Assembly (NCBI GenBank): GCA_003138485.1
Contig: PLGF01000166.1
Coordinates: forward strand, 757 to 64,756
Direction: 5' to 3'
DNA: 64,000 bases
From: Verrucomicrobiales bacterium
GTDB taxonomy: Bacteria > Verrucomicrobiota > Verrucomicrobiia > Limisphaerales > Palsa-1400
Numbering within the stretch: the stretch's first letter is position 1; each line of letters starts with the position of its first letter. This document shows, piece after piece, positions 1 through 64,000 of this stretch. Position numbers and translations under genes: made by a program. The notes under the pieces were generated by a model. It did not search any database. It had not been told where the DNA came from and saw only the letters and a list, made by a program, of their open reading frames with translations.

Positions 1-73
1 TTCATTTCCACTTTCTCAATTTCTGCTTTTAACCTCCCGGTGCATCGGCACGCAGGGATGCAGGCCTTTTTAC

Positions 74-187
74 TCGTAATGACAATGGAAACCGGTCTGC
101 CGGACAAATCCAAAACCCAGACGTTTCAACGCCCGGCACACTTCATCGCCAGAAAGGTCGCGTGGTAGTTTGACGCCACTTGAGCCG
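74..187 (-). pseudogene. Truncated hicA toxin remnant
   Basis: Minus-strand frame overlapping the 3' end of the HicB-like ORF reads SSGVKLPRDLSGDEVCRALKRLGFGFVRQTGFHCHYE*, the HicA N-terminus, then stops; the HicA C-terminal half (HxxxIPxH) is absent. Confidence 0.6.
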
Positions 188-410
188 ACAACACCGGATC
201 GTGGAGAAAATGAAGTCGGATCGGCCAGGCCAGGCGTTCATCGCCATCGTCAAACCGGCAGCGGATGAGGTCACGAATCATGGCCGGAAGTTCGTCGAGA
301 TTTTCTCCCTGGGTCGCCATTTCCGGCTCGTGGCAGGTCGCCACGAGCATTTCGTCATCCTGTTCGATTTGAAACACGAACTCTTTCTTCCTGCGGGAAT
401 TGTGCCTCAT
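126..410 (-). CDS. HicB-like antitoxin family protein (type often misannotated as 2-oxoisovalerate dehydrogenase subunit)
   Basis: Translation FVFQIEQDDEMLVATCHEPEMATQGENLDELPAMIRDLIRCRF..IRLHFLHDPVLS matches the HicB-like pattern (F.VE....GG..A.....I.TE...LDEL..MI.D.V.C.F...IRLH...DEVL). Confidence 0.65.
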   Translation of the reverse strand: MRHNSRRKKEFVFQIEQDDEMLVATCHEPEMATQGENLDELPAMIRDLIRCRFDDGDERLAWPIRLHFLHDPVLSAQVASNYHATFLAMKCAGR

Positions 411-505
411 GAATCTGAGCCTTGCAAGTTTCCGCTTTCAGGCAATTCCCAGGCGGGTGTGAGACGGAATTCTTCGGGTTAAGCCGCGACGCCTGTTTGA
501 GGAAC

Positions 506-605
506 AAAGCGGCGCTGGCGCGCCGCACTCCAAGACGCTTCGCGCACACAGGAAGCTTGCGAAAATCCGCCAGGTCTTGGAGTACGCGCGCGCCAGCGCC
601 GCTTT
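506..605. repeat. ~100 bp imperfect palindrome / inverted repeat
   Basis: AAAGCGGCGCTGGCGCGCCGCACTCCAAGAC (506-536) is nearly the reverse complement of GTCTTGGAGTACGCGCGCGCCAGCGCCGCTTT (574-605). Confidence 0.75.
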
Positions 606-1004
606 CCCCTGCGCGCCCAGCGTTTATCCTACTTGCGAACTCACCAAAATGGTGGGGAGGTCTTGGACGGAGGATTCTGCCGGCGGGACGCCGAGGGGTG
701 CGGTCGAGACGACAGACGGAACAAATTGTCGGGCTGCACCGCTTGCGGTGCTGCGCTCCGGAAAAAGTCGCCAACCCGCATATTTCACAGCTTGGTAGGC
801 GAAGCTGCAGATGGAACTGGATAGTCGATGCCCGCTTTGCGGGCTGCGTCGCCCAGATATTTGGGCGGCGAGGCAGCGCCGCCCTACCGACAACTTGGAA
901 GCGGCTTTCGCCGCGCTAAGAAATATCCGGGCTAATGATCGGGGTTACAAAACCAGGGTGCATTTTGTAGCTGACTAAACGGCTGTATCAGATAGACTCC
1001 GGGG

Positions 1005-2786
1005 ATGAAAATCTTGACGAACTGCGTCGCAGACAGGTTGACGATGGAAACAAGAACATTCACAGCTCTGGCCGTCACGGTTCTCATTTCCGGGCTGGCC
1101 TCCGTGTCCCTTCAAGCCGCGGCGACAAAGTATATTGACTCGCCTCCGCTCTCCAAGGTCATCAAACAGGCGGTGGTGCCGGTTCGTGAAGGCGGCGCCA
1201 TGCAACTGCCGATCATCACATGGGGAGGCGACATCGCCACGATCCTGGCCAACGGCAGCGCCAAAGACACTTCAGCCGGAAGCATCTTCGACGCGCAGGG
1301 GTTGAAATTCAGCCTGAAAAGAGAGGACGATTTCACCGCTCAAATCGGGAATTATGTCCGGGGCGATTCCGCTTATTTGCGATGCACTCTTGGGATGTTG
1401 AACCAAGCCATCGAAGCGCTGGATGATCCGCGGGTCAAACCCGTTGTCGTCGGCCAACTGACGTATTCGGTCGGCGGCGACGTTCTGGTGGTCAAATCAA
1501 GCATAAAGACGCCCGCGGACCTCAAGGGAAAGACGATCGTTTTGCAGGCCTACGGACCGCATGTGGACTATCTCACACGGGTTCTTTCGGACGCGGGCAT
1601 CGCCCTTGCCGACGTTAAAATCAAGTGGGTGAAGGACCTCACGGGAACGGACGACAGCCCCGCCGCCGCCATTCGCACCGACCCGTCCATCGACGCGGCT
1701 TTCATGATAAGCCCGGACGCGGCTGAAATCACCAGCAATGGGACCGTCGGAAGCGGCGCGGAGAAATCCGTCAAGGGCGCGCATATCCTAATGTCAACCA
1801 AGACGGCCAGCCGCATCATCGTGGATGTCTATGCCGTGCGCGGCGATTACTTGCAGGCCCATCGGACCGAAGTCGCCAATTTTGCCCACGCTTTGCTCAT
1901 GGCGCAGGAGAAACTGGCGGTCTTGATGCGCGACAGCGCCACCCAAAAAGCCGAATTCACCAAATTGATGACGGCTTCCGCGTCCCTCCTTTTTGACAGT
2001 CCGCAGGCGGTGGCCGATGTGAAGGGCCTCTATGGCGATTGCGAGTACGTCGGCTTTGTCGGCAACGTCAATACTTTTACCAGCCAGACGTTCCCGCGCC
2101 GCTTTTCTGTGTTGCAGGACGAGATTCAAACGGGGCTTATCGGTCTGGGCCTTCTCGGATCGAAGGTCGCGGTGGATACCGCGGGTCTGGACTTTGATGC
2201 CCTGAAACAAGGATTGACCCAGACCGTGGCGAGCGAGACACCGAAGTTTCAGAGCGGCGAGGTGGCCAAAGTGATGGCCCAGCGTTCGGAACAAGGCACG
2301 CTCAAGGACAATCAACTCTTTGAATTTGAAGTCTTTTTCAAGCCCAATCAGGCCACCTTCGCCCCCGACGCTTATGCCGGGCAATTTGACGAGGTGATTA
2401 AACGCGCGGCCATTTACGCCGGCGCGATCATCACGGTCGAAGGTTATGCCGATCCGACGGGATATTGCGACGCCAAAGCCAAGGCGCAGCCGCCGCTCAT
2501 CCTGTCGCGCATCAAGCAGTCCGCCAACAACACTTCGCTCAATCGCGCGGTGCAGGTGCGGGAGGCGATTGTCAACTATGCCAAGTCCAAGGGTGTCGCG
2601 CTCGACCCGTCGCAGTTCACCACCATGGGGCACGGCATCAGCGACCCGAAAACAGGGACGACCTCAGACGGCGAGCCGCTCCGCCCGACGAGCAAGGAAG
2701 CGGCGTACTCGAACATGCGGTGCGAACTGCGCATTGTCAACGTGGAGGCCGAATCGGTCTGGACACCTGACGGAGGTGCAAAGTGA
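1005..2786 (+). CDS. ABC-type substrate-binding domain fused to C-terminal OmpA-like domain (start may be 1044)
   Basis: Signal peptide (TFTALAVTVLISGLASVSLQAA), SBP fold region (SSIKTPADLKGKTIVLQAYGPH), C-terminal OmpA-like segment (FKPNQATFAPDAY...VEGYADPTGY...RAVQVREAIVNYAKSKGV). Confidence 0.75.
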   Translation: MKILTNCVADRLTMETRTFTALAVTVLISGLASVSLQAAATKYIDSPPLSKVIKQAVVPVREGGAMQLPIITWGGDIATILANGSAKDTSAGSIFDAQGLKFSLKREDDFTAQIGNYVRGDSAYLRCTLGMLNQAIEALDDPRVKPVVVGQLTYSVGGDVLVVKSSIKTPADLKGKTIVLQAYGPHVDYLTRVLSDAGIALADVKIKWVKDLTGTDDSPAAAIRTDPSIDAAFMISPDAAEITSNGTVGSGAEKSVKGAHILMSTKTASRIIVDVYAVRGDYLQAHRTEVANFAHALLMAQEKLAVLMRDSATQKAEFTKLMTASASLLFDSPQAVADVKGLYGDCEYVGFVGNVNTFTSQTFPRRFSVLQDEIQTGLIGLGLLGSKVAVDTAGLDFDALKQGLTQTVASETPKFQSGEVAKVMAQRSEQGTLKDNQLFEFEVFFKPNQATFAPDAYAGQFDEVIKRAAIYAGAIITVEGYADPTGYCDAKAKAQPPLILSRIKQSANNTSLNRAVQVREAIVNYAKSKGVALDPSQFTTMGHGISDPKTGTTSDGEPLRPTSKEAAYSNMRCELRIVNVEAESVWTPDGGAK

Positions 2787-3577
2787 GAGTCGCGGCAAGG
2801 TTAATTTTCATCCTGTTTGTTGTTATTTGGTTTTTTGCCGCAAGAAACCATCGGACGCGGTTTCAGCCAGCCGTTCCGCCTCCCTCTGTCCAGTCTGGAA
2901 ATGTCCGTCAAGGAGGCGCGGGGCCGGTTGCCAAGCTGAAGCGCGGTTTCAATAACCGCCAATGGTATGGGCGCGATATGGCCAAAGAAATTGATCCGCT
3001 CCTGACCCGCCGGAACTTCCTCATCGTGCTGGACGGTTCCGGTTCCATGGCGGATTCGCAGTGTTCGGGGAACTTGTCGAAGATTGTCGCGGCCAAACAA
3101 GCCATCGCCGCTTTTGCCACCAAGCTCAAGCCTGAAGACAACCTGGGACTCTGCGCGTTTGACAGCCGGGGCGTGACCGAGCGATCGCCTCTGTCGCTAA
3201 ACCGGGCCGCCTTCAATCAGGCCCTGCAAGCAGTCCGCTCCGATAGCAACACGCCGCTGGGCACGGCGGTTTCGCTGGGGTATTCCCGCCTGCAAACGCA
3301 AGCCCAGCGTCAACTGGGCTACGGAGAGTATTATTTGATCGTGGTGACCGACGGCGAAGCCGACAAGGGAAACGACCCGCGCGCCATCGTCGGCAGGATC
3401 GTATCCGAATCGCCGGTGGTCATCAGCACGATAGGATTCTGCATTGGGGAAGGCCACAGCCTGCACCAGCCGGGGCTGACGTTGTATCACGACGCCACCA
3501 ATCTTGAACAGCTCAACCAGGGACTTGAGAGCATTCTGGCGGAATCGGAATTCAGCGACGTTCCGGCGGGGAAATGA
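2783..3577 (+). CDS. Membrane-anchored VWA-domain protein
   Basis: N-terminal TM; MIDAS-like FLIVLDGSGSMADS and TPLGTAVSLGYSRL..YYLIVVTDGEAD; GTG start overlaps the upstream stop. Confidence 0.85.
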   Translation: MRVAARLIFILFVVIWFFAARNHRTRFQPAVPPPSVQSGNVRQGGAGPVAKLKRGFNNRQWYGRDMAKEIDPLLTRRNFLIVLDGSGSMADSQCSGNLSKIVAAKQAIAAFATKLKPEDNLGLCAFDSRGVTERSPLSLNRAAFNQALQAVRSDSNTPLGTAVSLGYSRLQTQAQRQLGYGEYYLIVVTDGEADKGNDPRAIVGRIVSESPVVISTIGFCIGEGHSLHQPGLTLYHDATNLEQLNQGLESILAESEFSDVPAGK

Positions 3578-5178
3578 GATTGACAGAGCCCATGAGGAAA
3601 ACCCCCATATTCGTCATCCTGTTCCTGCTGCTCAGCATTTCCGGATTGTATTTTGCCAAGAAGCTGATCCCCGTCTTCAAAAGCCGGGTCCAGCAACAGA
3701 CCAGCGATGCCAAGGACCTCAAAGGGAAGATCACGCTGGCCATTGACGACTGGATTGGTTATTACCCGATCAGCTCCGGCCGCATGAAAAAGGCGATGCG
3801 AAGCGAGGGCTACATGCTCGATATTTCCAATGATGGCGGCGATTATCCGGCGCGGATGAAGAAGCTGCGGGATGGGGAACTGGACTTCGCAGTCGTCACG
3901 GTTGACTCTTACATCCTCAACGCCGCCCCGGTTGATTTCCCGGCGACGATCGTGGCCATTCTGGATGAATCCAAAGGCGGCGACGCCCTGGTCGCCTACA
4001 CGAATGTTGTGTCCAGTCTTGATTCATTCAAGTCATTCACGGCTCAGACAATGCCCAGGATCGCCTACACTCCCGCCTCGCCCAGCCAGCATCTCCTGAA
4101 GTCCATCAGTTCGCACTTCAACGTGCCCGCCCTGAAAAACCTCGGCCGCAATCAGCGGGTGGAGACCAAGGACTCGCAGGAAGCCCTCAAGTTCCTTCTG
4201 GAGAAGAAAGTTTCCGTCGCCGTGCTGTGGGAACCCAATGTGTCCAAGGCGCTTGAAATCCCGGGCGTCGCGAAAATTCTGGGAACCGAAAGCACCAGCC
4301 GGCTGATCGTGGACATTCTGGTCGTCAACCGCGAATTCGCGCTCAAGAATCCTGAGAAAGCGGACTTGCTTCTCAAAACGTATTTCCGAACGCTTAAGTT
4401 CTATGCGGACAATCCGGATGAGCTTGAGAAAGACATTAACGCGGAACTCAAGCTGCCGCGCGATTCGGTCAAGAAGATGGTCAACGGCGTCGCCTGGGTC
4501 AACTTGAGCGAGAATTGCCAGGAATGGTTTGGCATCAACGTCCCCGGGCAGGTGGCCGAGCAGGGGCTGATTGACACGATTCAATCCACCGTTGAGATAT
4601 TGGTCGCCAGCGGTGATTTCAAGGAAGACCCGCTGCCTGATAAAGACCCCTACCGCATCGTCAACAGCAGTTTCATCCAGCAAATCTATAACACGGGCAT
4701 CAAGAACGGTTTTGCCGCCCTGGCGGGAAACCCGGGCAGGGCGGCCGATATGAGCGGCTTGAGCCGGCCCTTCAAGCCGCTTACGGACGCGCAATGGCGG
4801 AAACTGCGCCCCGTGGGAAGTTTGAACGTCGAACCCATCATGTTTCAGAGTGGCGTCGCCGATCTGGAGGTGTCGGAAAAGGAAAAGCTCGATGTCATGG
4901 TTTCCCACCTCAAATCCTATTCAGGCTTGAGGATTCTGGTCGAAGGCCACACTTCCTTTCTCGGCGATGCCGACGCCAATCTGGCGCTTTCGCAAGAACG
5001 GGCCGATGCCGTCGCGCGGTATCTGATGATCACCTACGCGATTGATCCGAACCGCATACGGTCAGCCGGTTTTGGCGGGACCAAACCATTGCCCATGCAG
5101 CCGGGAGAGAATGAGCGCGCATACCATGCTTACCGTTTGCCGCGCGTGGAGGTATCGCTGCTCTCGGAATCATTTTGA
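3574..5178 (+). CDS. Substrate-binding (NMT1/THI5-like) domain fused to C-terminal OmpA-like peptidoglycan-binding domain
   Basis: KGKITLAIDDWIGYYPISSGRMKKAM...; C-terminal LRILVEGHTSFLGDADANLALSQERADAVARYLMITYAIDPNRIRSAGFGGTKPL. Confidence 0.85.
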   Translation: MRLTEPMRKTPIFVILFLLLSISGLYFAKKLIPVFKSRVQQQTSDAKDLKGKITLAIDDWIGYYPISSGRMKKAMRSEGYMLDISNDGGDYPARMKKLRDGELDFAVVTVDSYILNAAPVDFPATIVAILDESKGGDALVAYTNVVSSLDSFKSFTAQTMPRIAYTPASPSQHLLKSISSHFNVPALKNLGRNQRVETKDSQEALKFLLEKKVSVAVLWEPNVSKALEIPGVAKILGTESTSRLIVDILVVNREFALKNPEKADLLLKTYFRTLKFYADNPDELEKDINAELKLPRDSVKKMVNGVAWVNLSENCQEWFGINVPGQVAEQGLIDTIQSTVEILVASGDFKEDPLPDKDPYRIVNSSFIQQIYNTGIKNGFAALAGNPGRAADMSGLSRPFKPLTDAQWRKLRPVGSLNVEPIMFQSGVADLEVSEKEKLDVMVSHLKSYSGLRILVEGHTSFLGDADANLALSQERADAVARYLMITYAIDPNRIRSAGFGGTKPLPMQPGENERAYHAYRLPRVEVSLLSESF

Positions 5179-5199
5179 TCACAAGCCAGACTGACGCCC

Positions 5200-6861
5200 A
5201 TGACAACAAATCAAACAGAAACGGCCGGCGGGAAATCGATGTACCCCCTTGGCCTGGCCACGGTGATTCGAGTACTCACGCGAAAGCCGGTCCCTTCGCC
5301 GGAAGAGCTGAGCCGAAAAGGCGCTTTGGTCAAAATCAAAAAGGACAGCAAGTACTTTGGCGCGAATCCCGACGCGGCCGGCGTTGGCGAGGTCATCGGC
5401 TCGAAGGAAGAAGAGGCCGGATGGGCCTATGTGCAGTTTTCAACCGGCTACAAGAACCGTTACCGGGTTGGTTTGCCCTCGGTGCAGGACGGCGTTTGCG
5501 ACCTGGAACCGGCGGAACAGGAAGCGGGAACGTTTGCCGTTGCGATCTATGGAGGCCAGTTCATGGAGTTTTGCGTGAGCGGGTTTGCGGTCGAGCCGGG
5601 CGACATGCTCAAGCTGGCCCGCGATCCTCTTTGCGTGGTGGATGTTGAGAAGGGGGCCGCATCGGGCAGCATCGCTTTTGTCGCGCAGGCGCTGGAGGGC
5701 GACATGGCCCTGGTGGATTTCCAAGGCAATCGAAAGACGGTGTTTGCCGGGAGATTTGCCGGCAAGCTCGAACCCAGCGGCAGAGTCGTGCTCGACGCCA
5801 GCGGGACGGTGATCATCGGCAACTTCGGACTGGAGGATGATTCGTTTTCGGTTGACGAGGACACGCGGGTTTGCTGGGATGATATATGCGGCCAGGAAGA
5901 GGCCAAAAATCGTTTCATGGACGCGCTTGAAAAGCCGATGCGCTACCCGGAGCACTACCAGTTCTTCGGGAAAAAACAGCCTTCCGGCGTGCTTCTTTAC
6001 GGTCCTCCGGGCTGCAGCAAGACGATGTTCGGAAAGGCCATCTTTACTTCCATCACCGCCACCTGCGCCGCCAAAGGGGCCAAGGCCTCACAAGGATTCA
6101 TCCTGGTCTCCGGCCCGGAAATTCTCGACAAATATGTTGGCGTGCCCGAAGCCACCATCAGGCATATCTTCGCCCGCGCGCGCAAGTTCTTCGAGCAGAC
6201 CGCCATTCGTCCGGTGATTTTTCTCGACGAGGCGGAATCCATCCTGGCCAAGCGGGACTCCGGCATCAGCAGCGATGTCTTGCGCACCATCGTCCCGGCC
6301 TTCCTGGCGGAAATGCAGGGCGTGCGGCAATCGGGCGCGATCGTCATTTTGGCGACCAACAAGCCGGAGTCTCTGGACTATGCCGCGATCCGCGAAGGCC
6401 GCATTGACGTAAAACTGCGCATCGGCCGCCCGGATCGCAAGGCGGCGCGGGAGATTTTTCTCAAGAACATGAAAAACGTCCCGGTTTCAGCATCGACCAC
6501 GGCGGACAAACTGGCCGACACCTTCGCGGACGAGTTGTTTTCTGAGAAGCGCGTCATTTACGAAATCCAGCGCGAGGGACCGGCGGGCGAGAACACGACC
6601 GTCCACTTCACCCTGGCTGACATTGTCAGCGGGGCGATGGTCCCGGTCGTGGTCGAAGAAGCCAAACGGCTGGCGCTTGAGAGGGAGCTTGCCAAGCCCA
6701 AGCCCAGTGAAGGAGTTCGACCCGAAGACGTCGTTGCCGGCGTCGAAAGTGTCTATCGGCAAAGCTTTGCTTCCGATCATGCCGAAGCCCTGCGCGATTT
6801 CACCCACGACTTCGTGGATAGCATCCGCGGAGTGAAGAAACTCACTCAAGGGCAGATTTGA
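5200..6861 (+). CDS. AAA+ ATPase with N-terminal beta-rich domains
   Basis: Walker A GVLLYGPPGCSKT, Walker B VIFLDEAESIL, sensor-1 VILATNKPESLD. Confidence 0.85.
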   Translation: MTTNQTETAGGKSMYPLGLATVIRVLTRKPVPSPEELSRKGALVKIKKDSKYFGANPDAAGVGEVIGSKEEEAGWAYVQFSTGYKNRYRVGLPSVQDGVCDLEPAEQEAGTFAVAIYGGQFMEFCVSGFAVEPGDMLKLARDPLCVVDVEKGAASGSIAFVAQALEGDMALVDFQGNRKTVFAGRFAGKLEPSGRVVLDASGTVIIGNFGLEDDSFSVDEDTRVCWDDICGQEEAKNRFMDALEKPMRYPEHYQFFGKKQPSGVLLYGPPGCSKTMFGKAIFTSITATCAAKGAKASQGFILVSGPEILDKYVGVPEATIRHIFARARKFFEQTAIRPVIFLDEAESILAKRDSGISSDVLRTIVPAFLAEMQGVRQSGAIVILATNKPESLDYAAIREGRIDVKLRIGRPDRKAAREIFLKNMKNVPVSASTTADKLADTFADELFSEKRVIYEIQREGPAGENTTVHFTLADIVSGAMVPVVVEEAKRLALERELAKPKPSEGVRPEDVVAGVESVYRQSFASDHAEALRDFTHDFVDSIRGVKKLTQGQI

Positions 6862-6871
6862 CCGGCCACTT

Positions 6872-7735
6872 ATGAACAGCGACACGGGCAGCCCACAGTT
6901 GGATTTCAGCGAAAGAGCCGCCCGGCGGGCCGCTTTTTTCGACATCGTCCAGCATCCGCTGACCCTGTGGCCTCCCGCCGTGGGCACGGCAACGGCTGTC
7001 GGATTCGCCTTGTTCGGCATCGCTTCCGGGCCGTTTTCGGCGGCCATCGCGGTGGGCGGCATCGGGGTGGGAGTGGCCAATTGGGCGTACCGGTTTTATG
7101 GCAGGGGCGACGCTTATATGCAAAAGCATTACGCCGACTTGCACGAACAATTTGAAAAGTTGAAGCGGCAAAAAACGGCGGAACTGGCGGCGGACCTCAA
7201 GAAGCTGGGATGCAAGCAGGGAGAGACGCAGGTCGCGCAATTCGAGGATAAGTTTCAGAACCTCCTGGCCGTCTTTCGCAGGGTCTTGTCGGAAAATGAA
7301 TTGACCTTCTCCCGGGTCATGGGCACGGCCGAACAGGTTTACCGTTCCGGCCTGGAGAATCTGGAACGCGTCGTCACGCTTCTGCTCAATGTCAAGGACA
7401 TGGATCGGCAGGACATCACCGAACGCATCGCCGTTTTGCAACAGAAGCCCGCGCGGACCCATGCCGACGACACCAGTCTCAAAGCATTGCAAGATCAGGC
7501 CGGGGTCTTTGATCAGACCGCGCAGGAGGTTGATGAACTTCTGGCCGGCAATGAGGAGGCGCTGGCCACAATGGACAAGGCGGGAAACGCGGCCATCCGG
7601 ATCAAAGACCGATCCGCTTCGCAGACGCCGCGGGAGATCATGGCTGAAGCCATGGGTCTTCTGGATCAGATGGTGGTGCGGGCCAATAACAGGCAGGTCC
7701 CGGCCATTTCGCTGGAGCAGGACCTCAAGAAATAA
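6872..7735 (+). CDS. XpaC-like membrane / coiled-coil protein
   Basis: Two hydrophobic segments near the N-terminus followed by a long helical region; immediately upstream of telA as in xpaC-yaaN pairs. Confidence 0.5.
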   Translation: MNSDTGSPQLDFSERAARRAAFFDIVQHPLTLWPPAVGTATAVGFALFGIASGPFSAAIAVGGIGVGVANWAYRFYGRGDAYMQKHYADLHEQFEKLKRQKTAELAADLKKLGCKQGETQVAQFEDKFQNLLAVFRRVLSENELTFSRVMGTAEQVYRSGLENLERVVTLLLNVKDMDRQDITERIAVLQQKPARTHADDTSLKALQDQAGVFDQTAQEVDELLAGNEEALATMDKAGNAAIRIKDRSASQTPREIMAEAMGLLDQMVVRANNRQVPAISLEQDLKK

Positions 7736-7759
7736 AACCAAACGAAAGGAAATCAGTTT

Positions 7760-9049
7760 ATGCCAGAACAAATACAAGTGCCCCCCACTCAGAATCTGGG
7801 TTTGTTGGGGCAGCAGCAGTCCGCTCTCAGGGAAGCGGCGCCGCAGATCGCGGACCCCGCCAAAGTTAAAAACGATCTCGGCCTTCTTGGGCCGGAGGAG
7901 ATTGCCACCGCAGTCAAACAGAAACAGGTGGACCCGGAACTCGACCGCCAGGCCGCCGACTTTGTCGGCAAGCTGCTCAAAGTCCCGGCCCAAGACGACG
8001 AAGCCCAGGAGCAGGCAGCGCTCTCCGTCGAGAATCTCGGCGTGATCCAGCAACGCAAGGCCGCGACCGCCAACCAGCTTCTCCAGCAGCCGCTCAAGCG
8101 GCTCGGACAGATTGGCGGCGGCGAGGGGCAGGGCATCGCCGACGCGTTGACCAACTTGAAAGTCCAGTTCGACGAAATTGATCCGGCCCGGTTTAATTTT
8201 GATTCGGGCTGGGCGGGCCGGATCGCCGGCCATATTCCGGGGATCGGCAACAAACTCAATCGCTATTTCACGCGATTTGAATCGTCGGGCAAAGTCATCG
8301 AGTCGCTTTTTGATTCCGTCGAGGTCAGCCGCCAACAACTGGTACGCGACATTGACACGCTCAAAGATGAGCAGACGACCATGCGCCAGGCGACGCGCGA
8401 TCTCATGCGGTATATCGCCACATGCCAGTTGATCGACGAGAAACTCTGCGCTGAAGTCGCCAAGTGCGATCCGCAGAGCGATCAGGCGAAGTATATCAAC
8501 ACAAAGCTTATCTTCCGCCTGCGCCAGCGCATCACGGACCTGCAGCAGCAGTTGGTGGTCAATCAACAAGGCGTGCTGATGTTTGAAGTGCTCATCGAGA
8601 ACAACAAGGAACTCATTCGCGGCGTCAATCGCTGCAAGAACGTCACCTATCCCGCCCTGCTCATCGGCATCACCGCCGCGCAGGCGCTGGCCAATCAGAA
8701 GATCGTTCTGAACAAAATCCAGGCCCTCGATGACGTGGGCAACAGAACCATCGCCTTCAACGCCAAGCTGCTCGCCACCCAGGGAATTGAGATTCACAAG
8801 CAAGCCGCTTCGGCCCAACTCTCCGACGCCGGCCTGGCGCAAGCCATGAAGGATGCCATCAAGGCCCTGGATGACGTGGATTCCTTCCGCACGCGCGCCT
8901 TGGAGCAGATGGGCGCGGCCATCAAAGAGAGGAACTCTCTCACCGCCATGGGCGAGGAAGCCATGTCAAGAATGGAGCGCGGCAACAAGGCCGCCGTCAC
9001 CTTGAATCTCGACCAAGATCTTACGGCAACAGGTAAAAAGAACGAATAG
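7760..9049 (+). CDS. telA: Toxic anion resistance (TelA/YaaN) family protein
   Basis: Long helical protein with TelA-type segments (FESSGKVIESLFDSVEVSRQQLVRDIDTLKDEQ...; YPALLIGITAAQALANQKIVLNKIQALDDVGNRTI). Confidence 0.75.
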   Translation: MPEQIQVPPTQNLGLLGQQQSALREAAPQIADPAKVKNDLGLLGPEEIATAVKQKQVDPELDRQAADFVGKLLKVPAQDDEAQEQAALSVENLGVIQQRKAATANQLLQQPLKRLGQIGGGEGQGIADALTNLKVQFDEIDPARFNFDSGWAGRIAGHIPGIGNKLNRYFTRFESSGKVIESLFDSVEVSRQQLVRDIDTLKDEQTTMRQATRDLMRYIATCQLIDEKLCAEVAKCDPQSDQAKYINTKLIFRLRQRITDLQQQLVVNQQGVLMFEVLIENNKELIRGVNRCKNVTYPALLIGITAAQALANQKIVLNKIQALDDVGNRTIAFNAKLLATQGIEIHKQAASAQLSDAGLAQAMKDAIKALDDVDSFRTRALEQMGAAIKERNSLTAMGEEAMSRMERGNKAAVTLNLDQDLTATGKKNE

Positions 9050-9068
9050 TCAAACAGAAAGTATAATT

Positions 9069-10163
9069 ATGAATTCATTCAAAACAGCCCTCTCTCTTGT
9101 CGCGGTTGCCATCGGCAGCCTGCTTCCTCTCAAGGCCGGCGCGGCCGATCCGCCCCAAACATACCGCTATTTGTGGTCCCACTACACCGGCTGGGAGCCT
9201 TGGCAGTACATTGCCGACTCCGGCATCATGAAGAAGTGGGCCGACAAATACGGCGTCAAGATCGAAGTCGCCTTGATCAATGACTACGTGACCAGCATCA
9301 ACCAGTTCACCTCCGGCCAGGCTGTCGGCTGCGCCATGACGATCATGGACGCGCTGGATATGCCGGCCTCCGGCGGCGTTAATTGCGATGTGCTGGTGGT
9401 CGGGGATTACTCCGACGGCAACGACGGCCTGGTTCTCTTCAATGGCAAATCGGTGAAGGACGTCAAGGGCCGGAAAGTGCTCATAGTCAAAGACTCCGTT
9501 TCATCCTATCTTCTTTCGCAGGCCCTCAAAGCCGAGGGGATGCACGATGCCGATGTGACTGAGGTCAATACGTCCGACGCCAATATCGGCGCGACCTTTG
9601 CCACTTCGGGTGACCGCGGCGCCACGGTCACCTGGAATCCTATCCTGATGCAGGTGCGCAATCTGCCGAAAGCCACGCTCGTTTTTGATTCATCAAAGAT
9701 TCCCGGAGAAATCCAGGACCTTCTGGTGGTTCGCCGCGACGCTCCCGATGCCGTCAAGAAGGCCCTGGTCGGCGCATGGTATGAAGCGATGGCCATCATG
9801 TCGGGCCAGGGAAAGCAGGCGGATGCGGCGATTGAAGCCATGGCGAAATTCGCCGGCGGCACCGTTCCTGAGTTCAAGGCCCAACTGCGAACGACGCGGA
9901 TGTTCTACACGCCGCAGGACGGGATTGCGTTTACCGAAAGCCCAGTGCTTGAGAAGACAGCCAAAACAGTGGCGGGCTTTTGCTTCGATCACGGCCTTTT
10001 GGGACAAGGCGCCAAATCGCCGGACGTCATCGGCATTGAGTTGCCGAACGGGAAAATTGTCGGGGACCCCAAGAACGTCAAGCTGCACTATAACAACGAC
10101 TATGTAAAAGCGGCGGCGGCGGGGAAGTTGGCGCTCCACGTCAACGACATGACCACCCCATGA
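9069..10163 (+). CDS. ABC transporter substrate-binding protein, urea-carboxylase-region (TIGR03427-like) type
   Basis: Signal peptide, YRYLWSHYTGWEPWQYIADSGIMKKWADKYGVKIEV..INDYVTSINQFTSGQ..GCAMTIMDALDMPASGGVNCDVLVVGDYSDGNDGLVL. Confidence 0.75.
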   Translation: MNSFKTALSLVAVAIGSLLPLKAGAADPPQTYRYLWSHYTGWEPWQYIADSGIMKKWADKYGVKIEVALINDYVTSINQFTSGQAVGCAMTIMDALDMPASGGVNCDVLVVGDYSDGNDGLVLFNGKSVKDVKGRKVLIVKDSVSSYLLSQALKAEGMHDADVTEVNTSDANIGATFATSGDRGATVTWNPILMQVRNLPKATLVFDSSKIPGEIQDLLVVRRDAPDAVKKALVGAWYEAMAIMSGQGKQADAAIEAMAKFAGGTVPEFKAQLRTTRMFYTPQDGIAFTESPVLEKTAKTVAGFCFDHGLLGQGAKSPDVIGIELPNGKIVGDPKNVKLHYNNDYVKAAAAGKLALHVNDMTTP

Positions 10164-10164
10164 T

Positions 10165-11013
10165 ATGACGGAATTGAAGCGCAATACCCCTCTGTTCTGG
10201 GGTCTTTATGCCCGCCCGGGCATGGTGTTTGGGCGTCTGCTCGGACTCCTGCCCGTGGCGGCGCTGCTGGGTTTGTACATGTTCGCCTCCCATGCCCGGG
10301 CCGTGAAGAATCCCGATGACAAACTCATGCCCTCATTGCGCCAGATGTACGTCGAGATGAAGACCATTATCACGGTGCCCGACAAGCGATCCGGCAAGAT
10401 TCTATTCGTGGAGGACACCAAGGCGAGTTTGAAACGGCTTGCGCTGGGCATCAGCATCGCCGCCGTGGCGAGCTATTTCGCGGGAATTCTCATGGGAATG
10501 TTCCCGGGGATTCGCGCCCTGTTCGCTCCGCTGGTGACAGGCTTGTCAAACATCAATCCGCTGGCTGTCCTGGTGATCGTCCTTGTGGCGCTTGGAGTGG
10601 GAGAAAGCTCCAAAGTGTTCCTGATTGCTTTTGGCATCGGCATACCGATGATGCGGACCATTGCCGGCCTGGCGGAACGGATGCCAACCGAACTGACTGT
10701 CAAGGCGCTGACCTTGGGAGCCACGCAATTTCAGGTGTTATACAAGATCATTGCCCCGCAGATGTTTCCGCGGCTGATCGACCTCATTCGAGTTTCGCTG
10801 GGGGCGGCATGGATATTTGTAATTGCGGCGGAGGCGGTGGCCGCCACCGAAGGTTTGGGTTACCGGATTTACCTCCAGCAAAGATACATGAACATGGCTT
10901 TGATCATACCTTATGTCATTTATATTTCCCTTCTGGCCTACACCAGTGATCTGGCGTTGCAGGGGATATTGAAACTCCCCTGCTTCCGGTGGTACAGCAG
11001 AGGCGACGAGTAA
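10165..11013 (+). CDS. ABC transporter permease (BPD_transp_1 type)
   Basis: Multiple TM segments and EAA-like loop (ALTLGATQFQVLYKIIAPQMFPRLIDLIRVSLGAAWIFVIAAE). Confidence 0.85.
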   Translation: MTELKRNTPLFWGLYARPGMVFGRLLGLLPVAALLGLYMFASHARAVKNPDDKLMPSLRQMYVEMKTIITVPDKRSGKILFVEDTKASLKRLALGISIAAVASYFAGILMGMFPGIRALFAPLVTGLSNINPLAVLVIVLVALGVGESSKVFLIAFGIGIPMMRTIAGLAERMPTELTVKALTLGATQFQVLYKIIAPQMFPRLIDLIRVSLGAAWIFVIAAEAVAATEGLGYRIYLQQRYMNMALIIPYVIYISLLAYTSDLALQGILKLPCFRWYSRGDE

Positions 11014-11028
11014 GAGGAAAGAGCCGTC

Positions 11029-12039
11029 ATGGAGTTCATCCCCAGACCGAAGCCGGCGATCACCGGAAACGAAGCGATCCATCTTGAGGACGCCTATCAC
11101 GGCTATTACGATCCCTCAAACCGCCGCGTGCGGACTGTGCTCAACGACATTGACTTGATCATCAGCCGCGGCGAATTCGTCTCGCTCGTCGGACCTTCGG
11201 GCTGCGGCAAATCCACTCTACTCAAGCTCTTCACCGGCCAGGAAATGGTCCAAAAGGCCAAGTACTTCCAAGTCCTCGGACGGCTGCCCTCTTTTCCCGA
11301 CCGCAGCCGCGGAGTTGTATTCCAGAACTATGGTCTTGCCCCGCATTTGACCGTCCAAAGAAACATCCTGCTAGGCCTGGAGTTTCAGTCCAGCATGCTC
11401 CAGCGCTTTTCGCCAAGCTGGTGGAGGCAAGCCAAGGACATGGCGCGCAAGTATCTGGATGACATGCGTCTTTCGGACGCGAGTAACAAATATCCCTCGG
11501 AATTGTCCGGCGGAATGCGGCAGCGGGTGGCAATCGCCCAGACACTCATTACCATCGATCTCTTCGGCATGCCGGACCTGATTTGCATGGACGAGTCTTA
11601 CGGCGCCCTGGATGCCAGCACGCGGGAAGATTTGCAAATCTTCATCCTCAAGTTGTGGGAGAAGTACAAAAAAACCGTTGTCTTCGTGACCCACAACCTC
11701 GAGGAAGCCGTCTTCCTTGGCACCCGGGTCATCGTCCTGTCGCAATTCTGGACTTCGGACCTGCCGGCCGCGCAGGAGGAAGGCTCCAGAATCATCATGG
11801 ACATCCCGCTCGAACCGCACGCCATGTCAACAGAAGTCAAACAAACAACTGCGTTCAAGGAACTGACGAAATACATCCTCGAGCGCGGCTTCAACCCCAA
11901 ACAGCGTCTGCACATCGCGCAATTCAACGCCGATCTCCGCCACCCAAACGCCTTTTCGTCCCTGACCCGGGAACAATTCGACGCCAGCCAGCCCGCGCCA
12001 CCCGCCGCTGCACCACCCCCGGACAGCAAACCTGGATGA
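11029..12039 (+). CDS. ABC transporter ATP-binding protein (nitrate/taurine type)
   Basis: Walker A GPSGCGKST, signature LSGGMRQRVAIAQ, Walker B LICMDESYGALD, H-loop THNLEEA. Confidence 0.9.
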   Translation: MEFIPRPKPAITGNEAIHLEDAYHGYYDPSNRRVRTVLNDIDLIISRGEFVSLVGPSGCGKSTLLKLFTGQEMVQKAKYFQVLGRLPSFPDRSRGVVFQNYGLAPHLTVQRNILLGLEFQSSMLQRFSPSWWRQAKDMARKYLDDMRLSDASNKYPSELSGGMRQRVAIAQTLITIDLFGMPDLICMDESYGALDASTREDLQIFILKLWEKYKKTVVFVTHNLEEAVFLGTRVIVLSQFWTSDLPAAQEEGSRIIMDIPLEPHAMSTEVKQTTAFKELTKYILERGFNPKQRLHIAQFNADLRHPNAFSSLTREQFDASQPAPPAAAPPPDSKPG

Positions 12040-12046
12040 AGCGTGA

Positions 12047-13363
12047 TTACTGGGCCTGGCGCTCGATCTCCCGGGCCACAGCCAGGACATCCACCGCAGC
12101 CGTCTGAAACCACTGAATGTAGCCGGCGAGTTGGTGTACCCCTTTTACGGCAACCATGGCTTCGCCCTTTTCAGGGAGCTTGCCCAAGGCGGCCACGATT
12201 GACCGAACCTTGGCGGTAATGTGAGCCTCCTGCAGAATAACCCGGATCAGTGTGCTGGCTCGGTTGACCTGCACGTAGGGGCTGAATCCCTCGCCGGAGG
12301 TCGCGAATTTTTTGCTCCAATTCTTCACCTCGATGACGAAAACGCCGGCGGGCGTGATGGCCAGAGAATCGATCTGGGCGGATTGAATTGGCTGGCCACG
12401 GTTGTGGATGTAGTGGGGAGCCTCCAGCTTGAGATCGTTGATGATTCGGCAATCGACCGGCAAGCGCGCCAAATTATCAATGGCGTCCACTTCGGCCACG
12501 GCACCGGCAAACTGATTCGAGGTGATGATCCCCCGAAGAGCTTGCAAGTCTGCGTCAAGCTGACTTTTGATGCGCTCTGCCCTCGTCGCTGGATTGAGAA
12601 ACTCCTGTATGGCCTGTTCCTCAGCTCTGGCCACGTCTTTAATGTCGTGAATGGTCTTGCAGAGCCGTATCAGGTTCTCGGAATGAATTCGGTTGAGGCG
12701 CGCGGCTCTACGTCGATCCCAAAACCCACCATCTTTCATCCTTTCCATGTTCCATGCCATGTGGTTCAGCTGCGCGCTAATCCGCTTCTCGGTGGCTTGC
12801 GGCGCCGCCTTTAACTGGATCAGCCTGCATTCGAGCTGGGATCTTTGCTCGTCGGTTATTTTGTCGGCTGACTGGATTGCGGTCGCCTGAATGGCCTCCC
12901 TTTCCTTGCGGCAGGTCTCAACACGCTGTTTGAGGTCGGAAGGCCCGGCGGCTGTCTTGAATGCTGGGAAGCCCTCGATCATCTGCAGGACATCTTTCCA
13001 GGAGCCGCTGGTGCCGATGATGTGGTCCGGGCAAGGGCGGCGTTTGTCCGGGAAGAAGGGGTAGGGTATTATTTCGAGCTTTGGGAGCGCGATCCTCTGG
13101 ACGGTGGTTGGCCAGTCGATTCGAGGCACCTCGGCCTCGATGCCGATTTTCCGATCCCACCAGGCCCGTCCTAGTCGATAACAGCCGTAGGCGACGGCCG
13201 CTCCCATCGCCGCCATGCAGATGGCTATGAATATCGTCACAACGAGCTTGATTATCGCGACGATGACGAAGCCGAAAAACACGACAGCCAGCGCCACGAA
13301 ACCGGCAATTGCCTCAATTGCCTCCGCGTCCGCAGAATTTCTCCTGTTTCGTCTTCGAGCCAC
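12047..13363 (-). CDS. NERD-domain protein with N-terminal TM hairpin and coiled-coil
   Basis: N-terminal TM segments (FVALAVVFFGFVIVAIIKLVVTIFIAICMAAMGAAVAYG); NERD-like C-terminal core (VDAIDNLARLPVDCRIINDLKLEAPHYIHNRGQPIQSAQIDSLAITPAGVFVIEVKNWSKKF). Confidence 0.75.
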   Translation of the reverse strand: MARRRNRRNSADAEAIEAIAGFVALAVVFFGFVIVAIIKLVVTIFIAICMAAMGAAVAYGCYRLGRAWWDRKIGIEAEVPRIDWPTTVQRIALPKLEIIPYPFFPDKRRPCPDHIIGTSGSWKDVLQMIEGFPAFKTAAGPSDLKQRVETCRKEREAIQATAIQSADKITDEQRSQLECRLIQLKAAPQATEKRISAQLNHMAWNMERMKDGGFWDRRRAARLNRIHSENLIRLCKTIHDIKDVARAEEQAIQEFLNPATRAERIKSQLDADLQALRGIITSNQFAGAVAEVDAIDNLARLPVDCRIINDLKLEAPHYIHNRGQPIQSAQIDSLAITPAGVFVIEVKNWSKKFATSGEGFSPYVQVNRASTLIRVILQEAHITAKVRSIVAALGKLPEKGEAMVAVKGVHQLAGYIQWFQTAAVDVLAVAREIERQAQ

Positions 13364-13467
13364 GTCAACTCTCCAGATATTGTTGGGATTCTCCCGGATT
13401 ATATATCGGCGCGCGGCATTTACTCCTTAATCCGGAAAGCTCGGATAAGCAGAGTATTGAACCAGAA

Positions 13468-13878
13468 CTATGTACAGGAACCAGGCGTACTAGAACTGTT
13501 CGTGGAACTCTTCGAAACGATTTCGTAGTCCTGTTGCTTTTCCCGCGGCTTCGACCAAGGTGCCAACTCAAACCCTGCCTTCACGCACAACTGCATAATC
13601 GTTCTCATCGGAACGTTTATCGTGTTCAGGTGATCTCCCGAATTGCAGATCATTCCCATGATGTCCGCATCGAACCCGAAGTGGACACGTTCCCCGCTTG
13701 TCAATTGATGTTCCACCTTCTCGGCGGATGTTGCGTCTGGACTCAATAAAAACCATGTTCTCTTCAGACAGCACTGGTGCGCCGCGGATGGCGCCGGTAT
13801 CTTCGCGGCGCGCCCCTCCAAACGCCGGGCTGCTGCACTAATTGATCGTGGTCCGTGGGCGTCAATTTGCGGGTTCAA
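13468..13878 (-). pseudogene. Possible degraded small gene of unknown function
   Basis: Plausible coding-like segments in two different minus frames (MVFIESRRNIRREGG / EHQLTSGERVHFGFDADIMGMICNSGDHLNTINVPMRTIMQLCVKAGFELAPW). Confidence 0.25.
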
Positions 13879-13986
13879 CCCTCTCCGGCGAGCGCAAATT
13901 GCATCTCGCGGGTGCGGTCCACCACTTTCGAGGCGTCGAGCACCTCGAAACGCATCACGCCGCCGTCATATCCGAAATCGCCGCCC
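13875..13986 (-). pseudogene. C-terminal remnant of an unidentified gene
   Basis: Minus-strand reading RGGDFGYDGGVMRFEVLDASKVVDRTREMQFALAGEG* with no start or upstream domain. Confidence 0.35.
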
Positions 13987-14140
13987 CGTGACGGGGCGGC
14001 TTGGTTTCAACCGTTTTGCGGGCGCAAATAACGGGGAAAAAAATTGAGAATTTTTCCTTCAGTAAATCCGCGCGGATTCCGATACGAAATTGCCAGGAAT
14101 TGCAACGAACACTTTGCATGATTGTTGAAGCCTTAAAGAA
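13960..14140 (+). promoter_or_regulatory. Duplicated leader region, copy A, upstream of the beta-barrel gene
   Basis: Perfect GC hairpin GCCGCCCCGTGACGGGGCGGC, then GGTTTCAACCG...GCGGGCGCAAA...GCAACGAACACTTTGCATGATTGTTGAAGCCTTAAA, shared with copy B. Confidence 0.6.
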
Positions 14141-15533
14141 GATTGCCACGCTCTGCGCGTTTTGTTCCGCGATCCAGAGCGTGACCGCGCTCGATGCGCC
14201 CGCGCCATTGGACGCCGTTTCCGTCCCGGCGCAGAGTGCCGTTGCCGGAAGCGCTTCCTCATTGGCGCCCGCTTCGTCCTGGAAACCGGCCTGGTTCACG
14301 GACGCCGGCCTGACGGTCAAGGAGAGCTACGACGACAATGTCTTCATGTCAGGCGTCAGCCAAGGCTCTGTGCCGGTCGGAACGACGACGCTGAAGGACC
14401 AATCCTCTTACATCACCACCGTTTCGCCGAAGGCGGGATTCAACGTCGCCAGCTCGCTGGATGCCGGGAGCAATCTTGAGTTGCTTGCCTTCACTTATGC
14501 GCCGGACTTCGTCATGTATCATAGTCTGCCGTCGGAAAACTACGACGCTCATCGCCTGATTCTCGCTGTAAAGGGCAAAGACGGGGAATTCTCATATAAG
14601 GTGGACAGCACTGTGGTTTATGTTGACGCCAGCCGGGTGGCGCCCGCTTATCCCGGTAATCTCTTCAACGCCTGGGCGACCATCAACGCCTTTCAACGCC
14701 GCGAGCAGTTGAATGACCGGTCGGCGCTCACCCTTCAATATGATATGGACCGGTGGTTCATTCGTCCCGGCGCGACGGTGGCCTATTATGGGATGATGAC
14801 AGAAATCAAGGATCCGGGTCTTTCCACCACCCCTTCGGGCTACCAGAACTATTGCACGCGCTACGACGTCAACGGCGGAGCCGATATTGGCTACATGTTC
14901 AGCCGCGACATGGCAGCCACGGCGGGCTATCGGTATGGGAGCCAGGGCCAGGAGCAATACAGCTTCGCCCCTTACAGTTCCCCCAGCGACTACCAGCGCC
15001 TGCTGCTGGGAGTCGAAGGAAACCCTTTCAAATGGCTGAACGTGGGCGTGGTGGGCGGACCGGATTTCCGCGCGTATGAAGGCGATTCGTCCGGGCACAT
15101 TTCACCGCTCAACAACCTCCATCCGGTGACACACTACGGCGAAGCGGTTCTCACCGCGACAATGACGCCGGAGGACATGCTGACGTTCAAATTCAAACAG
15201 TTCCAGTTCGTGTCCTGCCTTGGGGAAAAGCCCTATTTTGACAGCAGTTATGCCCTCGGCTACGGCCGCAAAATCACAGACCGGTTGCGCTTGGATCTTG
15301 GGGCGCGGCTTCTGGAAGCCGACTATACGGTTGGAAACCTGTCCGCGTGCGCGCGGGACGACCTTGAATATATTTTCTCAGCGGGTTTGCATTTTGCCTT
15401 CACGGCGCATTTTGCCGCCGATTTTGCCTATTCGGCCGCCTTGGGACGCAACGCGCAGGATTACATCGTCAATTCGCAGAATCGGGATTTCAACAGCCAG
15501 GAGGTTTCCCTTGCCTTTCAAGCGAGGTTTTAA
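14118..15533 (+). CDS. Outer-membrane beta-barrel (BBP2/porin-like) protein
   Basis: Signal peptide, N-terminal LTVKESYDDNVFMSG motif, repeated amphipathic strands (ADIGYMFSRDMAATAGYRYGSQGQEQYSF...), C-terminal strand EVSLAFQARF. Confidence 0.75.
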   Translation: MIVEALKKIATLCAFCSAIQSVTALDAPAPLDAVSVPAQSAVAGSASSLAPASSWKPAWFTDAGLTVKESYDDNVFMSGVSQGSVPVGTTTLKDQSSYITTVSPKAGFNVASSLDAGSNLELLAFTYAPDFVMYHSLPSENYDAHRLILAVKGKDGEFSYKVDSTVVYVDASRVAPAYPGNLFNAWATINAFQRREQLNDRSALTLQYDMDRWFIRPGATVAYYGMMTEIKDPGLSTTPSGYQNYCTRYDVNGGADIGYMFSRDMAATAGYRYGSQGQEQYSFAPYSSPSDYQRLLLGVEGNPFKWLNVGVVGGPDFRAYEGDSSGHISPLNNLHPVTHYGEAVLTATMTPEDMLTFKFKQFQFVSCLGEKPYFDSSYALGYGRKITDRLRLDLGARLLEADYTVGNLSACARDDLEYIFSAGLHFAFTAHFAADFAYSAALGRNAQDYIVNSQNRDFNSQEVSLAFQARF

Positions 15534-15552
15534 CCACACCCTAGACCAGTCC

Positions 15553-15740
15553 CAATCGAAATCGGAGCCCGCGTGGTACCGGGCAGTCCGGTATCAACCG
15601 TGGCGCGGGCGCAAAAAAGGGTGAGTGCTTCACAAAAAAAGGTGAGTTTTTGAACTTCATAAAATCCCGGCGGCTTCCGATGAGAAATTGTCAACTGAAT
15701 CGCAACGAACACTGTGCATGATTGTTGAAGCCTTAAAATT
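15553..15740 (+). promoter_or_regulatory. Duplicated leader region, copy B, upstream of the hydrogenase gene
   Basis: ATCGAAATCGGAGCCCGCGTGGTACCGGGC...GGTATCAACCG...GCGGGCGCAAA...CGCAACGAACACTGTGCATGATTGTTGAAGCCTTAAA aligns with copy A. Confidence 0.6.
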
Positions 15741-15845
15741 TGATGGCGCTGACACGGAAAGCAGGCGAAACGCCGCCCCCTTTTCTCAAGGGCGGCTGAC
15801 TGTCTGTCCCAGCCATCTTGTCTCCCTCCACCAATCCCATTTCCC

Positions 15846-17360
15846 ATGAGCAAGACTATTGATTTGAATCCTGTCACGCGCATCGAAGGCCATTTGGCGG
15901 TCAAGGTGGAAATACAAGACGGCAAGGTGGCCAGCGCGTATGTCGCCGGTGAAATGTTCCGGGGTTTCGAGAAAATCCTGGCGGGGCGCGACCCGCTGGA
16001 CGCCCAGCACATCACCCAGCGCATCTGCGGCGTCTGCCCGGTGGAGCACGGCATGGCGTCGGTGCTGGCGCAGGAAATGGCTTACCAACTGGCGCCGGCG
16101 CCCAACGGCGTTCTGGCGCGCAATCTGATCCAGGCGGCCAATTTCATCATGTCGCACATATCCCATTTCTATCTCCTTTCCGGGCTGGATTTTGTGGATG
16201 TGGCGATGATTGTCGATTACAAGGGGGGCGATTCCGCCCTGGCGGCATTGAGGGACTGGGTGAAAGGCCAGATCAACTCCCGCACGGTCATTCCAGCGGC
16301 GCCTTTTCTCCCCCGTTACGCCGCCAAATACCTGCAGGACGCGGACGCGAATTTCAGCGCGCTGCGGCACTATCTGGATGCGCTGGAGATGCGGGCGCTG
16401 GCCCATCGCATGGGCGCCATTTTTGCCGGCAAATTGCCGCACGCCGCCACGCTGGTGCCCGGCGGCATCACGGAGAAAGTCACCGCGCTCAAAATCTGTG
16501 AGTACCGCTCCGCGCTGGACACCTTGCGCGAGTTCATTGACCGCGCGTATCTGCCGGATGTCGTGGCTGTCGCCAAGTCGTTTCCCGAATACTTCAACGT
16601 GGGGCGGGGCTGCGGCAATTTCATGGCTTACGGCGCCTTTCCCGTTTCCGCCGGCAGCGACGCCAAATTCCTTCCGTCCGGTGTTTTGATGGATGGAAAA
16701 GCGCAGCCGGTCAGCGAGAGAGCCATCACCGAAGACGTGGCGCGGTCTCTCTATTCCTCCGCGTCCGGCCGCCGTCCCAGCGAGGGTGAAACCGTCGCTG
16801 ACCCGAACAAATCGGGCGCGTATTCATGGCTGAAAGCGCCGCGTTACAATGGCGCGGTCATGGAAGTGGGCGCGCTGGCGCGGGTGCTGGTCGCCTATCA
16901 GGACAGCCAGAATGGCACGATGAAGAGCGCGGTGGACGGCCTGCTCAAGAACCTGGGGCGGGAAGCAGGCGACCTGAACTCCGTGATGGGCCGCCATGCC
17001 GCGCGAGCTTTGGAGTGCAAATCCATCGCCGACCAGTGCGTGCGATGGCTGGACCAAATGACGCCCGATGGGGCGACATTCACCGATTTCTCAATTCCCG
17101 AAACCGGGCGCGGCCATGGGCTGACGGAAGCGGCGCGCGGAGCGCTGGGTCACTGGATAGACATCCGCGACTTCAAGATCGGCAATTACCAGTGCGTGGT
17201 GCCGACAACATGGAACTGCTCGCCGCGGGACGACCGCGGGGTTCCCGGGCCGATGGAGCAGGCGCTGGCCGGCCTGGCGGTCGCGGACCCGGAGAATCCG
17301 ATTGAAGCCGCGCGGGTCATCCGCTCGTTCGATCCCTGCCTGGCCTGTGCCGTGCATTAA
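15846..17360 (+). CDS. [NiFe]-hydrogenase large subunit lacking the C-terminal maturation extension
   Basis: RIEGHL, RICGVCPVEHGMAS (L1) and terminal DPCLACAVH* (L2). Confidence 0.95.
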   Translation: MSKTIDLNPVTRIEGHLAVKVEIQDGKVASAYVAGEMFRGFEKILAGRDPLDAQHITQRICGVCPVEHGMASVLAQEMAYQLAPAPNGVLARNLIQAANFIMSHISHFYLLSGLDFVDVAMIVDYKGGDSALAALRDWVKGQINSRTVIPAAPFLPRYAAKYLQDADANFSALRHYLDALEMRALAHRMGAIFAGKLPHAATLVPGGITEKVTALKICEYRSALDTLREFIDRAYLPDVVAVAKSFPEYFNVGRGCGNFMAYGAFPVSAGSDAKFLPSGVLMDGKAQPVSERAITEDVARSLYSSASGRRPSEGETVADPNKSGAYSWLKAPRYNGAVMEVGALARVLVAYQDSQNGTMKSAVDGLLKNLGREAGDLNSVMGRHAARALECKSIADQCVRWLDQMTPDGATFTDFSIPETGRGHGLTEAARGALGHWIDIRDFKIGNYQCVVPTTWNCSPRDDRGVPGPMEQALAGLAVADPENPIEAARVIRSFDPCLACAVH

Positions 17361-17375
17361 CCACCGGATAAACAC

Positions 17376-18296
17376 ATGAACTCTCTAAGCCGCCGTTCCT
17401 TTATCGAACTGAGCACCAAGCTGTGCGCCCTCATGGGCCTGGGCGCGGGCGCAATCCCGCGAGTGGCCGAAGCGGTCGAAGAACTGGCGTCGGGCAATGC
17501 GCCGGTGTTGTGGCTCCAGGGGCAAAGCTGCTCCGGCTGTTCGGTCTCCCTGCTGGATGCCGACGCCATCGCCCCCGCCCATCTCATCACCCGCTACATC
17601 AACCTCTCCTTTCACCAGACTTTGTCCGCCACCACTGGCACTCAGGCGGTGGAGACGGTCAACAAGATCATTGCCGCCGGCGGCTACATCCTGGTTGTTG
17701 AAGGGGCGGTCCCAGCCGCGATGCCAAGAGCCTGCGCCTTTGGCGGCGAGCCTTTCGGCGAGCAACTCATCCGCGCGGCCAAAGCCGCCAAGGCGGTGGT
17801 GGCGGTCGGTTCCTGCGCGTCCTTTGGCGGAATTCCCGGGGCGGAGAATAATCCCACCGGCGCCATCAGCGCCGTGCAGCACCTCAAGAACCAGGGCGTC
17901 AGCACGCCCGCCATATTGATACCCGGCTGTCCGTGTCATCCGGACTGGTTGCTGGGCACCTTGACCCATGTGCTCAAAGTGGGCATCCCGCCGCTGGACG
18001 CGTTGGGACGCCCCAAGGCGTTTTTCTCGCGGCTCATGCATGACCAATGCGCGCGCTTTCCGGACTATGAACGGGAAAAGTTCGCAAAAACCTTTGGCGA
18101 CGAAGGCTGCCTATTCAAACTGGGCTGCCTTGGCCCGATAACCCACACTGACTGCGCCCTGCGCCAGTGGAACGGCGGCGTGAACTCGTGCATCCGTGCC
18201 GGCGCTCCCTGCACCGGGTGTGGCGGAGAACAGTTTGCCGCCAAAGCCAACCTGCCGTTCATCACTAAAAAACGGGCGGCGCAACAACAGGGATAG
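17376..18296 (+). CDS. [NiFe]-hydrogenase small subunit with Tat signal
   Basis: Tat motif SRRSFIE; Fe-S ligand motifs WLQGQSCSGCSVSLLD, GSCASFGG, PGCPCHPDW, NGGVNSCIRAGAPCTGC. Confidence 0.95.
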   Translation: MNSLSRRSFIELSTKLCALMGLGAGAIPRVAEAVEELASGNAPVLWLQGQSCSGCSVSLLDADAIAPAHLITRYINLSFHQTLSATTGTQAVETVNKIIAAGGYILVVEGAVPAAMPRACAFGGEPFGEQLIRAAKAAKAVVAVGSCASFGGIPGAENNPTGAISAVQHLKNQGVSTPAILIPGCPCHPDWLLGTLTHVLKVGIPPLDALGRPKAFFSRLMHDQCARFPDYEREKFAKTFGDEGCLFKLGCLGPITHTDCALRQWNGGVNSCIRAGAPCTGCGGEQFAAKANLPFITKKRAAQQQG

Positions 18297-18302
18297 AACG
18301 CC

Positions 18303-19868
18303 ATGCAACTCCACTTCAAACCCATCCTTTGGCTCGTCGGCGGAATCGTCGTAATGTTTGGTATCTCGCTGGCTATGGAACTCCATAGCAGCACCAAGCT
18401 GCTGCAGCGGCTGGCCGACGAAAACCTCGTCCTCATCGAAAAATCCGAGTGGAAGAACGCCGAGAACGTCTTTCTTACCACTCAAAACGCCGTCAAAGGT
18501 TCCCTGGAGCGGGGGGAGATGGAGAAGTTCATCAGGATTCTGGAGACGCAGCGCAGCGTCAAAGGGCTTCTGGAATTCTCCCTCTACAGCCCCGACGGCG
18601 TGGTGACGCATTCCACCGATTCGGCTTTCTTGAAAAACTCGATTTCACCGGATGTGCGGGCCACTCTCCAATCCAAGCCCGTGCGCTTCGAACGGCGCAC
18701 GGACCAGGCGTTTGAAATCTACGAGCCTCTGGCCGTTACCCCCGACTGTGTGCGCTGTCATACCCGATGGAAGGAAGGCGGCACCGGCGGCACGCTCTTT
18801 TGCCGTTTCTCGACCGATTCCCTCACCCAAACCAAGCAAGCCTCAACAGCTTCCCTGGCGAAGACAAAAAATTCCCAGATTCTGGGCGGATCGGTCACAA
18901 CCGTCATCATCACCGTGATCTTTGTCGTCCTGGCCGTCCTGGTGGTCCGCTACCAAATTGCGGCCCCTCTAACGGCGGTGCTCAACCACCTGACCGGCGC
19001 CTCGGACCAGGTCCGCGCCTCCTCCAGGCAGATCAACACCGCCAGCCAGTCGCTGGCGGATGGCGCGAGCAAACAAGCCGCATCGCTGGAGGAAACCAGC
19101 GCTTCCATGGAAGAACTTTCCTCCATGACCAAGTCCAACGCTGACAACGCCCGCGAAGCCAAGGAGCTGGCCGACCACGCCCGGCGCGCCGCCGATGTGG
19201 GCACCACCGAAATTCAAAACATGAACCGGTCGATGGATGACATCAAGCAAGCCAGCAACAACATCGCCAAGATCATCAAGTCCATTGACGAAATCGCCTT
19301 TCAGACCAACATCCTCGCCCTCAACGCCGCCGTCGAGGCCGCGCGCGCCGGCGAGGCCGGCCTGGGCTTTGCGGTCGTCGCCGACGAAGTCCGCAGTCTG
19401 GCGCAGCGCAGCGCCAAGGCCGCGCACGAAACCGCGGAGAAAATCCAGGATTCCATCACCAAGAGCGACCGCGGGGTCCAGATCAGCCTGCAAGTTTCCA
19501 AGAGTTTCGAGGAGATCAATGACAAAATCCGCAAGGTGGATGATCTGGTCGCCAGCATCGCCAGCGCGTCCAATGAGCAGAGCGAGGGCATCAGACAGGT
19601 CAGCACCGCTGTGAGCGAGATGGACAAAGTCACGCAATCCAACGCCGCCAGCGCCGAGGAAAGCGCGGCCGCCGCGCTGGAGCTCAATTCCCAGGCCGAC
19701 GCCCTTAAGGCGGCGCTGAGCAAGATGCTGCACCTCATGGCCGGGGCCAAGGCCGCGGCCGAAAATGACGCGGACTCCACGTCCACGCCGCCGCCGCCGC
19801 CGCGTCCTCCCTCCGGCAGGCGTCTCTCGAATCCTGCCCGCCGCGCCCACTCAGCCGTGGCGTCTTGA
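18303..19868 (+). CDS. Methyl-accepting chemotaxis protein with periplasmic domain containing a c-type haem motif
   Basis: TM1, periplasmic ~160 aa with [11 protein letters not shown] (CxxCH), TM2, signalling hairpin [41 protein letters not shown]. Confidence 0.93.
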
Positions 19869-20078
19869 GGTTCCATAGCTGGGAGTAATATTCCCGGCAA
19901 ATTCGTCTCAAGCTGTTCTCAAATTCTGCCGATAAAAAACTGACACTCGTGGACAGAGCTGCGAGCAGCCTTGCCGGCTTGGGACATCGGCCCTGCCCGG
20001 CGAAGGCGGGTTAGAGAGATCGACATTGCTGATGTAAGAGGGCACCGCGGACGCGAGCGCCGAAGTGAAACGAAAACT

Positions 20079-20591
20079 ATGACAACGACATCGGAAGCAA
20101 GTTCATCCAACCTCCTGGCAAAGCCGGGAAGATACCTCACTTTCTTACTGGGACACGAGTTTTACGGGCTGCCCGTCCTGAGGGTGCGTGAGATTATCCG
20201 TCTGGTGGAGATCACCCCCGTTCCGCACATGCCCCCTTATGTGAAGGGCGTCATCAATTTGCGCGGAAAACTGGTGCCCGTGATGGATTTGCGAATCCGA
20301 TTCGATCTGGCGGCCCATGACACCACGGAAACCACCTGCATTATCGTCGTTCAAGTGAAATCCGCCTCCGGCGGGGCCATTCACATGGGTTTCATTGTGG
20401 ATGGAGTGGAGGAGGTCATAAATTTCGCCGAAGGCGACATAGAAAACACGCCCGATTTCGGAATGAAGCTGGCCACCGAGTACCTGCCCGGCATGGCCAA
20501 TGTCAAAAACAAGGTGATCGCCCTTCTGGACATCGACAAGGTGGTCGATAAGGCTTCGCTCGATAAATTGACCCCGGCCCCATCCGCTTAG
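20079..20591 (+). CDS. cheW: Chemotaxis coupling protein CheW
   Basis: YLTFLLGHEFYGLPVLRVREIIRLVEITPVPHMPPYVKGVINLRGKLVPVMDLR. Confidence 0.95.
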   Translation: MTTTSEASSSNLLAKPGRYLTFLLGHEFYGLPVLRVREIIRLVEITPVPHMPPYVKGVINLRGKLVPVMDLRIRFDLAAHDTTETTCIIVVQVKSASGGAIHMGFIVDGVEEVINFAEGDIENTPDFGMKLATEYLPGMANVKNKVIALLDIDKVVDKASLDKLTPAPSA

Positions 20592-20645
20592 CCACTCTCC
20601 TTTCATGAACCTCAGACACACACCAACGTTTTCAATAAAAACCCT

Positions 20646-21872
20646 ATGAAAAACTCCACCATCGCAAAAAAACTGGCGTGCCTGCTTGCCCTCGTTACCG
20701 CCGGCATTCTGCTTCTGGGCCTGGTCACCTGGCTCAAAATGGATAAACTCGCCGACAATGTCGCGGCCAACGGTCACGACGTGGTCCAACTCATCGCCTC
20801 GACCAAACAGGCGGTGCTGTTGTATGTAATCCTGACAGTTGCCGCAAGCGTGATTCTCGGAACGCTGACCGGGCGAAGCATATCGGCGGTGATTCATCGC
20901 GCGGCAAACGAGCTGTCCGCGGGCGCCGATCAGACCGCGACGGCTTCGGGACAGGTAGCCTCGGCCAGCAAAATGTTGGCGGAAGGAGCCGCCGAACAAG
21001 CCGCCTCGCTCGAGGAAACCAGCGCCTCGCTTGAGGAGATTTCCAGCATGTCAAAGAAGAACGCTGAGAACGCGCAAACGACCAAAGGGCTGGCCAACCT
21101 GGCCCGCGTGGCGGCTGACTCGGGCGCCAGCGACATGCAGAAGATGAGCCTGGCCATGCAAGACATCAAATCCTCCAGTGATGACATCAGCAAGATCATC
21201 AAGACCATCGATGAGATCGCCTTTCAAACCAACATCCTCGCCCTGAACGCGGCGGTCGAGGCCGCCCGCGCCGGTGAGGCCGGCATGGGCTTCGCAGTCG
21301 TGGCGGACGAGGTGCGCAACCTGGCGCAACGCAGCGCCCAAGCGGCCAAGGAAACCGCCGCCAAGATCGAGACCGCCATCGCCAAGACCTCTCAAGGCGT
21401 GCAGATGAGCGATAAAGTCGCCCAGAGTCTGACGGAAATCGTCACCAATGTGCGCAAAGTGGATCAATTGGTCGCTGAAATCGCCACCGCTTCAAAGGAA
21501 CAAAATGACGGCGTCAGCCAAGTCAACACAGCCGTAGCCCAAATGGACAAAGTCACGCAATCCAACGCCGCCAGCGCGGAAGAAAGCGCCAGCGCCGCGC
21601 AGGAATTGAACGCGCAGACCTACGTGCTTCGCAGCGTGGTGGGCACTTTGCGACAATTGGTTGGCGATGAATTGGAACCGCAACTCGCCGGCCGCGCGCC
21701 TTCTTCAGAGGCGGAGGCGGTGCAAGCCCCGCAGATGCCAGCCGCGGCTCCCGTTGCAAAACCCTCTTCAAACGGCCACTCGCGCAAGTCTGTTGTCGCG
21801 GATGTCTCGTTGGCGTCTGACTCTCGTCAAAAATCCGAACTTCCGATGGAAGGCAACTTCACCTCATTCTAA
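20646..21872 (+). CDS. Methyl-accepting chemotaxis protein with minimal periplasmic loop
   Basis: Two TM segments separated by ~30 aa; hairpin [42 protein letters not shown]-terminus GNFTSF. Confidence 0.93.
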
Positions 21873-21890
21873 GGCGGTCACGCCACCTAT

Positions 21891-24110
21891 ATGACGAGCA
21901 TTGATCCAGGCACCCGGCTCGCCGAACTTAAGAAGCTCGGCGATAAGATTGCCACCGAATTAGTCTTCGCCGAATCGGGCAAGGACCTTGGGCTGCTGCC
22001 TGTCAACAGCCTGCTTGGCCGGATCGAGGATTTGGCCGGCGGCGAGGCCGCGATCGAGCCGCTGGCGCGCGGGATAACCCAGGCGCGCCAATGGATGAAC
22101 GCCGTATTCCAATCCACCGGCACATTCGAATTGCTCACGCTCAAGCGTCTTGGAGAATGGGTGGAATGGTGGCAGGCCTCGATTTCCGCCTGTGAAGCCC
22201 AAAGCGCCCCCCCTCCCATTCCCTCCCACTGGGAAGTTGCCGGGAAGCAGCCCGTTGCGCTGGAATCGTCCCCAACCAAGATGGAGGAGCCTTTGTTGAC
22301 GTTGAACCTTGAGCAGGACGGCGAACTACTCAACGAGTTCATCAACGAATCCCAAGAACACTTGGAGAACATCGAACAGGGCGTGCTTGTTCTTGAACAG
22401 AATCCCGCCGATGCGGACACCCTCAATTCCATCTTCCGCGCTTTTCACACTTTCAAGGGCGGCTCCGGCTTCCTCAATCTAACAGCCATTCAATCGCTGG
22501 CGCATGAGCTGGAGTCACTCCTTGATTTGGCCCGGCAGAAAAAACTGGCCATCACCCCTTCGGTCATCAACCTGATACTGGAGGGCGGGGATACGCTCCG
22601 GCAATTCTGTAACGCCGTGTCGGCCCAAGCGACTGGCAAGAATCCGCCAGGGCCCATTTTGGTGCCCACCCTCGCCTTGCTCAGCCGCATACGCTCCGAG
22701 GTGGCAGGCGAGCCGGCGTCAATCAGTTTCCCAACCCCGTCCGCCGCCGTGTCACAGCAGCCCCCGCCGGAAGCTCCAGCCATGCCGCCGGTCGCCGAGG
22801 CCGCGACGCCCGGAGTTCAGCCGCCCGTCGCCAAGACGCCAGCCACCCTCACCGGCGCGGTCGCCATGCCCGGAGCGCAACCGCCGGCCGCCAAGGCCCC
22901 AAGCGCCGTCGCCTCGCAAGGAAGCTCCGCTGGAACCGTCGTGAAGGTGGACACGGCGAAGCTGGACAGTCTGGTTGATCTGGTGGGCGAGATGTTGATT
23001 ACCCAATCCCTGGTGGTGCAGAACAAAGACCTGAACTCAGGACAGAACGAACAATTGACTCGAGATCTGGCCCAACTGGGCCGCATCAGCAAAGACCTCC
23101 AACGGACGGTCATGTCCCTGCGAATGGTGCCGGTCCACGCCACTTTTCAAAAGATGCACCGCCTGGTGCGGGACCTTTCCATCAAAGTCGGCAAGCAAAT
23201 TGAACTCTTGACCGAGGGAGAGGACACCGAGTTGGACCGCACGATAGTCGAGGAGATCAGCGATCCGCTGGTCCACATGATCCGCAACTCGATTGATCAT
23301 GGCATCGAGAAGCCGGAGGTTCGCGTCCAGCGAGGCAAACCGGCGCACGGCACCATTACTCTCAAAGCGTTCCATCAAGGCGGCAACATCGTCATTGAAA
23401 TCAAGGACGACGGCAACGGATTGGATCGGGAGCGAATCCTGGCCAAGGCCGTTGAAAAGGGACTCGTGCGCCCCGAAGAGCAGGTTCCCGACAGCGAACT
23501 CTTCAACCTGATTCTGAGCGCCGGCTTTTCCACCGCCGAGAAAGTGACCGACATCTCCGGCCGCGGCGTCGGAATGGATGTCGTCAGGCGCAATATCGAG
23601 AAGTTGCGCGGCAAGATGGAGATTCAATCCAAGGCGGGACAAGGCTCAACCTTCAGCATCTTTCTGCCGCTGACGCTGGCGATCATTGATGGTTTGCTCG
23701 TGGGCGTTGGAGAGCACCGTTACATTGTCCCCACCCTGTTGGTGCGCGAGTCATTTCGGCCCGTGGCAGGCCGGATCCACACATTGCGCGAACGCGGGGA
23801 GATGGTCAATTTGCGCGGGCGTCTCTATCCAATGCTGCGCCTATACGCACACCTGGGAATCGAGCCTGCGACGACCGATCCCGAACAGTCCATTGTCGTC
23901 GTGGTGGAAGCGGGCAATGAAATCCTCTGCCTGCTGGTGGACAAGCTGCTCGGCAAACATGAGGTCGTCATCAAGAGTCTGGGCGAGACGTTTCGCCAGA
24001 ACAAATACCTGGCCGGCGCCGCCATTCTGGGCGACGGACGCGTGGGTCTGATTCTTGATCCCCACGCTTTGGTGCAGACGAAATCGGCTCCGATGGAAGC
24101 CGCCGCCTGA
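21891..24110 (+). CDS. cheA: Chemotaxis histidine kinase CheA
   Basis: Hpt AFHTFKGGSGFL, N-box VHMIRNSIDHGIE, G-boxes DDGNGLD and SGRGVGMDVV, C-terminal CheW-like domain. Confidence 0.95.
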   Translation: MTSIDPGTRLAELKKLGDKIATELVFAESGKDLGLLPVNSLLGRIEDLAGGEAAIEPLARGITQARQWMNAVFQSTGTFELLTLKRLGEWVEWWQASISACEAQSAPPPIPSHWEVAGKQPVALESSPTKMEEPLLTLNLEQDGELLNEFINESQEHLENIEQGVLVLEQNPADADTLNSIFRAFHTFKGGSGFLNLTAIQSLAHELESLLDLARQKKLAITPSVINLILEGGDTLRQFCNAVSAQATGKNPPGPILVPTLALLSRIRSEVAGEPASISFPTPSAAVSQQPPPEAPAMPPVAEAATPGVQPPVAKTPATLTGAVAMPGAQPPAAKAPSAVASQGSSAGTVVKVDTAKLDSLVDLVGEMLITQSLVVQNKDLNSGQNEQLTRDLAQLGRISKDLQRTVMSLRMVPVHATFQKMHRLVRDLSIKVGKQIELLTEGEDTELDRTIVEEISDPLVHMIRNSIDHGIEKPEVRVQRGKPAHGTITLKAFHQGGNIVIEIKDDGNGLDRERILAKAVEKGLVRPEEQVPDSELFNLILSAGFSTAEKVTDISGRGVGMDVVRRNIEKLRGKMEIQSKAGQGSTFSIFLPLTLAIIDGLLVGVGEHRYIVPTLLVRESFRPVAGRIHTLRERGEMVNLRGRLYPMLRLYAHLGIEPATTDPEQSIVVVVEAGNEILCLLVDKLLGKHEVVIKSLGETFRQNKYLAGAAILGDGRVGLILDPHALVQTKSAPMEAAA

Positions 24111-24136
24111 CTCGGATTGCAACCTGTCACACTAAT

Positions 24137-24976
24137 ATGCCGCCGGTAATGAAAGAAGACGCCGCGGAAGCGGAGGCTTGCCAGTACATCGCAAGGCTCG
24201 TCTATGGCCGCTGCCGAATCCGGCTCCACGAAGGCAAGGATGCCCTCATCAAAGCCAGGCTGGGAAAGCGGATGCGCAAGCATGGTTTTGGCGGGCTGGC
24301 GGAATACTGCGATTTCCTGCGGACAAAAGGCGATGAAGAGGAAGTCACCGGAGTCATTGACGCGCTGACGACCAATGTCACCAATTTCCTTCGGGAACCC
24401 GAACATTTCCAGTTTCTAGTCGAACAGGCGCTGCCTTCGGTGCTGCCCAAGAACAGAAAAAGATTTCATATTTGGAGCGCGGCCTGTTCATCGGGCGAAG
24501 AGCCTTACACTATCGGCCTCTATCTCTCCGAGCACTACTCCCCGGCGCTGGGCTGGGACTGGCGGATTGCCGCGTCGGACATATCCACCAAAGTGCTCGA
24601 ACAGGCGCGCCTGGGAATCTACCCGGTCGAACGCCTGGAGGCGATGCCGCGGGATTGGTTGCGCAGATACTTCCAGAAGGGAAACGGGTGCTGGGAAGGC
24701 TCCTGCCGCGTCAAACCTGGCATTTCCGAACGGGTCACTTTCCGGCAAATCAACCTGATTGAACCCTACGATCATCCGCAGTCCTTCGAGGTGATATTCT
24801 GCCGCAACGTCATGATATATTTCGACCGCGCCACGCAGGAGCAATTGGTGCGACAACTCTGCCGCTTCCTGGTCCCCAAAGGGTATCTCCTGATTGGACA
24901 CTCGGAGAGCCTCAACGGGCTGAACGTACCGCTGCGTTGCCTGCGGCCCAGCGTCTTTCAAAAAAACCCTGTCTAG
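24137..24976 (+). CDS. cheR: Chemotaxis protein methyltransferase CheR
   Basis: VTNFLREPEHFQFL, IWSAACSSGEEPYTIGLYL, DISTKVLEQARLGIY, IFCRNVMIYFD. Confidence 0.95.
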   Translation: MPPVMKEDAAEAEACQYIARLVYGRCRIRLHEGKDALIKARLGKRMRKHGFGGLAEYCDFLRTKGDEEEVTGVIDALTTNVTNFLREPEHFQFLVEQALPSVLPKNRKRFHIWSAACSSGEEPYTIGLYLSEHYSPALGWDWRIAASDISTKVLEQARLGIYPVERLEAMPRDWLRRYFQKGNGCWEGSCRVKPGISERVTFRQINLIEPYDHPQSFEVIFCRNVMIYFDRATQEQLVRQLCRFLVPKGYLLIGHSESLNGLNVPLRCLRPSVFQKNPV

Positions 24977-24978
24977 CC

Positions 24979-25524
24979 ATGCCCTCCCCATCACTTACAA
25001 GCATCCTGGGTTTTGATCGGAAGCTCATCGTGGGCGTCGGCGGATTGGCGGTTTCCAACAACCAAGCGTCGATTCTAGCGACATATTCTTTGGGGTCTTG
25101 CCTTGGTGTCACCATATACGATCCGGTTGTTCGCGCCGGCGGCCTGTTGCACGCGATGCTCCCGGATTCCTCGATCAATGCCGCCAAGGCGGCCGAGCAA
25201 CCCGCCATGTTTGTTGACACGGGCGTTGGCGCCTTGTTTCGAGCCGCCTACGCGCTCAAAGCCGTCAAACACCGCATGCAAATCTGTGTCGCCGGCGGGG
25301 CTCAGTTTCTGGATAAGTCCGGCTTTTTCAATATCGGCCAGCGCAACTTTGCCTGTCTGACTCAATTGTTCGGCCAGCATGGTTTGACGATCGACGCGTC
25401 GGACGTGGGAGGACTGGTCAGCCGAACCATCCATCTGCACGTGGCAACCGGCGAGGTGCGGCTGATGTGCTCCGGCCAGCGCGAGGAATCCATACTGTTC
25501 AAAGGTTATGCAAGCGTTGGATAA
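24979..25524 (+). CDS. cheD: Chemoreceptor glutamine deamidase CheD
   Basis: ATYSLGSCLGVTIYDP, GGLLHAMLPDS, CVAGGAQFLD, GGLVSRTIHLHVATGEV. Confidence 0.92.
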   Translation: MPSPSLTSILGFDRKLIVGVGGLAVSNNQASILATYSLGSCLGVTIYDPVVRAGGLLHAMLPDSSINAAKAAEQPAMFVDTGVGALFRAAYALKAVKHRMQICVAGGAQFLDKSGFFNIGQRNFACLTQLFGQHGLTIDASDVGGLVSRTIHLHVATGEVRLMCSGQREESILFKGYASVG

Positions 25525-26356
25525 CTACATCAAGAAGATCAAGACGCTGCCTCCCAGCCCGCGGGTTCTGGCCCGGTTGCTGGTCCTTTTGAACGAGGCT
25601 GACGGCCACGCCAGCGAAATCGTCGATCTCATCGCATTCGATCCGGCCTTGACGGCCAAGGTGCTGCAACGCTGCAACAACGCCGCCTCCGGCCTGGCTG
25701 GCACGGTCACTCATCTTGATCAAGCTGTGACGCTGGTGGGTTTTGACGCCATTTATCGCCTGGTTGCAATGGTCGTCGGTGAGGGTGTTCTGAGCGCCAA
25801 ACAGCCCGGCTACGGCATTGGCACGGGGGAACTGTGGGAGCATTCCATCACCACCGCCGTCGCCGCCAGAGTGATTGCCCGTCAATTGGGCGGCGACGAG
25901 AATCTCGCCTTCACCGCGGGGCTGTTGCATGACATCGGCAAACTGGTGCTCAGTTCTTATCTGGAGGATTGCCAGGAATCCGTTGTGAGGGACACGCAAC
26001 ATTCGGGCCGTTCTTTTCTCGAAGCCGAGCAGACCGCCCTGGGAGTGGACCACGCCGAAATCGGCGGACTGGTGCTGGAGGAATGGAGTTTCCCGGAGAA
26101 TCTGGTCAAAGCCGTCCGCTACCATCATGACCCGCCCCAAGCCCGGCCGCATGAGCAGTTGGCTGCGTCTGTTCATTTGGGAGACATCATCGCGCACTTT
26201 GTCGGACAGGCTCAGGGGATTGACTCCTTTGCCGTGCGGACCCAATCCGAAGCGCTGGAAATACTGGAAATCAGCCCGGTGGAATTGGACACTTTGATAA
26301 TCGATACAGACAGCGCATTGAAAGAATGCGCCGGTCTTATCCCGACTGCATCATGA
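25508..26356 (+). CDS. HDOD-domain signalling protein
   Basis: LPPSPRVLARLLVLLNE..IVDLIAFDPALTAKVLQRCNNAASG, TAGLLHDIGKLVLSSY, HAEIGGLVLEEWSFPENLVKAVRYHHDP. Confidence 0.9.
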   Translation: MQALDNYIKKIKTLPPSPRVLARLLVLLNEADGHASEIVDLIAFDPALTAKVLQRCNNAASGLAGTVTHLDQAVTLVGFDAIYRLVAMVVGEGVLSAKQPGYGIGTGELWEHSITTAVAARVIARQLGGDENLAFTAGLLHDIGKLVLSSYLEDCQESVVRDTQHSGRSFLEAEQTALGVDHAEIGGLVLEEWSFPENLVKAVRYHHDPPQARPHEQLAASVHLGDIIAHFVGQAQGIDSFAVRTQSEALEILEISPVELDTLIIDTDSALKECAGLIPTAS

Positions 26357-27438
26357 ACGCCAAACCCATTCGCCTTCTGGTGGTCGATGACTCCGCGCTG
26401 GCTCGCAAGATCATCACCAGCAGCCTGGCGCCGTTTGCCGACATCGAAGTGGTGGGCACGGCGGTGGACCCTTATGTGGCGCGGGACATGATCCTGGAAT
26501 TGAACCCGGACGTCGTCACGCTGGATATTGAAATGCCGCGAATGGACGGCGTCACTTTCCTCAAAGTCATCATGAAACACCGGCCGATGCCGGTGATCAT
26601 CATGAGTTCCATTACTCCCGCGGGTTCCGTCAAGGCGCTCGAAGCCCTCCAAGCCGGGGCGGTGGATGTGATGGAAAAACCAGGCAGCCCCCACTCCGCC
26701 CATGCCGACGGCGCCCGTCTGGCCGAGAAGATCAGGGTGGCGGCTGGCGCCCGCGTGTGGGCGCGCGCCGATGACGGCGCTTTGCCGGCCCGCCAGCCGG
26801 CGCGGGCGATCGGGCCGCGCGGAACAGGGCTGCGACCCATTCCGGGGCGCAGGATTATCCTGCTGGGGGCGTCCACGGGCGGCACCGAGGCGCTGAAAAC
26901 GCTGCTAACCTCCTTGCGGGGAGACCTGCCGGGCATCTGTATTGTGCAACACATCCCGGCCTATTTTTCCAAAGCGTTTGCTGAACGCCTCGATCAAATC
27001 TGCCCGATGGAAGTCCGGGAGGCTGCCCACCTAGACATTGTGCAACCAGGCTTGGCGCTCATCGCCCCGGGAGGCCGCCACATGCTCTTGAAATGGCGGG
27101 CGGACCATTACGTGGTAGAATTGAACGACGGGCCGCCCGTTCATCATCAGCGGCCGTCGGTTGACATCATGTTTGACTCCGCCGTCAAAGCGGGGGCCGG
27201 CCCGCACACGGTGGCGGCGGTCCTTACCGGGATGGGCGCCGACGGCGCCGCCGGACTCCTGCGCCTGCGCCAGGCGGGAGCCGCCACCGCGGCGCAAAAC
27301 GAAGAGACATGCGTCGTCTTCGGCATGCCGCGGGAAGCCGTGCGGCTGGGCGCGGCGCAGCGCGTCCTGGCCCTGTCGAACATCGGAGCATTTTTGGAGC
27401 AGGAGAATCTCGAACCCATACAGCAAATTCATGAATGA
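26353..27438 (+). CDS. cheB: Protein-glutamate methylesterase CheB
   Basis: REC domain LLVVDDSALARK..VVTLDIEMPRMDGVTFL; catalytic domain LLGASTGGTEAL, IVQHIPAYFS, LTGMGADGAAGLLRLRQAG. Confidence 0.95.
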   Translation: MNAKPIRLLVVDDSALARKIITSSLAPFADIEVVGTAVDPYVARDMILELNPDVVTLDIEMPRMDGVTFLKVIMKHRPMPVIIMSSITPAGSVKALEALQAGAVDVMEKPGSPHSAHADGARLAEKIRVAAGARVWARADDGALPARQPARAIGPRGTGLRPIPGRRIILLGASTGGTEALKTLLTSLRGDLPGICIVQHIPAYFSKAFAERLDQICPMEVREAAHLDIVQPGLALIAPGGRHMLLKWRADHYVVELNDGPPVHHQRPSVDIMFDSAVKAGAGPHTVAAVLTGMGADGAAGLLRLRQAGAATAAQNEETCVVFGMPREAVRLGAAQRVLALSNIGAFLEQENLEPIQQIHE

Positions 27439-27922
27439 TCAAATTGAAAAAATAGATCGTCTAACACGAGAAGCGGTGAAGGAAGTATTCCAAAGCATGC
27501 TCAGCATGGAAGTGAACCCCGAGCCGCCCACGCCGCTGCCGGCGGATCCCGCCGGGCAGATAATTGGGTCGGTCGGCTTCATCGGCGAAGCCAACGGGAT
27601 TCTTTATCTTTATGCCGATATGTGCTTCGCCCGCGTCATCACCGGCCGCATGCTGGACATTTCCGAGCCGGAAGTGGACTCAGGGGAAATGGTGACGGAC
27701 GCGATTGGGGAATTGAGCAACATGGTGGCGGGCTACCTGAAGGCGCGGCTGTGCAGCGGCGGGTCCCCCTGCACGCTGACCATTCCCTCGGTGGTTCGCG
27801 GGCAGCAGCTCAGTGTCGAAGGTTCGGCCCAGGTCATTCGAAGAATTATCGGTTTTCGCAACTGCAAACACCACTTATTGGCGGAAGTCCTGTTAAAAGA
27901 TTCCGCCCAAAGAAACTCATGA
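27431..27922 (+). CDS. cheX: CheX-like chemotaxis phosphatase
   Basis: DAIGELSNMVAGYLKARL (ExxxN active site motif) in a ~160 aa protein next to cheB. Confidence 0.85.
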   Translation: MNDQIEKIDRLTREAVKEVFQSMLSMEVNPEPPTPLPADPAGQIIGSVGFIGEANGILYLYADMCFARVITGRMLDISEPEVDSGEMVTDAIGELSNMVAGYLKARLCSGGSPCTLTIPSVVRGQQLSVEGSAQVIRRIIGFRNCKHHLLAEVLLKDSAQRNS

Positions 27923-29043
27923 GTATTAAAATCCTTACAATAGATGATAGTAAAACCATTCGCCTCATCGTGGCGAAGGCTTTCAAACCATTTGATTGCG
28001 TGGTGCTCGAGGCCGAAAACGGCGTCGTCGGCCTGGCCGCGGCCAGCCGCGAAAAGCCCGACCTCATCCTTCTGGACTACACCATGCCCGTCATGGACGG
28101 GTTTGAGGTTCTGGCGCGGCTGCGCTCGGACCCGGACCTCAAATCCACGCCGGTCATCATGCTGACGGCGGAAGCGGGCCGGGACACGGTAATCAGAATC
28201 GCCCAACTGGGCGTGCGTGATTATCTCATAAAGCCATTCAAGGGCGAATTGCTCATCGAGCGGGTCGGTCGCGTGGTCGATTTGAAGCCCAAGGCCGCCG
28301 TCGAGAAAAAGCACAAACGGTTCGACGACCCAATCACCATCCTGGTGGCGGATGACAAACCCGCCATCCTTGCCCAGGTGTGTTCGGGACTGGCCGACAC
28401 GCCCTGGAAGGTCATTAGCGCGGATCAACCCGGCAAGGCGCTGGACTATTGCATGGGGAACGAGGTGGACCTCGTGCTGGCCAGCCTCACGCTGACCAAT
28501 GACGGGGCCTTTATGCTCCTTCAGAGTCTGCGCGGTTACGCGAACACCGCCTCCGTCCCGCTGCTGGGATTGTCCGTGCGCACGGCGACCGCCGACCAGA
28601 CGCGCGCCCAGCAAGCCGGATTCGTGGGCATCATCACCAAACCCATTGAACCTGCGGAACTCAAGGCCAAAATCTGCCGCACGCTCGGCCTGGAAACTTC
28701 CTACAAATACTTCCAGCAACGGGACGGCGCATTGGCGATTACGCTGCCCAAGGAATTCCATCCGGGCCTGGCTCACGAAGTCTCGACGAACCTGGAGAGC
28801 CAACTCATCAGCACCGTGGATGCGGGCGGCGACAAGCTGATCATTGATCTCCAATCGGTGGAATCGGCCACTTTGCCTGTCATTGAACTGATCATTTCGG
28901 TCATTCAGGCGGCCAGCAAGCTCTCGTTGCGTTTCGCCGTGGTCGGTACGGAAGCCACCAAGAACCAGTGCCGCAGTTTTCAGGAAACCGAAACCTGGCC
29001 GTTTGCCGGAAGTTTTGAACAAGCTCTGGCCTTGCTAAAGTGA
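27919..29043 (+). CDS. REC-pseudoREC-STAS-like response regulator
   Basis: REC1 ILTIDDSKTIR..LILLDYTMPVMDG..IKPFKG; REC2 ILVADDKPAIL..LVLASLTLTNDG..TKPIEP (Asp replaced); C-terminal STAS-like GDKLIIDLQSVESATLPVIELI. Confidence 0.85.
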   Translation: MSIKILTIDDSKTIRLIVAKAFKPFDCVVLEAENGVVGLAAASREKPDLILLDYTMPVMDGFEVLARLRSDPDLKSTPVIMLTAEAGRDTVIRIAQLGVRDYLIKPFKGELLIERVGRVVDLKPKAAVEKKHKRFDDPITILVADDKPAILAQVCSGLADTPWKVISADQPGKALDYCMGNEVDLVLASLTLTNDGAFMLLQSLRGYANTASVPLLGLSVRTATADQTRAQQAGFVGIITKPIEPAELKAKICRTLGLETSYKYFQQRDGALAITLPKEFHPGLAHEVSTNLESQLISTVDAGGDKLIIDLQSVESATLPVIELIISVIQAASKLSLRFAVVGTEATKNQCRSFQETETWPFAGSFEQALALLK

Positions 29044-30092
29044 ATACTGAATCCACACTCAACGCCGAATTGGACGCCGCGGCGGATTTCGCCAAGCTGA
29101 CCAAGATGCAAAAGCTGGCGATCTTGCTCCTCATGTTGTCCGAGGAAAATGCGGCTCACATCATGAAGACCCTCGAAGAGCAGGACTTGGAGGAGGTTTC
29201 CTCCGAAATGGTCAAGCTGGGCTGCGTCAGCCAGCAACTGCAGGAGACGGTCTTGCGCGAGTTCTCCGGCGTGGCGGTGGAAGCCGCGGCGGGCATCACG
29301 GGCGGTTCGGCGCGCGCCCGGAGCCTGCTTGAAAAATCCGTCGGCTTGTTCCGCGCCTCCGACATCATCGGACGCCTCTCCCCTCAACGCGCCCCTGTCG
29401 AAGCCATGCAACAAATCGTGGATATGGACACGCGCCATATCTTCAGCCTCATCCGCAATGAGCAACTGCAAACCATTGTCCTGGTCACCAGCTACCTGAA
29501 CCAGGAAAAAGCCTCGCAGCTCCTGTCCATGTTCCGCGACCAACAGCGCGAGCAAATCATTGAACGCCTGGCCACCATGATGCCAACCTCGGTCCAAGTC
29601 GTGGAGAATGTGGCCGAAATGCTCCAGAGCAAATTCGGCAAGAACCGCACCCGGACCCTCAACCAGACCGGCGGAGTCAAGGTGGCCGCCCAAGTGCTTA
29701 ACAGCATGTCGGAGAACCTCAGCAAATCCATTCTCATGTCCATCTCCGAGCGCAACGCCGATCTGGGCGAGGCCATCCTCAAGAAAATGTTCACTTTCGA
29801 CGAGTTGGAGCGCCTGGATACCAAGACGCTTCAAATCATCCTGCAAAACGTCGATACACGCATGCTGGCCGTCGCCCTCAAGTCCGCTCCGGAGAAACTC
29901 AAGAAGACTCTGCTCTCTTGCATCTCCAAACGCGCCGCGGAAAACCTCGTTGAAGAAATCACATTCATGGGGCCTCTCCGCCTCAAGGAAATCGACGGCG
30001 CCAGAGCGCAAATCCTGGAAACCGTCCGGCGGCTGGAAGCGGATGGCGACATCAGCCTTGATGAACTTCGCCATAAACCCCGCTATTCATGA
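29040..30092 (+). CDS. fliG: Flagellar motor switch protein FliG
   Basis: KLAILLLMLSEENAAHIMKTLEEQDLEEV, SILMSISERNADLGEAILKKMFTFDELERLD; GTG start overlaps upstream stop. Confidence 0.93.
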   Translation: MNTESTLNAELDAAADFAKLTKMQKLAILLLMLSEENAAHIMKTLEEQDLEEVSSEMVKLGCVSQQLQETVLREFSGVAVEAAAGITGGSARARSLLEKSVGLFRASDIIGRLSPQRAPVEAMQQIVDMDTRHIFSLIRNEQLQTIVLVTSYLNQEKASQLLSMFRDQQREQIIERLATMMPTSVQVVENVAEMLQSKFGKNRTRTLNQTGGVKVAAQVLNSMSENLSKSILMSISERNADLGEAILKKMFTFDELERLDTKTLQIILQNVDTRMLAVALKSAPEKLKKTLLSCISKRAAENLVEEITFMGPLRLKEIDGARAQILETVRRLEADGDISLDELRHKPRYS

Positions 30093-30110
30093 TATTGCCG
30101 CCCAACTCCT

Positions 30111-31160
30111 ATGAGCGAATCAATTGATACAACAGCGCCGGAGGCGGCCACCTCCGCCCCGGGGTCGAGCGACATCGTTTCGCAATCCGAAATCGAGCGC
30201 CTGTTGGCGCAGGTCGAGAGCGCCGACTCCTCTTCTGGTCAGGCCGCCAATCCGCAAGCCCCCCAGGCCACAACCGGGCACGATCTGGTCCGGCGGCATG
30301 AATTCCCCAATCTCACCTGCTTTACCGCAACGGAAATGCGCCGGCTGCGATTGCGCCACGAGGATTTCATCGGTCTTCTGGCCGCCCAGCTTTCGATCCA
30401 CCTCGGGCTTGAAGTGGGTGTGCAGATGTCAAAAATGGAAGCCATGCCGTTTCAGAAATTTGTTGACGGGCTTTCCAACCCGGCCTACCTGACGCTTCTC
30501 AGACTGCAACCCCTTCCCGAGATTTGCCTCCTGGACATCCCGCCCCGGTTGGGCCTGTGCATGGTGGACAGGGAATTGGGTGGGCCGGGCCGGCCGCAGG
30601 ACGAGTCGCGCCAGATCGGCAAAATCGAAGCCCGTCTGCTCTCCCGTCTGGTGGACCTGATCGTGCAGCAATGGTGCGGCATCTGGAACGACCTTCTGGA
30701 AATTCGACCCACTGTCCTGGGCACTGAGACCAACAGCCGCTTCGTCGCCACTTCGGCTCCGGCCGCCATCATGCTCGTCGTTGGAGCGGAGGTGCGCCTG
30801 GGGGAAACAGTCGAATCCATTCAATTCGCCTTTCCCCAGCCCATGCTCGAACCTCTGACTGTCAAGCTCAACGCCGCGTCCATCGGCGGGCCCAAACCCG
30901 ACGCCGCCGCCAAGACCGCGCCGCCGAAATGGAGTCCTCATTTTGACGATCTGCGAATCCTGGTCAGGGCGGAGCTGCCCGAAATGCAACTTCCCGCCGG
31001 CGAAGTGGCGGCCCTCAAGCCCGGTGACGTTTTGACCCTCTCGCCCGATTGCATGAGCCAGGTGCGGTTGCGCCTCGCCAACCATCCCGGATTCATCGGC
31101 AACCTGGGCCTCACCGACCAGCGGCGCGCCGTAAAAATCGAGAAACCGTGCCCGGATTGA
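30111..31160 (+). CDS. fliM: Flagellar motor switch protein FliM
   Basis: N-terminal CheY-binding-like VSQSEIERLLAQ; FliM core LGGPGRP..IGKIEARLLSRLVDLIVQQW; C-terminal SpoA-like domain. Confidence 0.9.
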   Translation: MSESIDTTAPEAATSAPGSSDIVSQSEIERLLAQVESADSSSGQAANPQAPQATTGHDLVRRHEFPNLTCFTATEMRRLRLRHEDFIGLLAAQLSIHLGLEVGVQMSKMEAMPFQKFVDGLSNPAYLTLLRLQPLPEICLLDIPPRLGLCMVDRELGGPGRPQDESRQIGKIEARLLSRLVDLIVQQWCGIWNDLLEIRPTVLGTETNSRFVATSAPAAIMLVVGAEVRLGETVESIQFAFPQPMLEPLTVKLNAASIGGPKPDAAAKTAPPKWSPHFDDLRILVRAELPEMQLPAGEVAALKPGDVLTLSPDCMSQVRLRLANHPGFIGNLGLTDQRRAVKIEKPCPD

Positions 31161-31494
31161 CGGCGGGGCCGTCCCATCCCCTGCCCCCTCGGCCTTCCAA
31201 GAAGCTCACAAGGTCCGGCAACGGGTATCCCCTGGGGGGAAATTACTCGCCTCATGGTTGGCATTGGATACGCAACACCATCCTGTTCGTCCTTTGAATT
31301 CTGTCATCAACCCGTTCTCCGCGAGTTTGCGCCTCAATCCGTAAGCGGCTAGGCGCCTTTGTTGAGCAACTCAAGACAGGCGGCGCAGCAGCACCGCCCT
31401 ACCGACGGCGTGAAGATTCTTGTCATGCGCCCGGTTGGAGGCCCGCGGAACAAAGTACTGGCCACGGGCGCCGGACTTGGCTTAAAGTGCGCGG

Positions 31495-33861
31495 ATGCTT
31501 GACCTGAAGAACTTTATCCGGCGGTTTATCCCTGTCGTGGCGCTCGTGGCTTGCCCGGCCGGGCTGTTGGCGGCCGAACCCCAGTTAACCGGCAGCACGG
31601 CGGCGCCCGACGCCCCCTTGAGCCTGTGGTACCGCAAGCCGGCGGCGCGATGGCAGGAGGCGCTGCCGGTCGGCAACGGCCGAATCGGCGCGATGGTTTT
31701 TGGCGGCATCAACCGCGAGCGGCTCCAGTTGAATGAGGACACACTCTGGGCGGGGGGACCGTACGATCCGGTCAATCCGCAGGCTCGGGAGGCGCTTCCG
31801 CAAGTCCGCCAGTTGGTTTTCGATGGCAAATATCGCGAAGCTTCAAGGCTGATCAGCGCAAAAGTGATGTCCAAGCCTCTGGGCCAGATGCCATACGAAA
31901 CGGCGGGCGACTTGATTCTCACGATTCCCGAATTGGCTTCCGTCGAAAATTACCGGCGCGACCTCAACTTGGACACGGCTGTGGCCACCACCGAGTACAC
32001 GGCCAATGGCACGCGGTTTTCGCGGCAAGTCTTCGCCAGCCCTGTCAACCAAGTCATCGTGGTCCGCCTCACGGCCGACAAGAAGGGCGCGATTTCATTT
32101 ACCGCCGGATTGCAGACGCCCCAAAAGGCCGCCGTTGAAACCGAATCGGGAAACGTGCTGGCGATGCGCGGCGTCAACGCGAATGCCCAGGGAATCCCGG
32201 GCGCCCTCAAATTCCAGGTGCGCGCCAAGGTGCTGGCTGAGGGCGGAACCATCGACACCACGTCCAATTCGGTCGCTGTCGTCAATGCGGATTCGGCTAC
32301 CATTCTGATCGCGGCTGCGACGAGCTACAAAGATTTTCAGAACACCAACGGAGATCCGGAAGCCATTGTCAAAGCCCAAATCGCAGCCGCCCAAACCAAG
32401 TCGTTCGATGCTCTGCTGGCGGCCAACATCCGGGAACATCAGCGGCTGTTCCGGCGCGTATCCGTCGATCTGGGCGCCAGCGATGCCATGCGCCTGCCGA
32501 CGAACGAGCGGATTGAGAATTTTCACAACGGGCAAGACCCGCAGTTTGCCGCGCTATACTTTCAATTCGGACGCTACCTGCTGATCAGTTGTTCGCGTCC
32601 GGGCGGCCAGCCGGCAAACCTGCAAGGCCTGTGGAATGACAGTCTGAAGCCGCCGTGGGACAGCAAATATACGATCAACATCAACACCGAGATGAACTAT
32701 TGGCCGGCGGAGTCGTGCAATTTGGGGGAGTGCGTGGAACCGCTTGCGGCCATGGTGCATGATCTCTCCGTAACCGGCGCGCGCACGGCGAAGGAAATGT
32801 ACGGCGTCGGCGGCTGGGTGGCTCATCACAACACCGATCTGTGGCGGGCTACCGGACCCATCGACGGGCCGGAATGGGGAATGTGGCCCAGCGGTGGCGC
32901 GTGGTTGTGCCTGCCATTGTGGGACCATTATCAATTTAGCGGCGACAAGGGTTATCTAAAGAAAATTTATCCGCTGATGCGCGGCGCGGCCCAGTTCTTC
33001 CTCGAAACGTTGGTGGAAGAGCCGAAACACAAGTGGCTCGTCACCAATCCGTCCATATCACCGGAAAACCAGCATCCCTTTGGGTCCGCGGTCTGCGCCG
33101 GTCCGACCATGGATTCTGAGATCATACGGGATCTGTTTTCCAATTGCATCGAGGCGTCGGAAATCCTCGGCACAGACGCCGAATTTCGGAAACAACTCGG
33201 CGCGGCCCGGGCGCGGCTGGCGCCCGATCAAATTGGAGGCAACGGGCAACTGCAGGAATGGCTGGAGGACTGGGACGCCAAAGCGCCGGAGCAACAACAC
33301 CGTCACATTTCCCACCTGTACGGCTTGTTCCCGAGCGCGCAGATCACGCCGCGAGGCACTCCCGATCTGGCCAACGCCGCCAAGGTCACGCTGAACACCC
33401 GCGGGGACATCACGACTGGATGGGCCATCGCCTGGCGCATCAACTGTTGGGCGCGGCTGCACGACGGCGACCGGGCGTACAGCATTCTGAACCACTTGTT
33501 CGATCCGACGCGGACTTATCCCAACATGTTCGACGCGCACCCGCCATTTCAAATTGACGGCAACTTCGGGGGAACGTCCGCGATTGCCGAAATGCTGCTG
33601 CAAAGCCAGACCGGCGAGATCGACTTGCTGCCCGCGCTTCCGGGCGCCTGGCCCGCCGGCCACGTCACGGGTTTGCGGGCGCGCGGCGGTTTTGAAATCG
33701 AAATTGCCTGGAATGGCGGAAAACTGACAAGTGTCAACATCCAATCGGTCGGGGGCCGCAAGGCGGTTGTCCGGTATGGCAGCCACACGGCGGAAGTCAA
33801 ACTAAAGGCCGGCAAGGCGGTTCGATTGAACTCCGAACTTCAAGCCGCCGCAAAATCTTAG
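31495..33861 (+). CDS. Glycoside hydrolase family 95 (alpha-L-fucosidase/galactosidase)
   Basis: [75 protein letters not shown]. Confidence 0.93.
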
Positions 33862-33879
33862 CAGCGCCACCACAATACC

Positions 33880-35832
33880 ATGAATAAACTTACGTCAGTT
33901 ACTCTTTGGGCCATGACCGCCGGCTGCTGCCTGGCGGCCGAGCCGACCTTCACGGTTGACGCGACCGGTCCCCTCGCCAAAGTCAGCCCCATGTTCTACG
34001 GACTGATGACTGAGGAAATCAATCATTCCTATGATGGCGGATTGTATGCCGAGTTGGTCCGCAACCGGGCCTTTCTGGACGACAAAACCGCCGCGGAAGC
34101 TTGGTCCGTGGTAAACGAAAATGGGGGCGAGGCCAGCATGGCTCTCGATCCGACCAATGGCCCCAACGATCAGCTCACGGCGAGCCTGCGGCTCAACGTG
34201 ACCCGGGCCGGGAAGGACCAGCCGGCCGGAGTGGCCAACAGCGGCTACTGGGGGATTCCGGTGCTGCCGCACACCCGTTACCACGCTTCGCTGTTGGCCA
34301 GGGCCGAGCCGGGCTTCACCGGCCCGCTCATCGTGTCCATTGTCAGCGAAGACGGGCAAACGGTCTATGCGTCTGGAAAGGTCTCAGGGCTGACGGCACA
34401 GTGGGGGAAATTCGATCTAAGCCTCAAGACGGGCCGCCTCACCGCGACCACCAAGGCGCGTTTTCAAATCACGCTCGAACAGCCCGGAACGGTCTGGCTG
34501 GGGTTTGTGTCGCTGTTCCCGCCGACCTGGAACGGACGTCCCAACGGCCTGCGGAAGGACCTGATGCAAATGCTGGTGGATATGAATCCCAAGTTCCTGC
34601 GCTTTCCCGGCGGCAACTATGTCGAAGGGGATACTATTGACACTCGATTTGATTGGAAGAAAACCATCGGCCCGATCGAACAGCGACATGGCCACCTCTG
34701 TCCGTGGGGTTATCGTTCCACCGATGGCTTGGGGCTTTTGGAGTTTCTGGAGTGGTGCGAAGATATGAAGGCCGAGCCGGTGCTGGCGGTGTATGCCGGC
34801 TATTCGCTCAAAGGCGCGCACGTCAATCCCGGCCCGGACCTCGCCCCGCTCGTGCAGGAGGCGCTTGAAGAAATTCAATACGTCAGCGGAGCCGCCGACA
34901 CGACTTGGGGCGCCCGGCGCGCCGCGGACGGACATCCGGCGCCCTTCAAGTTGCAGTACGTCGAGGTTGGCAACGAGGACTGGTTCGACCGATCGGGGAG
35001 CTATGACGCCCGCTTTGCCCAGTTTTACGACGCCATCAAGGCGCATTACCCGCAGCTCAAGGTCATTTCCACCATCGGCAACGATCAGCCGGAAACCGCG
35101 CGAGTCCACAGCCGCAAGCCCGACATGACCGACGAGCATTACTACAACGCCACCGATGAGTTCCTCCGGATGGCGCCGGAGTACGCCCGGAACTATGACC
35201 GCGGCGGGCCGGAGATATTCGTCGGCGAGTGGGCCGCGCACGAGGACGCGAAGATCAAGCCGTGGGAGCCCGCGGCCCGGCAGCAGCCGCCGACGCCTTC
35301 GCTGAAAGCCGCGCTTGGCGACGCGGTCTTCATGGCCGCCATGGAGCGAAACGCCGATCTTATCAAAATGCAATGCTATGCGCCATTGCTGGTCAACGTG
35401 AACCCGGGGGCGCGCCAATGGCGTCCGGACCTGATCGGCTATGACGCGATTTCCACCTACGGTTCCCCAAGCTATTACGCGATTCAGATGTTCAGCCGAA
35501 ACTTCGGAGACCAGGTCCTCCCGGTGCGGGCGGCGGAGACGTCCGTCCAGGGCGCGGCGACGCGGGACAGCCGCACGGGCGAGATTTTCATCAAGCTTGT
35601 AAACCCGAACCCGGCTTCAGAACCGCTGCGCCTGAGCCTCAAAGGCATTGCGAAGCTCTCCGCCAAAGCCAGCACGATCACCCTGGCCGGAGATCCGGAG
35701 GACTCCAACTTGATTCTGGAACCAGGAAAGGTTGTCCCGGTCAACTCGACTTTGAGCCAGGTGAAGCCCGATTTCATTTACACGCTGCCGCCCAACAGCG
35801 TTGTGGTGCTCAAGCTGAAGGGGCGGCCGTGA
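33880..35832 (+). CDS. GH51 alpha-L-arabinofuranosidase
   Basis: PMFYGLMTEEINHSYDGGLYAELVRNRAF; FLRFPGGNYVEGDTIDTRFDWKKTIGPIEQR; YVEVGNEDW. Confidence 0.93.
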   Translation: MNKLTSVTLWAMTAGCCLAAEPTFTVDATGPLAKVSPMFYGLMTEEINHSYDGGLYAELVRNRAFLDDKTAAEAWSVVNENGGEASMALDPTNGPNDQLTASLRLNVTRAGKDQPAGVANSGYWGIPVLPHTRYHASLLARAEPGFTGPLIVSIVSEDGQTVYASGKVSGLTAQWGKFDLSLKTGRLTATTKARFQITLEQPGTVWLGFVSLFPPTWNGRPNGLRKDLMQMLVDMNPKFLRFPGGNYVEGDTIDTRFDWKKTIGPIEQRHGHLCPWGYRSTDGLGLLEFLEWCEDMKAEPVLAVYAGYSLKGAHVNPGPDLAPLVQEALEEIQYVSGAADTTWGARRAADGHPAPFKLQYVEVGNEDWFDRSGSYDARFAQFYDAIKAHYPQLKVISTIGNDQPETARVHSRKPDMTDEHYYNATDEFLRMAPEYARNYDRGGPEIFVGEWAAHEDAKIKPWEPAARQQPPTPSLKAALGDAVFMAAMERNADLIKMQCYAPLLVNVNPGARQWRPDLIGYDAISTYGSPSYYAIQMFSRNFGDQVLPVRAAETSVQGAATRDSRTGEIFIKLVNPNPASEPLRLSLKGIAKLSAKASTITLAGDPEDSNLILEPGKVVPVNSTLSQVKPDFIYTLPPNSVVVLKLKGRP

Positions 35833-35843
35833 GAAACCCATAA

Positions 35844-37094
35844 TTACTCATAGCGCAAAGCGTCAATCGGGTTCAGGGCGGCGGCTTTTCGGGCCGGATA
35901 GAAACCGAAGAAGACACCGATCGCGAAGCTGACGCAGAACGCGAGAATGATTGAATTGGTGGATACGACGGGTTTGAAATCAAGAATCATCCCGATGAGT
36001 TTGGACGCGCCCAGGCCGGCCATTACGCCGATGAGACCGCCCAAGAGGCTGAGGGTTATGGCTTCGATGAGAAACTGGAGTTCGATGGCGGAGGGTTGAG
36101 CGCCGACCGCGATGCGAATGCCGATCTCGCGGGTGCGTTCGGTGACGCTGACCAGCATGATGTTCATGATGCCGATGCCGCCGACCAGAAGGGAAATGCC
36201 CGCGATGGCTCCAAGGAGGAGAGTAATGATTTTGGAAATCGAGCCGACAGTGTCGGCAATTTCTTTTTGGTTGAAGATATTGAAGTCATCTTCGAGATTG
36301 CCGGCAAGACGGTGGCGCTGGCGAAGGAGGCTGGTGATTTGCTGCTGGGCGACTTCCATGCGCGCGGCGCTGACGATCTGGAGATTGACTGAGCGGAGGT
36401 ATTTCTCACCGGTGATGCGTTTCATGGCGGTGGTGTAAGGGATGATTATGCGGTCGTCCTGGTTCTGGCCCCCCATGCCCGCGCCTTTGCTTTCGAGCAG
36501 ACCGATGATGACAAAGGGGATGTTCTTAATGCGGATGGACTGGCCAACGGGATCGAGCGGACCGAAGAGTTCATTGGCCGTCTTCGAGCCGATCACCGCC
36601 ACCTTTGCCGAGGTGCGAATGTCGCGCTCCGCGAACATCGCGCCGGAGGCCAGCTTCCAGTCCCGGATCTTCAAGTAGTCGGGAGATTCGCCGGTGATGG
36701 TCGTGGACCAATTGCGCCCGTTGGCAATGGCTTGGGCGGACGCGCTGACTTCCGGGCTGACAGCCGCCACGTCCGTCACTTCGCGACCGATTGCATCCGC
36801 GTCGGCCAGAGTGATGGTGCTGGCGCTGCCCAATCCCGAGTTGACGCCGCCGGTGCGGCGGCTGCCGGCAAAAACGGTCAGCAGGTTTTGGCCCAGAGCG
36901 GCGACCTGGGATTCGATGCGGGCTTGCGCGCCGTTGCCCACAGCCACCATGGCCACAACCGAGGCGACACCGATGATAATGCCCAAGGCGGTCAGGGTGG
37001 AGCGCATCTTGTTCCGGCGCAGTGCGCGCAGGGCGATGAGCGCGGTGAGCAAGGTCCGGAGCAGAAAGGATTGGAGATAGCGCAGGAGGATCAT
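35844..37094 (-). CDS. MacB-type ABC transporter permease
   Basis: ALRALRRNKMRSTLTALGIIIGVASVVAMVAVGNGA; IGIMNIMLVSVTERTREIGIR. Confidence 0.93.
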   Translation of the reverse strand: MILLRYLQSFLLRTLLTALIALRALRRNKMRSTLTALGIIIGVASVVAMVAVGNGAQARIESQVAALGQNLLTVFAGSRRTGGVNSGLGSASTITLADADAIGREVTDVAAVSPEVSASAQAIANGRNWSTTITGESPDYLKIRDWKLASGAMFAERDIRTSAKVAVIGSKTANELFGPLDPVGQSIRIKNIPFVIIGLLESKGAGMGGQNQDDRIIIPYTTAMKRITGEKYLRSVNLQIVSAARMEVAQQQITSLLRQRHRLAGNLEDDFNIFNQKEIADTVGSISKIITLLLGAIAGISLLVGGIGIMNIMLVSVTERTREIGIRIAVGAQPSAIELQFLIEAITLSLLGGLIGVMAGLGASKLIGMILDFKPVVSTNSIILAFCVSFAIGVFFGFYPARKAAALNPIDALRYE

Positions 37095-37097
37095 GAT

Positions 37098-37874
37098 TCA
37101 GGCGAGCCTGGCCTTTTGCTCAGCTTTGTCGAGCGCGGCGAGTTCTTGTTGGGCCAGACGTCGGTTTTCGTTACGCGTATCGCTGATCACGACGCCGTCA
37201 CGCATGACAACGATGCGTTTGCAGTAAGCGGCAATGTCCAATTCGTGCGTGACCATCATGATAGTGATGCCGGAGTCATTGAGAGTCTGAAACAGCCCCA
37301 TGATCTCCATGCTCGTGCGACTATCCAGATTGCCCGTCGGTTCATCAGCCAGAACCAGTTCGGGTTGGTTGACCAAGGCGCGGGCGATGGCGATGCGCTG
37401 CTGCTGTCCTCCGGATAGCTGGTTGGGATGATGTCCGCCGCGCTCCGCGAGTCCGACTTGCCGGAGGGCTTCAAGGGCGCGGCGGTGACGCACCCGCAAG
37501 GAGATAAGCGGATCGGTATAGAACATGGGCAACTCGACGTTTTCCAGTGCCGAGGTGCGAGACAGGAGGTTGAAGCTTTGGAAGACGAATCCGAGCTTGC
37601 GGTTGCGTAATCTTGCCAGTTCCTTGCGGTTCAGTCCCGCGACGGCCGTCCCGTTGAGCGAGTAACTTCCGCCCGTGGGCTGGTCCAGACAGCCCAGGAC
37701 GTTCATAAGGGTGGATTTTCCCGAACCGCTCGCGCCCATGATGGCCAAGAACTCACCGCGCCGGACCTCAAGAGTGACGCCGCGCACGGCTTTCACATCA
37801 ACGTCGCCCGTCTTGTAGGTCTTGACGAGGTCGTGGAGCTCAATGAGCGCCGCGCTGGCGTTCTGTAAGCTCAT
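37098..37874 (-). CDS. MacB-type ABC transporter ATP-binding protein
   Basis: [44 protein letters not shown]. Confidence 0.95.
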
Positions 37875-39043
37875 GGGCTTTGTGGCGGCGGGCCCCCGAA
37901 GCCGCGGGGCGTCGCGACAGGTGAAAGGGTTGAGGTAACCAACCGCGAGCCTTCGGTAAGTCCATCGAGAATTTCGGTGTCCTTGCCATCGGTGAGTCCA
38001 ATCTTGACGATGACGGCCTTGAGCTTTGCGCCGTCGCTTCCCAGGGTGTAAACGAGGCGTTGGCCGCGCTGCAATTTGGCCGGCCGGGCTTGCTCAAACA
38101 TCGCCCCTTCTGGCGGCGTGAATCGCAGGGCGGTGTTCGGCACGCTCAACGCATTAGTGTGTTCGGCAACGAGGATGGAGACATCCGCGGTCATGCCGGG
38201 GAATAGTTTCTGTTCTGGATTATCCACCGTGATAATCGTCTCGTAGGTGACCACGTTCTGCGTGGTGGTGGGAGATTTGCGAACTTGCGAGACCGCGCCA
38301 TGGAACACTTCATCGGGAAACGCATCCACGCTGAAATCCACAGTCTCCCCGTTTTTGACCTGGCCGATATCGGCTTCGGATACCGAGGCGCTGATGTTCA
38401 TCTTTGTGATGTCCTGCGCAACAGTGAACAGTTCCGGCGTGGTCATGGCCGCGATCACCGTCTGCCCAACGTCCACTTTGCGCGAGATGACAATGCCGTC
38501 CACCGGGGCCGTGATTTTGCAATAGTCGAGATTGGCCTGCGCGCTCTCAACGGCTGCCTGCTGGACGACAACCGTGGCCTCCGCCTGCGCCAGTTCGGCG
38601 GTGGCTTGATCCAAATCCAACTGGGTGGCGGCCCGCTGCGGGGCGAGAATTTTTTTTCGCTCCAAATTCTGGCGCTTCAGAGTGACATCGGCCTCGGCGC
38701 TGGCCAGTTGGCCGCGGGCCTGGCGCAGTGACGCCGCATAAACGGTGGGATCAATTTCCGCCACGAGCTGGCCCTTTTTCAGCGGCGAGTTGAAGTCAAC
38801 ATAGATGGCGGCGATCTTGCCGGAGACCTGGCTGCCCACAGTCACGCTGACCACCGCGTTAAGCGTGCCGCTGGCGGTGACGTATTGCGCGAGCGTTCCG
38901 CGCGCGACGGGTTCGGTTCCATACTTCAAGGCGGACGCGCCCGGCTTACAACCTGCGAAGACCACCAGTGCGAATCCCGCCCAAGTGAGTGGACGGACAA
39001 GTTGGGAGCGTATGCCGGTTGGATTCATAAAGTGTGGATTCAA
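37871..39043 (-). CDS. MacA/HlyD-type periplasmic adaptor subunit
   Basis: VGSQVSGKIAAIYVDFNSPLKKGQLVAEIDP; ITAPVDGIVISRKVDVGQTV. Confidence 0.92.
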   Translation of the reverse strand: MNPHFMNPTGIRSQLVRPLTWAGFALVVFAGCKPGASALKYGTEPVARGTLAQYVTASGTLNAVVSVTVGSQVSGKIAAIYVDFNSPLKKGQLVAEIDPTVYAASLRQARGQLASAEADVTLKRQNLERKKILAPQRAATQLDLDQATAELAQAEATVVVQQAAVESAQANLDYCKITAPVDGIVISRKVDVGQTVIAAMTTPELFTVAQDITKMNISASVSEADIGQVKNGETVDFSVDAFPDEVFHGAVSQVRKSPTTTQNVVTYETIITVDNPEQKLFPGMTADVSILVAEHTNALSVPNTALRFTPPEGAMFEQARPAKLQRGQRLVYTLGSDGAKLKAVIVKIGLTDGKDTEILDGLTEGSRLVTSTLSPVATPRGFGGPPPQSP

Positions 39044-39049
39044 GCTGTT

Positions 39050-40480
39050 CTATTTCCAGCCGCCGCCAAGGGATTTGTAAAGGGCGATGTCGGCGGATAA
39101 GATGTTGAATTGGAGTTGGACCAGACCCTGCTGGGCGCTGTAGAGGTCCTGTTGGGCGGAGAGCACGTTGAGATACGTGTCCTCCCCCTGGCGGTAACGC
39201 AGTGTGGCCAGATCGAAACGCCTTTGCTGGGCATTTGCCAACGCCCGCTGTGGCGGAAGTTGCTCGCGGTAACTGCCGCGATCGGCCAGCGCGTCCGCCA
39301 CTTCGCGAAAGGCGGTCTGAATTGCTTTTTCATAATTGGCGACTTCGATGCGGGCGCCCGCCTTGGCCGAATCGAGATCGGCGCGGTTCTGGCCGCCGGT
39401 GAAGATCGGGACGCTGATTTGCGGAGAGAAACTCCACAGTCCGGTGCCCGTTCCGAAGAGCTGATTCAACTGTGAACTGGTCGTGCCCATCGAGGCGGTC
39501 AGGCTGATGGTGGGAAAGAAGGCCGCGCGCGCCGCGCCCACGTTGGCGTTGGCGGCTTTCAAGGTATGCTCGGCTTCGAGAATGTCCGGACGGCGTTGAA
39601 GGAGTTCCGAAGGCAGGCCGGCCGGAACGACCGAAACAAGATTCGTGTCGTCGAACGCTCGCGGCGCGGGCAGGTTCTCCGGCAGCGGCTGCCCCACAAG
39701 CAAGACCAGGTAATTGACAGCCTCCGCGTGTTGGCGCTCATAGGTCAAAATATTGATTCTCGCGGACTGCACCTGGCCTTCCGCCGTGCGCAAATCCAGC
39801 TCAGTATGTTCCCCGGCGTCAAAACTGGCCTTGTTGAGCCGGTAGGATTCCTCGACTGCGGCCAGGGTCTGGCGCGCGACCTGAAGCTGCTCCTCCAACT
39901 GCCGCAACGTGAAGTATTCCGTGGCGACCTCGGACACGAGAGTAATCTGCGCGTCGCGCCGCGCTTCCGCTGTCGCCAGATATTTTTCGAGCGCCTGGGA
40001 GTTCAGGCTGCGCACATGCCCGAAGAGGTCCAGTTCGTACGCCGTTGTGCCAATGTTGGCGCTCCACTGGGAAGAATAAATTCCAGAAGGAGACGCCACA
40101 GCCGCCGCGCCAGAAGTCGAGGCGACGGACTGACCGGAGGCAACGCCGTAATACGAGCGGGTGAAACTGCCGCTGGCATCGACGGTCGGAAATGACGCCG
40201 ACCGCGTAATGCGATACTGCGCGCGGCTTTGCTCGACATTGAGCACGGCCACTCGAAGGTCGCGATTGTTCACCAAAGCCAGATCAATCAGTTGCTTCAG
40301 TCGTTCGTCCGAAAAAAAATTCGACCAGCCAAGCTCGGAAGCGGCAAAGCCGGCGTTGGTTTGAGAAGCGCCGGGGTACTGCGCGGCCACGGGCGCCTCG
40401 GGCCGTTTGTATTTGGGAATCATCGTGCATCCGCACAAGGCAAGGACGGACGTGAGAACAAAAAAGCGGACTTTCGACAT
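39050..40480 (-). CDS. TolC/NodT-family outer-membrane efflux lipoprotein
   Basis: Lipoprotein signal FVLTSVLALCGCTMIPKYKRP; RPDILEAEHTLKAANANVGAARAAFFPTISLTA. Confidence 0.93.
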   Translation of the reverse strand: MSKVRFFVLTSVLALCGCTMIPKYKRPEAPVAAQYPGASQTNAGFAASELGWSNFFSDERLKQLIDLALVNNRDLRVAVLNVEQSRAQYRITRSASFPTVDASGSFTRSYYGVASGQSVASTSGAAAVASPSGIYSSQWSANIGTTAYELDLFGHVRSLNSQALEKYLATAEARRDAQITLVSEVATEYFTLRQLEEQLQVARQTLAAVEESYRLNKASFDAGEHTELDLRTAEGQVQSARINILTYERQHAEAVNYLVLLVGQPLPENLPAPRAFDDTNLVSVVPAGLPSELLQRRPDILEAEHTLKAANANVGAARAAFFPTISLTASMGTTSSQLNQLFGTGTGLWSFSPQISVPIFTGGQNRADLDSAKAGARIEVANYEKAIQTAFREVADALADRGSYREQLPPQRALANAQQRRFDLATLRYRQGEDTYLNVLSAQQDLYSAQQGLVQLQFNILSADIALYKSLGGGWK

Positions 40481-40569
40481 GATGAAGTTCTTCAGGCGTC
40501 GAGGCTGCGCCTGAGGGCGTGAGTCCTCAATCTGCAAGGGTGCTCAGAAAGGCCTTCCCGGCATGAGTG

Positions 40570-41136
40570 TCACAGGAGTCCCGATAAGGCGGCGATGGCC
40601 TCCTGACGGGTCGAAAGCACGTCGCGCAACTCCTCCCGCGCTTTTTCCAATTTGGCCTGCTTCTCTTTGCGCGCGTCGAGAAACTTTGCCAGGGCGGCTT
40701 TCACCACGGCATTGGACGCCTTTGAATCGATCGCCGCTTGCAGCGCCTCTTCTTCCGGGCTGGGCTTTGGCATCATGGAAGCGAGACCTGACGGCATGCC
40801 TCCAGGAGGCGCCCCCTGTGGCGAAGCGTTGCCGCCTGCGCCGCGCCGGAACATCCTGCTCATCATTCCCATGCCGCCAGAGCTAACCTCACGCTGGCAG
40901 TCCACTACCTTTTGGATTCGATCTTGAATCGCTTTCCAGTCGGCGTCGTCAGTTACCTCCAGTTGGTCCCGGTAGCCGTCCATGATCATTTTTTGCATCC
41001 GCGTCGGATCGAAGCCGCCCGCCCCTCCGAATCCGCCTCCCCCAGGGGGAGCGTCTTGCGAAAGAACTTTTCCAACGCCCAAACACAAGACGGCGGTGAT
41101 GCCGGCTGCCATTATCCACTGGTTCGTTTTCATAAT
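40570..41136 (-). CDS. Secreted Gly/Pro/Met-rich small protein with helical C-terminus, unknown function
   Basis: Signal peptide MKTNQWIMAAGITAVLCLGVGKVLSQ; GGGGFGGAGGFDPTRMQKMIMDGYRDQL...LAKFLDARKEKQAKLEKAREELRDVLSTRQEAI. Confidence 0.7.
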   Translation of the reverse strand: MMKTNQWIMAAGITAVLCLGVGKVLSQDAPPGGGGFGGAGGFDPTRMQKMIMDGYRDQLEVTDDADWKAIQDRIQKVVDCQREVSSGGMGMMSRMFRRGAGGNASPQGAPPGGMPSGLASMMPKPSPEEEALQAAIDSKASNAVVKAALAKFLDARKEKQAKLEKAREELRDVLSTRQEAIAALSGLL

Positions 41137-41294
41137 TCCAAATTTCTGGATCTCCTCATTCAGTACCTGATCACGAGGAGATGATCGGCGCGGATCTCGC
41201 GCACTGTCCATGACCATACTGTTGGCCCGGAGGATTTCGATCCCAATGTGATGAACCGGCGGAAAAGTGATATAACGGGCCTGATTGCCGGGTT

Positions 41295-42047
41295 CTACCC
41301 GAATTTCAACAATTCCTCCAACTCGCGCACTGAACGGGTTACGGGCAGTTTGGCGCCACTGCGGAGGGTGAGGACATGGGTGTCCGGACCGTCAGACTCC
41401 AGCGCCTTGATCCGTTCGAGGTTCACCAAGGCGGAGCGGTTGACGCGCACGAATGCCTTCGGCGGCAGCTTGGTTTCCAGACCATTCAGGGTTTCCCTGA
41501 GTAGATGGTTTTCCTTGCCCACATGCAGCAGCAGATAATTGCCGGCCGACTCAATCCAATCTACTTCCTTGACGGGAACGAACGAAATCCGTCCGCCCGC
41601 TCGAATAGAGAACCGGGAGAGATAGGTCCGGCTCTCGGCTTCCAACAATCGCGTCAACCGCGCCGTGAGAACCTTGCCTTCGTCCCGCACAAGCTCGCGC
41701 GCGCGTTGGAGCGAGCGTTTGAAACGCTCGGGTTGATACGGCTTGAGCAGGTAATCCACGGCATGGACATCAAACGCCTCAACGGCGTGTTTATCGTAGG
41801 CCGTCACGAAAATGACAGCCGGGAGCCGTGCCGGATCGAGCGAACGCAGGACCTCAAAACCGTCCAATCCGGGCATTTTGATGTCCAGAAAAACCAGATC
41901 CGGCTGCTGCTCCTGAATGGACTTCACCGCCTCGATACCGTTGCGGCATTGGCCGACAACTTCGACATCGCGCTCTTCGGTGAGCAGTTCGAGAATCCGG
42001 CTCCGCGCCAGGGGCTCGTCGTCAACAACCAGAACTCGCAGTTTCAT
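41295..42047 (-). CDS. LytTR-family response regulator
   Basis: RVLVVDDEPLARSRILELL..LVFLDIKMPGLDGFEVL..YLLKPYQPERF; LytTR region VDWIESAGNYLLLHVGKENHLLRETLNGLETKL. Confidence 0.93.
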   Translation of the reverse strand: MKLRVLVVDDEPLARSRILELLTEERDVEVVGQCRNGIEAVKSIQEQQPDLVFLDIKMPGLDGFEVLRSLDPARLPAVIFVTAYDKHAVEAFDVHAVDYLLKPYQPERFKRSLQRARELVRDEGKVLTARLTRLLEAESRTYLSRFSIRAGGRISFVPVKEVDWIESAGNYLLLHVGKENHLLRETLNGLETKLPPKAFVRVNRSALVNLERIKALESDGPDTHVLTLRSGAKLPVTRSVRELEELLKFG

Positions 42048-43317
42048 CGATGCGGGGCTTGGGGGTGAATGTCTCGGTGGCGCCCGGCGGCGCGCTTGCC
42101 ACAGGCGATTGAAGCCGGCGGAACGGCAACAGCAAGGTCACTTTGGCGCCGCCGTGTTCGGCAGGCTCGCACACCAGTCTCTCCTGGCCGGCGTAGAGCT
42201 GGTGCAGACGCGATCGAGTATTCTGGAGGCCTATACCTTCAGGGATCGCCTCCCCAAAACCAGGCCCGTTGTCCTGCACCACGACCCTGAGTTCCTCCCC
42301 CTCGCGGCGAGCGATGATGGCGAGAACGGAATCGGCCAGGTTAGGCTCGACCGCGTGGCGCACGGCGTTTTCAACAATGGGCTGCAGGATCATCGACGGC
42401 ACCATGACATCCAGGACGGAAGTATCAATATCGCTGCGCACAGCCAATCTGTCGCCAAAGCGCAACTGTTCGATGCCGAGGTAGCAATTGATGAATTCCA
42501 ACTCCTCCCGCAATGTAACTTCCTGGCGGTCCGCCAAATCGAGGGTCGTGCGCAGCAACTCGCTGAGCGATCCAATCATCATCTCCGCCGTTTTTGGATT
42601 CTGACGGATCAGGGCCGCGATGGCGTTGAGCGTGTTGAACAGGAAGTGGGGCTGAAGCTGCATTTTCAGAGCGCGCAGCCGCGCTTCGGTGAGGCTGGAC
42701 TTCAGTTCCGCTTCGACGCGGTCTCGCTCCTGCAAACGCTGATAGGAATTGAAGGCATAACACCCAAGAACCAGCACCCAAAACATGATCGTGTCGGGAG
42801 CCGCCTTGAAGGACAGGGTCGGAAACAGCAGGCTGCTGAATCTGCTGCTTTCACCCGCATTGCCCGGCGGGCGCCCCCCCGTCAGCTCATCGATCCCGAA
42901 TACCGCGGGAAACCAAACAGAGAGCAGGACACCGATCACCTCGTACACCATCACAGCCGCAACACACGACGCGATATAGATCGCCAATTGCTTCCAGAAG
43001 GTTCTCCGCTCAAGCGGATAGCGTTTGACCAGCTTCCAAATTACGAGGGACATCAGCGCCCAGAGGTACCAATCACGGAGGCCGATCGAGACAGCGCGGG
43101 TCCAGGGAATTGGCCGGTCAAATGCAGCGCTGGCGAAATGAAGCTGGGCGCCGAAGGCAAGGCCGACGGCAGTCCAGCCCCCAAAGCCCAACATCCAGCG
43201 GCGCAGCGTCAAGCCATTCCTCATTGCCGCGCCATTCTGCCGCGGATAGCGAAAGGGTGCAAGGAAAGTCGCGCGGAGTGCATGGGACTCTGCCATTTCC
43301 ATCTTGTTCTCCCGCAT
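42022..43317 (-). CDS. LytS/YehU-type sensor histidine kinase
   Basis: TM segments; LKMQLQPHFLFNTLNAIAALI; VPSMILQPIVENAVRHAVEPN; DNGPGFG. Confidence 0.92.
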   Translation of the reverse strand: MRENKMEMAESHALRATFLAPFRYPRQNGAAMRNGLTLRRWMLGFGGWTAVGLAFGAQLHFASAAFDRPIPWTRAVSIGLRDWYLWALMSLVIWKLVKRYPLERRTFWKQLAIYIASCVAAVMVYEVIGVLLSVWFPAVFGIDELTGGRPPGNAGESSRFSSLLFPTLSFKAAPDTIMFWVLVLGCYAFNSYQRLQERDRVEAELKSSLTEARLRALKMQLQPHFLFNTLNAIAALIRQNPKTAEMMIGSLSELLRTTLDLADRQEVTLREELEFINCYLGIEQLRFGDRLAVRSDIDTSVLDVMVPSMILQPIVENAVRHAVEPNLADSVLAIIARREGEELRVVVQDNGPGFGEAIPEGIGLQNTRSRLHQLYAGQERLVCEPAEHGGAKVTLLLPFRRLQSPVASAPPGATETFTPKPRIDETASSGC

Positions 43318-43340
43318 CCCTAATCAATATAATATCCGAC

Positions 43341-45845
43341 ATGAAATCTCGCACCTTGGCCTTTGGTTGTCTCATTGCGATCCTAGCTTCCACGTCGTCT
43401 TTCGCCGCATCCGCGGAGCTAAAGCGCGAAACCAATATCGATCGTGAGTGGCGCTTCCTTAAAGGTGACACCCAAGGCGCGGAAAACGCCGCCTTCGACG
43501 ACTCCGCCTGGCGAACACTCGACCTGCCCCATGACTGGAGCCTCGAAGACCTGCCCCCGGCGGCCACGAACGAACCCCCGCCCGCGCTCCAGGCAGCGCC
43601 GGGAGCAACGAACGTCCCCGCAGCCGGCGGCGGCAGGGGGCGTCGCGCTAGTTTTCAAGTGGTCGGCCCGTTCTCGCCGGAAAGCCCCGGCGGCCCGGCC
43701 ACGGGTTACACGCTCGGCGGGACCGGTTGGTACCGCAAACACTTCACACTTGACCAGCAGACTTCCGGCAAGCGGGTCGCCATCGAGTTCGACGGCGTCT
43801 ATATGGATTCCGATGTGTGGCTCAATGGCCACCCTCTCGGCAACCACCCCTACGGTTACACCGCCTTCGCTTACGACCTCACGGACTTCCTGAACCCGCC
43901 CGGCCAGGACAACGTTCTCGCCGTGCGCGTGCGCAATTTGGGCAGGACCAGCCGCTGGTATTCCGGTTCGGGCATCTACCGGCGCGTCCTGCTCCGAGTG
44001 ACCGACCCTCTGCGCATCCCGCAATGGGGCGTCTGCGTGACGACTCAACTGGTCTCGAAGCAGCGGGCGACAGTGAACGTGGTGACAAGCATGGAGAACG
44101 GGCGGAACGCCGAAACAGCCATCGCCCTGCGTATAAAACTACGCGGTCCAACCGGGCGTACCTTGCAGACTGGCGAAACCAACGTGCAGGTGGCTGCTGG
44201 CGGCCATATCGACGTTCCGCTGGCCTTGGAAGTCGAGTCGCCCCCGCTCTGGTCTCTCGATTCCCCGGTCCTCTGCCAGGCCGAGGTGGAGCTTCTGGTC
44301 GGCGGCAAACCGGTGGATGCGACCGCGGCGGCGTTCGGCATCCGGGAGATCAAATTCTCCGTGGAGAACGGTTTCACGCTCAATGGCGCGCCGGTGAAAC
44401 TGCGCGGCGGCTGCATGCATCATGATAACGGGCCGCTCGGCTCCGCGGCGATTGACCGCGCCGAAGAACGCCGGGTCGAGGTGATGAAAGCCAGTGGCTA
44501 CAACGCCATCCGCACCAGCCATAATCCCCCCTCCTCGGCCTTTCTGGACGCCTGCGACCGGCTGGGCGTGCTGGTTCTGGACGAGGCCTTTGACTGCTGG
44601 GAACACACCAAGAATCCCAACGACTACGGCAATTACTTCAAGGATTGGTGGCAGCGCGATTTGGATTCGATGATCCTGCGCGACCGCAATCACCCCAGCG
44701 TCATTCTGTGGAGCATCGGCAACGAAATCAATGAGCGCGCTGAGGAGAGCGGCTACGTTATTGCCAGGCAATTGAGCGACGAAGTCCGCCGCCTCGACCC
44801 CACGCGCCCGGTCACTGAAGCCATCTGCGGCTTCTGGGACCACCCTGGCCGCAAATGGTCGGACACCGAGAAGGCGTTTTCCTTCCTCGATGTCGGTGGT
44901 TACAACTACCAGGTCGGGGAATACGAGAGGGACCACCAGAAATTCCCCAATCGCATCATGGTCGGCACCGAATCGTATCCCAGAGACATTGCGGATCTCT
45001 GGCGCGTCGTGGAGAAGGACCCGTGGGTTCTCGGCGACTTTGTCTGGACCGGCATGGATTACCTGGGCGAGGCCGGCGTCGGCGCGGCGCGCGTCACTAA
45101 CGAGCGCGGGGTGTTCTTCGACTCTTATTGCGGCGACTTGGATATTTGCGGTTTCAAGAAGGCGCCGTCCTACTACCGCGACGTCGTTTGGGGCCGCAGC
45201 GAATTGGAGGTGTTCGTGCATCGCCCACTTCCAGAAGGCCGCCGCGAGTCCGTCAGCGGCTGGGGTTGGCCGGATGAACTCCCAAGCTGGACCTGGCCCG
45301 GCAACGAAAGCCAGCCGATGCAAGTCGCGGTCTATTCGCGGTGCGACACGGTGCGGCTGGAACTGAACGGCAGGGAAATCGCTGTCAAACAAATCAACGG
45401 CGGCAGATTGACCGCGCGCTTCGAGGTCCCCTACGCGGCCGGCGAACTCAAGGCCGTCGGTCTCAAGAACGGGAAAAAGGTCGCCACCAAAGTCCTGCGC
45501 ACGGCCGGCCCCGCGAAGAAGGTCCGCCTCACCGTTGACCGCTCCACCATTCGCGCGGATCGCAACGACCTGGCCTACGTGACGGTGGAAATTACCGACG
45601 CTTCCGGCAATCCCTTGTCCGACGCCACGGACCTGGTGCGCTTCACGCTGAACGGCCCGGGCGAACTGGCCGGTGTCGGCAGCGGCGCCCCCAACGTGAT
45701 GGAGAGCTTCCGCCAGCCCCGGCACACCGCCTTCCACGGACGCTGCCTGGCGATTCTGCGTCCGCTGGGCGCGGCCGGCAAACTTGCCCTCCGCGCCGAG
45801 GCCGACGGCCTCTCAGCCGCGGAAGTCACGGTTCGTGTCAAGTGA
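43341..45845 (+). CDS. Glycoside hydrolase family 2 protein (beta-galactosidase-like)
   Basis: REWRFLKGDTQGAENAAFDDSAWRTLDLPHDWSLE; YNAIRTSHNPPSSAFLDACDRLGVLVLDEAFDCW; HPSVILWSIGNEINE. Confidence 0.93.
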   Translation: MKSRTLAFGCLIAILASTSSFAASAELKRETNIDREWRFLKGDTQGAENAAFDDSAWRTLDLPHDWSLEDLPPAATNEPPPALQAAPGATNVPAAGGGRGRRASFQVVGPFSPESPGGPATGYTLGGTGWYRKHFTLDQQTSGKRVAIEFDGVYMDSDVWLNGHPLGNHPYGYTAFAYDLTDFLNPPGQDNVLAVRVRNLGRTSRWYSGSGIYRRVLLRVTDPLRIPQWGVCVTTQLVSKQRATVNVVTSMENGRNAETAIALRIKLRGPTGRTLQTGETNVQVAAGGHIDVPLALEVESPPLWSLDSPVLCQAEVELLVGGKPVDATAAAFGIREIKFSVENGFTLNGAPVKLRGGCMHHDNGPLGSAAIDRAEERRVEVMKASGYNAIRTSHNPPSSAFLDACDRLGVLVLDEAFDCWEHTKNPNDYGNYFKDWWQRDLDSMILRDRNHPSVILWSIGNEINERAEESGYVIARQLSDEVRRLDPTRPVTEAICGFWDHPGRKWSDTEKAFSFLDVGGYNYQVGEYERDHQKFPNRIMVGTESYPRDIADLWRVVEKDPWVLGDFVWTGMDYLGEAGVGAARVTNERGVFFDSYCGDLDICGFKKAPSYYRDVVWGRSELEVFVHRPLPEGRRESVSGWGWPDELPSWTWPGNESQPMQVAVYSRCDTVRLELNGREIAVKQINGGRLTARFEVPYAAGELKAVGLKNGKKVATKVLRTAGPAKKVRLTVDRSTIRADRNDLAYVTVEITDASGNPLSDATDLVRFTLNGPGELAGVGSGAPNVMESFRQPRHTAFHGRCLAILRPLGAAGKLALRAEADGLSAAEVTVRVK

Positions 45846-45914
45846 ATTCAACTCCCCGCGGAGAAAGCTCCGCGGATGCTCCAGCCGGGCATGGCCTTCA
45901 CAGCGTGCGCGCAA

Positions 45915-47603
45915 TCAGTCGTAAGCGGGCGTGATCTTCAATGCGTATGCGTAGTCATTGGGCTTCTGCTCCGGCATGGTGACCACAAGTCCTGAGTTGT
46001 CCCGCGTGAAGGCAATGTTGCCCGCGCCGAGAAGTTCCACCCGCGCGATTTCCTTCGGGAAGTTCGCGGAACCGGCGGCCAGGCTCTTGAGCGTGGCCTT
46101 GCCGTCGGCCGGCCAGTCCATCAGAAAGGCGTACACAAGGTCGCCTTTTTTTGTGAAGCGGACATCCTCCGCGGTGTAGGAGCGCACGTCGCTGCCCATC
46201 CCGCGGCGGGCTGGCGGGACGGTGGCCGGCCCCTCGCCAAAGACGGTCCACGGGCGCGTGCCGAAGATGCCTTCGCCGTTGGGGGCAATCCACTTGGCCA
46301 GACCATCGAGCACTTTCATCTCATCGTCATCCGGGACGCCGTTGCCGGGGAGCGGGATGTTCAGCATGAGGTTGCCGTTTTTGCTGACGATGTCGATGAG
46401 CATGTGGACAACCTGGTTGGGCGTCTTGTAGCGGTGCCTGTCCAACACGCTGCGGTTGTAGTGCCAGTCGCCGATGCAAGTGTCGGTCTGCCAGGGGATC
46501 GGGTCGCCGGCGCCGGTCACGGCGCGTTCGAGGTCCAGCAGGATCGCCTTGCGCTGCGCCGGCTTGAGATCCTTGCCGGTCATGACGGCTTCCAGCTTGC
46601 CGCGGCGTTCGACGCTCCGGTTGTACAGATACGCCGCGATGCGCGGGCCGACGTCCGTTGAGGGAAACAGCGGCATCACGGAGTCGTCGAAATAGAGAAT
46701 GTCGGGGTCATACTTGTCAATCAAATCCACGATGCGGCGGAAGTACTTTTCGGGGTAATCCTTGTCCGTATGCGCGTTGCGGACGTGATATTGCGCGTAC
46801 AGGTCCTGCGGATCCAGGCCTTCCCACCACAGGCCCTTGCCGTCGGCCTTGCTCATGACGCCGTCATAGGGCACGCCGGCCATGGGACCGCTGGGGTCGG
46901 CGCCTTGCGCGGCCCCGTACCAGCTCCAGGTGCGGCCCGCGTGGCTGGAAACGGCAAAGCGCAGCCCCGCGGCGCGGGCGGCAGTCGCCCAGCCTCCCAC
47001 GATGTCTTTCTTGGGTCCGACCTTGACGCTGTTCCAGGGCTGGTAGGTGGAATCAAACATATCCATGTTGTCGTGGTGGTTGGCCATCGCCGCGAAGAAT
47101 TTGGCGCCGGCTTTTTTGTACAGGGCGATGAGCGCCACGGGGTCCCATTGTTCGGCCTTCCATTCATTGCAGACATCCTTGAACCCGAATTTCGACGGAT
47201 GGCCGTACTTCTGAACGTGGAACCGATAAGCGGAGTTGTTGAACTGATACATCCTCTGCGCATACCAGTCGCCTTGTTCGGGCTGGCATTGCGGGCCCCA
47301 GTGCGCCCAGATGCCGAACTTGGCGTCGCGGTACCATTCCGGGACCACGTAATTTGAGAGGGACTCCCAGGTGGGTTCGAAAGACCCCTTGGCGACCCCA
47401 AAGCCCGCCGGGGGAAGGATGGGGGCCGGCGCCGGGGGAAGGGGCCGCGGCGGTGGCGCAGCCGGCGCGGAAGGCGCCGCGGAATTGGTCTGGCCGAGAG
47501 CGCCCGGCAGGAAGGCGGCAGCCGCGCCCGTCGCGGTCAGCAATTGCAAGGCACGACGCCGATTCATGGGATTCATGGACATCTCTGGATTTGGAGTTTT
47601 CAT
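45915..47603 (-). CDS. GH29 alpha-L-fucosidase with Tat-like signal
   Basis: NRRRALQLLTATGAAAAF; PEWYRDAKFGIWAHWGPQCQPEQGDWYAQRMY; DPDILYFDDSVMPLFP. Confidence 0.9.
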   Translation of the reverse strand: MKTPNPEMSMNPMNRRRALQLLTATGAAAAFLPGALGQTNSAAPSAPAAPPPRPLPPAPAPILPPAGFGVAKGSFEPTWESLSNYVVPEWYRDAKFGIWAHWGPQCQPEQGDWYAQRMYQFNNSAYRFHVQKYGHPSKFGFKDVCNEWKAEQWDPVALIALYKKAGAKFFAAMANHHDNMDMFDSTYQPWNSVKVGPKKDIVGGWATAARAAGLRFAVSSHAGRTWSWYGAAQGADPSGPMAGVPYDGVMSKADGKGLWWEGLDPQDLYAQYHVRNAHTDKDYPEKYFRRIVDLIDKYDPDILYFDDSVMPLFPSTDVGPRIAAYLYNRSVERRGKLEAVMTGKDLKPAQRKAILLDLERAVTGAGDPIPWQTDTCIGDWHYNRSVLDRHRYKTPNQVVHMLIDIVSKNGNLMLNIPLPGNGVPDDDEMKVLDGLAKWIAPNGEGIFGTRPWTVFGEGPATVPPARRGMGSDVRSYTAEDVRFTKKGDLVYAFLMDWPADGKATLKSLAAGSANFPKEIARVELLGAGNIAFTRDNSGLVVTMPEQKPNDYAYALKITPAYD

Positions 47604-47688
47604 TTCAGGTCCTTCTACACCTCATAAACGCGCAATCCAAGTAAAAAGGCTGGATAATCCCCGTTGGATTTGACAGCCTGCTGTCATC

Positions 47689-49218
47689 ATGAGTGTGAGC
47701 GAAAAAGCAATCCCCCTCGCACGCGGTGTTCGTCGTGGACTCGCCGCCGCGTTGGTGCTGAGCACGGTGGCGATGGTGTCTGCTGCGGACGCGCAGCCGG
47801 GCGTTCCGGCTGAACCGGCGCGGCGCGTTCCGCAGACGCAGATGGGCATCACGCAACTTTCCAACGACAAACTTGATTGGTTGCTCGACGCCAAATTCGG
47901 GATGTTCATCCACTGGGGCCTGTACTCCGGGCCGGGACGCGGGGAATGGTACATGGAGAATCAGGGTATATTGCCGGAAAAGTACCGCCAGTTCGCCTTC
48001 CCGGAAAGCGGCGAGGCCTGCTTCGATGCCGCCGATTATCATCCGGAAGCGTGGGCCAGGCTCGCCAGGGATGCGGGCATGAAGTGGATGTGTTTGACAG
48101 CGCGGCACCACGATGGCTTCTGCCTGTTTGACAGCCCGCATCCCAACGCCTTCACGAGCATGCAGACGCTGCATCGGGACCTGGTTGCGGAGTATGCCGG
48201 GGCGTGCCGTGATGCCGGCTTGAAGGTCGGCCTCTATTACTCGCCGCTGAGTTGGCGCTATCCCGGCTATTACGACGTGGCCGGCACGAATTGCCTCCCC
48301 AACAAATTCGGCTACAAGACCGATCCGTCGCACCTGGAGAACGCCCGGTTGATGAAGGAGGAGAATTACGTCAACGTCAAGAAGCTCCTGACCGCCTATG
48401 GCCAGATAGACCATATCTATTGGGATGGCGGCTGGCTCGGCCAACAAGGCTCCGATGCGGACGGCGCCTACTTTCATGAACCCGGCAAGTATCTCGACCC
48501 CGCAAATCGCTGGCCCATCGGCAAGGAATATCAGGACATCGAAGAAGGCACGGGCAAAGCCCTGGGCATCATGGGAATGGTGCGCAAGTACCAGCCCGAC
48601 GCGATTGTCAACCCGCGCTACGGCTGGATGGGCGACATCACCGAGGAAGAAGGCTCGCGCGACACCACGGGAAAGGTCCGCAGCAGCGTGATCTGTGACA
48701 AGAATCTGACCATGCAGAACGGCGGATGGGGTTACAATGCCCAATCCATCGCGAAGGGCGACGTGATGACGCGGGATCAGCTCGTGCGCTTCCTGGCCAA
48801 CTGCGTGGTTCGCAACATGGTGTTGTTGGTCAATGTGGCGCCGGATCGACACGGCGCGATTCCCGACTTGGAGCAGAAGCGTCTGCGGGAAATGGGCGAT
48901 TGGATGGCCAGGATGGGGGAGGCCATCTACGGCACCCGCGGCGGACCCTGGGAGCCGGTGGATAAACAGTACGGCTTTTGCTACAATGGCCCGGTGGTGT
49001 ATGCGCATCTCTTGAAGGATTACGCTGGAAACACCTTCAAAATGCCGCCGCTGGGCGCGCTGCGCGTCAAGAAAGTATTTGAAGTCTATACGGGGCGGTT
49101 GCTCCCATACGACGGGGACCAGGCGGTGACCGTCCGCGACATCGACCGAACGGCCTCGCCCGCGGATTCGGTCGTGGCCGTCGTCTTCGATGCCGACATC
49201 CGGAGTGTTTGGAAGTAG
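47689..49218 (+). CDS. GH29 alpha-L-fucosidase
   Basis: DWLLDAKFGMFIHWGLYSGPGRGEWYMEN; WMCLTARHHDGFCLFDSPH; NMVLLVNVAPDRHG. Confidence 0.9.
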   Translation: MSVSEKAIPLARGVRRGLAAALVLSTVAMVSAADAQPGVPAEPARRVPQTQMGITQLSNDKLDWLLDAKFGMFIHWGLYSGPGRGEWYMENQGILPEKYRQFAFPESGEACFDAADYHPEAWARLARDAGMKWMCLTARHHDGFCLFDSPHPNAFTSMQTLHRDLVAEYAGACRDAGLKVGLYYSPLSWRYPGYYDVAGTNCLPNKFGYKTDPSHLENARLMKEENYVNVKKLLTAYGQIDHIYWDGGWLGQQGSDADGAYFHEPGKYLDPANRWPIGKEYQDIEEGTGKALGIMGMVRKYQPDAIVNPRYGWMGDITEEEGSRDTTGKVRSSVICDKNLTMQNGGWGYNAQSIAKGDVMTRDQLVRFLANCVVRNMVLLVNVAPDRHGAIPDLEQKRLREMGDWMARMGEAIYGTRGGPWEPVDKQYGFCYNGPVVYAHLLKDYAGNTFKMPPLGALRVKKVFEVYTGRLLPYDGDQAVTVRDIDRTASPADSVVAVVFDADIRSVWK

Positions 49219-49301
49219 GCTCACTCGTTGGTTTGGGCGCCAGCAGACTCCGCCGGCGCTGCGCCGGCCAAATCCAGCCGCGACAACGGAACGTGGCTGA
49301 A
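49201..49301. repeat. Dispersed repeat copy 1 (paired with 52287-52387)
   Basis: 101 bp ungapped alignment with about 10 mismatches; minus strand of both copies encodes [26 protein letters not shown]. Confidence 0.8.
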
Positions 49302-49518
49302 TACCCAAGTTTTCATAATTTCCTTTTCAAACGAGCATCCGTTGATGACCTTTCTCCGCGCCGGGATCACGACGACCTTTAAGGATTGGAGGCCGGCAAC
49401 CAGGAGGTTGAATTTCGTTTTCATAGTGTGTGATTTTTCTGTTTAAATTTCATTTTCAGTTGGCGGGCCAACCCGCCCACCATTGACCCATGCAAGATTC
49501 CTAATTGGAAGCAGCTCT

Positions 49519-50670
49519 TTATGGCGAAACAACCAGCCGGTAAAACCGCTGCGACGACGATAGGAGGGCGTTGGTGTCTGAAACCGTGAGCGGCATGCCA
49601 GTGGCGACGATGGGCGTTCCTGAATTGACCCAATTGGGTTGTGACAAATTGGTCGTGTCCTCAACCTGATAGGTCAGCCCGCTGGCCGTAATCCAAGTCA
49701 GATTGAAACTGTTCGATTCCTCGATGGGGCTTTGAAACCCCACGGCGGGAATCGGCGTGACGCTGATATCGTCCAAGCCAAAATAGCCCGTCTGATTTTC
49801 CGCCGCGAATTGAAGAACGGTGTTTGTCCCCCTGGCCGCGACGATGAATTGTAGAGTAGTCTATTGGAAGGCAGGAGTGTTAATCGCATTATAGATGGTA
49901 GCGCCGTTCCACTTGACTTCAAATTGTTGTCCTGATCCGGCTGTGGGGTTATCGAACCAACACGAGAACAGGTAGTCCAGGCCCGGCGTCGTGGGCAGGT
50001 TTTGAGAAAGGGTCGCCAACTTGTAGTCAGCCAGACCAGCTCCATAATTGCCGGAGTGGACGACGTTGTACCCAGAGGAAGCGTTCATCACGGCGTCGTA
50101 AACTGAGCCGTTGCCTGTGTCGTCCACAAGCGTCCAGGAAGCAAAGCTCCCTGTCTCAAATCCGCCGTTCCGCACGATGGTTTGCCCAATCTGCAGGCCA
50201 AAGAATTCACTCTGGGAGACGTGTGTGTTCCAATTCGTAAAGATCAGATTTGTGGCAAAGTCGCCGGTGCCGAGAAACCCGGCGGCGGCGCTGAAACTGA
50301 CGACGACGCTGGCAGCGGTGTGCGCCGCCAGGACGCCGTTTGTCGGTGTGGCAGCCAGCCAGCTTCCCGCGGTGTTGAGGACCGACCAAGTCAATGAAGA
50401 GGAACTGATGTTTGTCAGAATAAGGGTCTCTGTGGCGGGACTAAAGGCGCCGCCGAGCTGCCCGGTGGCGCTAAACCCGGCGGAAGGAGTGATGACCAAG
50501 GAACCCGATGTCAGGCGGAACACAAGACCGTGCCCCGTCTGGCTTGCGCCGTCGTATGCGCCACCCCCAAATTCCGCGGTCCCGTGGAACAAACCGCCGC
50601 TCGATTGAATAAGCGTGGACTGTGGGTTGGCGCCATCGGCGCCACTGAACCAGTACAGCGTTGTCAACAA
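49519..50670 (-). pseudogene. Secreted repeat / choice-of-anchor-like protein interrupted by in-frame TAG
   Basis: ORFs 49861-50670 and 49519-49776 are in the same frame, separated by TAG at 49861-49863 within NTPAFQ*TTLQFIVAARGTNTVLQFAAENQTGYFGLDDISVTPI; N-terminus also appears truncated. Confidence 0.75.
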
Positions 50671-50854
50671 CCCGTTGGAGGGCCTCGCGAAAGAGGACTA
50701 TTTCCCTGTCATTAGCCGGTTTCATAAGCGAAGGCATTGGCGCCTTCATTCATACATGCGCATTCGGGCGGGAAAAAGCATGGACGAATTTCAGACATTC
50801 TTTCCGCCACTCGACCCCGCCTGAACCGGCGTAGGGGCGGGAGGCTGACCGGCT

Positions 50855-51418
50855 TCACGGACACGCGCGCATCGCCACCGCCAGCCAGGCGCGGCTGTAG
50901 GCCCACCATTCCTTCGCGGTCGGCACGGCGATGCCCAAGAGCGACGCAGCCTCCTCGAAAGTCATCCCGGCAAAGTAACGCAGCTTCACCAATTCAGCCT
51001 GGCGCGGATTGCTGGCGGCAAATTGCTCCAGGACCTCGTTCACCGCCAGCAGCCTCTCGTCGTCGTCCGCTGCCAGGGGAATTTCCAACTCGTCCAGATT
51101 GACGCGGTCCGCTCCACCACCGCGCTTGAGGGCCATCCGCCGGCGCGCGCGCTCGACCAGAATCCGGCGCATCGCTTCGGCCGCCGCGGCGAAGAAATGA
51201 GAACGATTCTTCCACGCCGGCTGGGCATCGGCGCCCAACCGCAGCCAGGCCTCGTGGACCAGCGCGGTGGGTTGCAGCGTCTGGCCGGGCAACTCCCGGG
51301 CCATCTTGTGCGCGGCCAGTTTGCGCAATTCCTGGTAAACCAGCGGCAACAATTCTTCAGCAGGCGGCAGTTCGCCTCCCTTCATGCGCTCCCGGCTCTT
51401 GGGCACATCAATCCTCAT
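50855..51418 (-). CDS. ECF-family RNA polymerase sigma factor (TIGR02999-like)
   Basis: LLPLVYQELRKLAAHKMARELPGQTLQPTALVHEAWLRL..WKNRSHFFAAAAEAMRRILVERARR; sigma4 LVKLRYFAGMTFEEAASLLGIAVPTAKEWWAYSRAWL. Confidence 0.93.
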   Translation of the reverse strand: MRIDVPKSRERMKGGELPPAEELLPLVYQELRKLAAHKMARELPGQTLQPTALVHEAWLRLGADAQPAWKNRSHFFAAAAEAMRRILVERARRRMALKRGGGADRVNLDELEIPLAADDDERLLAVNEVLEQFAASNPRQAELVKLRYFAGMTFEEAASLLGIAVPTAKEWWAYSRAWLAVAMRACP

Positions 51419-51546
51419 GACTTTGGCTTTAGAAACTCTAACTGCGGGCGGATCAGTGGCTGAATTGGGTCTGCTTCCCGTGTCCGCAGTATTGGGCCAT
51501 TTCTAACACCTTGCCTAATACATGTCACGCGAATAATACGCCTTGC

Positions 51547-51628
51547 TTATATCATCTTGCCAGGCAACCAGATGGGATGGAGCATTTGTCCCTGGAGCAG
51601 GCTATTTGCCGGGATTCGGAGTGTTTGG
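51547..51628. repeat. 82 bp direct repeat, left copy flanking TA module
   Basis: 79/82 identity to 52217-52298. Confidence 0.9.
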
Positions 51629-51671
51629 GGAAATCAAGGCACGGAGTAAAGGCTGCCTTTAGGGTGCCAGG

Positions 51672-51986
51672 TTAATATTCCAAACGACTTGGAATTTCCG
51701 GTTCGCCTCGCGCACCATGCCAGACACGAGCAATGGCGACCACATGATTTTCCGGCAGAACCCGATAGATAATCCTGTAAGGAGGTAAAATGACTTCACG
51801 GATATTCTCGTCCTGCTCTTCCGGCACAACTCGTCCGATCTGCGGGAATTGTGCCAGCAAATCCACTTTGGCCATGAGCCGAAACCCAAAGGATTCAGCC
51901 ACGGGACGATTATTCGCCGCGATGAAGCTCACAATATCGCGCAAATCATCGTGCGCTTGGCGCGACCAGATTATTTTGAAAGCCAT
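51672..51986 (-). CDS. ParE/RelE-family toxin
   Basis: IIWSRQAHDDLRDIVSFIAANNRPVAESFGFRLMAKVDLLAQFPQIGRVVPE..IREVILPPYRIIYRVLPENHVVAIARVWHGAR. Confidence 0.92.
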   Translation of the reverse strand: MAFKIIWSRQAHDDLRDIVSFIAANNRPVAESFGFRLMAKVDLLAQFPQIGRVVPEEQDENIREVILPPYRIIYRVLPENHVVAIARVWHGARGEPEIPSRLEY

Positions 51987-52171
51987 GTCGCCAACTGCCG
52001 TTTGACTTCTTCGTGCGGCACGGTTTCATCACGCTCGATTTGGTCAAACCCCTTGCGGATCGCGGCAAGAAACTCCAATCGCTCGGCGATTGTGTCAAGC
52101 CTGGCATCTGCGGGCAATCGCTGAATCGACTCCAACGCAAACTCTTTATCGCTCATGGAATCAGTGTGCAT
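51971..52171 (-). CDS. Cognate antitoxin of ParE-family toxin
   Basis: Small ORF overlapping the toxin start; ESIQRLPADARLDTIAERLEFLAAIRKGFDQIERDETVPHEEVKRQLATWLSK. Confidence 0.8.
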   Translation of the reverse strand: MHTDSMSDKEFALESIQRLPADARLDTIAERLEFLAAIRKGFDQIERDETVPHEEVKRQLATWLSK

Positions 52172-52216
52172 GAATGAATCTTAAAATGCAAGGCCGTCAT
52201 GGTGGTCATACGGGGA

Positions 52217-52298
52217 TTATATCATCTTGTCAGGCAATCAGATGGGATGGAGCTTTTGTCCCTGGAGCAGGCTATTTGCCGGGATTCGGAGTGTTTGG
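52217..52298. repeat. 82 bp direct repeat, right copy flanking TA module
   Basis: 79/82 identity to 51547-51628. Confidence 0.9.
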
Positions 52299-52387
52299 AA
52301 GCAGGCTCACTCGTTGGTTTGGGCGCCGGCCGGCTCCGCTGGCGCAGCGGCGGACAGATCCTGCCGCGACAACGGAACGTGGCTGAA
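52287..52387. repeat. Dispersed repeat copy 2 (paired with 49201-49301), encodes the kinase C-terminal tail
   Basis: About 90% identity to 49201-49301 without gaps. Confidence 0.8.
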
Positions 52388-55309
52388 GACTATCTCCCTG
52401 CCCCAGATGCGATCAATGTCTGGATGTGACTCCATCGCTCTTGGATTCGGTGTGAGGACGATTTCCGCTTCCTTGATCCGCGGGTCCAATGGCTCAATGT
52501 TCGCGGAAAATTCCCCGCCGTCTCCCGACGATCCATTGGGGATCGCCACCGCCCAAAGGTCGCCACATTTGACTGCTTGTCCGGCAATGCGCAGGTTGAC
52601 CTCAACGCTGATGGGCAGCCCCGGCTTGGGATTGGGAGAGACCTGAACAGAGGCCGTCAGGCTCCCGCCCTTGCGCCGGATGATGACTTGCCCAGGCGAC
52701 AACGCGCCGTGGGCCAACGGGTCCAGCGCCGGGTCATTCGACAGGCTCACGATCTGGGCATCCCTGGCATAAACCCTTAACTCCGCCTGGCAAACTCGCG
52801 TCCAGCGGCGCGCGGCGGGAGGCCAGTCTTTTGACAGCGCATCCGACGCGAGTCCGGGCATGTTGGTTGCGGCGATCAATGCGCTTTCGATTTCGCATCG
52901 CACGATGTGTTTGCCGGGAGGCACGCCCAGCAATGGCAGGTTGCCCGTGTATTGTTGCTGGTTCCAACCCCGGCCAAAGACATCATGAACAAGAGCCGGC
53001 TGGCCATCCAGCGTGACAGAACGCAACTCGTTGAGGAGGTCAAACCCAAGCCCAGATCCCTGGCTGCTTACCCAAACGCTTCGCAACGTGCATTTGATCT
53101 CGACATATCGCTCGTTTTCACGCACCCGCGCCAGCGGTTCAATGGAAGGACTGCCATAGCAGGCATCCAGAAAACCCAGCGCACTTGTCTCTGTGACCAG
53201 ATGACTCTCGCTCAACTGTGTCAGCAATTGGCCAAGCCAGTTCAAGGGCTGGTCGTAGCCTCCGGGATAATCGCGCCGCAGCCACGCGGCAAGGTCATCC
53301 ACGATCTTGTTTGCCTCGTTGGCGCTGATCTGGCCCTTGCGAGCGCGCCCTCCCAATTCCAGCCAAGGCCACGCTGATGTCGGCGCGCCCAAGCCCGCCT
53401 GAATCACGGCGTCAGTCGGAGCCGATTGGAGTTTATCCGGCGCCTCGGCCAACGTGCGCTTGTCCACATAATTCGCCCTCCTAATGAAAGCGAACGCCGT
53501 CAGGCCAAGGGCAACGAGCGCGACCAACACCGCCCCCGTCAGGACGACCCGCGTGAGAAGCGGCAGTGATGTCAGAGATTTCCACGAACCAGCCGCTCCT
53601 TGAATTGTCTCGCGGGCAGGACTGTCCGCTCTGCCCATCGCCATCTTGACCTGCCTCGCCTGCGGTCTCCGGCGCATGGATCCACGCCACAGAACCAACC
53701 CGCCCGCGAGCAACCCTGGCACGAAACCCGCGGCGAGTCCGAGCAGGATGCCGGGCAGCGGTGTGTAGCGAAGAGTCATCTCGAGCATGTCTGCCGGAGG
53801 GTCGTCGTGCTGCTCGATGCGGTAGGCGCGGATCTCTTTGGCGATGGTGTCGGCTATGTCCATCGCTTCTTCCGGCTCTTCCGGCCGCTTGCCAGAGACG
53901 CCGATTTGGATAAGGGTGCCGCCCTCGGACCGCACGTCGAGTCGGCGCTTCAACAAGACCATCGCTTGCGCCTTGGTGAGTTTCAGCACCAGGTTGCGTT
54001 TTCCCCATCGCTCGTCCAGTTTTCCCGAGCGCTCGTCCAATTCGAGCCGGTCGATGACCCGGCCAAGGATGACGTCGGATCGGATGAGATCAACCATGCT
54101 GGCGATGAACTTGAAGTGCGCTTCCGCCGGGCGTCCGGGCTGCGATTTCTGCGGGCAACTGATGACCGCCACCACTTTCCAACTTTCTGCCCCCCCCATG
54201 ATGAGCGTTACAGTCCCTGCGACGAACAACCAGACCAGAACGCCCACAATCAACGCGGCCCGTATGCGGCCGCGAGTAGCCGCAGGGCGCGCTGGCGATG
54301 GCCCCGTCTCCGCGACTGGGGAAGAGGAGCTTGAAATGGATTCCACCATCGTCTTGACTTCGCTGACTTGCTGGTAGCGCAGTTCGGGGTTTTTCTCCAT
54401 CGCGCGCAGCACCACTTCATCCAGGCGCACGTCAATATGAACTTTCCTGGATGGCGGTTCGATCGGCTTGCCCGGCAATTCGCCGGTGAGCATCTGGTAA
54501 AACACCACGCCCAGAGCGTAAATGTCCGCGCGATGATCCACCTCGCCCGGCGCGGAAATCTGCTCCGGCGACATGTATTGCGGCGTGCCCATTAACTTGC
54601 CGGCGTCCGATAGCGCGGAGGAAGCCGGCGCGCTTTCTCCGCCAGTGGGTTTTTCCCCGGTCTGATTCCCGACGATTTTCGCCAAACCAAAATCCGCCAC
54701 CTTCACCCGGCCGCGCCGGTCGAGCAACAGGTTTTCCGGTTTGATGTCGCGATGGACGATGCCCTGGTCGTGGGCGTATTGAAGCGCATCGCAAATCTGG
54801 GGAACGATGGCCAGTGCCTCGCGAGCCGAGACCCGCCCACCCGCCAGCAACCGCCGCAGGTTCACGCCGTCCACGTATTCCATCAAGAAGAAATACAAGC
54901 CATCCGCCCGGCCAAACTCGTAAAGGGTGACGATTCCGGGATGGTTGAGCTTGGCCAGCGCTCTGGCTTCGCGCGCAAAGCGTTCGGCAAAAGCTGCGTC
55001 CTGCCCAATATCGGGCGGCAGGATTTTGAGGGCGACGATGCGGTCCAGTTCCCTCTGCCGCGCCTTGTAAACGGCCCCCATGCCGCCCTTGCCGATGAGT
55101 TCAAGGATCTCCAGTTGGGGAAACAGCGGCCCAAGTTTCTCCACCGGCGGCGGCACGAAATCGCGTCGAGTCGCATGGGTTTCGGTGTCCGCCCCAGAGT
55201 CCACGCCCGATCCCAGGCCGACTTTGATGAGACATTCGGGGCACAGGCCTCCTGGCGCGCTGGCTTCAAGCGCCTTTCCACAAGTCGAACATCTATGCTC
55301 AGCGGCCAT
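52307..55309 (-). CDS. Serine/threonine protein kinase (PknB-type) with zinc-ribbon-like N-terminus and TM segments
   Basis: [81 protein letters not shown]. Confidence 0.93.
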
Positions 55310-55375
55310 ATTATTTCTTTCCACCCTTACCTTAGCGAACCAAGGCGGAATGTTACACGCGGCGGAGAAAAAGAT

Positions 55376-56134
55376 TCATCGGGTGCGGGCCAACACTCGA
55401 AAAAGGTGGCGCAGTTCATCGTCCACGTCAGCGGGGGAACCCACGGTGTGGGCCACTTCGGCCCTGAGCCGTTGCCGGTAGCGTTCCCGCAAGCGATGCA
55501 CCGCGACTCTCACCGCGCCTTCGGACATGTTTAAGGCGGAGGCCAAGGCGGCGTAGGGCTGGGTTTCGCGGCTGCCCGTCAGGGTGGGTTTGAGGACCTC
55601 GAATAATCGGCCATTGCCGTCTTGTTCATAGTCTGCGCCCAAATCCCGGACAACCGTATCCAACAAAGTGAGCGCCCACTGCTTTTCAAAGGCTTGTTCG
55701 GGAGTGTGGTTGTCGGCAGGTTCACGGGTGTAGCGGGTCTCCGCGGTGTCCAACGGCAACGGCAGCGGATGCAGATTGCCGGCCCGCTTCTGAGCGTTTG
55801 CCTTGCGCCATTCAACGACGAGAAACCGTTTCAACATGAGCAACAGAAACGACCGGAACCGTCCGCGCGATTGGTCGGCGTCGGCAATCCAGTGCTTCTC
55901 CAGCAGCCGGGCGAAGAATTCCTGGGTCAGGTCTTGCGCGTCGTGGGTGGAGTGTCCCTGACGACGGACAAAATTGTAAATGGGATACCAGTATATCCGG
56001 CAGAGATGCTCCAACGCGGCCTGGGCGCGCGGCGTGTCGCTCCGCGCCGCCGCAAGGACAACCGACCAATGCGTGGTCACAAAAGCCGGCGCATCCGGGG
56101 CGTCGTCGCGGCGGTTGGTTTCGCTTGCCGCCAT
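55376..56134 (-). CDS. ECF-family RNA polymerase sigma factor
   Basis: FVTTHWSVVLAAARSDTPRAQAALEHLCRIYWYPIYNFVRRQGHSTHDAQDLTQEFFARLLEK; ALNMSEGAVRVAVHRLRERYR. Confidence 0.92.
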   Translation of the reverse strand: MAASETNRRDDAPDAPAFVTTHWSVVLAAARSDTPRAQAALEHLCRIYWYPIYNFVRRQGHSTHDAQDLTQEFFARLLEKHWIADADQSRGRFRSFLLLMLKRFLVVEWRKANAQKRAGNLHPLPLPLDTAETRYTREPADNHTPEQAFEKQWALTLLDTVVRDLGADYEQDGNGRLFEVLKPTLTGSRETQPYAALASALNMSEGAVRVAVHRLRERYRQRLRAEVAHTVGSPADVDDELRHLFRVLARTR

Positions 56135-56154
56135 GAACTTTACTTTAGTATTGA

Positions 56155-57009
56155 CTACTCGAAGGCCTTCGCCAGCGCGGCTCTCATCGCGGCTTCCGGC
56201 GCCGGGCGGCCCGTCCACATCTCAAACCCAATGACGCCCTGGCAGACCAGCATGGGCAGGCCGGTCAGCGTTCGTAATCCTCGGGCGCGCGCGGCCTTGA
56301 TGAAACCGGTTTCCGCCGGATTGGGCACCACGTCGCAAACGAGCAGATCGGGCCGGGCCTCTTGCAAGTCCGCCGGGGGCGTCTCGGCGACATTGGGAAA
56401 CAATCCAATGGAAGTGCAGTTGACCAGAATATCCACTTCCGCGCCAACCTTGCACACCCCGCTCCACAACTCAAACCGCGCGGACAGGCCGGCGCGCCGC
56501 TTGAGGTCCTCGCACAAGGCGGCGCCGCGCTCCGCGCCGCGATTGACGATGGCCAGCCGCTTCACGCCCGCCGCCGCCAGTTCAAACGCGATGGCCCGGG
56601 CCGCGCCGCCCGCGCCCAGCAGGAGCACGTTCCGGCCCGCCGGATCAAGGCCGGCTTCCAGCCGCAGTCCGCGCAGGAAACCTTTGCCATCGGTGTTTTC
56701 GCCGATCAGCCGGCGTCCGTCGCGCCGCACCGTGTTGACAGCGCCGATGCGCGCGGCATCTGGCGACACTTCATCCAGAAGGGGAAGGACGGCGACTTTA
56801 TGCGGGATGGTCAGATTGACGCCTTGCATCCCAAGAGCGCGCACACCGCGGATGGCGTCGGCCAGGTCCGCGGGCGCGACATCCATGGTGAGATAGCGCC
56901 ACGGCAAGCCCAGCACCGCGAAGGCCGCCTCCTGCATGACGCAAGTGGGATTCTCGGCGACGGGATGGCCGAGAACACCGACCAGTTCCAATTTATAATT
57001 TGCAGCCAT
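56155..57009 (-). CDS. aroE: Shikimate dehydrogenase
   Basis: GVLGHPVAENPTCVMQEAAFAVLGLPWRYL; GVNLTIPHKVAVLPLLDEV; AVNTVRRDGRRLIGENTDGKGF; LLGAGGAARAIAFEL. Confidence 0.93.
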   Translation of the reverse strand: MAANYKLELVGVLGHPVAENPTCVMQEAAFAVLGLPWRYLTMDVAPADLADAIRGVRALGMQGVNLTIPHKVAVLPLLDEVSPDAARIGAVNTVRRDGRRLIGENTDGKGFLRGLRLEAGLDPAGRNVLLLGAGGAARAIAFELAAAGVKRLAIVNRGAERGAALCEDLKRRAGLSARFELWSGVCKVGAEVDILVNCTSIGLFPNVAETPPADLQEARPDLLVCDVVPNPAETGFIKAARARGLRTLTGLPMLVCQGVIGFEMWTGRPAPEAAMRAALAKAFE

Positions 57010-57035
57010 CGACTGGCGGGAAGGATGACAGTGGG

Positions 57036-58172
57036 CTATCCCTCGGAGGTCACCCGCGCCGCATTCTTCCATTTGAGCTGGTTCTCTATCGAAGACGCAA
57101 GCTGGTACTTTTTGGCAAGCTTGGCGACGGGTTCGCCCAGTATCTCCATCTTTCCCAGATCGGACTCGCCCGCCTTGGCTGCAGCCAGGTAAGTCAGGTA
57201 TCCGATATTGGCCGGATCAATCCCCATGAGGGTGGCGCCGACGGTATCTGCGGCGAGGCAATCGGTGCTGACGACGCAGACGCGATGGTCCACGCGGGTG
57301 CCCCTGACAGGGCCATTGCCTTCCATGCCCTCAAAGCCGTCAATGACGGAGAGCGAGGGGTGAAGCATCGGCGCGAGCATGGCCAGATTGATGTTGATGC
57401 CGTGGGCGCCACCACCGTGGAGGATGGGCTTGTCGCTGCCACCAAATCCGCGCCCACCCCGGTCGCCGTTGGGATTGGGCAGCTTCAGCGCCGAGCCGAC
57501 GACGATGTTCTTGATGGACATCGTGGCGACGACCAGATCGTGGGTCTTGAGCATGCACGCCGAAATGATGAAGTTGTCCGTCTGATTGGCCAGGATGCCC
57601 GACACCCGCACCCGGCGCGGCGTCGCGTCGGTCTGGTTGAACGCCAGGATCGTCTTGTATTCTTCGTGGTCCAGATCCACCAGTTTGACCTTGTACTTGT
57701 CCGCGAGCGTGGTATAGCCGAAGTTCTGGAAGCCCTCCATCGTGGAGCCCAGGGCGGATTCGGCAATAATGGCGTTGTCGAGCTTCCCGATGGACTTGAG
57801 GAACTCCAGAATGCCAGCCAGAGCATCCGCGTGCGTGGCGGGAAGCTGGGTGGTCGTGGAAACATTGTTGGGCTTGATGACCACCCGGCGATTGCCGATG
57901 GACTGGGCGATTTCCTTTTCCAGCGACTTCATGGCCCGGAAAATATTGTCGGTGCGATTGTCGCCGTTAGTGAGCGCGACCTTGGCAGGCGCGGCGGAAG
58001 CGGCCGCGGCCGCCTGCGGGGCGGCGGGTGTTTGAGGCGCGGAGCCGGGCGCGTCCGCCGCATGGGCAAAGCGACCCGCGAACAGTGCGGCGGCGCCTGT
58101 GGCAAGCCCGGTCTTTAGAAGGAAATCACGACGATTGGTGAGGGAACACTCTCTTGCGGACTGACTTTTCAT
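57036..58172 (-). CDS. DUF362-domain protein with Tat signal
   Basis: TNRRDFLLKTGLATGAAALFAGRFAHA; RVVIKPNNVS; DNFIISACMLKTHDLVVATMSIKNIVVGSAL. Confidence 0.85.
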   Translation of the reverse strand: MKSQSARECSLTNRRDFLLKTGLATGAAALFAGRFAHAADAPGSAPQTPAAPQAAAAASAAPAKVALTNGDNRTDNIFRAMKSLEKEIAQSIGNRRVVIKPNNVSTTTQLPATHADALAGILEFLKSIGKLDNAIIAESALGSTMEGFQNFGYTTLADKYKVKLVDLDHEEYKTILAFNQTDATPRRVRVSGILANQTDNFIISACMLKTHDLVVATMSIKNIVVGSALKLPNPNGDRGGRGFGGSDKPILHGGGAHGININLAMLAPMLHPSLSVIDGFEGMEGNGPVRGTRVDHRVCVVSTDCLAADTVGATLMGIDPANIGYLTYLAAAKAGESDLGKMEILGEPVAKLAKKYQLASSIENQLKWKNAARVTSEG

Positions 58173-58277
58173 GGTGTGATAATACCGTGGCGCGGCCCGG
58201 CGTGTCAATGGGAAGGCTTATCTTCTTTGCTTGGCACGCCCCGGTAAACAGGTTAAATAAGTTCAACAAGCAATATT

Positions 58278-60059
58278 ATGGAAAATCCACTGTTCAAAAA
58301 ACTCCCCAAAATCGGCATCCGCCCGGCCATTGACGGACGGCGCCGCGGCGTCCGCGAATCGCTGGAAACGCAAACGATGAACCTCGCCAAGTCCGTTGTG
58401 AAACTCATTCGCGAACGGCTGCGCCATCCCAACGGCAAGCGCGTGGAATGCGTCATTGCCGACTCGTGCATTGGCGGCGTCGCCGAGGCCGCCGCGTGCG
58501 CGGAAAAATTCGCGCGCGAAGGCGCCGGGTTGTCGCTGACCGTGACGCCGTGCTGGTGCTACGGCAGCGAAACCATGGACATGGATGCAACGATGCCCAA
58601 GGCGGTTTGGGGGTTCAACGGCACCGAGCGGCCCGGCGCGGTCTATCTCGCCGCCGTGCTGGCCGGCCACACGCAAAAGGGATTGCCAGCTTTCGGGATT
58701 TACGGGCGCGATGTCCAGGATGGCGCCGACAAGGTGATCCCCGCCGATGTTTCGGCGAAGATTCTGCAATTCGCCCGCGCCGGTCTGGCCGTGGCGACGA
58801 TGCGCGGCAAGTCTTATCTCGGCATGGGCGGCGTGTCGATGGGCATTGCCGGCTCGATTGTGGACCAGCCGTTCTTCGAGAGCCATCTTGGCATGAGGGT
58901 TGAGACTATTGACATGACGGAATTTCTCCGCCGCATGGACCGCGGCATTTTCGATCAGGCCGAATACAAGAAAGCGTTCAAGTGGGTGAAGGCAAATTGC
59001 AAGGAAGGCAAGGACTACAATTCGCCAAAGACAATCCGCTCCCGCGCGCAGCTCGACAGCGAATGGGAAAAGTCCGTCAAGATGGCGCTCATCGCGCGCG
59101 ACCTGATGGTCGGCAACCCCAAACTGGCCGCGATGGGCTTCGGCGAGGAAGCCAACGGGCACAACGCCATCGCCGCCGGTTTCCAGGGCCAGCGCCAGTG
59201 GACCGATTACCAGCCCAACGGCGATTTCCTCGAAGCCATCCTCAACACGTCATTCGACTGGAACGGCATCCGCGCGCCTTACATTGTCGCGACGGAAAAC
59301 GACTGTCTCAACGGCGCGTCCATGCTCTTTGGCTATCTGCTCACCAACACCGCGCAGATTTTTGCCGACGTGCGCACGTATTGGAGTCCCGACGCGGTCA
59401 AGCGCGTCGCCGGCCACACGCTCACCGGCGCGGCGGCGGGCGGCATTTTGCATCTCATCAATTCCGGCCCGGCCACGCTCGACGGCACGGGCCGGCAGGA
59501 GCGCGACGGGCAGCCGGTGATGAAACCATTCTGGGAAATCACCCGCGACGAGGCGCAGAAATGCCTCGCGGCGACGACGTGGCATCCGTCCATTACGGAG
59601 TATTTCCCCGGAGGCGGCTGGTCCTCGCGCTTTCTCACCAAAGGCGGAATGCCGGTGACGATGTGCCGGTTGAACCTGGTCAAGGGACTTGGACCTGCGC
59701 TGCAAATCGCCGAGGGCTGGACCATTGATCTGCCGGAAGAGGTGCATGACGCGCTCGATCAACGCACCAACCCGACGTGGCCGACCACCTGGTTCGCGCC
59801 GATTCTGACCGGACAGGGCGCCTTCCGCGATGTCTATTCCGTGATGAACAACTGGGGTGCGAACCACGGCGCCATCGGCTTCGGCCACGTTGGCGCGGAT
59901 TTGATCACCCTGGCGGCGATGCTGCGGATTCCGGTCTATATGCACAATGTGCCGGAAGAAAACATCTTCCGCCCCAGCGCCTGGAACGCCTTCGGCACCG
60001 CCGACCGCGAAGGCGCGGATTTTCGCGCGTGCGCCAATTTCGGCCCGCTTTACAAATGA
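58278..60059 (+). CDS. fucI: L-fucose isomerase
   Basis: [93 protein letters not shown]. Confidence 0.95.
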
Positions 60060-60145
60060 TCTGTTTTACAGGCGCGGGTGCGCCTGGGACATGCGGCGGA
60101 TTATCCCGCGACGCAAACCTGTCGCGGGCAGTCCGCGTTCAACTC

Positions 60146-62569
60146 ATGAGAAATCCAAGGTCCTCAATCCTCGCCATCCTGTGTGGCGTTGCATTTACGT
60201 CGCTCCACGCCTCAGAACCTTTTGCCGGGCCGGCGATGGCGAATCCCAACCGGCTCTGGTATGACAAACCGGCGGTGAAATGGGTGCAGGCGCTGCCCAT
60301 CGGGAACGGGCGGTTGGGCGCGATGATTTTTGGCCAGCCGGCAAGCGAGCGATTGCAGCTCAATGAGGTCACGGTCTGGAGTGGACATCCGCAGCCGGAC
60401 GCCGACCGGAAGGACGCCTACAAAAGCCTGCCAGAACTGCGGCAACTGATCCGCGAACGCAAGTACGCGGAGGCCGAAAAGTTTGCGAACGCCAACTTCA
60501 ACGGCCCGGCGCCTTACAACGCTTCCTACCAGACATTGGGCGATTTGAATTTTGAGTTTCAACTGCCCGACGGCGCGGTGACGGATTACAGGCGGTGGCT
60601 TGACGTGGATTCGGCGCTGGCTGGCGTCGAGTTCGCAGTGGGCCAGACGAAATTCCAGCGTGAAATCTTTTCCAGCGCGCCGGACGGGGTGATCGTTGAG
60701 CGGCTGACCAGCAGTTCGGCAGGCGGATTGAACTTCACGATGCGGCTGACGCGCGCCGCGTCGGCACGAACCCAAGTGGCCGGCAATGACACGCTCGTGA
60801 TGACCGGCAACACCGACATGCCGATTCTGAAGGGGAACCTGGATTATGAAGCGGACGCGCGCATACTGGTCAAAGGCGGCAAAGTGAGTGGAGCGGGGGA
60901 GAGCCTGAAGGTGGAGGGCGCAAATGAAGCGGTGGTGCTGTTGACCTGCGGCACTTCGTTCGTGTTGGATTACTCGAAAGGCTATCATGGCGCGGACCCA
61001 CACGACGCCGCGCTGCGATTGGAAGCCGCGGCGGGAAAATCCTACGCCGCACTCAAATCCGCGCACCTTGCCGAATACCAACCCTATTTCCACCGCGTCA
61101 CTCTCGATTTGGGAACCACTGCCGCGGCGAAATTGCCCACCGATCAGCGTTTGAAAAATTACGGCGACGGCAAAAATGATCCGGCGCTGGTGTCGCTGTT
61201 TTTCCAGTTCGGACGCTACTTGTTGATTTCGGCAAGCCGTCCAAACGACCCCTTGCCCGCGAATCTCCAGGGCATCTGGGGCGACGGCCTCAATTTGCCG
61301 TGGCAGAGCGACTACCATGCGAACATCAATCTCGAGATGATTTACTGGCCCGCCGAGCCGGCCAACCTGGGCGAAATGCACCTGCCACTGCTGAACATGA
61401 CGACGAATTTCGTCTTGCCCGGCGCGAAAACGGCCCAGGCGTATTTCGGACCGGACACACCCGGTTGGGTCTTGGGCTATACCGCCAACGGCTGGAGTTG
61501 GACCAGTCCGGGCGAGCGGCTGTCGTGGGGCATCTGGTTCGGGGGCAGCGGCTGGTTGTGCCGGCATTTGTGGGAACATTACGCTTTTACGCAGGGCAAA
61601 AGTTATTTGCGCGAAGTGTATCCGACCCTGCGCGGCGCATCGGAGTTCTGGCTGGCCAACCTGGTTGAAGGCGAAGACGGCAGACTGATTACCTCGCCGT
61701 CGTCATCGCCCGAAAACAGCTTCATCACCGACCAGGGCGTCAGTGCCAGCATCACCGAAGGGGCGGCGATGGATCGTTCGATTGTCTGGGACTTGTTCGA
61801 CAAGACCGCCCGCGCGGCCGGCGCGCTCCAGGTGGACGCGGAATTCAAAGCCAGACTGGAAGCTGCGCGCGACCGCATCCGCCCCCTGCAAATTGGCAAG
61901 GCGGGACAGTTGATGGAATGGAACGGGGATTGGGATTTGAATTCGCACGACCCTCATCACCGACACGTGTCGCATTTGTACGCGCTTTATCCGGGCGACC
62001 AGATTGACGTGCTGGCGAGGCCTGAATTGGCGGCGGCGGCGAAAAAATCGCTTGCGATGCGCGGCGACAACGGCACCGGCTGGTCCATCGCGTGGAAGGA
62101 AAACCTTTGGGCGCGCCTGCGCGACGGCGACCACTCGCATCGGCTCTTGTCGGATCAGCTTCGCTTCACCGACGAAACCGGCGTCATCATGGCAGAAGCC
62201 GGCGGCACGTATCCGAATTTGTTCGACGCGCACCCGCCGTTTCAGATTGACGGCAACTTTGGAGCGGTGGCCGGCATCACGGAAATGCTGCTTCAGAGCC
62301 AGGAGCGCGTCTCCGATTCGAACTCTCCCACGGCGGAAAGCCATGTCATTGACCTGCTGCCCGCCTTGCCAAAAGCGTGGCCGGCCGGCTCAGTCAAAGG
62401 GCTGCGCGCGCGCGGCGGATTTGAGGTGGACATCCAATGGCGCGATGGAAGGCTTGCGCAAGCGACCATTCGTTCGATGGCCGGCGGCGCCGCGCGTCTG
62501 CGTTACGGCTCGGTGACGCGAGATGTCAAGCTGGCCAAAGGCAAGACGTTCCACTGGAACGGTCGCTAA
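60146..62569 (+). CDS. Glycoside hydrolase family 95 (alpha-L-fucosidase/galactosidase)
   Basis: [88 protein letters not shown]. Confidence 0.93.
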
Positions 62570-62585
62570 ACGGGAGAGATGGCTC

Positions 62586-64000
62586 TCATTTCCGCCGGCT
62601 CAACTCGATGACACACCCGCCGCCGGACCGCAAAGAAAGACGCACAGGGTCGCCGCGCTTGACGATTTTCTCCTCGCGCTGCCAGGCGTCGTCGCGCCCG
62701 GGCGCGTCGCCTAGTTGAATCATTTCATAATTGCCGCGTCCGAGAAAATCCAGCGGGAAGTCCAGCGTTGTGGAATCCGGGCCGTTGATGACGCCGACAA
62801 ACCACACCGTTCCCTTGCGGCGGGCAAACGCCGCGCATTTGCCAATTTCGCTGCCCGGCAGAACCACCGTTTCGTCCCACGTCGAGGGAATCGCCTTCAA
62901 CACATCCACGGCGGGATTTTCCAGATAATTTTTCGGGCTGTCCGCATAGCACAGGAAGGGCGAGGTGAAGACGATGGCTTGGGAAAGTTCGCGCGCCCAA
63001 GTGTAACCGCGCAGTTCCTTGGGGTTGAAAACCGTTGGCGTGTAATCCCCCGGCCCGATCACAAATCGGGTGAACGGCAGGATGCAATCGTGCTGCGGCG
63101 GCAGAGTGCGGTGGTAACGCAATATGTGATACTCGTGGCCGCGGATGGATTCGCGGGTCAATTCATTGGGCCAGGTGCGTTCGCGGCCAACCGGTTTGTT
63201 GGCGCCGTGAAAATCCAACATCAGTTTTCGTGCGTCGGCATCGCGCAGCGAGTCTTCATACCACTGGACCCACCGTGGATTGGCCTGCGGCTCGAAATCA
63301 ATCTTCACCCCGGCCACGCCCGCCTCGACGGCATGGTCCAGAAAGGCGGTGCGGGTCGCGGGGGTGGCGACGTCGCTGCTGTTGACCCAGGCCCAGATTT
63401 TTACGCCGTTGGTTTTGGAATAATCGCAAACCTCGCGCAGGCAGGCCCAGGCGTCCAGGCCATTCTCCTTCCACCCTTTCCAGCCCTCGTCAACCAGGTA
63501 ATACTCAAAACCCAATTGTTTGGTCCAATCCACCCACTGATGCTGCTCGGAGTAAACCGGCCCGCCGCTTGACCACCATTGCCACGAGGAGCGACCGGGC
63601 TGAATCCAATCCGCCTTGGCCAGTTCCGGCGGAGCGGCCGGGCAAAGATTGCGGATGAGATCGCTGTTCACCAGCGCGTTGAGATCGCGTGCCAGCAAGG
63701 TGACGCGCCACGGCTGAACCACGGCATTGCCATCCGTCCAGCCACTTTGGCTGGCATGAAAAAACGCGCCCAGCGAGTGGTCGGGAGCGATCTGCACTCC
63801 CAGATCGCTGTAATTCAGAAGATTCGCCTCCGTGACCAGCGCGTATCCGCCGCCCGGCAGAGTGAAGGTAATCGGCAATGGAATTTTTTTGCCCGCCGGC
63901 AAATCCTCCAGCCGGCTGCTCTGGAAAAGCCCCTCGTAACTGCCAAAATCGGTCTGATACCACGCCAGCGGATTGCTGGACAGCTTCCATTCCGCGGACT
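62586..64000 (-). CDS. Glycoside hydrolase family 97, 5' end beyond window
   Basis: WIQPGRSSWQWWSSGGPVYSEQHQWVDWTKQLGFEYYLVDEGWKGW; GVAGVKIDFEPQ; KLMLDFHGANKPVGRERTWPNELTRESIRGHEY; frame stays open to the window edge. Confidence 0.9.
   Translation of the reverse strand, partial: SAEWKLSSNPLAWYQTDFGSYEGLFQSSRLEDLPAGKKIPLPITFTLPGGGYALVTEANLLNYSDLGVQIAPDHSLGAFFHASQSGWTDGNAVVQPWRVTLLARDLNALVNSDLIRNLCPAAPPELAKADWIQPGRSSWQWWSSGGPVYSEQHQWVDWTKQLGFEYYLVDEGWKGWKENGLDAWACLREVCDYSKTNGVKIWAWVNSSDVATPATRTAFLDHAVEAGVAGVKIDFEPQANPRWVQWYEDSLRDADARKLMLDFHGANKPVGRERTWPNELTRESIRGHEYHILRYHRTLPPQHDCILPFTRFVIGPGDYTPTVFNPKELRGYTWARELSQAIVFTSPFLCYADSPKNYLENPAVDVLKAIPSTWDETVVLPGSEIGKCAAFARRKGTVWFVGVINGPDSTTLDFPLDFLGRGNYEMIQLGDAPGRDDAWQREEKIVKRGDPVRLSLRSGGGCVIELSRRK

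Follow-up and report, generated by a model that had tools for sequence, protein, structure and literature searches.

An extension-free, exported [NiFe] hydrogenase encoded beside a chemoreceptor: a candidate H2-sensing module in three bacterial phyla

The window, the whole 64,000-nucleotide stretch of Verrucomicrobiales DNA that was analysed, encodes an exported [NiFe] hydrogenase without a C-terminal extension beside an MCP chemoreceptor. This arrangement suggests that the bacteria sense H2 and steer by it, and do not consume it. The preferred reading, with a probability of roughly 0.66, is an H2-sensing chemoreceptor module in which the hydrogenase passes electrons to a haem of the MCP, giving taxis. 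It is built on genes, motifs, a clade, synteny and co-divergence that are observed directly, and on H2 turnover, docking, electron transfer, a haem switch and a behaviour that are inferred. The features of the window are collected in Table 1.

Table 1. Hydrogenase, chemoreceptor and chemotaxis features of the window
Feature	Position	Strand	Evidence
[NiFe] hydrogenase large subunit, 504 aa, without C-terminal extension	15846..17360	+	Pfam PF00374 E 1.2e-151; NCBIfam NF033181 632.8 bits (cut-off 600)
L1 motif RICGVC, residues 59-64; NiFe ligands C61 and C64	16020..16037	+	Sequence; both Cys invariant in alignment
L2 motif DPCLACAVH with TAA directly after; C498, C501, H504	17331..17360	+	Sequence; identical terminus in 34/34 large subunits of the no-extension type
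Hydrogenase small subunit, 306 aa, Tat motif SRRSFIEL	17376..18296	+	PF01058 and PF14720; TIGR00391 235 bits (cut-off 179.5)
MCP chemoreceptor, 521 aa: TM helix, periplasmic Cache/PAS-like domain, TM helix, signalling hairpin	18303..19868	+	PF00015 E 1.1e-47; hydrophobic segments; AlphaFold2/Foldseek
Met73 of MCP (SLERGEM), candidate distal haem ligand	18519..18521	+	Met in 22/22 MCPs with CxxCH, 0/7 without
CVRCH, c-type haem motif in MCP periplasmic domain, residues 149-153	18747..18761	+	Sequence; CxxCH in 22/29 hydrogenase-linked MCPs
CheW	19971..20591	+	PF01584 E 6.1e-35
Second MCP, hardly any periplasmic loop	20646..21872	+	PF00015 E 4.6e-47
CheA	21891..24110	+	Hpt, H-kinase_dim, HATPase_c and CheW domains; sole PF02895 match in assembly
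CheR	24137..24976	+	PF01739 E 1.4e-57
CheD	24937..25524	+	PF03975 E 8.9e-25
HDOD-domain protein in che cluster	25508..26356	+	PF08668 E 4.1e-52
CheB	26326..27438	+	PF01339 E 4.7e-58, PF00072
CheX-type phosphatase	27425..27922	+	PF13690 E 2.3e-18
Double receiver (CheY-like) response regulator	27622..29043	+	PF00072 twice
FliG, flagellar motor switch	29040..30092	+	PF01706/PF14842/PF14841
FliM, flagellar motor switch	30111..31160	+	PF02154/PF01052

The translation of the large subunit ends in ...VIRSFDPCLACAVH, and the TAA stop occupies 17358-17360. No C-terminal extension is present in the window; the chain ends at H504, as it does across the whole clade. The gap from this stop to the small-subunit ATG (17376) is 15 nt, which leaves no room to hide a lost extension of 15 residues. 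A preliminary description of this DNA had read the large subunit as ending at the mature DPCLACAVH terminus, and both the translation and the same end in 33 relatives bear this out. The RxCGxC pattern of L1 and the DPCxxCxxH pattern of L2 are both satisfied, the ligands are invariant in the alignment, and the full set of NiFe and Fe-S ligands is intact in the window enzyme. The nearest PDB relatives of the large subunit are [NiFeSe] hydrogenases. Selenocysteine was not found in L2, where position 498 is Cys (codon TGC), so the enzyme does not qualify as [NiFeSe].

The small subunit starts MNSLSRRSFIEL and has its Tat motif at residues 5-12. The TIGR00391 score above cut-off, the RR motif and the ligand sets of three Fe-S clusters (proximal 4-Cys, medial 4-Cys, distal His/3-Cys) identify it as hydA-type. 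The fourth Cys of the medial cluster is present as in [NiFeSe] enzymes, and the closest solved structures are periplasmic [NiFeSe] hydrogenases. No C-terminal membrane helix is seen in its sequence. Pfam and NCBIfam place both subunits firmly in Group 1-type families. The pairing of a Tat-signal small subunit with an extension-free large subunit, already pointed out in the preliminary description, is confirmed by SRRSFIEL, and the RR motif is common to all MCP-linked small subunits. In the small subunits of loci L108, L109, L110, L111 and L133, Asp or Glu stands in place of the second Cys of the proximal cluster (CxGC), giving CSGD, CSGE or CTGD. Of these five loci, four (L108-L111) have haem-less MCPs, and the replacement may alter electron flow there. 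In L007, the genes of the two subunits are separated by a CheY-like receiver gene (2010-2597).

The MCP of the window has the MCPsignal hairpin, and its residues 1-220 are modelled by AlphaFold2 as a Cache/PAS-like fold with a pLDDT of 84.6, from an alignment of only five sequences. In the Foldseek ranking of PDB structures, GSU0935 is second (E 7e-5) and GSU0582 tenth (E 4e-4), with modest TM-scores of 0.45-0.48 by target. A profile search with the sensor domain against PDB sequences returned nothing, and only the fold search linked it to GSU0935 and GSU0582. The fold match and CVRCH together meet the sCache_heme feature, which is a CxxCH in a periplasmic Cache-type fold. The profile matches of the sensor, Tll0287-like and Mcp40H-20_sensor, are weak. 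With PF11845, the window MCP scores 14.8 bits, below the gathering cut-off of 24.1, and the best of 23 members reaches E 0.005. The sensor domain is thus taken to work like sCache_heme (DUF3365/Tll0287), but it cannot be filed as a Pfam member. In GSU0582 and GSU0935, the c-type haem is high-spin in the oxidised state; on reduction it binds Met and becomes low-spin. Its potential is -156 mV in GSU0582 and -251 mV in GSU0935 (PMC8396549).

The haem motif is absent from seven of the 29 linked MCPs (L009, L108-L113), so electron transfer to haem is not a universal mechanism. The Planctomycetota/Lentisphaerae branch has the same MCP domain and has lost both CxxCH and Met. The correlation between Met and CxxCH is confounded by kinship, since the seven haem-less MCPs lie in one part of the tree.

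The hydrogenase-linked MCP is the first gene of a chemotaxis cluster whose last genes are FliG and FliM. No CheA besides the one in this cluster was found in the assembly (89.7% complete). The second MCP may sense through a partner protein. The CheY-like reading frame as called overlaps CheX, and translation probably starts near 27920 instead. Four flagellin matches were found in the genome, which also contains HypD and cytochrome c assembly proteins.

Hydrogenase maturation proteases are present in the genome. One lies beside a group 3-like hydrogenase on contig C55 (5980-8496), and another on C166, the contig of a group-4-like enzyme. A genome check for such a protease had been proposed in the preliminary description; it finds the protease adjoining other hydrogenases, which makes the missing extension specific to the window enzyme and not a result of an absent protease. 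Two group-4-like large subunits occur, on C94 near 88748 and on C166 near 85600-87300. The search of the genome gave no further exported Group 1 enzyme; the other large-subunit matches are group 3- or group 4-like. Upstream in the window, a TelA-family gene (7760-9049) is next to putative urea-type ABC transporter genes (9069-12039; substrate-binding protein TIGR03427, permease, ATPase). Just past the chemotaxis cluster, 31495-35832 comprises a glycoside hydrolase family 95 gene followed by a probable glycosidase gene.

The window enzyme and 33 relatives from public genomes, whose neighbourhoods were fetched, make up a set of 34 large subunits without extension. All 34 end exactly at the L2 histidine, and the relatives are about 41-62% identical to the window. 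The other 50 large subunits, including HoxG, have 5-23 extra residues, mostly 15. Close relatives were not found in the plasmid collection, where the matches listed include only hydrogenases below 40% identity. The order large-then-small, which the preliminary description had called the reverse of most, holds in 33 of the 34 loci, the exception being L006 (S-MCP-L), and nearly all extension-bearing relatives have the opposite order.

In a tree of 71 large subunits, the 33 rows without extension group together (94/84; found in 95% of bootstrap trees) within a wider set of extension-bearing enzymes. HoxC, which is 32% identical to the window, falls outside this clade of 33, next only to the long-branch row L133; once HoxC is omitted, L133 joins the clade. 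The phylogenetic placement, also proposed at the outset, therefore puts the window enzyme outside group 2b, in a separate extension-free clade, and membership of HoxC/HupV (group 2b) is rejected by the tree. The clade appears to lie inside the extension-bearing Group 1a/[NiFeSe]-like enzymes; this placement is inferred from the tree and the PDB relatives, without a HydDB classification. The C-terminal extension was lost once, in the clade whose neighbours are chemoreceptors or CheA-like kinases. The loss is an independent derivation within the Group 1a/[NiFeSe]-like enzymes and does not belong to the HoxC/HupV type.

An MCP gene adjoins the hydrogenase genes in 29 of the 34 no-extension loci, and this linkage occurs in Desulfobacterota, Planctomycetota and Verrucomicrobiota. 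The remaining five loci are L105, which is at a contig edge, L008, where no signalling gene adjoins the hydrogenase genes, and L123, L151 and L152. In these last three, the neighbour is a membrane-bound CheA-like kinase that combines Hpt and HATPase domains with a pair of CxxCH motifs in its periplasmic part, followed by CheX and CheY genes; its Pfam domains were checked in L123 and L152. A chemoreceptor or CheA-like kinase thus adjoins the hydrogenase in 32 of 34 loci. This arrangement lies at 896-4196 in L123 and at 2143-5988 in both L151 and L152. The kinase-linked hydrogenases are a fast-evolving subclade of the no-extension enzymes, and the three genomes each also carry an MCP-linked copy. 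The link to a PAS histidine kinase that marks group 2b is missing, as the partner is an MCP or, in three loci, the CheA-like kinase.

Among extension-bearing relatives, 25 loci have 3 kb or more of sequence downstream, and an adjacent MCP was found in none of them; the other extension-bearing loci have shorter flanks and carry less weight, although a Fisher comparison of the two sets takes in all 50. Two extension-bearing loci, L107 and L153, have an MCP about 4 kb downstream, not adjacent, together with a 17-residue extension and the order large-then-small. Their layout is possibly an intermediate arrangement. Distances between large subunits correlate with distances between MCP sensors at r = 0.83, a value reached in 0 of 2000 shuffles, and with those between small subunits at 0.93. 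This indicates that receptor and enzyme diverged together. The loss of the extension and the MCP link each go back to essentially a single event in the tree. Their association therefore counts as one evolutionary datum, kept over a long divergence, and not as many independent ones. Coincidence with the window's own che cluster is rejected, as an MCP adjoins the hydrogenase in unrelated genomes too.

The preferred mechanism, the H2-sensing chemoreceptor module, would begin in the cytoplasm, where the Hyp machinery assembles the NiFe site in a large subunit that is made at its mature length and can do without cleavage by an endopeptidase. Tat would then export the dimer in folded form through the signal of the small subunit. 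Once in the periplasm, the dimer is proposed to oxidise H2, and the MCP encoded next to it would receive the electrons on its c-type haem by way of the three Fe-S clusters. With H2 at micromolar levels or more and a pH near 7, the potential of the H2/H+ couple is below about -300 mV, so reduction of a haem with the potentials of the two GSU proteins is feasible. Haem reduction would recruit the Met ligand (candidate Met73) and shift the spin state and the shape of the domain, as proposed for GSU0582 and GSU0935. The changed MCP domain would alter CheA activity through CheW and then the flagellar switch, giving taxis in gradients of H2 or of H2-set redox. In the haem-less Planctomycetota/Lentisphaerae branch, only docking would be left to pass on the signal. 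The module is also carried by Desulfurivibrio alkaliphilus AHT2, which is described as non-motile (PMC5016858), and its output there may be other than swimming.

Docking in place of electron transfer could apply to the family as a whole, with the hydrogenase as an H2 sensor that signals to the MCP by a change of shape, as a regulatory hydrogenase does with its kinase, and with a haem that has another job or only fine-tunes. The MCPs that lost CxxCH and Met and are still hydrogenase-linked agree with this, as does a distance correlation that includes the haem-less loci. It remains possible but doubtful, because CxxCH and Met are kept together in 22 of 22 MCPs and the independent kinase partner has two CxxCH motifs, which favours redox coupling. 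A more conventional account, judged unlikely, is an ordinary periplasmic uptake enzyme that feeds a cytochrome pool, where the MCP reads reduced cytochrome for energy or redox taxis and the gene link is co-regulation only. The intact active-site and Fe-S ligands and the catalytic [NiFeSe]-type Group 1a relatives are in keeping with it, and DcrA-type MCPs do sense redox (PMC8396549). However, the hydrogenase and MCP genes have no cytochrome gene between them and have stayed neighbours in three phyla, and L123, L151 and L152 show the pattern again with another output, the kinase. The loss of the extension is moreover typical of sensory group 2b, though the groups that naturally lack it also include 2d, 4c, 4e and 4g, and no group 1 (PMC7294309).

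It is improbable that the MCP haem senses NO or another small ligand beside a hydrogenase of unrelated role. A 2026 preprint does describe haem-Cache domains that are joined to signalling modules as NO sensors (PMC12889525), but this leaves unexplained the clade-specific linkage and its persistence in loci with a haem-less MCP. A nonsense mutation or assembly error behind the missing extension has practically no chance of being right. Nothing was found that speaks for it, the next gene is 15 nt away, and the comparison of C-termini, named earlier as the way to expose such an error, finds the same terminus without extension in 33 of 33 relatives, which refutes it.

Against the preferred sensor model, the active site looks fully catalytic, and H2 turnover, hydrogenase-MCP binding and a behavioural response are without experimental support. 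The sensory role with protease-independent maturation that was inferred in the preliminary description is well supported by the signalling neighbours in 32 of 34 loci and not proven; its likeness to the HoxC/HupV type does not hold, and the chemotaxis receptor partner (18303-19868) was not mentioned there.

The closest solved relatives of both subunits are the Group 1a periplasmic/[NiFeSe] enzymes (Desulfomicrobium baculatum, Desulfovibrio vulgaris HysAB), which share the Tat signal, the 4-Cys medial cluster and the lack of a visible anchor. The window enzyme differs from them in the missing extension, Cys in place of Sec, the order large-then-small and the adjacent MCP. Regulatory group 2b (HoxBC/HupUV) is alike in the proposed role as H2 sensor, the naturally extension-free large subunit and the link to a signalling protein. 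In contrast, group 2b is cytoplasmic and kinase-linked, with a Tat-less small subunit, whereas the window enzyme is Tat-exported and MCP-linked. The [FeFe] group C2, 'chemotactic (putative)' in HydDB, is also proposed to sense H2 through an MCP (PMC5037454), but it is an unrelated enzyme, whereas the window encodes a [NiFe] enzyme whose small subunit is exported by Tat. Haem-c MCPs such as Geobacter GSU0582 and GSU0935 and Desulfovibrio DcrA (sCache_heme/DUF3365/Tll0287) likewise have a periplasmic Cache/PAS-like CxxCH domain fused to an MCP. The window family is only weakly similar to them in sequence, is tied genetically to a hydrogenase, and has some members without the haem motif.

The only [NiFe] sensors found in HydDB are the histidine-kinase-linked group 2b and the putative diguanylate-cyclase-linked group 2c (PMC5037454). 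A neighbourhood survey includes an MCP cluster among the genes near [NiFe] hydrogenases, and no comment on the cluster was found there (PMC12727194). No description of a [NiFe] hydrogenase coupled to an MCP was found in the full-text literature; most subscription papers were outside its scope, and a prior description is not excluded.

The chances are about even that these enzymes are a widespread family of exported [NiFe] hydrogenases with no other function than to read the ligand for chemoreceptors and CheA-like kinases, and that H2 is read by enzymatic electron transfer across a protein-protein interface and not by receptor binding. Hydrogen is a major currency between anaerobes, and to our knowledge no receptor is established for finding it by swimming. 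As a candidate for an H2-taxis receptor, the module is concrete and conserved across three phyla, and one of its carriers is an isolate with a published genome. It would further offer a natural example of a Group 1 hydrogenase that matures with no protease, a case relevant to the purpose of the C-terminal extension. Annotation by homology would label these enzymes respiratory uptake hydrogenases, and H2 oxidisers would thereby be overcounted.
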